27,641 bases of DNA. Source: a virus. The position numbers and the translations under genes are program-made. Location of the stretch: positions 1-27,641 of IMG/VR virus record IMGVR_UViG_3300033146_000708. The stretch is one strand, 5' to 3'. How positions within the stretch are numbered: the stretch's first letter is position 1; every line of letters starts with the position of its first letter. Below the pieces are notes generated by a model. It did not search any database. It worked only from the letters and a program-made list of their open reading frames with translations, and was not told the origin of the DNA. Shown here piece after piece: positions 1 through 27,641 of this stretch.

Positions 1-525
1 TTTAATGAAGAAAGTGATGCAATTATTGAAATTATTGATTCATATGAGAAAGTATCAGATGTAGAAAATATATTTGAAAAAATATCATTTCTAATTGAAA
101 GTCTTGGTGATGTTGAAAAGATAAAAGGGTATTATTATATTGATATGAAAGATAAGAATAAACCAACATTCTTTTTTAATATTAAGAAAGAAAAATTTTC
201 AATAAAACCACTATCAAAAATAAATGAAAGTTTATTACAAACAACAACATTAAGAGATTTAGAATATAAAAACAATTGGATAATTAAAATAATTAAAAAA
301 CTTGATTCAAAATTTGATTCTGATTATTCTTATGATGATGATAACTGGAAAGTAGCAGACCATGAATATATTGTTCTTAATAGAACAATTGGTTATATCG
401 AATATAAAAAATATGATAAACATTTTCAAATAGAAGCAATAGATAAAGTTGCTTGGTATGAAAATGATTATGATTTTTTCAGAAAAATTGATAAGAAAAA
501 TCAAATTAAAAAATTCAAAATTTAA
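1..525 (+). CDS. Unknown phage protein, 5'-truncated by the window edge
   Basis: The reading frame is open from base 1 without a stop, so the gene begins outside the window; the first in-frame ATG at 145 is probably internal. The visible 174 residues are charged (many K, E, D) with alternating hydrophobic positions and no signal peptide, membrane segment or motif I recognise. A Tyr/Asp-rich patch (around base 325-350) precedes the C-terminal part. It ends 54 bases before the large repeat protein at 580, in the same direction, so it may belong to the same late structural unit. Function unknown. Confidence 0.75.
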   Translation, partial: FNEESDAIIEIIDSYEKVSDVENIFEKISFLIESLGDVEKIKGYYYIDMKDKNKPTFFFNIKKEKFSIKPLSKINESLLQTTTLRDLEYKNNWIIKIIKKLDSKFDSDYSYDDDNWKVADHEYIVLNRTIGYIEYKKYDKHFQIEAIDKVAWYENDYDFFRKIDKKNQIKKFKI

Positions 526-551
526 ATATCATTTTTAGAATACTAATAATT

Positions 552-560
552 TATATATAT
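552..560 (+). promoter_or_regulatory. Candidate promoter element TATATATAT
   Basis: A TATATA run starts 28 bases before the ATG at 580. The same arrangement (27-29 bases) occurs before 12401 and 17802, each the first gene of a plus-strand unit. In DNA this AT-rich it could be chance. Confidence 0.25.
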
Positions 561-579
561 TTCAAAATTAAAATAATAT

Positions 580-2469
580 ATGATAAGTTTATGGAGTAAA
601 GATTTTGATATAAATTCAACTGGTGAAACTTATTTTGTAGATGATAGAGAACAAATAGGTGAAGATAAATTATTAAACACTAGAAATGTGCATTTTAGAA
701 ATCAAAAATGTTTAAATGGTATTGCTTTATCTTATATAAATGATACAAAAGATATTTATAAAAAATCATTATTAACAGGAGATAGTTATTCTATCAATAA
801 TATGTATAATGAATTTAATTTAATAGATAAATATTTAGAAAATTTACATAGAATAGATATTGCTATAAATTTAGAAAACAATGATGTTGATTTAAGTATA
901 CCTCATTTTGAATTAGATTTTATAAAATTAAAACCAGGTCATAAAATTTTATTATATAATCATCCAACTAATAGTACAATAAATGATATCTATATTGTCA
1001 CAAAAAATTATTATTTAGAATTAAGTGATTTATTATCAACAAGAGAAAAATCTGATAAAGCAAAATTTTATATTAAATTAGGAACATATAAAGAAACTCA
1101 ATTTTTTCTTGAAAATGAATCTACATTATTTCCTATTAGTGATGAAGTCAAACACTTTACACAACATCATTCATATTTATTAAAAAATGAATTAAATTAT
1201 GATATAAATTCTTCAGCAAATACAGCAAAAATATTATTTTCTAATTATGATGTTGCTAGATTTCAACAAGATAATATACCTTTATATGAAAGTATGTCTA
1301 TTATTGATGTTGGTTCAGAAATAGTTATAGAATTAACAATTACTAATCCAAATACAACTATTAGTTTAGATTTAAAAACAGGATTTGAATATGATACAAT
1401 AGTTAATTGGGGGGATGGAAGTGCTGAATATTTAAATGTAATACCTGTTTCAGATACTACAAAAAATCATACATTTCTTATACCTGGAATATATTTTATT
1501 TTATTTGATGGAAAAATGCAAACATTAGAATTTAATTTAGGATCAAGAAATTATATTACAAATATAATTTCATTTGGATCATCATCTATTTCAGAATTAA
1601 AATATATTGATTTTAGTGAATGTAATCATTTAAAAAACATACCAACTGAAACTGATGGATTAATAGCAGTTGAAGATTTTGGTGGATTTTTCAAAAATTG
1701 TGAAGATTTAGAAGCAATACCAGAAACTATTTTTAATTCAATACCAAATAATACTAGTTTTGAAGAAGCATTTTATAATTGTAAAGCATTAACATCTATA
1801 CCTGAAATGTTATTTAAAGAAAATATTCATATTGAAAATTTTGATTATGTTTTTTATAATTGTATTTCATTGACAGAAATACCACAAATGTTATTTAAAA
1901 CAAACGTTTTAGTTACTACTTTTTCAAATGCTTTTGCACAATGTACAAGTATAACAGATATTCAATATCATATTTTTAAAACTAATCTTTTGGTTGAGGA
2001 TTTTTCATTTACTTTCAATAATTGTAGTAGTTTAATATCTATTTCAGAAGAATTATTTTTTAATAATACTCTTGTTGTTTCATTTAAATCATGTTTTAAT
2101 AATTGTATAAATTTAACAGAAATACCAACAAAATTATTTAAATATAATATTGGTGTAACTGATTTTGAATCAACATTTAATAATTGTATATCATTAATAA
2201 TAATACCATATATATTGTTTGATACTAATCAAAATGTTGAAAATTTTAATTCTTGTTTTTATAATTGTACATCTTTAGTTTTAAAAACACCGAAATTATG
2301 GGATATAACAATGTGGCCTAATGTCATTCATTATAATAATTGTTTTAAATATACAGGTTCATTAGCATGTAATGGAACTAATATACCTACTAGTTGGGGT
2401 GGTTCTTGTAATACATCAAATTGTACAGGTAGTATTTGTATAATTATTATACCAAACTGGAATCTCTAA
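580..2469 (+). CDS. PKD-like plus BspA-type (DUF285) leucine-rich repeat surface protein
   Basis: A 629-residue protein. Around residues 245-310 it has a PKD-like segment with the signature VNWGDGS (about residue 274). From about residue 330 to 590 there are eight repeats of about 24-25 residues of the form F-x-N-C-x-S-L-x-x-I-P-x-x-L-F, with one cysteine per repeat. This is the DUF285/BspA-like leucine-rich repeat seen in bacterial surface proteins. The end holds a W-G-G motif and several further cysteines. The N-terminal 240 residues are unrecognised and there is no signal peptide, which fits a virion protein rather than a secreted one. Followed 32 bases later by another long structural-type gene. 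Most likely a tail fibre or receptor-binding/adhesion protein of the virion; this role is inferred from repeat type, size and neighbours. Confidence 0.75.
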   Translation: MISLWSKDFDINSTGETYFVDDREQIGEDKLLNTRNVHFRNQKCLNGIALSYINDTKDIYKKSLLTGDSYSINNMYNEFNLIDKYLENLHRIDIAINLENNDVDLSIPHFELDFIKLKPGHKILLYNHPTNSTINDIYIVTKNYYLELSDLLSTREKSDKAKFYIKLGTYKETQFFLENESTLFPISDEVKHFTQHHSYLLKNELNYDINSSANTAKILFSNYDVARFQQDNIPLYESMSIIDVGSEIVIELTITNPNTTISLDLKTGFEYDTIVNWGDGSAEYLNVIPVSDTTKNHTFLIPGIYFILFDGKMQTLEFNLGSRNYITNIISFGSSSISELKYIDFSECNHLKNIPTETDGLIAVEDFGGFFKNCEDLEAIPETIFNSIPNNTSFEEAFYNCKALTSIPEMLFKENIHIENFDYVFYNCISLTEIPQMLFKTNVLVTTFSNAFAQCTSITDIQYHIFKTNLLVEDFSFTFNNCSSLISISEELFFNNTLVVSFKSCFNNCINLTEIPTKLFKYNIGVTDFESTFNNCISLIIIPYILFDTNQNVENFNSCFYNCTSLVLKTPKLWDITMWPNVIHYNNCFKYTGSLACNGTNIPTSWGGSCNTSNCTGSICIIIIPNWNL

Positions 2470-2501
2470 TGAATATATTTAAAAAAAAATAAATAAATAA
2501 A

Positions 2502-5369
2502 ATGTATAATATAACTTTAAATTATTTTGATATAAATTACACAATAAGTTCGGAATTTCTAAATGGTCTATATACAATATCAACTGGTAATACTACTACA
2601 AATAAAACATTTGATGTGAATGATGATGAAACAACATTTGAATGTGATACTAATTTTATTAATAATTCTAATATAAAAGACAATATCATTATATCATTAT
2701 TTAATAATAGTGCTACAACATTTCAAATAAATGGCATAGAAATACCAACAGCAAATTTAAATTATTATACATCAATTAAATCAATTAATGGAAATAAAAT
2801 TTCAATTGATGGAAAAATACCACTTTATGTTTATAATGATTTATCTGAAAGTGGTTATTCATATAGAATTCGAAGTTTACATTTTTCTGAATATTCATAT
2901 TTTCAAATGGTAAATTATATAAACGCATCACCATTCGGAAAAATAATTAAAGCAGAAATATTAAACAATAAATTAAAAATAAAACCAAACTCAGAATATA
3001 AATATTTTGATTTCTCATTATTAAATATCAATTTTCTAGAAAACAATAGTGGAACGACATCAACATCAGCTTTTACATTTGAAACAGATAATCAATATAC
3101 TGAATATGAATTAAAACCATTTGTTGATAATATTTTCTTTCCAAATTCTACACCTATAAATATTTATAATGAAAATAGTTTATGTAAAGATATGTATCAT
3201 ATTCAGGAAATATATGATACTACAAATAATTGTTCATATTCAGGTTGTTCTGGATTATGGTATCCAATACAAAGTTCAAGATATAAAATAATACCAATTG
3301 ATTCACATCTTCATACTCTAAAATCTTTTAAACCATATACTTATATTGATTTTGGTTTTTTAACAAAAATCAATACTGACATTGAATATGAATATTATGA
3401 TAGAGCAGATTTAAAATTATCTTCAGTAACATTTATAGCAAATAAATCACCATATGAAATTAGTGATTCAGGAAGAACATTAATAACTGAAGTTACAGAT
3501 GAGTATATGATAATAGAAAAACCATTTAATGATTTGACATCGTTAGGTTTTACTGGAGGAACAGGTACTATGTCTGGAATTACTGGTGTTTATGATATTG
3601 TAAATGTTACAAAAATTGTTGATATTGATAATATACTTTTAAAAACATATTTGAATATAGATGATGATTATTATCATACAAAATCTGATTCTGAAAGATA
3701 TAGAATTAGTGCAGCATATGGCAGAATAATTAAAGATAATTCAATAATTAGAAATAATTCAACAGGAATAATTTATCAAGATGAAAATGATTTATTTAAT
3801 TTAGATATTTTTAATGTAAATATTGATGATGAGTTTAAATTCGATGATCCAAATTTATTATATAAACCTATTGAAATTTATAATTTAGGTATAGATAAAA
3901 AAATAAAAACACCAATACCAATAGAAATAGAAAATATTGAAATTCAAGCAGATATAGAAAATATATTTATTTCAGGTGAAACTATAAATTATAATAATTT
4001 TTATCAAGAAAAATCATTTATATGGAATTCATTGAATATAGATGAAACAAATTATTCTATAATAGAATGGTCAGATAGAATTATAATAAATTCTTCTATC
4101 ATTGACACAAAAGATACACAAAATAATTCTAATAGTAAATCATTATTATTATTAACTATAAAAAATAATGAAATAATTAATACTGAACCAATTTATTATG
4201 AATGGGTTGATGTTGAAAGAAGAATAGATAATATTAAATTAATTAAAAATAATGATAATATTGATATATTAATAACACATTTTGATAACAGAGATGAAAA
4301 AACATTATCATATCAAACATCAAATATAATAACAGATGCAAATAACAATGGGACAGATGTATTATTTTATAATACATCTTCTCAAACATTTACATCAATA
4401 GAATATTCTGCAAATACATCAATATCCTTTTTTGATATTGTTTATGATACTGAAAATCATAAATATATGTTAGGTAGATATTATCATGAATCACCTAATT
4501 TGATTAGTGTTGATAATACAATATTAGATTTAGAATTGAATTATACATCTATATTAACTAAATCTGATTCAGGTGGAACAATGTTATGGAATAAAAAAAT
4601 TAGACATCTAACAAATCCAAATGCAACAACTGGTCCAATAATATCTGAATTAGAAATTGATGATAAAAACAATCTTTATTTATTTGGTAATCTTACTAAT
4701 TTTGATGGATATGTTGAAATTGGTATTGGAGATTTTTCTTCAATTAATCATGATATTATTAAACCTAATCATGAAAAATATTTTACTATATCTAAGTTTA
4801 ATTCTGATGGAATAACATTATGGAATAAAATATTTAAAGGTAGTGATAATTCTTTATTTTTAAATCCTATTATAAAATACTATGATAAATTTATTTATTT
4901 TTCATTTGATTTTTCTGAAAATATAGAAATAGAAGATATTACATATACAACAGAATCGGATCAAATAATTAATAGTATTTTTGGTAAAATGAATCGAGAT
5001 ACAGGTAATATAGAATATATCAAATTATTAAAATCTAATAATAATAATAATATTTCTGATTTTTCTATTGATGAAGATTATATTTATTGTATAGGAGAAT
5101 TTAAAGGTGAAGCAATCTTTGATAATTATGTTTTATTTTCAAATGGAGAATCTGGTTATATTTTAAAAATCAGAAAATCAGATGGTATTATACTAAATAA
5201 AAAAGATATTTATTCTGATGATAAATTAGTATTAAAAAATATAGTAAATGATTCAAAAACAATTTCTATTTCTGGGTCTTGGTCTGGTAATATATATGTT
5301 GAAAGATTTATAAAAAATTCTGATAATGAAGAATTTTTTATAACTAATATAAAAAAGAAAGATATTTAA
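2502..5369 (+). CDS. Large structural-type protein with propeller-like repeats
   Basis: A 955-residue protein, mostly beta-prone (Asn, Ser, Thr, Ile, Tyr rich), with no signal peptide. The last third (about residues 640-940) contains repeated blocks in which a hydrophobic strand such as LYLFGN or IYCIGEF is followed by an I-x-K-x-x-x-D/S-G turn and a strand ending in LWNKK or ILNKK. This pattern resembles SBBP-type beta-propeller repeats. The first two thirds are not recognised. The stop codon overlaps the next start (TAATG at 5367-5371), so the two are probably translated together. The position in a row of long surface-type proteins suggests a tail fibre, baseplate-attached or other virion surface role. 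That is inference; no enzymatic motif is visible. Confidence 0.65.
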   Translation: MYNITLNYFDINYTISSEFLNGLYTISTGNTTTNKTFDVNDDETTFECDTNFINNSNIKDNIIISLFNNSATTFQINGIEIPTANLNYYTSIKSINGNKISIDGKIPLYVYNDLSESGYSYRIRSLHFSEYSYFQMVNYINASPFGKIIKAEILNNKLKIKPNSEYKYFDFSLLNINFLENNSGTTSTSAFTFETDNQYTEYELKPFVDNIFFPNSTPINIYNENSLCKDMYHIQEIYDTTNNCSYSGCSGLWYPIQSSRYKIIPIDSHLHTLKSFKPYTYIDFGFLTKINTDIEYEYYDRADLKLSSVTFIANKSPYEISDSGRTLITEVTDEYMIIEKPFNDLTSLGFTGGTGTMSGITGVYDIVNVTKIVDIDNILLKTYLNIDDDYYHTKSDSERYRISAAYGRIIKDNSIIRNNSTGIIYQDENDLFNLDIFNVNIDDEFKFDDPNLLYKPIEIYNLGIDKKIKTPIPIEIENIEIQADIENIFISGETINYNNFYQEKSFIWNSLNIDETNYSIIEWSDRIIINSSIIDTKDTQNNSNSKSLLLLTIKNNEIINTEPIYYEWVDVERRIDNIKLIKNNDNIDILITHFDNRDEKTLSYQTSNIITDANNNGTDVLFYNTSSQTFTSIEYSANTSISFFDIVYDTENHKYMLGRYYHESPNLISVDNTILDLELNYTSILTKSDSGGTMLWNKKIRHLTNPNATTGPIISELEIDDKNNLYLFGNLTNFDGYVEIGIGDFSSINHDIIKPNHEKYFTISKFNSDGITLWNKIFKGSDNSLFLNPIIKYYDKFIYFSFDFSENIEIEDITYTTESDQIINSIFGKMNRDTGNIEYIKLLKSNNNNNISDFSIDEDYIYCIGEFKGEAIFDNYVLFSNGESGYILKIRKSDGIILNKKDIYSDDKLVLKNIVNDSKTISISGSWSGNIYVERFIKNSDNEEFFITNIKKKDI

Positions 5370-8300
5370 TGTCAAATTTAAGAATAGATATAAAAGGGGT
5401 TAATTTTGAAGAATCAAATATAACATTTGTTAATGGTTTAACTATGGAAAAAGTTAGATTACATTATCAATGGTTACTTAATACAAAAGTAAAGGATGCA
5501 ATAATCGGTGAAGACGAATATGGTATCGTTTGGTATTTTGGTGATTGGTATTGTGGTGAGTGGTTTGATGGAACTTGGTATTCAGGAAATTTTTATAATG
5601 GCACATGGGATAATGGTCGTTGGTTTTCATATAAATTACATAAATTTGATGTGGTAAATGAAAAATTTATTATTGAAGAAAAATCAAAAGAATATTCTGT
5701 TTTTCATAATGGTTTATGGCGTTCAGGAGAATGGCATGATGGTATATTTGGAGAAAATGCTATTGAAGTTTGGTATAATTTTTCTAAATTTGATGAATTA
5801 AATACTAATTATAATACTGTTTCTGTACCAGTTTTTAAAACATTTAAAGAAGATTTCGATTCATATGTTCAATGGAAACCAAATACTAATGAATTCTTAA
5901 CATATTTTATTTTAAGTTCAAGAAAATCTAGAGGTTATTTTAATATTGATGAGATTATTAAATTAGAAGATTATGATATATTAGATGGATATTATAAAAT
6001 AAATGAAATTTTATATGATTCAAATGATGATATTGAAGCATTATGTTTTTCTGTGGATGAACCAGATAAAATTAATGAAATACATAAATATGTAGAAGAT
6101 GAATATTGTTATGGTGATTATAAAATATTAAAACTACACAGTGAAGATAGTTTAGATAGTAATTTAAATTCTATTTATATTGAAGAAACAAAAAATGTAG
6201 CAACATGGTTAAATGGTAATTGGAAAAATGGTTTATTTCAAAATGCAATATGGAATGATGGTATATTTGAAAATGGTTTATTTTTTAATTCAAAGTGGAT
6301 AATAGGTCGTTTTTATGATGGTGTTTTTGATGGAGATACTTGGTATTCAGGAGAATGGATGAATGGAGATTTTATTAGAGGTAAATGGATGAATGGTATA
6401 TTTACAAAATTAAAATCAGATAAAATATCAAGATTTGGTGCATCAAGAAATAATATATTAGAGACTGTTTGTGAATGGTTTGATGGTGAATGGAAAAATG
6501 GTGAATGGTTTTCAGGTTATAAAATTGTTGATAATTATCAATTATCATTAAATAATAAATTATCTATTTGGTATGATGGTATTTGGAGAAATGGAACATG
6601 GTATGGTGGTCACTTTAAAGCAGGAAATTGGTTCAATGGTGTTTGGAAAGATGGTTTATTTGGTGATATAAAAAATACTGATTTTATTGAAGCATCTTCA
6701 GTCTATGAAAATATTAATAACGATGATTTTATTTATGAAAATAAGACATTTGATGGTTTTGGTTCATTTTGGAGTAATGATTCAGGTGAATTATATAGAG
6801 ATATTATTGCTGGTGATACACCAGCAACAAATGATTCATTAGTCAAGCAGGATTATATAGAAGTTAATCATAATACAAATATTGGAGGTTGGTATACAGG
6901 TGGAACTTCAAAATATTATTATTCTGGTGCAACTGAAGAATTAGGTAAAATAACTCTCTATATTAGAGATAATTTTAATCAGATTGAATATGATCAAAAA
7001 CAATTAATTGATAAAAAAAGATATGATTATACTTATGAATTATCATTACCACATATTATAGAAATTGGTGGAAGTGGTTTTACTGCATCTAGTGTTACTC
7101 ATATTGATGATGAAAATAATCAATTATATTATTTTGTAGAATCAGAAAGTTTTCAAATTTTCCAAATTGGTGTTGGTTTTGTTTTAATAACTTTAAATAA
7201 ATATTTTAGAGTGTATGGTGGATATACAAAAGTAGTGATTAATGAATATGATGTAAATTTAGTTGATAAAATTAATAATTTTTCTGATATAAATATAAAA
7301 ACTAAAGAAAAAGTAAAATATGAAGAAGGTAATGGTAGTGGTAGAACATTTTTACCTTTTGATAGTGTTATAAAAAATAGTCAATCAAATTTAGAAATAC
7401 TTACAAGTATTCAACCTGCTGATATACTTTATCCACAAACAGGTTGCTGTCAAACAACAGAAACATATAACGAAAATGATTTTTGTATCAATGATGATAA
7501 AGAAATTTATATTGAAATAGATTCTAATAATACAACTTATAATAGCATTTTAAATCAAGTTCATACTGTATCTGAAATTTTTTATGATAGTGGTGATAAT
7601 TTATATCATATTACAACAAAAACTAATATACAAAATTCTATTAATATAAGTGGTAATATAGTTGATAATCTTTATTATAAAAATAGATTATATAATTCAA
7701 ATCCACAACATATATTATTTCAAGAATTTAATCATAATTTAAATATTACTAATAATGAAGAAGTATTAGGTGTTCAAGTTAGATATATTACCAATTATAA
7801 TAAAACTTCTAAAAAAGGTAACTTGATTGATTATGATACTATTTTACCATTCAAAAATTTATTTTTTAAAGAATTTGATTTTGGTGGTAATCCAGATTAT
7901 GATATAAATATAGATTATGATAATTATGATAATTATTTAAATATATTCAATTATCCAGTAAATGGTAAAAAAATTCAAAATATTACATTAACAACAAATA
8001 ATGAACAAATTGTTGGATCAATAAATGATATTTGGAATTTGGAAAATTTAATTGAATATTATCCTATTGCTTCAGGTTATGATCCTGATGATTATAATAT
8101 AAAAAAAATTATAAACGTTTTAAATAATATCAGAATATCTAAATCTTTTCAAGTTTATGGTTCAATAGTTGATGACTTTAATATAGAAAAAATTGAAATA
8201 AAATTGTTTTATAAAGATAATAATATCGTTTGGTATAATGGTACTTTTGAGAAAGGATTGTGGTTAAATGGATCATTTGAAAATGGAAAAATGATATCGT

Positions 8301-8374
8301 CATTAATAATTAGTGGTGATTATCATAATGGTTATTTTGGATATGAACCAGACGACAATAGAGCAATTAGATAA
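5369..8374 (+). CDS. Large protein with MORN-like W-x-x-G-x-W/F repeats
   Basis: A 1001-residue protein. Arrays of the five-residue unit W/F-x-x-G-x recur in clusters at roughly residues 55-82, 112-128, 278-344, 367-385, 400-433 and 953-990, for example EWFDGTWYSGNFYNGTWDNG. The alternating aromatic and glycine spacing is like MORN and other short open-ended beta repeats. Between residues 440 and 950 is a long unrelated stretch, beta-prone and rich in Asn, Asp and Tyr. Start overlaps the previous stop. It ends one base from the stop of the convergent gene at 8376, leaving no room for a separate terminator. Likely a virion surface or tail protein, by context; biochemical role unknown. Confidence 0.7.
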   Translation: MSNLRIDIKGVNFEESNITFVNGLTMEKVRLHYQWLLNTKVKDAIIGEDEYGIVWYFGDWYCGEWFDGTWYSGNFYNGTWDNGRWFSYKLHKFDVVNEKFIIEEKSKEYSVFHNGLWRSGEWHDGIFGENAIEVWYNFSKFDELNTNYNTVSVPVFKTFKEDFDSYVQWKPNTNEFLTYFILSSRKSRGYFNIDEIIKLEDYDILDGYYKINEILYDSNDDIEALCFSVDEPDKINEIHKYVEDEYCYGDYKILKLHSEDSLDSNLNSIYIEETKNVATWLNGNWKNGLFQNAIWNDGIFENGLFFNSKWIIGRFYDGVFDGDTWYSGEWMNGDFIRGKWMNGIFTKLKSDKISRFGASRNNILETVCEWFDGEWKNGEWFSGYKIVDNYQLSLNNKLSIWYDGIWRNGTWYGGHFKAGNWFNGVWKDGLFGDIKNTDFIEASSVYENINNDDFIYENKTFDGFGSFWSNDSGELYRDIIAGDTPATNDSLVKQDYIEVNHNTNIGGWYTGGTSKYYYSGATEELGKITLYIRDNFNQIEYDQKQLIDKKRYDYTYELSLPHIIEIGGSGFTASSVTHIDDENNQLYYFVESESFQIFQIGVGFVLITLNKYFRVYGGYTKVVINEYDVNLVDKINNFSDINIKTKEKVKYEEGNGSGRTFLPFDSVIKNSQSNLEILTSIQPADILYPQTGCCQTTETYNENDFCINDDKEIYIEIDSNNTTYNSILNQVHTVSEIFYDSGDNLYHITTKTNIQNSINISGNIVDNLYYKNRLYNSNPQHILFQEFNHNLNITNNEEVLGVQVRYITNYNKTSKKGNLIDYDTILPFKNLFFKEFDFGGNPDYDINIDYDNYDNYLNIFNYPVNGKKIQNITLTTNNEQIVGSINDIWNLENLIEYYPIASGYDPDDYNIKKIINVLNNIRISKSFQVYGSIVDDFNIEKIEIKLFYKDNNIVWYNGTFEKGLWLNGSFENGKMISSLIISGDYHNGYFGYEPDDNRAIR

Positions 8375-8375
8375 T

Positions 8376-8771
8376 TTATTTCCATCTCTTTAAAATTTTT
8401 AATTCATAATTCAAATCATCAGAAAAATGATTTTCTATAAAAGTGTATTCTATTTCTTCTAAATTAAATTCTGATATAAGTAATTTACTATCAGGTCCAG
8501 AAATTTTCTTTATCTTATCTTTTTTAAATGGTGACTTTATCCAATACCAACCAGGTATTGAATAAACATTTCTAAAATGATTAAACCAAATATCCACAGC
8601 AACTACTTTATCTATATTTTTATTATTTAATGATGCAGCAATATTTGGAAATCCTAATGAAAATTTCTTATTAATAATATAAAAAGCATCTTCTTTATCT
8701 TTATCACTTAAATTTTCATACTTATGTTTATTAACAAAAATACAATCTACCACTTCTTTAAAATCAGCCAT
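8376..8771 (-). CDS. Small unknown protein; possible distant clamp-loader small subunit (gp62-like)
   Basis: 131 residues, last gene of the minus-strand operon. The central part reads FYIINKKFSLGFPNIAASLN followed by a D-I-W-F segment and then P-G-W-Y-W-I-K. The order (F-x-I-N, a short helix ending in F-P, an alternating hydrophobic helix, then a basic/aromatic end) recalls the N-terminal part of T4-type clamp loader small subunits. The similarity is a weak impression, not a motif match, and the chain is shorter than T4 gp62 (187 residues). Its start overlaps the end of the upstream gene by 8 bases. Treat as unknown with this one suggestion. Confidence 0.55.
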   Translation of the reverse strand: MADFKEVVDCIFVNKHKYENLSDKDKEDAFYIINKKFSLGFPNIAASLNNKNIDKVVAVDIWFNHFRNVYSIPGWYWIKSPFKKDKIKKISGPDSKLLISEFNLEEIEYTFIENHFSDDLNYELKILKRWK

Positions 8772-9102
8772 TACCTAATAATCTATTTATTTTTTCTTCT
8801 CTTGTCCCAATATTTGTTAATTCAAATAAATCCATTTCATCTAATTCTATTTTTTCAATTTTTGTCCCAATATAATCTGTTTCAATATTAAACATATCAG
8901 AATAAAAATTATATTTATTTAAATCTTCTTTTAAAAGATAATCTAAATCAATTTTATTTTTTAAATCTCTTATATGTTTTATTTTATTTATTATTATTTG
9001 TTTGACTGTTTCTGCTTTTTCTCTTGTTGAAAAAAAACCATTTCTTTGATACTTACTTTCATACCAAGAACCAAAACATGTTTCAACTTTATATATTTTC
9101 AT
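8764..9102 (-). CDS. Unknown 112-residue phage protein
   Basis: Unrecognised; begins MKIYKVETCFGSWYESKYQR. The frame is open further upstream to an ATG at 9132, but I prefer the ATG at 9102: it lies just after the stop of the upstream gene (9104) and is preceded by ATTAAT, the same leader seen before the preferred starts at 10306 and 26848. The protein has a predicted alpha/beta look, with a long Lys/Glu-rich middle and an acidic C-terminal half, and no recognisable catalytic motif. Part of the leftward operon that starts with nadE. Confidence 0.6.
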   Translation of the reverse strand: MKIYKVETCFGSWYESKYQRNGFFSTREKAETVKQIIINKIKHIRDLKNKIDLDYLLKEDLNKYNFYSDMFNIETDYIGTKIEKIELDEMDLFELTNIGTREEKINRLLGNG

Positions 9103-9103
9103 A

Positions 9104-9877
9104 TTAATCATTTTTATTATAAAAATCAGCATAATTTACATCCCAACCATCTGGCATATATTTAGGTTCCATAGAATCAATAAAATGTTGTCTCCATAAA
9201 ACAATAAAATCCATTAAACTATTACTTTCCAAATATTTATCAACAATTATTTTTGAATGTGAATTTTCAATTGATGGTAATTTATCTTCATTTTTTTCAA
9301 TAAATTTATCCATTTCATCAAATGTATCTGGTTCAAAACCATTAATTTCTTTGAATTCATTTAATAATGTTTCAACTCTATCACCTGGTATTTCATCCCA
9401 ATATTTTATTATTGTTCGACAGATTAAAATAGATTTTACAATTTCATTATCTTTATGACTTATTTGTAATGGTGCATCAAATAATTCGGCTAATTCTTCT
9501 TTTAATCTATCTGCAAAATCATGTTCATATGCATCATGACAATTTCTACATATAACTACAATATCGTGACTTGTTCTTGCTTTAAATTCTATTGGAAATA
9601 ATTTTTTATACATTGATGGTATAACATGATGCTTTGTTAAAGTTTTAATATGTGTAGAACCACAAACAACACATTTATTTGTTTTTCTTTGTAAAGAATA
9701 ATCATCTGTATTTCTTCCTCTTGGCTCAAATTTTAATCTAATTGTCCTTTTATTAATAATATCAGCTAAGTCTCTATCTACATACCACATAGCACGTTTT
9801 TTAGATCCATATGATAATAATTTATTATCTGGTGCTAAAACAACCCAATTACCATATAGATTTTTTTCTTTTGCCAT
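9104..9877 (-). CDS. HNH-domain protein resembling the C-terminal HNH of EXD2
   Basis: 257 residues. Residues 69-114 form a zinc-binding HNH-type unit: C69-x-x-C72, H83-H84 in KHHVIPSMYKKLFP, a T-S-H104-D105 segment and C110-x-x-C113-H114. This reads like the HNH-like domain at the end of eukaryotic EXD2-type exonucleases, including the H-H-V-(I/V)-P...Y-(R/K)-(R/K)-x-F-P and S-H-D-(I/V) patterns, here without the exonuclease domain. The N-terminus contains NWVVLAPDNKLL and a W-Y-V-D helix that may belong to the same module. The C-terminal 110 residues are helical and unrecognised. Probably a DNA-acting nuclease or a structural zinc module; the HH pair makes catalysis possible. Sits mid-operon, 27 bases after the previous stop. 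Confidence 0.75.
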   Translation of the reverse strand: MAKEKNLYGNWVVLAPDNKLLSYGSKKRAMWYVDRDLADIINKRTIRLKFEPRGRNTDDYSLQRKTNKCVVCGSTHIKTLTKHHVIPSMYKKLFPIEFKARTSHDIVVICRNCHDAYEHDFADRLKEELAELFDAPLQISHKDNEIVKSILICRTIIKYWDEIPGDRVETLLNEFKEINGFEPDTFDEMDKFIEKNEDKLPSIENSHSKIIVDKYLESNSLMDFIVLWRQHFIDSMEPKYMPDGWDVNYADFYNKND

Positions 9878-9904
9878 TATTATTTTTCTATTTCTTTTTA
9901 TTTT

Positions 9905-10306
9905 TTATAAGTTTCTTGCCTTTTCTAATAAGTTTTTTAAAATTATACATTTTTCATATTCTTCAATTTTTATGAAAAAATTCATATTTTCTAAAATCTG
10001 TTTTATTATTATTTCTTTATTATTATGATATCCTCTACATATATCTTCAAATGATAATTTAGAATATATTTTATTATAATCTTCAACTGCGATTATATAT
10101 TCTAATTCTTTATAATTAATATTTTTTTTAATATATTCTAAAATTTCTGTTTTAATTTTTTCATCATATTCTTTTTTTATACCATTCATATAAAAATTAA
10201 AATCTTCATTTGTTGTTGCAACAACTTCTAAATTATCATATTCCGAATCACCAACATTTATTTTAACTGTTGTTTTATTAATTATTTTTAAATTATTAAA
10301 TTTCAT
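9905..10306 (-). CDS. Unknown protein with a possible C-terminal UVR-like helix
   Basis: 133 residues from the preferred ATG at 10306 (MKFNNLKIINKTTVKINVGD). An upstream in-frame ATG at 10363 exists, but 10306 carries the ATTAATATG context. The first half is beta-prone. The second half ends in an amphipathic helix containing IEEYEKCIILKNLLEKA, which resembles the UVR motif (E-x-Y-E-x-A-x-x-L-R-D) used for protein contacts in UvrB/UvrC. The match is short and not diagnostic. No catalytic residues recognised. Confidence 0.55.
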   Translation of the reverse strand: MKFNNLKIINKTTVKINVGDSEYDNLEVVATTNEDFNFYMNGIKKEYDEKIKTEILEYIKKNINYKELEYIIAVEDYNKIYSKLSFEDICRGYHNNKEIIIKQILENMNFFIKIEEYEKCIILKNLLEKARNL

Positions 10307-10381
10307 ATTAATTATTTTTTCTATTTTTATTTTTCTTATATCAACTTTATTAATTAAAATCACTAACTTTACAAATATTTT

Positions 10382-10660
10382 TTAAGTTGTTGCAGTTGGT
10401 TCATCTTTTTCTACTTTTGAATCATTAATTACTTCATCAACAATTTCAGCATCTTCAAGATCAAAATCACCAATATCACCTAATTCATCTACATCTATAA
10501 TTTCTTCTGCATCTGCTTTCATAGTTTCTGCTTGATGTTTTTGCATCAATTCCATAAATTCACGTTTTGCTTTTTCTTCTTGACGTTTTTTAATTAAATT
10601 TCTTTCATTAACTCTAGCTCTATGTTTCTTTGCTGTATGTCTTCCTTTACTTTTTGGCAT
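10382..10660 (-). CDS. Small bipolar (basic N-terminus, acidic C-terminus) protein
   Basis: 92 residues. The first 35 are strongly basic (MPKSKGRHTAKKHRARVNER and on). The middle is helical (FMELMQKHQAETMKADAEE) and the end is acidic with repeated D/E-D-x-D-E clusters, finishing DEPTATT. The basic part may bind nucleic acid; the acidic tail could mask it or bind a partner. No family recognised. A TATAAATA sequence lies 20 bases upstream of the ATG, so this gene may have its own promoter within the operon. Confidence 0.65.
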   Translation of the reverse strand: MPKSKGRHTAKKHRARVNERNLIKKRQEEKAKREFMELMQKHQAETMKADAEEIIDVDELGDIGDFDLEDAEIVDEVINDSKVEKDEPTATT

Positions 10661-10679
10661 ATTTTTTATTTTTATTTTT

Positions 10680-10687
10680 TATTTATA
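10680..10687 (-). promoter_or_regulatory. TATAAATA, T4-late-type promoter candidate
   Basis: On the minus strand TATAAATA sits 20 bases before the ATG at 10660, inside a 101-base gap after pncA. It matches the T4 late promoter core exactly, but this 8-mer is expected many times by chance in such AT-rich DNA. Confidence 0.25.
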
Positions 10688-10761
10688 TTAAATTATTCTT
10701 TTTTTGTTTTTGAAAAATATTTCTTATTTTTTATCTTTCTTCATTTTTCACTTTTTGTTAT

Positions 10762-11403
10762 TTACAAGCAAAATGATTTTGATGTTTCAACAAAATCAAT
10801 TTCTAATTTTTCCAATTCTTGAATATATTTTTTTAAAATTTTTTCATCACCAATACCTCTTGTTGAAGCTAAATTTATAATTACTCTAAAACCAGCTTTT
10901 TTTAAATCTTTAACACCTTCACCAAGACAATAATTTAATGCAAGACCACCAACAATGAAAGTATCAACACCTAATATTTTTGCCATTTCAATGACACCTG
11001 TTGATATATTTTTTTTTAAATCATGATATATTGGACTATATGGATGCATATCTTTTTCTACTCCTTTATATACTAAAAAATCATATTCAGATGGTTTTGG
11101 TAATCCATCAATCAATTCAAAACCATATGTACCAACAACACAATGCTGATTCCACCTAATATCTACATTTTCTTCATCTACCTTACTAAATTGTGGATAT
11201 TTTTTATTTGCTGTCCAATATCCATTTGATGGATGTGCATCTTTACTCATAAATCTATATTTGGTAAATTTGGCATTATTGTTTAATTCTTCAACAATAT
11301 TATGTCCATCTTCAACAGGCAATTCACCAGGACAATTTGGTGTAAAACCATTTTGCGAATCAATATCAAAACTAATAGTTTTATTTTTATCTATTTTTAT
11401 CAT
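10762..11403 (-). CDS. pncA: Nicotinamidase (isochorismatase-fold), PncA-like
   Basis: 213 residues, the normal length for PncA. It hydrolyses nicotinamide to nicotinate and ammonia, feeding the Preiss-Handler route to NAD+. Visible landmarks: catalytic Asp15 in D-S-Q-N-G-F, metal-site residues D55-x-H57 (SKDAHP) and H87 (WNQHCVVGTYG), catalytic Lys113 (VYKGVEKDMHP), and the nucleophile Cys159 in VGGLALNYCLGEGV. All elements of the D-K-C triad and the metal site are in place, so the enzyme looks active. It follows nadE and a 31-residue mini-ORF in the same operon, with a 3-base gap. Another isochorismatase-family amidase is possible, but the motifs and the nadE neighbour favour nicotinamidase. 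Confidence 0.9.
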   Translation of the reverse strand: MIKIDKNKTISFDIDSQNGFTPNCPGELPVEDGHNIVEELNNNAKFTKYRFMSKDAHPSNGYWTANKKYPQFSKVDEENVDIRWNQHCVVGTYGFELIDGLPKPSEYDFLVYKGVEKDMHPYSPIYHDLKKNISTGVIEMAKILGVDTFIVGGLALNYCLGEGVKDLKKAGFRVIINLASTRGIGDEKILKKYIQELEKLEIDFVETSKSFCL

Positions 11404-11406
11404 AAT

Positions 11407-11502
11407 TTAATATTTTATATAATTTTCTCTTTTTTCATTATATGGATTTTCTCTTTTAAATTGAGATTTCATATGTCGTTGAATAACTGGTGTATCTTTC
11501 AT
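11407..11502 (-). CDS. 31-residue mini-ORF between nadE and pncA
   Basis: The ATG (11500-11502) overlaps the nadE stop in an ATGA, and the TAA (11407-11409) is 3 bases from the pncA start. The peptide begins MKDTPVIQRHMKSQFKREN and ends in KRENYIKY. It is basic and hydrophilic, with no membrane segment. Spacing this tight on both sides suggests a translated linker gene rather than chance. It may be an independent peptide, or the remnant of a nadE C-terminal extension separated by a stop. No family recognised. Confidence 0.5.
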   Translation of the reverse strand: MKDTPVIQRHMKSQFKRENPYNEKRENYIKY

Positions 11503-12284
11503 TTCATATAATCTTGTCCAACTTTTTTCATACTCATTAATTCATCAATCATCGATAAATAATCAATTAAAATAGCATCAACTTCATCATATCCAGATCT
11601 TGTTGATGTATGTCTATTTCTCCAATCTGGTAAAATTTGATCTAAATCTGTTGATGATATACCAAGACCATCAGTAGCATCACCATTAATACAGGACATC
11701 AATGCTTCTTTTTCTGATGTGATTAATTCATTATTTGCTAACCATTCTGACATATCATAAACTTCTGTTTTCCAAAGTTCTTGGATTAATCCATAATCTC
11801 CAACATCACCATGTAATGTCCAAAATCCCAATAATAATTCTGTCATATTATCTGTAGATAAAACAAGACCATTAAATTTTGATGCTAAATTATATAAATA
11901 TATCATTCTCATTCGAGCTTTTATATTTCCCATTCTTATTTTATATGCTTTATTATCATCATTATTTGGTACATCATCATCCCAATCATCTAATATCATA
12001 AATTCTTGTGATAAATCAATTTCTTTAAAATCTGTACAAAATAATTCACCTATTGCTTTTGCTCTACTTTGTTCTTCAACACTATTTGTATCAATAGTAA
12101 TTGAACGACCAATCAATGGTATATCGAGTTCATCACAAACAGGTTTAACTAATACTGCTACTAATGCAGAATCAATTCCACCACTTATACCTAACACTAA
12201 TGATTTAAGATTAGCTTTTATAATATATTCTTTAATCAAAATTCTCAAATTTTCAATTGTTTCTTTATAATCCAATTTTTTCAT
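11499..12284 (-). CDS. nadE: NH3-dependent NAD+ synthetase
   Basis: 261 residues, close to bacterial NadE without a glutaminase domain. It converts nicotinate adenine dinucleotide to NAD+ using ATP and ammonia. The N-type ATP pyrophosphatase P-loop is S34-G-G-I-D-S39 (LGISGGIDSALVAVL). Further family landmarks are S-T-D-N-M-T-E-L-L-L-G followed by FWTLHGDVGDYGLI, and a later D-G-L-G-I-S-S-T-D-L-D-Q-I-L block. It is the first gene of the leftward operon, divergent from deoC across a 116-base AT-rich gap. With pncA it supplies the two ends of nicotinamide-to-NAD+ salvage; nicotinate phosphoribosyltransferase and the adenylyltransferase are not in this window and would have to come from elsewhere in the genome or from the host. 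Confidence 0.92.
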   Translation of the reverse strand: MKKLDYKETIENLRILIKEYIIKANLKSLVLGISGGIDSALVAVLVKPVCDELDIPLIGRSITIDTNSVEEQSRAKAIGELFCTDFKEIDLSQEFMILDDWDDDVPNNDDNKAYKIRMGNIKARMRMIYLYNLASKFNGLVLSTDNMTELLLGFWTLHGDVGDYGLIQELWKTEVYDMSEWLANNELITSEKEALMSCINGDATDGLGISSTDLDQILPDWRNRHTSTRSGYDEVDAILIDYLSMIDELMSMKKVGQDYMK

Positions 12285-12338
12285 ACATCTATAATTTTAT
12301 AATTATACTATTTTTATTTTCATTTGTTTTTTATTAAA

Positions 12339-12346
12339 CAAAGATA
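12339..12346 (-). promoter_or_regulatory. Bacteroidota-type -7 element (TATCTTTG) upstream of nadE
   Basis: Minus-strand TATCTTTG fits the Bacteroidota consensus TAnnTTTG and lies about 55 bases before the nadE start. I do not see a clear -33 TTG at the usual spacing, so support is partial. It would serve the nadE-pncA operon with host RNA polymerase. Confidence 0.35.
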
Positions 12347-12373
12347 ACAAAAAAAAAGACATTTCATAATTAA

Positions 12374-12380
12374 TATATAA
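12374..12380 (+). promoter_or_regulatory. Candidate promoter element TATATAA before deoC
   Basis: TATATAA starts 27 bases before the deoC ATG in the divergent gap, matching the placement before 580 and 17802. No Shine-Dalgarno sequence is present between it and the ATG. Confidence 0.25.
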
Positions 12381-12400
12381 CTTAAAAATTATAAATTCAT

Positions 12401-13207
12401 ATGAAAAACATTTTTAATTACAAAAAATTCTTAAATGAAAAGAAGAATATAAATGAAAATCATGACAAAGTTTTTGAATATAATGATATAATAGATTATA
12501 CATTATTAGATAATAGTGTTGATGATAATGCAATTATTGAATTATGTGAAAAAGCTAAACGTTTTGAAACAAAATCTGTTTGTGTTATGCCAAAACATGT
12601 AAAAATTGCAAATGAACAATTAAAAGATTCATCTGTTTTAGTTTGTACTGTAATATCATTTCCTGAAGGGACATACTCATTAGAAGAAAAAGAAAATGAA
12701 ACGAATCAAGTTATTGCTAATGGTGCTGATGAAGTTGATATGGTTTTAAATTATCATTTATTAAAATCAGAATGGAAAGATAATCCAACTGATGAAAATA
12801 CTTTACCTATTTATAATGAATTAGTTGAAGAAGTAAAATCTTTAGTGAATATTTGTCATAATTCTACTAATAAGGATGGTGATCCTATCACATTAAAAGT
12901 TATTGTTGAATCTGGTTTATTGACTCTTGAACAAACAAGAACAACAACTGATATTTGCTTAGATGCTGGTGCTGATTATATTAAGACTTCAACAGGAATG
13001 GTTTCTGTTGGTGCTGAATTAGATAAAATAAAAGTAATGTCTGATACTATTAAACAAGCAAGTTCAAATATGAAAATTAAAGCATCTGGTGGAGTTAGAA
13101 CAATTGCTGATATAAAATCATATCTACCTTATGTTGATAGATTAGGAATGGGTTTTGGTAGTGTAGATAAATTAAATGGTTTAGATTCTAATTCCGAAGG
13201 TTATTAA
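12401..13207 (+). CDS. deoC: Deoxyribose-phosphate aldolase with a capsid-targeting-like N-terminus
   Basis: 268 residues. DeoC splits 2-deoxyribose-5-phosphate into acetaldehyde and glyceraldehyde-3-phosphate. Residues visible: D113 in the A-D-E-V-D-M-V strand, the Schiff-base lysine K195 in DAGADYIKTSTG, and the second lysine K227 in KASGGVRT, so the active site looks intact. The end (LGMGFGSVDKLNG) is a plausible variant of the phosphate-binding C-terminus. The first 13 residues, MKNIFNYKKFLNE, are not part of the aldolase fold and resemble the T4 internal-protein capsid targeting sequence, ending in L-N-E. First gene of the rightward enzyme operon; an endonuclease gene follows after 6 bases. 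Confidence 0.9.
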   Translation: MKNIFNYKKFLNEKKNINENHDKVFEYNDIIDYTLLDNSVDDNAIIELCEKAKRFETKSVCVMPKHVKIANEQLKDSSVLVCTVISFPEGTYSLEEKENETNQVIANGADEVDMVLNYHLLKSEWKDNPTDENTLPIYNELVEEVKSLVNICHNSTNKDGDPITLKVIVESGLLTLEQTRTTTDICLDAGADYIKTSTGMVSVGAELDKIKVMSDTIKQASSNMKIKASGGVRTIADIKSYLPYVDRLGMGFGSVDKLNGLDSNSEGY

Positions 13208-13213
13208 AAAATT

Positions 13214-14278
13214 ATGTTTATAGAAAAAGCAAATAAACTTCATAATTTAAAATATAATTATAGTTTAGTTAATTATATTAATAGTAAAACTAAAGTGAAA
13301 ATTATTTGTCCGATTCATGGTATTTTTGAACAAACACCAGAAAAACATTTGATTGGTCAAGGTTGTCCTAAATGTGCAAAAAATTATAAATTAAACACAT
13401 CACAATTTATAAAAAAAGTGAAAAAAATACATAAATCAAAATATGATTATTCTTTAGTTAATTATAAAAATATGAAAGAAAATATAAAAATAATATGTCT
13501 GTTTCATGGTGTTTTTGAGCAAACACCAAACAATCATTTAAATGGTAAAGGATGTCCAAAATGTGCAAAAAATAAAAAAATAACACAAAATTCATTTATA
13601 GAAAAAGCTAAAGAAAAACATGATGATAAGTATGACTATTCATTAGTTAATTATAAAAATAGTAAAACTAAAGTGAAAATTATTTGTCCGATTCATGGTA
13701 TTTTTGAACAAACACCAGACAATCATATTCATAAAAAATATGGATGTTCAAAATGTAATGGAAAATTTAAAAATACAAATGAATTTATAAACATTTCTGA
13801 AAAAAGTCATGATAAAAAATATAATTATAGTTTAGTTGATTATAAAAATGGTAAAACTAAAGTGAAAATTATTTGTCCGATTCATGGTGTTTTTGAACAA
13901 ACACCAGAAAAACATTTGATTGGTCAAGGTTGTCCTAAATGTAATAATAGTCATGGAGAAAATGAAATTGAAAAAATTTTAAATAATAAAAATATATTAT
14001 TTGAAACACAGAAAAAATTTAAAAATTGTAAAGATAAATATTATTTACCATTTGATTTTTATTTACCTGAATATAACCTTTGTATTGAATTTGATGGTAT
14101 TCAACATTTTAAACCTATTGATTATTTTGGTGGTGAAGAAAAATTTAAACTACAACAAAAACGAGATTCAATAAAAAATATATACTGTAAAGAAAATAAT
14201 ATTAATTTATTAAGAATAAAATATAATGAAAATATTAAAGAAAAAATAGAAACACTTAATAATTACATTAATGGATAA
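13214..14278 (+). CDS. Putative homing endonuclease: four DUF723-like modules plus PD-(D/E)XK nuclease
   Basis: 354 residues. Four tandem modules of about 60 residues cover residues 1-240. Each has the form K-x-H-x-x-K-Y-(D/N)-Y-S-L-V-(N/D)-Y, T/E-K/N-V/I-K-I-I-C-x-x-H-G-(I/V)-F-E-Q-T-P, then H...G-C-(P/S)-K-C. The C-x-x-H and C-x-x-C pairs look like zinc ligands of a ribbon-type DNA-binding unit. From about 245 a Vsr/DUF559-like nuclease follows: G-E-N-E-I helix, D281 in LPFDFYLPEY, E292-F-D294-G-x-Q-H, and a K-R-D...YC...LLRIKY end. Free-standing endonucleases of this kind spread by homing. It sits between deoC and the deoxyribosyltransferase gene and, unlike them, lacks the capsid-targeting-like start. 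Homing activity is inferred. Confidence 0.8.
   Translation: MFIEKANKLHNLKYNYSLVNYINSKTKVKIICPIHGIFEQTPEKHLIGQGCPKCAKNYKLNTSQFIKKVKKIHKSKYDYSLVNYKNMKENIKIICLFHGVFEQTPNNHLNGKGCPKCAKNKKITQNSFIEKAKEKHDDKYDYSLVNYKNSKTKVKIICPIHGIFEQTPDNHIHKKYGCSKCNGKFKNTNEFINISEKSHDKKYNYSLVDYKNGKTKVKIICPIHGVFEQTPEKHLIGQGCPKCNNSHGENEIEKILNNKNILFETQKKFKNCKDKYYLPFDFYLPEYNLCIEFDGIQHFKPIDYFGGEEKFKLQQKRDSIKNIYCKENNINLLRIKYNENIKEKIETLNNYING
13280..13942 (+). repeat. Intragenic DNA repeats in the endonuclease gene
   Basis: Module-encoding DNA is nearly identical between copies: 62 bases at 13280-13341 recur exactly at 13658-13719, and 13284-13375 recurs at 13851-13942 with one mismatch in 92. Such identity across three of four modules points to recent duplication or gene conversion. 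Confidence 0.9.
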
Positions 14279-14294
14279 AAAAAAAAAATGAAAT

Positions 14295-15275
14295 ATGAAA
14301 AAATTAAAGAAATATACTGAATTTTTATTTGAAAAGAAAAATATAGAAAATAATGAAGATTTTCAATTATTTTTTGATAAAGTTATGACATTATCAAATT
14401 CTGATATAATGGAATTAAGAGACGAGATTCAAAAAATTGCAGATAATATGTCTGTGAATGAAAATATCTATAATCTTAAAAGAAAGTTTAATTCGTGGTT
14501 TGATGATAGATTATTCAAATTTTTAATTAATAGAAAAAAAAGTTTTTATTTAAATATTATTGAGAAACTTAATCTCTTTGATTTAGAAAATTTAGATGAT
14601 GTTATGAAAAATTTTCATTTAAAATCAATAGATGGACTATATTTAGCTGGTGGTATGGATGCTAGTGAAGATACTGGTGCTGGATGGAGAATTGAAGTTG
14701 AAGAAGAATTTGAATTCAATAATCCTGGTAAATATAGTAAAGATGTAGATGAAATTAAAGTTGGTGATAAAATGATTATGCCAGCTTATGTTGTTGATGG
14801 TATATTTTTAGATAAAGTTTTATCTGATACAAAAAACACTTTAAAATTATATGATAAACCAGTTTTATTTAATCCAGTAAGAAAGGAAGTTGATAGAAAT
14901 AAAGATGATAAATTTGATAATTCTATTGATACTATGAAAGATCCAAATTGGGATGCTGAAGAAAATTCAGAACCATTTGATTTTTTTCAAAAAACTTTTG
15001 CTGGATCAATTGAACCTGATGATGAACATTTATTAAGAATTGCAACAGCTACATTTTTAGGATATAATCCTGATGCAGGTGCAGGAACATATGGTGAATT
15101 GGAATTATTATCAATGATTAGAAAACCATTATTTGTTTGGTTGACTGGGGATTATAATAATGATATGGGGAAATTCAAATTATGGAATATACCACATATA
15201 TCAAAAATTGCAAGAAATAAAGAAGAGATGAAAATTTTAGTTAAAGCGATCAAAAATACAACACAAATAAAATAA
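14295..15275 (+). CDS. Nucleoside 2-deoxyribosyltransferase-like protein with capsid-targeting-like N-terminus
   Basis: 326 residues. The first 13, MKKLKKYTEFLFE, match the capsid-targeting-like pattern and end in L-F-E. A helical segment of about 100 residues follows. The catalytic part starts near residue 115 with L-Y-L-A-G-G-M-D, then T-G-A-G-W-R, V-L-F-N-P-V, and finally N-P-D-A-G-A-G-T-Y-G-E-L, matching the family's nucleophile-glutamate region (G-T-x-x-E-L), followed by KPLFVW. The fold family includes nucleoside deoxyribosyltransferases and deoxynucleoside-5'-monophosphate N-glycosidases (Rcl/DNPH1). The second activity would release deoxyribose-5-phosphate, the DeoC substrate, but which reaction applies cannot be read from the sequence. 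It lies between two endonuclease genes. Confidence 0.75.
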   Translation: MKKLKKYTEFLFEKKNIENNEDFQLFFDKVMTLSNSDIMELRDEIQKIADNMSVNENIYNLKRKFNSWFDDRLFKFLINRKKSFYLNIIEKLNLFDLENLDDVMKNFHLKSIDGLYLAGGMDASEDTGAGWRIEVEEEFEFNNPGKYSKDVDEIKVGDKMIMPAYVVDGIFLDKVLSDTKNTLKLYDKPVLFNPVRKEVDRNKDDKFDNSIDTMKDPNWDAEENSEPFDFFQKTFAGSIEPDDEHLLRIATATFLGYNPDAGAGTYGELELLSMIRKPLFVWLTGDYNNDMGKFKLWNIPHISKIARNKEEMKILVKAIKNTTQIK

Positions 15276-15278
15276 ATA

Positions 15279-16184
15279 ATGCCTAAAAAAATAAGTGTTG
15301 AAAAAATATTAGAAACATTTGATAATAAACATCATAGTAAATATGATTATTCATTATCAGTTATAAAAAATACACATTCTAATATAAAAATAATTTGTTC
15401 AAAGCATGGAATATTTGAACAACGTGTTTCAAATCATATGAAAGGAAACATTTGTCCTTATTGTTCAGGTAGATTGAATAATTTATCAACATTTAAAGAA
15501 AAATCAATAAAAAAACATTTACATAAATATGATTATTCATTGGTTAATTATATAAATAACACAACAAAAGTGAAAATAATTTGTTCAAAACATGGTGTTT
15601 TTGAACAAATGCCTTTAGTACATCTTAAAGGTGGTGGTTGTCCAAAATGTGGTGGAACAAAAAAATTAAATACAAATGATTTTATACTAATATCAAAAGA
15701 AATACATGGAGATAAATATGATTATTCATTAGCTGAATATAAGACGGCTAAAAACAAAGTGAAAATTGTTTGTCCAGAACATGGTATTTTTGAACAAATA
15801 CCAGACAATCATTTAAGACGAAAACAAGGGTGTCCAATATGTAAAGAAAGTAAAGGTGAAAAAGAAATAAGAGTTTTATTAGAAAGTAAAAAAATTAATT
15901 TTATTTCACAAAAACGATTTGAAAAATGTAAAAATAAATTACCATTACCTTTTGATTTTTATTTACCAGATTACAATATGTGTATTGAATTTGATGGTAA
16001 ACAACATTTCAAACCAGTTGAACGTTGGGGTGGTGAAGAAGGTTTAATGATAAGAAAAAAGAAAGATAAAATTAAAAATAATTTCTGTAAAGAAAATAAT
16101 ATTAAATTATTAAGAATAAAATATAATGATAATATAAAAAATAAAATAGAAGAAAATGAAAACATACAATCATTTTTTAAATGA
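15279..16184 (+). CDS. Putative homing endonuclease: three DUF723-like modules plus PD-(D/E)XK nuclease
   Basis: 301 residues. Three zinc-ribbon-like modules span residues 5-188, each with KYDYSL, I-(I/V)-C-x-x-H-G-(I/V)-F-E-Q and a C-P-x-C knuckle. The nuclease follows: G-E-K-E-I helix near 192, D226 in LPFDFYLPDY, E237-F-D-G-K-Q-H, and LLRIKY close to the end. The same architecture as the gene at 13214, but with one module fewer and diverged sequence, so it is a relative rather than a fresh copy. It starts 3 bases after the deoxyribosyltransferase-like gene and its last 29 bases overlap the start of the next gene, as expected for an insertion tolerated at a gene boundary. No capsid-targeting-like start. 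Confidence 0.8.
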   Translation: MPKKISVEKILETFDNKHHSKYDYSLSVIKNTHSNIKIICSKHGIFEQRVSNHMKGNICPYCSGRLNNLSTFKEKSIKKHLHKYDYSLVNYINNTTKVKIICSKHGVFEQMPLVHLKGGGCPKCGGTKKLNTNDFILISKEIHGDKYDYSLAEYKTAKNKVKIVCPEHGIFEQIPDNHLRRKQGCPICKESKGEKEIRVLLESKKINFISQKRFEKCKNKLPLPFDFYLPDYNMCIEFDGKQHFKPVERWGGEEGLMIRKKKDKIKNNFCKENNIKLLRIKYNDNIKNKIEENENIQSFFK

Positions 16185-16986
16185 ATTAGCTGAAAATAAA
16201 TTAAAATATGCTGCATATGATTGGGATGATAATATATTAAATATGCCAACAAAAATACATTTACAAAAAAAAGAGAATGATAAATTTATATCTGTTGATA
16301 TTTCAACAGATGAATTTGTTAATTATCGAAATAAAATATCACAAAATCCAAAAGAAGGTGAATATAGAATTTATGATAATGATATAGCAAAAACATATGC
16401 AAATTTTGGTGATAATGATTTATTTATTAAAGAAACTAAAGAAGGATTAGATAAAAAATCATATGGACCAGCTTTTTATAATTTTATTAATACCTTAATT
16501 AATGGTGAAATATTTGCTATTATAACTGCACGAAGTGTTAGTCCATTAACTTTAAAGAAAAGTGTGGAAATAATTATATATGATTACTTATCTGAATCAC
16601 AACACCATCAAATGTTAGAAAATTTAATGGATTATTCAGATTTATTTGGAACTAATCCAGATTCTTTGATTGAACATTATTTAGAAAAATGTGATTATTA
16701 TCCTGTTAATTCTAAAGAATTTATTTCACGACATGAAGGTAATGTGGATCCAGCTAATCCAGAAATTGGGAAAAAAATAGCATTAAATGAATTTTCAAAA
16801 AGAATAGAACAATATGGTTTACAAACGAATAGAAATGTTAAATTAGGTTTTAGTGATGATGATACAGTAAATATTAATGCAATTACTAAACATTTTAATG
16901 AAATTAATGATATATATAATATTAATTATTATGTTTTTGATACATCGAATAATGATAAAAATAATATTATTAAAACAAAAATATGA
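16156..16986 (+). CDS. HAD-superfamily phosphatase-like protein with capsid-targeting-like N-terminus
   Basis: 276 residues. The start MKTYNHFLNE is the closest in the window to the T4 capsid targeting sequence MKTYQEFIAE. HAD motif I is Y-D22-W-D24-D-N, motif II is the threonine in I-I-T-A-R-S, a possible motif III lysine lies in E-I-G-K-K-I-A, and motif IV is G-F-S-D-D-D. The cap region between them is large (about residues 40-200). Substrate unknown; given deoC and the deoxynucleotidase-like neighbour, a nucleotide or sugar phosphate is plausible. The ATG lies inside the end of the preceding endonuclease gene, and the stop overlaps the next start (ATGA). Confidence 0.75.
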   Translation: MKTYNHFLNELAENKLKYAAYDWDDNILNMPTKIHLQKKENDKFISVDISTDEFVNYRNKISQNPKEGEYRIYDNDIAKTYANFGDNDLFIKETKEGLDKKSYGPAFYNFINTLINGEIFAIITARSVSPLTLKKSVEIIIYDYLSESQHHQMLENLMDYSDLFGTNPDSLIEHYLEKCDYYPVNSKEFISRHEGNVDPANPEIGKKIALNEFSKRIEQYGLQTNRNVKLGFSDDDTVNINAITKHFNEINDIYNINYYVFDTSNNDKNNIIKTKI

Positions 16987-17478
16987 TACATTTAGATACA
17001 TATAAATTATTTGAAAAAAAATCATCAATAAAAATATATTGTGATATGGATGATGTTTTAACAGATTTTAATAGAACATAAAACAAACATAAAAAATGGT
17101 TGGGATTTTTCAAAAAAATATGGTGATAAAAAGTTTTGGACTGAAATAGAAAAATTAGGTATCACATTTTGGTCTGAGATGTATTGGAAAGAAGATGGAA
17201 AAGAATTATGGAATTTTTTAAAAAAATATGATAATGTTAAAATTTTATCTAAACCATCAAAAGATAGATTAAGTAAAAAAGGTAAAATAATTTGGTGTAA
17301 GAGAGAATTAGGAGTTAAACCAATTCTTAGTTTTAAGAAATCTGATTATGCAGATAAAAATTCTATTTTAATTGATGATTTAAAACAAAATATTGATGAA
17401 TGGATACAAGCAGGAGGTATTGGTATTTTACATAAAAATACTAAAAATACAATACAACAATTAAAGAAATATGTTTAA
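16983..17478 (+). pseudogene. Frameshifted 5'(3')-deoxyribonucleotidase-like HAD gene with capsid-targeting-like start
   Basis: The first frame starts at 16983 (ATGA overlap with the previous stop): MIHLDTYKLFE, a capsid-targeting-like start ending in L-F-E, then motif I IYCDMDDVLTDFNRT, then TAA at 17079. The rest of the same protein continues in the +1 frame from about 17080: NGWDFSKKYG, FWTEIEKLGITFWSEMYW, DGKELWNFLKKY, K-I-L-S-K-P-S-K, S-I-L-I-D-D-L-K-Q-N-I-D-E-W and G-G-I-G-I-L-H-K. This layout fits the NT5C-type deoxyribonucleotidase family that removes phosphate from deoxynucleoside monophosphates. An ATG at 17179 in the second frame would give only a 99-residue fragment without motif I. 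Alternatives to a dead gene are a sequencing error or programmed +1 frameshifting. Confidence 0.75.
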
Positions 17479-17749
17479 AAAAATAATAAATAGTTTTCGT
17501 TATAGAAAAATCAATAAAGAAATAATTAGATTTCTTGATTATGATAAAATATTTTATCATAATCAAGAAATATTAATACAAATCAATAGTAATAATGAAG
17601 ATTATAGATATTGTGATTGGGGTGAAATAAGAGGAAAATTGATTAGAATTAGAGATAGAAAAAAAATATCACAAATTCATCAAGATTTAAAAATATTTTA
17701 TAATAAAGAACGATATCGAAAAGAGAAATTTAGAAGATTGTTAAAGTGA
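17471..17749 (+). CDS. Small basic unknown protein
   Basis: 92 residues, rich in Lys, Arg, Ile and Tyr (begins MFKKIINSFRYRKINKEIIR, ends in KEKFRRLLK). No family recognised; the charge suggests nucleic-acid or membrane-surface contact, but no motif supports that. The ATG overlaps the end of the nucleotidase frame by 8 bases. A perfect 42-bp palindrome lies inside the coding region and encodes the stretch RFLDYDKIFYHNQEI. The stop codon lies inside the stem of the terminator hairpin at 17743. Confidence 0.6.
   Translation: MFKKIINSFRYRKINKEIIRFLDYDKIFYHNQEILIQINSNNEDYRYCDWGEIRGKLIRIRDRKKISQIHQDLKIFYNKERYRKEKFRRLLK
17530..17571. repeat. Perfect 42-bp palindrome inside a gene
   Basis: Twenty-one bases (17530-17550) are followed directly by their exact reverse complement (17551-17571), with no spacer. 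The RNA could form a stem of about 19 pairs with a 4-base loop; the DNA could form a cruciform. Confidence 0.95.
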
Positions 17750-17775
17750 TTTTATTATGAATCACTTTTTTTTAT
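17743..17775 (+). terminator. Intrinsic terminator ending the enzyme operon
   Basis: A 9-bp stem (AAAGTGATT, 17743-17751, with AATCACTTT, 17760-17768), an 8-base loop and a following T-run. It overlaps the stop of the 92-residue gene and precedes the next unit at 17802. Confidence 0.8.
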
Positions 17776-17780
17776 ATATA
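17773..17780 (+). promoter_or_regulatory. Candidate promoter element TATATATA before the tail gene unit
   Basis: TATATATA begins 29 bases before the ATG at 17802, right after the terminator T-run, so a new transcript would have to start here. Same placement as at 552 and 12374. Confidence 0.3.
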
Positions 17781-17801
17781 ATATAAAAATAAATATTATA
17801 G

Positions 17802-18851
17802 ATGAATGAAATAGGACATGAGTATGATTTTGATGATCAATTTTTTAGAATGGTCACAATATCATTAGCAAATATATTAAGTAAAAATATTAGATGGATT
17901 AATAAATTTGAACCAGAAAATGAAAATGAAACAGGATTTAAAAGAGTTTTTTTACCATTTTATACATCATTAACCGGTGAAGAACGATTTGTGTTTGATG
18001 CATTCATAGATGATATTGTTGATAAAAGAGTAAGTATGAATACTGATCAACTTCAAAGAGGAATGATTGAATTTAAAGGATTTACAACTAATACAGATCA
18101 ATTAGCAAATCCAAATCAATATTTATCAAAAAAAGTAAAAATAAATTCTACTATAAAAAAAATAATAAGTAAAGTCAAGGCTGTTCCAGTTACATTGAAT
18201 TTTGATATTCAGATACAATTAGCAACAGTAAATGAAATTGATAAAGTTAGTCAAAAACTATTAACAGTTTTTTATAATTATTTCTTTTTTAATTTTGATT
18301 ATTATGGATTAAAAATAGATGCATTTTTTCCATTACCAGATGACAAACAAATTGAAATACAAAGAGAATTAAATTTAGAAAATGATAGAAAGAAAAAAAT
18401 CACTTTTTCATTAGATGTAAATACATATTTTCCTATTTTTGATATCGATATCGATGATTTGATGATTTGTGATAATGATGATAGTATAAATTGGGATGAG
18501 TTAGATATACCAAGACCAACAATAGATTTTAATGAAAGTTTAAAAAAATTAAATGAAACTTATGGTCAAGTAGCATATTCTGGATCAATAGGTGGTTATG
18601 ATGAAGATGGTAATCCAAGTGTCACTGGTGAATATGATAAAAATGGAAATTATATAGGTAATGATGGAAAAACTATTGAAGGAAAGACACAAATCAAAAA
18701 AGTATATTGGTATAATATGTATCGTGAATTAGACAAATATAAATCAAATAATCAAGATGTAAATTATAATCCATCACAATGGAATAAAGAAGATTTCGAT
18801 GGTGTTGATCCTGGTGAAAGTTCTAGAAATAATGATTTAGATAATGAGTAA
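17802..18851 (+). CDS. Probable tail sheath stabiliser/completion protein (T4 gp15-like)
   Basis: 349 residues (T4 gp15 has 272). The N-terminus Y-D-F-D-D-Q-F-F-R-M-V-T-I-S-L-A-N-I-L matches the gp15 pattern (a tyrosine-aromatic start, an R-x-x-x-x-x-x-x-L-F/L helix, then a strand with I-R/K). The middle, VPVTLNFDIQIQLATVNEID...LLTVFYNYFF, followed by I-D-A-F-F-P-L-P and F-S-L-D-V-N-T-Y-F-P, fits the gp15 core: a strand, a helix counting tail contacts, and a terminal strand ending in a proline. The last 100 residues are an acidic, Gly/Asn-rich tail with repeats such as YDEDGNP and YDKNGNY. gp15 caps the contractile tail and contacts the sheath; the sheath gene lies downstream in this unit. 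Confidence 0.65.
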   Translation: MNEIGHEYDFDDQFFRMVTISLANILSKNIRWINKFEPENENETGFKRVFLPFYTSLTGEERFVFDAFIDDIVDKRVSMNTDQLQRGMIEFKGFTTNTDQLANPNQYLSKKVKINSTIKKIISKVKAVPVTLNFDIQIQLATVNEIDKVSQKLLTVFYNYFFFNFDYYGLKIDAFFPLPDDKQIEIQRELNLENDRKKKITFSLDVNTYFPIFDIDIDDLMICDNDDSINWDELDIPRPTIDFNESLKKLNETYGQVAYSGSIGGYDEDGNPSVTGEYDKNGNYIGNDGKTIEGKTQIKKVYWYNMYRELDKYKSNNQDVNYNPSQWNKEDFDGVDPGESSRNNDLDNE

Positions 18852-19203
18852 ACAAAAAATTTTATATTATATTGAGACTACTACATTTGAAACAATGCAG
18901 AGTTTAGCAATATTTATTTATGATGCTACTTTAAAAAATAAAAATTTTGATTTTGAAAAATATTTTTATAGTATTTATGAAAAAACTATAACAGAAAGTT
19001 TAAAATTTTTAAATTATAAAGATATAAATTCATATAAACATATTTTTTATAAACATTTAAATAATGTATATAATTTAAGTAAGAAAAATGCTGAAATATT
19101 TGAAGTTCTTTATATTTCAAATAGAATTTCTTTATTTAATTATTGGAAAGAAAATAAAAAACTATTTATTTCAGAAATAATTGAAACTTATATATCAGAA
19201 TAA
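18844..19203 (+). CDS. Small unknown helical protein
   Basis: 119 residues, overlapping the end of the gp15-like gene by 8 bases. Rich in aromatic residues and lysine and mostly helical by appearance (MQSLAIFIYDATLKNKN, YFYSIYEKTI, FEVLYISNRISLFNYWKENK). No signal peptide and no motif I recognise. In T4 the gene after 15 is the small terminase, but I see no helix-turn-helix or other evidence for that here. Confidence 0.6.
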   Translation: MSKQKILYYIETTTFETMQSLAIFIYDATLKNKNFDFEKYFYSIYEKTITESLKFLNYKDINSYKHIFYKHLNNVYNLSKKNAEIFEVLYISNRISLFNYWKENKKLFISEIIETYISE

Positions 19204-19259
19204 TCAACTTTTTTCTAATTTTATGATAAATTTATTATAAAAAATAATCATAATTTAAT

Positions 19260-20438
19260 TTGTGCAGAACAGAAAAAGGATATTTATATCAATTTATACC
19301 AAATGAATTTAAATATCTAACATTATCAATCACAGTTAAATATAATGGTTTAAATCTTAAAACTGCATATCTAATAAATATAATACATGAATTAATATTA
19401 AAATATTATTTCACTAATGATATTTATCATAATCTTTGGTCTGTAATATTAAAGAAAAAATATGGAAAACATTATTCACATTATATTAAATATTTAGTTG
19501 ATTATGATTTTATGTTATTAGTTTCTTCTTATTATGCTGGAAAAAAAGCAAAAACATATAAATTAAATATTACTAATTTAGATATTTTTAGAACAAAAAT
19601 ATCTGATAAAATAATTTTAAAAAAACATAAGAAAGATTACATTTTTAAATCTTTTACTTCAACTCAAGATTCTCCAATTGATATGTCTCTAAGAAAACAA
19701 TTAATAGATGATTTATATCATATAAATATTGATTATAATAAAGCAAAAAAATGGTTAGAATTACAAAAAACATCTAAACAAATCGAATTAAATAAATATT
19801 TTAAAAATCTTAATTCAATTGATGGTATCAACACAGAACATATTTTCTTTAAATTTGATGCTTATGGTCGTTTACATACTAATTTTACTGTTCTTAAAAA
19901 ATATATTCGTTCTAATTATTTATCGATTGATGGTGATGAATTAAGTGAAATCGATTTACCAAATTCTCAACCTTATTTTTTTGGTGTATATTTGAAAAAC
20001 GAAATTGGTGAGAAAAATTTCAATGATGAAATTAAAAATTTTATTGATATAGTTAAAAATGGATTAATATATGATCATTTATTTGAAACATATCCAGATA
20101 TACTGACCAGTCGTAATGATGCAAAAGTGATGATGTATAAGGTCTTATTTGGTAAGAATGTAGATAAGAGAATAGAAAATAAATTATTTAAAAAATTATA
20201 TCCAACTGTTTATTCATATATCAAAGAGTATAAATATTTAAGTGATGATTATAAGTCTTTATCACATCAATTACAAATAATTGAATCTGATTTTATTTAT
20301 AATAAATGTGTGAAAACTATTAAATCAAAATTTCCATTGATTAAATTATTTACTATACATGATTCTATTGTTTTTCCTATAAAATATAAAGAAGAGGTTC
20401 AATTAGTTTTTAATAATTATTTAAAAGATTTATTATAA
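19260..20438 (+). CDS. Polymerase A / single-subunit RNA polymerase-like palm protein, non-ATG or truncated start
   Basis: Frame opens after a TAA at 19251; the only near start is TTG (19260) and the first in-frame ATG comes about 84 residues later, so the start is uncertain. Of 392 residues, the last 200 carry palm-domain landmarks: D-A-Y-G-R-L-H-T-N-F-T near 200, motif A E-I-D232-L-P-N-S-Q-P-Y-F, motif B R285-N-D-A-K289-x7-F297-G298 (the R-x3-K-x7-Y/F-G spacing of Pol I and T7 RNA polymerase), an L-Q-I-I-E-S helix, and motif C T-I-H367-D368-S-I-V. The H-D-S form of motif C is as in T7 RNA polymerase, while Pol I has H-D-E. No 3'-5' exonuclease motifs are visible and the chain is far shorter than either enzyme. 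Whether it makes DNA or RNA cannot be told. Confidence 0.6.
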   Translation: MCRTEKGYLYQFIPNEFKYLTLSITVKYNGLNLKTAYLINIIHELILKYYFTNDIYHNLWSVILKKKYGKHYSHYIKYLVDYDFMLLVSSYYAGKKAKTYKLNITNLDIFRTKISDKIILKKHKKDYIFKSFTSTQDSPIDMSLRKQLIDDLYHINIDYNKAKKWLELQKTSKQIELNKYFKNLNSIDGINTEHIFFKFDAYGRLHTNFTVLKKYIRSNYLSIDGDELSEIDLPNSQPYFFGVYLKNEIGEKNFNDEIKNFIDIVKNGLIYDHLFETYPDILTSRNDAKVMMYKVLFGKNVDKRIENKLFKKLYPTVYSYIKEYKYLSDDYKSLSHQLQIIESDFIYNKCVKTIKSKFPLIKLFTIHDSIVFPIKYKEEVQLVFNNYLKDLL

Positions 20439-20463
20439 TTAAATTTCAAATTTTATTTTATGT

Positions 20464-20607
20464 TTATCTGTTATTTTCACTGCTAAAAAATCTTTGAATT
20501 TCATCTATAAAAATATCAGTATCGAACAAATCTTCTGAACCATAAAAATTTTATTTATGTGAAAATCCTTTTAATGATAAATCTTCAAATTTATTAATTA
20601 TTAATTT
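20464..20607 (-). pseudogene. Possible gene remnant on the minus strand with an internal stop
   Basis: In one minus-strand frame the 261-base gap before the sheath gene reads INKFEDLSLKGFSHK, a TAA (20551-20553), then NFYGSEDLFDTDIFIDEIQR and FFSSENNR before TAA at 20464. The residue mix looks coding (acidic, amphipathic), yet there is no start codon. It may be the eroded 3' end of a lost gene. The rest of the gap holds only AT-rich sequence and the promoter candidate at 20659. Confidence 0.35.
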
Positions 20608-20658
20608 TTAAAAAATTTTAATTAAAGAAAAAAATCGAGTTTTTAAATTAATATATAG

Positions 20659-20666
20659 TATAAATA
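20659..20666 (+). promoter_or_regulatory. TATAAATA, T4-late-type promoter candidate for the sheath gene
   Basis: Exact TATAAATA 34 bases before the sheath ATG's preceding base, in a noncoding gap ahead of a major structural gene, where a strong late promoter would be expected. Chance matches are common in this composition. Confidence 0.4.
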
Positions 20667-20699
20667 AACTTAATAAGTTAAAAAAATAATTTTTAAATT

Positions 20700-23600
20700 A
20701 TGCCAATACAAAACAAAGATTTGGGAAAATATAACAGACCAGGTATATTTATCAACGAAATTGATAATTCTATTATTGAATTACCACAACAAGATATTTT
20801 AATAAATTTAGTACCAGGTTTCTCAAAAAAAGGACCAGTAAATAAACCTATTTATGTTACAAACAAAGCAGATTTTATAGCAATATTTGGAGATATTGAT
20901 AGAGGATTAGAAAGAAAAAGTTCTTTTTTTCATAGAACATGTATAAAAATGTTAGAATCAGGACCAATTTATGCTCTTAATTTATTATTAACTGATGATG
21001 AAAGAGATAAAGCAAACTGGAAAACATTATCATGTGCATCAAATTATAAAAATGATATAACAAAAAAAATACCTTATTCTAGACTTTTTAATCGTCAAGA
21101 TTTTTGGGAAAGAGATAATGAATCATTTTTAGATTATGTAAATGATCCAATAGTGGATTATGATAGAATTTTACATTTATCAAATTTAGGTAATAAAGTC
21201 ACAACAACTTTTATTTTTAAATCTAAAACATCTGGTTTTGATATTTCAGCAGAAGATTGGTATGGTGGTCCAACAAAAGTACCTGTTTATATTAATCCAA
21301 AAGATTGGATTTCAGATTATATAGTTTCAGTTATTATTTTAGATGGTGATTGGACTAATTATGATGTTTTATCAGAAGATCAAACTTGGGGACAATATTT
21401 CTCAACAACTGGACTAAATAAAGCAACTATACAAGATTTTGTTAATGAACCTAATGTAAATACTTTAGGTTTTTATGATGCATCATTAATACCTTATTTT
21501 AAAGATATTACAGGTAGAGATATGTATATTAAATCATTAATTAATAATGAAACAGATAAAACTGGTCTTTTCTGTGCTTATTTTGAAGATGAAATGTTAG
21601 ATGCAGATTTTCCAATCGGAAAAGTAGATTTAATAGGTGATGGATTAGTTGGTGAATCTCAATCAAGTATTGATTTTTTATCATATAAAGAAGATATATT
21701 TGAAGTTTTAACTTATGAAACAACAACATTAAATTCTTGTGGAAATGTATTTGGTAATTATTCAACTGAATTAGAAAATGATTTTATTTCTGGTAGAACT
21801 GCTGAATGTACTAATCATTATGTTCATGGTATGACATTTGGTAATGGTAGTCTTTTAACTGCTTCTACATTAATAGAATTGGATCATACTGGACAAGCAA
21901 CAGGTAAATCTTGGTTTTTTATGAATTCTTCTGTTAATTTTACATCAGCACCACAACAATTATTAGTTATTGGTGATGCTGTAGTATTTAATAAAGCATT
22001 TGATACAATTGAAGCAAATAAAATATATTATGTTGAAGATGTTTCTGATGGTGGTAGAATGATTAGTGTTTCTGATACTCATGATGGTAATCCTATTGGA
22101 TTTAGTATGGCATCATCTTTATCAGATATGTATATTCAAAGAGTAGAATTTAATTTTAATTATACATTACCATATTTTGTTTTAGATAATACAAAATACA
22201 CAATTAATTCTGGACAAACTGAATTTACATTCAAAGGTTTAGAATTCGTTGGTACACCTTCAGTTAATTTAGAAAGATATGATGTATTGTATTTAAGTAA
22301 AGGAAATAATGCAGAAGTAAATATTTTGACTGGTACTCAATCAACAACTGGTGCAGAAAAACCAAATTTTATGCTAGATTATAATGATAATCTAATATTA
22401 GGTTATGTTCATTTGACATTAAGTTCTGGAAATACACCAGCAACAGGTGCAACAGATTATGTTATTAATGCTGATTATACACCAATAACGGTTGATACAA
22501 ATGGTTACGTTCCATTAACAGATATTATAATTACAAGTGGTTCTACTGGTGATAATTATATTAAAATATCATTTGGTAATACATCTGGATCAACTGATTA
22601 TACTAATTATAACCAAATTAGATATAGAAATGCATTTGATGAAATTAATAATAAATTAGATGATGGTAAAGGAGTGATAATAAATCATAATGATGCATCT
22701 AAATATAAATTAGATGATGGTAAAGGAGTGATAATAAATCATAATGATGCATCTAAATTTTATATTACTCAATCAAATATGAGTGGTCATGATTATAATA
22801 ATTCGATTAATGGTTTAATAACTATTAATGTAGGTTCTTTAGATCCAACAGATTTTTATAATACTGATACATATAAATGGTTAGTTTACTATTTAGATAA
22901 TGAATTTGTTTTAAATGAAAATAATTGTGATAGAGCATTTACATCAGCATTATATGTTGATTCATTAGTAGGTTCTGGACAAACATCAACTACAAACGCT
23001 GGAGTTATTGGTAGATATGCAAATATTTATATGGATTACTATAATGGAATTTTAAACAATGGTGATTATGCTTATATGAATAATGACACTGGTTCAACTA
23101 CTAAATTTATGATTAAAGCATGGATACAAGATGATAATATTCTTTATATTGATTTTATGAGTGAAGATGGTGTTTCACCATTCCCTATTGATATTATAGA
23201 TTATGATAATGAATTAATTTTCTATTCTACTGATTCTAATTATAAACAAACTGTTGAAATTGAAAGTTTTGATATATCTAAACCAATTACAAGCATTTAT
23301 GAAATAAATGTAGATGCATCTAGATATTCAGAATTAGTGAAAGGAGATTTCTTAGAAGCATATTATGATGAAACTGATTTAGAAATTGGTCAAGATCCAA
23401 GAAAATTAACTAGAATTGTGAAAGTTCTTGGACATCCAACAATTCCTAATTTAAAAGTTATTAATTGTGATGCACCAATTAAAATTAATTCTATCAATAG
23501 AATTGGTGGTGGATATGATTATCAAACAACAACATATCCAACTATTGAAAAATATGTATCAGATTATAAAGGAATTAAATTGATACCATTTACTATAAGT

Positions 23601-24605
23601 AATGAATCTATACCAAATGGTTCTGAAACCAGACAATCTGGTATTTTAGATTTATTATCACCAACTACAAATTTAGGTAAAGGTTTGATAAATAAAAATA
23701 AGATTTCTTGGAGATATTTAATTGATAGTTTTGGTCTTGGTTTAACATCAAAATCTAAACAACAATATAGTGATTTACTTGGTAAAAAATTAAATTCATT
23801 AGGATTTATTTCCGCACCTTCAGTAAAAACATTAAAACATTCAACAAATCCTAGTTTTATTAATGATGATGTAACATTAAACACAGAATACTTAAAAACT
23901 GGTGGTGATGAAACAAAAAATCCATCATTCTTATATTCATTCGCAGAAGGAATTGGAAGATCAACTATTGGTTATTTCTTCCCATATGTTACTATTGATG
24001 ATTTAGGAGTTCCAAAAGATGTTCCACCAGCAGCTTGGGCTGCATCAACTTATATGAAGAAATTCTTAGCATCTTCTTCAGCAATTCAACCTTGGACTAT
24101 TGCAGCAGGTATTACTAATGGTAGGGTAACTGATATTTCACAAGTTGAAATGGATTTTAATGATGATCAATTAGCAGATTTATATTCAATGGGATTAAAT
24201 CCTATTGTTAAAAAGAAAAATGCTGGTTTCTGTATTAATTCTGAATCAAGTGCACAAGTTTTTCCTTATTCATCTCTTTCAATGATTCATTCAAGAGAAG
24301 TATTAATTGAATTGGAAAACACATTATATGATATGTTACTTAGATATCAATGGAGATTCAATACAGGTGCTATTCGTGCTGAAATTAAATATAAAGCTGA
24401 TAAAATTTGTACAGATATTCAAAATAGAGAAGGTCTTTATGACTTTAAAAATGTTATTGACGAAACTAATAATACTAACTATATTATTGATTTACAAATG
24501 GGTGTTTTAGATACATTTATAGAAATAATTAAAGGAATGGGTATAATAGTAAATAACATCACAATCTTGAAAAAAGGTGATATACAATCAGGTGGCTTTC
24601 AATAA
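20700..24605 (+). CDS. Tail sheath protein (T4 gp18-like), unusually long
   Basis: 1301 residues, about twice T4 gp18 (659). The N-terminus (N-R-P-G-I-F-I-N-E-I-D, then I-N-L-V-P-G-F-S-K-K-G-P and the V-T-N-K-A-D-F-I-A-I-F-G block) is the standard start of contractile sheath proteins. The C-terminal 300 residues carry the conserved core: G-R-S-T-I-G-Y-F-F-P-Y-V, P-P-A-A-W-A-A, Q-P-W-T-I-A-A-G-I, L-Y-S-M-G-L-N-P-I, a long L-Y-D-M-L-L-R-Y-Q-W-R-F helix and a final V-N-N-I-T-I-L strand. Residues about 110-1000 include large beta-rich insertions, probably decorating the tail surface. An exact 54-bp tandem duplication repeats an 18-residue unit at about residues 651-686. It has its own 5' gap with a late-promoter candidate and ends at a hairpin terminator. 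Confidence 0.92.
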   Translation: MPIQNKDLGKYNRPGIFINEIDNSIIELPQQDILINLVPGFSKKGPVNKPIYVTNKADFIAIFGDIDRGLERKSSFFHRTCIKMLESGPIYALNLLLTDDERDKANWKTLSCASNYKNDITKKIPYSRLFNRQDFWERDNESFLDYVNDPIVDYDRILHLSNLGNKVTTTFIFKSKTSGFDISAEDWYGGPTKVPVYINPKDWISDYIVSVIILDGDWTNYDVLSEDQTWGQYFSTTGLNKATIQDFVNEPNVNTLGFYDASLIPYFKDITGRDMYIKSLINNETDKTGLFCAYFEDEMLDADFPIGKVDLIGDGLVGESQSSIDFLSYKEDIFEVLTYETTTLNSCGNVFGNYSTELENDFISGRTAECTNHYVHGMTFGNGSLLTASTLIELDHTGQATGKSWFFMNSSVNFTSAPQQLLVIGDAVVFNKAFDTIEANKIYYVEDVSDGGRMISVSDTHDGNPIGFSMASSLSDMYIQRVEFNFNYTLPYFVLDNTKYTINSGQTEFTFKGLEFVGTPSVNLERYDVLYLSKGNNAEVNILTGTQSTTGAEKPNFMLDYNDNLILGYVHLTLSSGNTPATGATDYVINADYTPITVDTNGYVPLTDIIITSGSTGDNYIKISFGNTSGSTDYTNYNQIRYRNAFDEINNKLDDGKGVIINHNDASKYKLDDGKGVIINHNDASKFYITQSNMSGHDYNNSINGLITINVGSLDPTDFYNTDTYKWLVYYLDNEFVLNENNCDRAFTSALYVDSLVGSGQTSTTNAGVIGRYANIYMDYYNGILNNGDYAYMNNDTGSTTKFMIKAWIQDDNILYIDFMSEDGVSPFPIDIIDYDNELIFYSTDSNYKQTVEIESFDISKPITSIYEINVDASRYSELVKGDFLEAYYDETDLEIGQDPRKLTRIVKVLGHPTIPNLKVINCDAPIKINSINRIGGGYDYQTTTYPTIEKYVSDYKGIKLIPFTISNESIPNGSETRQSGILDLLSPTTNLGKGLINKNKISWRYLIDSFGLGLTSKSKQQYSDLLGKKLNSLGFISAPSVKTLKHSTNPSFINDDVTLNTEYLKTGGDETKNPSFLYSFAEGIGRSTIGYFFPYVTIDDLGVPKDVPPAAWAASTYMKKFLASSSAIQPWTIAAGITNGRVTDISQVEMDFNDDQLADLYSMGLNPIVKKKNAGFCINSESSAQVFPYSSLSMIHSREVLIELENTLYDMLLRYQWRFNTGAIRAEIKYKADKICTDIQNREGLYDFKNVIDETNNTNYIIDLQMGVLDTFIEIIKGMGIIVNNITILKKGDIQSGGFQ
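22651..22758 (+). repeat. Exact 54-bp tandem duplication in the sheath gene
   Basis: Bases 22651-22704 are repeated exactly at 22705-22758, in frame, doubling the unit KLDDGKGVIINHNDASKY (second copy ends in F after the junction). Zero divergence indicates a very recent event. Confidence 0.97.
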
Positions 24606-24627
24606 AAATTAAGTTTATTTAAATAGA

Positions 24628-24657
24628 AAAAAGTTGATTATTAGTAATCAACTTTTT
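24628..24657. terminator. Bidirectional hairpin terminator between convergent genes
   Basis: A 13-bp stem (AAAAAGTTGATTA with TAATCAACTTTTT) and a 4-base TTAG loop. A-rich on the left and T-rich on the right, so it can terminate both the sheath transcript and the minus-strand endonuclease operon, whose last stop codon (24641-24643) lies in the loop. Confidence 0.88.
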
Positions 24658-25528
24658 CTTTTATTCTAATAAATTTACATTTTAGAAAAGATTTAATTTC
24701 ATTTTCACGAATTAAATCTTTTTCTTTTTGTTTTTTTGATTCATGATACTTTTCATCATATTCATATACAATATTATTTTCAATATCATAACCATCAATC
24801 CAGTAACCAAGTTCTTTGATATAATATTCTCCACCATTCATTGCATGTTGAATATGAACATTTTTCTTTTCTGATATTTTATCAAAGATTTTACATGCTT
24901 TTGGATTAAAATTTGGTGTTATTTGATATCCATTTTTTAAATTATTATTAATTTTTTTTAATATTAATATTCTTTTCTTAATATTACCACATTTTGGACA
25001 ACCTTGACCTAGAATGTGTTTTTCTGGAGTTTGTTTAAAAACACCATGTAATGAACAAATGATTTCAATTTTTGTTTTCATTGTAGAATAATCTTCAGGA
25101 TATTTATATTTGTTATTATGAACTTTATTTGCTTTTTCTATAAATTCATCTGTCATGATATTCTTTCCAACACATTTAGGACATCTATTTTGTTGTAAGT
25201 GGTTATTCGGCATTTGAAAGAATTCACCATGTTCTGGACAAATTATCTTTATTTTTGTTTTACTATTTATGTAAGTATCAGGATATTTATATTTATTATT
25301 ATGAATTTTATTTGCTTTTTCTATAAATTCTTCAGTAGTCATCTTTACACCACCATTACATATTGGACAACCTTGTCCAATAAAATGTTTGTTCGGTGTT
25401 TGAAAGAATTCACCATGTTCTGGACAAATTATCTTTATTTTTGTCTTAGTATTTATGTAAGTATCAGGATATTTATATTTATTATTATGAATTTTATTTG
25501 CTTTTTCTATAAATTCATCTGTTGTCAT
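24641..25528 (-). CDS. Putative endonuclease: three DUF723-like modules plus a variant nuclease domain
   Basis: 295 residues. Three modules (about 1-62, 63-124, 125-180) read F-I-E-K-A-N-K-(I/V)-H-N-N-K-Y-K-Y-P, I-(K/E)-I-I-C-x-x-H-G-(E/V)-F-(F/K)-Q-(T/M)-P and G-C-P-x-C or R-C-P-K-C. They are closer to each other than to those of the plus-strand genes. The C-terminal domain differs from the LPFDFYLP type: G-Y-W-I-D-G-Y-D, then V-Y-E-Y-D-E-K-Y-H, K-x-K-D-L-I-R and C-K-F-I-R-I-K-E, a PD-(D/E)XK-like order of Asp, Glu and Lys. Last gene of the coupled minus-strand row; its ATG overlaps the previous stop (ATGA). Probably a homing-type endonuclease, by domain content. Confidence 0.75.
   Translation of the reverse strand: MTTDEFIEKANKIHNNKYKYPDTYINTKTKIKIICPEHGEFFQTPNKHFIGQGCPICNGGVKMTTEEFIEKANKIHNNKYKYPDTYINSKTKIKIICPEHGEFFQMPNNHLQQNRCPKCVGKNIMTDEFIEKANKVHNNKYKYPEDYSTMKTKIEIICSLHGVFKQTPEKHILGQGCPKCGNIKKRILILKKINNNLKNGYQITPNFNPKACKIFDKISEKKNVHIQHAMNGGEYYIKELGYWIDGYDIENNIVYEYDEKYHESKKQKEKDLIRENEIKSFLKCKFIRIKEKVDY
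25213..25516 (-). repeat. Near-identical module DNA, 186-bp offset
   Basis: Bases 25213-25330 recur at 25399-25516 with two mismatches in 118, an offset of exactly 62 codons. A recent module duplication or conversion inside the endonuclease gene. Confidence 0.9.
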
Positions 25529-26424
25529 ATTTTTAATATATTTTCTATTTCATTAATAACATCTAATATATCATAATCTATATTAAACCATTCAGTATAA
25601 CCACCATGTTTTATTGGATGATTTATTTTATATTTTTTAAAATGATTATGAACTTCAATTTCTTTTAAACCACTATTTTCAAATATTTTACATATCTCTA
25701 AATTTTTATTTAAATCATTATTTAATTTTTTAAATCGTTTGTTTATATTTAATGTTATACCAATTTTGTATATTTTAAATTTTTTATCTCTTATTAAATA
25801 CAATTTTTTATCTTTAAAATTAATATTTTTTAAATTAGCACATCTATAACAACCTTTGCCTTGTAAATGTGAATCTGGTCGTTGTTTAAAATCACCATGT
25901 ATTGGACAAGTAATAATTAATGGTGTTTTATTGTTTACATAATCTGCTTTCAGATATGAATATTTATTATTATGAATATTTTTTGCATTATTTATAAAAA
26001 CATCGATTGTTGATGTTATTTTCAATACTGTTTTTTCTTTAATATTTGTATTTTTCATGGGATTATCAACACCATATTTGTTGATGAAAAATTCTTTTTG
26101 TTTGTTTTTAGATTCAATAGTTTTTGCATAATTTGAAACTCCATATTTTTCGTAACATGTCATCTCAGATTTTATTTTTGAACATTTTTTACATGTATAA
26201 AAATTATATCTTTTTACATTTCTATTATAATTATAATATGTGGTTTCTAATTCTAAATCACAAATATCACATTTAACAATAATAATATTTTTTGCTGTAT
26301 TTGGTAAATATTTTACATCAATTTTATATTCTTCACCAACAACTAATTTTGTGTTAAGAATTTTTTCTAATCGTTTTTTATTTGATGAATTAATTGTAAC
26401 ATAAACCTCATTTGTCAAGATCAT
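25525..26424 (-). CDS. Putative homing endonuclease: N-terminal DNA-binding repeats, one DUF723-like module, GIY-YIG-like nuclease
   Basis: 299 residues. Residues about 50-85 hold a two-CxxC zinc unit (C-D-I-C and C-K-K-C). Then come two copies of a K-Y-G-V-(S/D)-N-(Y/P)-x-K/M motif (E-K-Y-G-V-S-N-Y-A-K and N-K-Y-G-V-D-N-P-M-K), a NUMOD-like element common in homing enzymes. One DUF723-like module follows (H-N-N-K-Y-S-Y, I-I-T-C-P-I-H-G-D-F-K-Q, G-C-Y-R-C). The C-terminal 100 residues are of the GIY-YIG/T5orf172 type: L-Y-L-I-R-D, Y-K-I-G-I-T-L-N-I-N-K-R-F-K-K-L, E-V-H-N-H-F and G-G-Y-T-E-W-F. So a different nuclease has been joined to the same targeting module. Overlaps the upstream gene by 17 bases. 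Confidence 0.78.
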   Translation of the reverse strand: MILTNEVYVTINSSNKKRLEKILNTKLVVGEEYKIDVKYLPNTAKNIIIVKCDICDLELETTYYNYNRNVKRYNFYTCKKCSKIKSEMTCYEKYGVSNYAKTIESKNKQKEFFINKYGVDNPMKNTNIKEKTVLKITSTIDVFINNAKNIHNNKYSYLKADYVNNKTPLIITCPIHGDFKQRPDSHLQGKGCYRCANLKNINFKDKKLYLIRDKKFKIYKIGITLNINKRFKKLNNDLNKNLEICKIFENSGLKEIEVHNHFKKYKINHPIKHGGYTEWFNIDYDILDVINEIENILKI

Positions 26425-26848
26425 TTATCAGTCTTTCTATTTTTTTCTTTCTCAAAAACTGTTTACACTTATCATCTTTTAAAAGAGTTGAAAATCTTAT
26501 TAAATAATCTGGTAATGTTTTATTTTTTTTTCTTGTTAAAAAAGTTTCTATTTTTTCAAAATGAATATTATATTTATATATTGTGAATTTATGATAACTT
26601 CTATATTTGTTTGTTTCTTTTAAAAAATTAGTCGCAAATTCATAAAAATCTATTTTAAAGTAATCTTTTTGTTTTAAAATATCTTTGTCTTTATTTATTA
26701 TTTTTAACATTATTTCAGTTGAATCAGTAATTTCGAACATTTTTCCTCTATATGTTATTAAATAATAATCTTCTTCTTTTTTTATATTTATAATTTTCTT
26801 ATATAAATCTACTATTATATTATCTGGTATTTTTATCTTTGGATACAT
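26408..26848 (-). CDS. Unknown 146-residue protein within the endonuclease row
   Basis: Begins MYPKIKIPDNIIVDLYKKII, after the ATTAATATG context. Very Lys/Ile-rich, alpha/beta in look, with a basic C-terminal half (FLTRKKNKTLPDYLIRF, FLRKKKIERL). No zinc ligands, nuclease motif or DUF723-like module. Starts 5 bases after the upstream endonuclease and overlaps the next by 17 bases, so it is part of the same transcript. It could be a cargo gene carried with the endonucleases or an original phage gene between insertions. Confidence 0.6.
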   Translation of the reverse strand: MYPKIKIPDNIIVDLYKKIINIKKEEDYYLITYRGKMFEITDSTEIMLKIINKDKDILKQKDYFKIDFYEFATNFLKETNKYRSYHKFTIYKYNIHFEKIETFLTRKKNKTLPDYLIRFSTLLKDDKCKQFLRKKKIERLINDLDK

Positions 26849-26853
26849 ATTAA

Positions 26854-27570
26854 TTATATATATTTGTTCAATATTTGTTTTATTTTGAATTCTATTTTTT
26901 CATCATAATTAATTCGTTCTAAATCGATAAATTTTTCTTTACAAAACTTTGTTTTAATTTTATCATGATTTTTTATTAATTTGAATTTTTTATCACCACC
27001 AAAATATTTAATTGGTTTATAATGTTGTATACCATCATATTCAATACATAAATTATATTCTGATAAATAAAAATCAAATGGTAATGTATATTTATCTCGA
27101 CAATCATTAAATCTTTTTTCTCTTATGTATGATATTTTATTTTTTTCTAAATAATATATTATCTCATTTTCACCTTTACTTGTTTTACAAATAGGACATC
27201 CTTGTAAATTATTTATATGATCTGTTGGTCTCTGTTCAAACACACCATGTTTTGAACATATTATTTTTACTTTTGTTTTACTATTTATATAATTTACTAA
27301 TGAATAATCATATTTGTCTCTGTGTATCTTTTTTGCTTTTTTTGTAAAAGTTTTTCTCGTATCTTTTTTTAATTCTATTGCACAATGTTTACATCCTTTA
27401 GATTTATTAATATGTTCTGTCATTGATTGATAAAATATACCATGTTTAGAACATTTTATCATTACTTTTTTATGCATATTTGTGTACTCAACTAAAGAAT
27501 AATCATATTTATCTCCATGTATATTTTTTGCTTTTTCTATTATTTGACTTAAAGTGTATTTTCTAGACAT
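26854..27570 (-). CDS. Putative homing endonuclease: two DUF723-like modules plus PD-(D/E)XK nuclease
   Basis: 238 residues, the shortest of the series. Two modules (residues 5-65 and 72-130) with KYDYSLVEY/KYDYSLVNY, K-C-S-K-H-G-I-F-Y-Q / I-C-S-K-H-G-V-F-E-Q and G-C-K-H-C / G-C-P-I-C. The nuclease has a G-E-N-E-I helix near 133, D166 in LPFDFYLSEY, E177-Y-D179-G-I-Q-H-Y, G-G-D-K-K-F, a K-x-x-D-K-I-K-T-K-F-C helix and a final strand. It closely resembles the enzymes at 13214 and 15279. The ATG overlaps the stop of the upstream partial gene (ATGTCTAG). Confidence 0.8.
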   Translation of the reverse strand: MSRKYTLSQIIEKAKNIHGDKYDYSLVEYTNMHKKVMIKCSKHGIFYQSMTEHINKSKGCKHCAIELKKDTRKTFTKKAKKIHRDKYDYSLVNYINSKTKVKIICSKHGVFEQRPTDHINNLQGCPICKTSKGENEIIYYLEKNKISYIREKRFNDCRDKYTLPFDFYLSEYNLCIEYDGIQHYKPIKYFGGDKKFKLIKNHDKIKTKFCKEKFIDLERINYDEKIEFKIKQILNKYI

Positions 27571-27641
27571 TTTTAATAATTTGTTCTATTTTATTCTTTA
27601 TCATTTTATTTTGATAATCCCATACATCTTCCCAAATATGA
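27563..27641 (-). CDS. C-terminal end of a gene entering from the right edge, probably another endonuclease
   Basis: A minus-strand frame from the window edge reads HIWEDVWDYQNKMIKN and ends in KIEQIIKNV before TAG at 27563. The I-W-E-D-x-W-x-Y-x-x-x-M/I-x-K-x-x-I pattern is the type of C-terminal helix seen after Vsr-like/DUF723 phage endonucleases, so this is likely another member of the row. Only 25 residues are visible. Confidence 0.5.
   Translation of the reverse strand, partial: HIWEDVWDYQNKMIKNKIEQIIKNV

Follow-up and report, generated by a model that had tools for sequence, protein, structure and literature searches.

Candidate capsid-targeting tags at the N-termini of accessory enzymes in megaphages

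An enzyme cluster with a common N-terminus

The window analysed here is the whole of an isolated 27.6-kb virus record (IMGVR_UViG_3300033146_000708, positions 1 to 27,641), the head module lying outside this fragment. Its plus strand carries a cluster of metabolic enzyme genes whose products start alike. The first encodes a deoxyribose-phosphate aldolase (DeoC, 12401..13207; Pfam DeoC, 2.3e-14, matched from residue 43) that opens with the N-terminal tag MKNIFNYKKFLNE (12401..12439), with a predicted cut after Glu13. It is followed by a deoxyribosyltransferase-like (DRT-like) protein (14295..15275), which displays the motifs YLAGGMD...AGAGTYGEL, has no Pfam match, and starts with MKKLKKYTEFLFE (14295..14333). 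The third is a HAD-like phosphatase (16156..16986) with the aligned motifs DWDDN, ITAR, and GFSDDD, preceded by the tag MKTYNHFLNE (16156..16185). These three starts obey a common pattern, [YF]xx[FY][LI]xE, in the window form Y-x-x-F-L-x-E, and the residues following the Glu are K, K, and L. The pattern is found in 3 of the 26 window ORFs and after none of 91 internal methionines (Fisher p = 0.01).

The fourth gene, that of a nucleotidase, begins on the plus strand with an ATG at 16983 overlapping the HAD-like stop codon (ATGA). Its variant tag, MIHLDTYKLFE, heads a frame (16983..17081) that stops after 32 codons, and the body of the 5'-3' deoxyribonucleotidase (17179..17478, plus strand; phrog_2643, 1.1e-13) continues in another frame; the gene is therefore frame-broken as assembled. 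The frame changes between about 17070 and 17090, and a pseudogene or an assembly error are both possible. The core of this tag, Y-K-L-F-E, differs in spacing from the other three, and spacing of this type is also common in one of the relatives described below (W02), as exemplified by MIYLKTYKLFENN. A first-pass annotation of this DNA had listed the four enzyme N-termini, all of which are present in the sequence. It had seen in them one shared start, which holds for DeoC, the DRT-like protein, and the HAD-like protein, the nucleotidase having its own spacing in a broken gene; it had also closed the cluster at 17015, short of the fourth gene's end at 17478.

Two endonuclease-like inserts (13214..14278 and 15279..16184, plus strand) are interleaved with these genes. 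Both had been described as devoid of the tag, which their ORF starts confirm, and they serve as an internal control. Together with 24641-25528 and 26854-27570, they belong to a set of at least four related endonuclease-like ORFs of the window that contain repeated zinc-finger-like units, two of them interrupting the tagged cluster. Beside the cluster, divergent on the minus strand (10762-12284), nicotinamidase-like and NAD synthetase genes form a NAD salvage pair, which also adjoins the cluster in contigs L285 and L287.

Over its full length, the window's tail sheath shares 45% identity with that of LR756501 (735 kb), the next relatives by this protein being LR745206, LR756502, LR756504, and LR756500. 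Among these genomes, the largest are Mahaphages, with predicted Bacteroidetes hosts (PMC7162821), an assignment that covers the 634, 636, 642, and 735 kb genomes, LR756500 (462 kb) being outside that comparison. By its core structural genes, the window fragment is related to the Mahaphages. Four whole relatives of 462-735 kb were analysed: W01 (LR756501), W02 (LR745206), W04 (LR756504), and W05 (LR756500). Because their ORFs come from a simple greedy caller, gene counts are approximate.

The tag as a detachable module

The DeoC orthologue of W01 starts with MVKNFDKFVRE and that of the close relative L285 with MKNFLNFINE, the tagged DeoC occupying in L285 and L286 the same neighbourhood as in the window. 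Matches of the window DeoC to PDB DeoC structures nearly all begin at residue 20 or later, mostly at 26-30, 3r12 being matched from residue 7; most cellular DeoC homologues stop short of the tag. The DRT-like orthologue of W01 also carries the tag (MKNFTRFINE), and single-sequence AlphaFold prediction of the window protein (pLDDT 34) is uninformative as to its fold. The HAD orthologues of W01 and W02 possess the tag or a close variant, and those of W04 and L001 begin at the catalytic DWDDN. The AF2 model of the window HAD-like protein reaches a pLDDT of 90, with a mean of 53 for residues 1-10 and about 90 for most of the core; the predicted fold yields weak matches only to known HAD proteins. 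The HAD and DeoC comparisons indicate that the tag is separable from the mature protein. The nicotinamidase is tagged in W01 (MKVIKFSDYLKE), bears a tag of the other, W02 class described below in W02 (MKYIRTYESY), and is untagged in the window. Overall, 11 orthologue pairs have both members tagged, versus 1.9 expected.

At the nucleotide level, the tag codons vary synonymously among genes and the upstream DNA is unrelated, so that the conserved entity is the peptide.

Tags across the genomes of the relatives

The first-pass annotation had proposed looking for the N-terminal pattern genome-wide, and in the four relatives it is enriched at gene starts. The expression ^M.{1,7}[YF]xx[FY][LIV]xE matches 48 of 820 gene starts in W01 (5.9%), 21 of 791 in W02 (2.7%), 20 of 763 in W04 (2.6%), and 20 of 544 in W05 (3.7%), versus 0.28%, 0.12%, 0.14%, and 0.07%, respectively, after internal methionines (Fisher p from 4e-25 to 1e-9). 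Shuffled N-termini match at 0.12-0.19%. As this expression was derived from the finding itself, it was set against every one of the 336 possible spacings of two aromatic residues, an aliphatic residue, and a Glu. The T4 spacing comes top in W01 (50 genes, median 2) and W04 (23, median 1), ties for the top rank in W05 (20, median 1), and takes third place in W02 (22, median 2), where a sister class (MKYLKxFNES, MKYLKxYK[IL]FES) is commoner than the T4-spaced tag. An unsupervised motif, trained on one half of the genes and run on the other with a false-positive rate of 1%, marks 98/820 genes in W01, 122/791 in W02, 37/763 in W04, and 38/544 in W05 (slightly more in a rerun), hence about 5-16% of genes, including some false positives, for example the native N-termini of an SMC-type protein and a pyrimidine-dimer glycosylase. 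At the position after the tag Glu, which lies outside the expression, Ala is enriched 5-fold and Ser 3.3-fold among 114 clade tags.

These counts bear on the suggestion that the shared N-terminus is functionless, arising from composition bias at AT-rich gene starts or from the copying of a short DNA cassette. Gene starts of AT-rich genomes do abound in K, I, F, N, and Y, and some neighbouring genes of W05 have identical tags. However, several other large relatives lack the tag, shuffled N-termini fail to reproduce it, and the codon variation and unrelated upstream DNA are at odds with a cassette, making this already disfavoured explanation highly improbable. As sole causes, N-terminal composition is rejected by the shuffled N-termini, a DNA cassette by the codons and upstream DNA, and chance by the tag frequency, which neither shuffled N-termini nor internal methionines yield.

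Each relative encodes dozens to over a hundred unrelated tagged proteins, a set far wider than the nucleotide metabolism on which the first reading had centred. Among the members confirmed individually are PPK2 (tagged in W01 as well as in W02), a radical SAM protein, a methyltransferase, two NUDIX types, a T4-type RNA ligase, a DHH protein (weak), and a 2H phosphoesterase/exonuclease. Scanning the complete tagged sets for families, with some false positives among the hits, adds a CCA-adding/poly(A) polymerase and others, and most tagged proteins are without any family match. For genes whose orthologues occur in all four genomes, none of the 204 copies is tagged, versus 173 of the 2138 without an orthologue (p = 1.4e-7). 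A family of large tagged proteins (about 15 members of 333-772 aa, some with a SPIAKKL motif) recurs in W01, W02, and W04; a Pfam search of this family (e.g., W01 62965-66169) returned no match.

Prohead protease, repeat scaffold, and comparison with T4

A gp21-type prohead protease, which the first-pass annotation had also proposed to look for, is encoded by the relatives. Profile searches match the S77 (T4 gp21-type) family in all five large relatives, W01-W05, with a score above the curated cut-off in W05 and below it in W01-W04. The W05 protease aligns to T4 gp21 (PDB ID: 5jbl), and both catalytic positions, His and Ser, are conserved in the alignment. The protease ORFs of W01, W02, W04, and W05 (632-807 aa) each adjoin a gp23-like capsid gene; the W05 capsid protein had no match when searched against PDB sequences. 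In W01, W02, and W04, the protease is fused to a scaffold made of about 11-13 tandem fourteen-residue units, YSEY[IL]AENLDKNI, the core of which, Y-S-E-Y-[IL]-A-E, is the same heptad as that of the tag. Heptads of the form [YF]xx[YF][ILV]xE number 14, 11, and 11 in these ORFs, the runner-up proteins having 7, 3, and 3. The residue before the Glu is preferentially Asn in tags and Ala in scaffold repeats, which explains why a strict tag matrix missed the latter. In W05, the tags are strong and the scaffold repeats degenerate. Another repeat protein of W01 (21458-26533, 1691 aa), in which seven repeats of the FVKY[LI]IE type follow one another at intervals of about 60 residues, was considered as scaffold-type and set aside, as it is not linked to the head module.

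The repeat is present in 554 IMG/VR contigs, and protease motifs occur in the same ORF in all 80 contigs fetched. S77 proteases also exist in phages Lak, PAU, and PTm1, although YSEY[IL]AE-type scaffold repeats were found neither in these phages nor in MaF61 (for Lak and PTm1, over the part of the genome that was read). Over the same sequences, tags in these repeat-less phages amount to 1/353 in Lak, 0/265 in PAU, 0/185 in PTm1, and 0/170 in MaF61. Thus, in the relatives, the tag co-occurs with the protease and a repeat-bearing scaffold.

In phage T4, the capsid-targeting sequence (CTS) directs internal proteins into the prohead, and the gp21 protease cuts after (L/I)-x-E. The first-pass annotation had ascribed MKTYQEFIAE to the internal proteins IPI-III, and it is seen at the starts of ipII and ipIII. 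Mutational work on the CTS has assigned targeting to residues 4 and 7, and permission of processing to residues 8 and 10 (summarised in PMC9026906). The conserved Y, F, I/L, and E of the tag correspond to these residues 4, 7, 8, and 10. The megaphage system is similar to that of T4 IPII/IPIII in its 10-13 N-terminal residues, the four determinants, and their spacing, and an S77 protease and a gp23-like capsid protein are found in the window's relatives as well. In terms of sequence, the tag is N-terminal, has the T4 CTS spacing, and is restricted to accessory proteins. The T4-like character first proposed for the window is indirectly supported by the spacing, the detachable N-terminal module, and the protease of the relatives, the fourth tag being of another spacing class, and the first-pass reading of the shared start is partly supported. 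Of the three findings that the first-pass annotation had named as refuting it, two were looked for, namely a missing prohead protease (in the relatives) and tagged homologues outside phages (for DeoC), and neither speaks against it.

The shared start is best explained as a T4-type capsid-targeting propeptide, greatly expanded in these megaphages, to which we give a probability of roughly three in four. While the head is being assembled, each cargo enzyme's [YF]xx[FY][IL]xE peptide would join the scaffold core, probably through its likeness to the scaffold's repeated unit. The S77 prohead protease would then cut after the tag Glu, before Ser, Ala, Asn, or a similar residue, and the enzyme, released within the head, would travel with the DNA into the next cell. 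Core binding, cleavage, packaging, and injection of the tagged proteins are all inferred from sequence, and the immediate action on host nucleotides proposed by the first-pass annotation is likewise a prediction. A more specific version, which we hold only tentatively and consider rather less probable than its contrary, is that the tag corresponds to one unit of the scaffold's tandem repeat. Megaphages would have evolved a protease-scaffold of about a dozen YSEY[IL]AE units, and any protein bearing one of them at its N-terminus would co-assemble and be freed by the protease attached to the scaffold. In this way, 5-16% of genes, and more than 100 protein species in some phages, would ship in the head.

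Several findings count against the capsid-targeting reading. The 5-16% of tagged genes would imply dozens to over a hundred packaged species, and we know of no case with so many. The tag is missing from some orthologues (HAD in W04 and L001, nicotinamidase in the window), several W02 variants are without a clean [LI]xE, and the S77 scores of W01-W04 are below the cut-off. Furthermore, the repeats are degenerate in W05, tags and repeats differ in their Asn or Ala, and the T4 scaffold gp22 has no repeats of this heptad.

The tag might instead target another phage structure or compartment, such as a site of assembly or replication, and resemble the T4 CTS by coincidence. The capsid location of the tagged proteins is indeed deduced, and a clean cut site is missing from many of the variants in W02 and W04. 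However, the T4 determinants at identical spacing, the small residues after the Glu, the same heptad in the protease-scaffold ORF, and the absence of the tag where the scaffold has no repeats make this unlikely. Less likely still is that the tag is a mere cleavage or docking site of the S77 protease at assembly, with no delivery into the next cell. The T4 gp23 site (FGSFLTE, residues 59-65, cut at FGSFLTE/A) and the gp24 site (INELLRE) do resemble the tag, but the tagged set comprises enzymes and accessory proteins, never core genes, as would be expected of cargo.

As a capsid-targeting propeptide, the tag would serve a system that departs from T4 in several respects. The T4 cargo consists of a few small anti-restriction proteins, whereas the tagged set of the relatives comprises dozens to over a hundred accessory proteins, metabolic enzymes included. 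Unlike in T4, the relatives' protease is fused to the scaffold, which in three of them harbors tandem tag heptads. The T4 Alt ADP-ribosyltransferase is packaged in the head and injected (PMC9026906), as the tagged megaphage enzymes would be; Alt targets the host RNA polymerase, whereas the tagged enzymes belong to nucleotide, NAD, and polyphosphate metabolism and to RNA repair. In the giant phages SPN3US/phiKZ, a prohead protease processes numerous head proteins, ejection proteins among them (PMC5694885), but several SPN3US propeptides exceed 100 residues and a single one is as short as the T4 CTS, in contrast with the short, shared megaphage tag. An open-access, non-exhaustive literature search found neither virion proteomics of these phages nor a description of their tags; this is apparently an undescribed, large expansion of a known kind of system.

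The tag frequency suggests that these phages fill their heads with many enzymes to be delivered to the host. If so, the largest known phages would bring a ready-made enzyme kit into the host at infection, comprising nucleotide salvage, NAD, polyphosphate, RNA repair, and possibly counter-defence enzymes. The tag would provide a sequence rule to predict the virion cargo of uncultured megaphages and would suggest a role for many unknown proteins, and mimicry of the scaffold repeat would offer a testable mechanism for what a T4-type CTS binds.

In marine phages, the HAD-like enzyme bears a different N-terminal tag, M[KN][IVL]K[IL]TESQxxxLLxEF, ahead of the DWDDN core. Among marine contigs (L288-L338, L353-L364, and L001), peptides of the LTES- or LNEEIxRMKSLFTE type are found at the starts of 14 out of 95 homology clusters, versus none of 331 internal methionines; this clustered count replaced an unsupervised motif that orthologous neighbours dominated. 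The marine contigs suggest that lineage-specific tags are widespread.

Follow-up and report, generated by a model that had tools for sequence, protein, structure and literature searches.

The window analysed here, 27,641 nucleotides of DNA from a viral sequence record, carries between positions 19260 and 20438 a gene whose product almost certainly has a catalytic core of the Pol A type. Conserved residues and the predicted structure point to a conserved minimal polymerase that is very probably active, and the protein belongs to a family that has no Pfam, PHROG or NCBIfam entry. The explanation that we favor, with chances that we put at about even, is that of a primase-polymerase of the TV-Pol type, or an accessory DNA polymerase, guided by its own winged helix.

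Gene organization and predicted fold

The gene is a single open frame on the plus strand, 392 codons long, and its first codon is TTG. Its parts are as follows.

19260..20438, + strand: minimal A-family polymerase gene (392 aa, TTG start, pI 9.3, 47 kDa)
19299..19610, + strand: N-terminal winged-helix domain, residues ~14-117 (AlphaFold model of residues 1-134)
19611..19832, + strand: linker and short helical thumb-like region, residues 118-191 (secondary structure of the model)
19857..19871, + strand: hairpin D200-x2-G203-R204, the DX2GR/TX2GR motif (R204 in 73/73)
19953..19973, + strand: motif A, D232-L-P-N235-S236-Q237-P238, with the catalytic Asp and the invariant NSQP (conserved in 51/51 and 73/73)
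20112..20159, + strand: motif B, or fingers helix O, R285-x3-K289-x3-Y293-x3-F297-G298-x-N300 (aligns with R-x3-K-x3-F-x3-Y-G of Pol I)
20352..20366, + strand: motif C, T365-I-H367-D368-S369, with the second catalytic Asp (homologue alignment)

Motifs A, B and C had been picked out in an earlier note made from the sequence, and they are indeed present at the places and with the spacing described there, the full motif A string being EID232LPNSQP. The same note had taken the missing ATG as a sign either of TTG initiation or of a lost N-terminus. The first of these was borne out. TTG also occupies the start position in the nearest relative (L002/L010; 73% identity), while ATG is found at the same position in L011, L012 and L013, whose proteins begin with MCR like that of the window; more distant homologues start with GTG or ATG nearby. 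Since the homologues have TTG or ATG at the same place and an in-frame stop is found a short way before the TTG, the N-terminus has not been lost. Judged by alignment of the homologues, the true start is the TTG and the N-terminus is complete, with its winged helix in place.

Scans of the protein against Pfam, PHROGs, NCBIfam and PADLOC yielded no meaningful match, and sequence and profile searches of the PDB gave chance matches only (CBP bromodomain), so that a fold search was needed. The AlphaFold model (pLDDT 92.6, pTM 0.87) consists of a winged helix at the N-terminus followed by palm and fingers of the A-family type; it contains no exonuclease domain, and its thumb is made of a few helices (142-152, 159-171 and 177-191). 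The top PDB structural matches, over residues ~121-392, were exclusively A-family DNA polymerases with Z scores of 12.9-13.9 (VIA-align; human Pol theta, 13.9; T7 DNA polymerase, 13.2; Klenow, 12.9). The best Foldseek matches were to the apicoplast, Taq and mycobacterial Pol I enzymes, with mitochondrial and T7 RNA polymerases far lower. A BFVD entry named "Putative DNA polymerase I" is 39% identical to the protein (TM 0.9). A palm and fingers of the Pol I type, two catalytic Asp, R-x3-K and the hairpin Arg, the features of the A-family superfamily, are all found. The assignment to the Pol A/single-subunit RNA polymerase superfamily made in the earlier note is upheld by fold, profile and conserved motifs together, and the structure prediction and comparison that it had proposed as a check revealed a palm, with A-family DNA polymerases ranking at the top.

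In hhalign comparisons, the family profile matched that of Pol I and T7 DNA polymerase with a P of 3.2e-5 over 193 columns; 20 column-shuffled profiles compared with Pol I as a control all gave P values of at least 0.36. The match to four proteins of the divPolA2 family was stronger (P 5.7e-13), with the GR hairpin and motifs A, B and C in register. For Ma-LMM01 gp030, a probable TV-Pol represented by a single sequence and picked by its position beside transposases, the match was not significant (P 0.05). By predicted fold and by sequence profile, the protein is nearer to DNA polymerase I than to T7 RNA polymerase, and the particular kinship with the latter that had been suggested for it finds no support. 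These results bear on the main rival explanation, which comes next after the primase-polymerase or accessory polymerase and which we consider rather unlikely. According to this rival, the protein would be a single-subunit-type phage RNA polymerase, reduced to palm and fingers, and would serve to transcribe one class of the phage's genes, with the winged helix recognizing promoters. The profile match to three T7-type single-subunit RNA polymerases is nil (P 0.21) and that to N4 RNAP2 reaches a P of 0.005 only; T7 RNA polymerase lies far below the DNA polymerases in the fold ranking, and its promoter-recognition parts are absent from the window protein.

When modelled alone (residues 1-134), the winged helix was predicted with a pLDDT of 88. 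Its nearest folds, all weak matches, were the N-terminal domains of plasmid RepA_N initiators (Z 6.9) and the winged helices of ORC1/Cdc6 (Z ~6); being below Z 8, these matches mean "winged helix" only and not kinship. The domain is basic and, to go by the model, probably grips DNA.

Conservation and distribution of the family

Alignment of 51 phage proteins showed residues D200, G203, R204, D232, N235, S236, Q237, P238, K289, F297, G298, H367, D368 and S369 to be invariant, and position 285 to be R or K in all but one (72/73 over 73 sequences). With phage and cellular proteins taken together (n=73), the string D-[IL]-x-NSQP, K289, D368 and R204 are each present in 73/73, and F297 is found in 57/57 phage members. 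D200-x2-GR and HDS are fixed in the 51 phage proteins and vary in the cellular ones. Such invariance indicates that the motifs are not due to chance; their conservation in homologues, which had been named as a possible test, extends to all three (key residues 51/51 and 73/73). Comparison with the nearest relative (L010) gave a dN of 0.18 and a dS of 0.91, a ratio of about 0.19, which at the level of sequence shows purifying selection on the gene. That the protein is a catalytically dead relic serving as a DNA-binding or structural protein might be suggested by the truncated architecture and by the tail sheath neighbor in the window (see below); it is scarcely credible given that the two catalytic Asp, as well as the Lys of the fingers and the Arg of the hairpin, never vary (73/73).

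Full-length homologues were found by tblastn in phage genomes of 735, 642, 636 and 635 kb, along with a partial match in a 595-kb phage. The four largest complete genomes in the huge-phage paper measure 634, 636, 642 and 735 kb, and the largest genomes belong to the Mahaphage clade, predicted to replicate in Bacteroidetes (PMC7162821). Each of the five megaphages searched, the four largest complete phage genomes included, carries a single copy of the gene. A pattern scan of IMG/VR returned at least 106 relatives, and the gene is conserved in about a hundred huge-phage contigs. GTDB genomes contributed 17 relatives, mostly from Bacteroidota, Ignavibacteriota/Kapaibacteria and Verrucomicrobiota, with one from a Planctomycete. 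In the tree the phage proteins form one group (98/73), and the protein of the 595-kb phage stands apart, among the cellular ones. The relative in this phage (LR756511.1; L125:13921-15207) overlaps by four bases a second polymerase ORF (15204-16367), which encodes a small A-family polymerase of 428 aa (DNA_pol_A, E 1e-20). The two minimal Pol A genes lie in tandem, and a Pol III alpha subunit is encoded elsewhere in the genome.

The sugar gate and related polymerases

In DNA polymerases of the Pol A type the main sugar gate is Glu710 of motif A, so that a Phe at the position of Pol I Tyr766 (Tyr639 of T7 RNA polymerase) is in itself no proof of a relaxed sugar choice. The earlier note had pointed to this Phe as relaxing the choice between rNTPs and dNTPs. 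The residue is there, invariant in all phage members, but it cannot carry the argument alone, the more so as Glu710 is also changed, by position to Gln. Across A-family polymerases, E710 and Y766 are said to be universal and to form a nucleotide-sensing pair that is hydrogen-bonded in the closed state; in simulations, Y766F was much like the wild type (PMC4882331), and thus the Phe alone says little on sugar choice. By alignment, the pair is replaced in the window family by Gln/Phe, namely Q237 at D+5 (73/73) and F297 (57/57 phages); the placement of Q237 on the Glu comes from the divPolA2 alignment anchored on the catalytic Asp, the Pol I hhalign being one column off at motif A. Like the E710/Y766 pair, the HDE form of motif C and the 3'-5' exonuclease domain, both classical Pol I features, are absent. 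This is a large family in which both "universal" gate positions are changed (by alignment) while the catalytic core is otherwise invariant.

As far as sequence motifs go, DX2GR, HDS and the loss of the E710/Y766 sugar-gate pair are RNA polymerase-like or unusual. DX2GR is typical of T7-like RNA polymerases, TX2GR of N4 vRNAP and Pol I (PMC4496689). With Q/F at the E710/Y766 positions and HDS instead of HDE in motif C, a preference for dNTPs is not secure; set against the Pol I-like profile and fold, the RNA polymerase-type motifs and the changed gate mean that the product could be either DNA or RNA. The single-subunit RNA polymerase would account for DX2GR, for the HDS motif C and for the lack of a Glu at motif A D+5 (E710 of Pol I). 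N4 RNAP2, moreover, splits off a palm/fingers subunit of ~400 aa (PMC4496689), gp16 of N4 RNAPII, comparable to the window protein, and an RNA polymerase function has been put forward as a possibility for divPolA2, the nearest phage relative (PMC11348598). A search of the five megaphages for RNA polymerase beta-type domains came back empty, whereas control genomes did match; a PF00940 search for a T7-type enzyme in the megaphages was uninformative, as the controls gave no match. On the other hand, motif A is unlike that of either T7 RNA polymerase or N4 RNAPII, promoter domains of the T7 type are missing, and the Y639F change in T7 RNA polymerase makes for a looser choice rather than RNA specificity.

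A further, unlikely proposal is that the Gln-Phe pair allows the enzyme to accept ribo- as well as deoxynucleotides and to begin chains de novo, the winged helix choosing the sites. The protein would then represent a new class of minimal polymerase, a one-protein initiator-primase (or a promoter-guided RNA polymerase) outside the DnaG and AEP families. Strand starting was proposed for TV-Pols in 2008, and in the cited literature only the Bacillota PolA-SSB has been tested among PolA-type enzymes. The present family makes it testable whether a bare Pol A core with a DNA-binding domain can start strands, and with which sugar preference.

The nearest described phage family is divPolA2, which occurs in barbaviruses, ICP1 and related phages (Yutin et al. 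2024, PMC11348598). Its members, too, are stand-alone palm/fingers proteins (~430 aa) without an exonuclease, with an N-terminal domain of their own, and coexist with a regular PolB. They differ in motif A, the reference being D-F-K-A-F-E, with Glu at D+5, as against D-x-x-N-S-Q in the window family; their N-terminal domain has no detectable match to the window family, the alignment covers the catalytic core only, and tblastn between the two families gave no match at E 1. The authors considered divPolA2 to be a repair DNA polymerase or an RNA polymerase, leaving both possible (PMC11348598). In Vibrio phage ICP1, a cultivated phage that carries an enzyme of this type, the gene (L142, MW794157.1 57804-59108) is annotated merely as hypothetical.

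TV-Pols, minimal relatives of Pol A found in mobile elements and viruses, have been proposed to be primase-polymerases (Iyer et al. 2008, PMC2579912). Compared by their described features (PMC2579912), TV-Pols, at 400-600 aa, resemble the window family in size, in having a short thumb, a hairpin Arg, two Asp in the palm and RxxxK in the fingers, and in lacking a nuclease. Both also have members in Bacteroidetes, Planctomycetes, Verrucomicrobia and phages, and the cellular relatives of the window gene share with TV-Pols the proximity of integrase, resolvase, KilA-C or transposase genes. The window family differs in its winged-helix N-terminal domain, in its huge-phage setting and in that no D5 helicase partner was seen. 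The protein probably belongs with the TV-Pol/divPolA2 group of stripped-down Pol I relatives. A member of the TV-Pol group, CcPol of SCCmec, extends primers and, together with the OB-fold protein MP, primes with dNTPs (PMC7581432, PMC10061031). The CcPol-MP and PolA-SSB primases share with the window protein the truncated A-family architecture, the association with mobile elements and the catalytic Asp pair. CcPol, in contrast, keeps E710 and F762 and needs its OB-fold partner; no MP-like partner was recognized beside the window family, whose neighbors differ between clades and in family searches show no such known domain. Relative to DNA polymerase I and T7 DNA polymerase (palm/fingers Z 12.9-13.2), the TGR, R-x3-K-x7-[YF]-G and HD motifs align; the window protein differs by the lack of a 3'-5' exonuclease, the tiny thumb, Q/F at the gate, and HDS for HDE.

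Genomic surroundings and possible role

The immediate neighbors of the gene in the window are the following.

17802..18851, + strand: upstream neighbor, 349 aa, no family match (kept in L002/L010, 61% identity)
18844..19203, + strand: upstream neighbor, 119 aa, no family match (gene pair kept in L002/L010, 46% identity)
20700..24605, + strand: downstream tail sheath gene (PHROG 34521, E 4e-85)

The placement within a tail gene unit, noted previously, is correct for the window and for its close relatives L011-L015; as a conserved feature it fails, the sheath adjacency being absent from the other clades. In the window's clade a homing endonuclease gene often separates polymerase and sheath genes. 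The idea of a virion or tail protein, based on sheath adjacency, was dropped because this adjacency is confined to one clade. Elsewhere the gene follows that of a ~440-aa protein at 36 loci and precedes that of a ~179-aa protein at 39 loci. These unannotated proteins (L035:4349-5701 and L035:7350-7892, respectively), possible partners of the polymerase, flank it in dozens of contigs from huge phages; the ~440-aa protein has no family match and looks ligase-like by eye.

In four of the five megaphages the polymerase gene is located 10-20 kb away from that of the DnaB helicase, within a replication region that also holds a split PolB, a PHROG 2488 helicase and genes which, judged by eye, resemble thymidylate synthase or ribonucleotide reductase. 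The five genomes encode DnaB (5/5), a DnaG-type primase (5/5; missed when the DNAG_N model is used alone), PolB (4/5) and Pol III (1/5). Although the four largest complete phage genomes all carry it alongside a complete PolB replisome, the family is unlisted in Pfam, PHROGs and NCBIfam. The possibility that the polymerase substitutes for a missing primase was dropped in view of the DnaG-type primase in all five megaphages. The presence of that enzyme also argues against the primase reading more generally, as a second primase is not needed.

A replication complement of PolB, helicase and primase would suit a repair, gap-filling or damage-tolerant DNA polymerase, limited to primer extension and accepting odd or modified nucleotides through its altered gate. 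This reading fits the lack of an exonuclease, the short thumb and the variable position of the gene between clades, as described for divPolA2 (PMC11348598). It is nonetheless distinctly unlikely: gap-filling enzymes do not usually carry a fused winged helix, and maintenance of the gene across a whole large phage clade implies a role that is more than dispensable.

Cellular and distant relatives of the gene lie close to tyrosine integrases, an IS200-type transposase, or a resolvase and a KilA-C protein, the integrase or resolvase neighborhoods being those of distant members in Bacteroidota. These are contexts described for TV-Pols (PMC2579912) and they speak for the TV-Pol-type reading. The integrases and resolvases, together with the abundance of homing endonucleases in the window, could also suggest a mobile-element replication gene that found its way into phages and persists there as a selfish passenger. 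This we regard as very improbable, since the phage clade looks vertical, each of the four largest complete genomes having a single copy, no integrase was recognized beside the gene in the phage clade, and the low dN/dS (see above) also speaks against it. Neither a D5 helicase nor an integrase/resolvase or transposase was seen beside the phage genes examined. For the favored primase-polymerase or accessory polymerase, the winged helix would bring the polymerase to a DNA site. There, D232 and D368 would hold the pair of catalytic metals, while the helix of the fingers (K289, Y293, F297) would close on the incoming nucleotide, starting or extending a short strand. This strand might then be used by the phage's own PolB replication machinery.

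Five ORFs in the window resemble mobile endonucleases (13214-14278, 15279-16184, 24641-25528, 25525-26424 and 26854-27570). Four of them contain repeated treble-clef-like modules and are mutually similar, the remaining one being T5orf172/GIY-YIG-like; their relatives lie between polymerase and sheath genes in related phages. Amid the tail genes, at 10762-11403, 11499-12284 and 12401-13207, lies a putative small cluster for NAD and nucleoside metabolism, in which NAD synthase is adjoined by ORFs resembling a nicotinamidase-type hydrolase and a deoxyribose-phosphate aldolase, the NAD synthase alone having a Pfam basis. Finally, the 1001-aa protein encoded at 5369-8374 is rich in repeated W-[YF]-x-G-x-[WF]-x-[NDS]-G modules and is possibly a structural or fibre protein.
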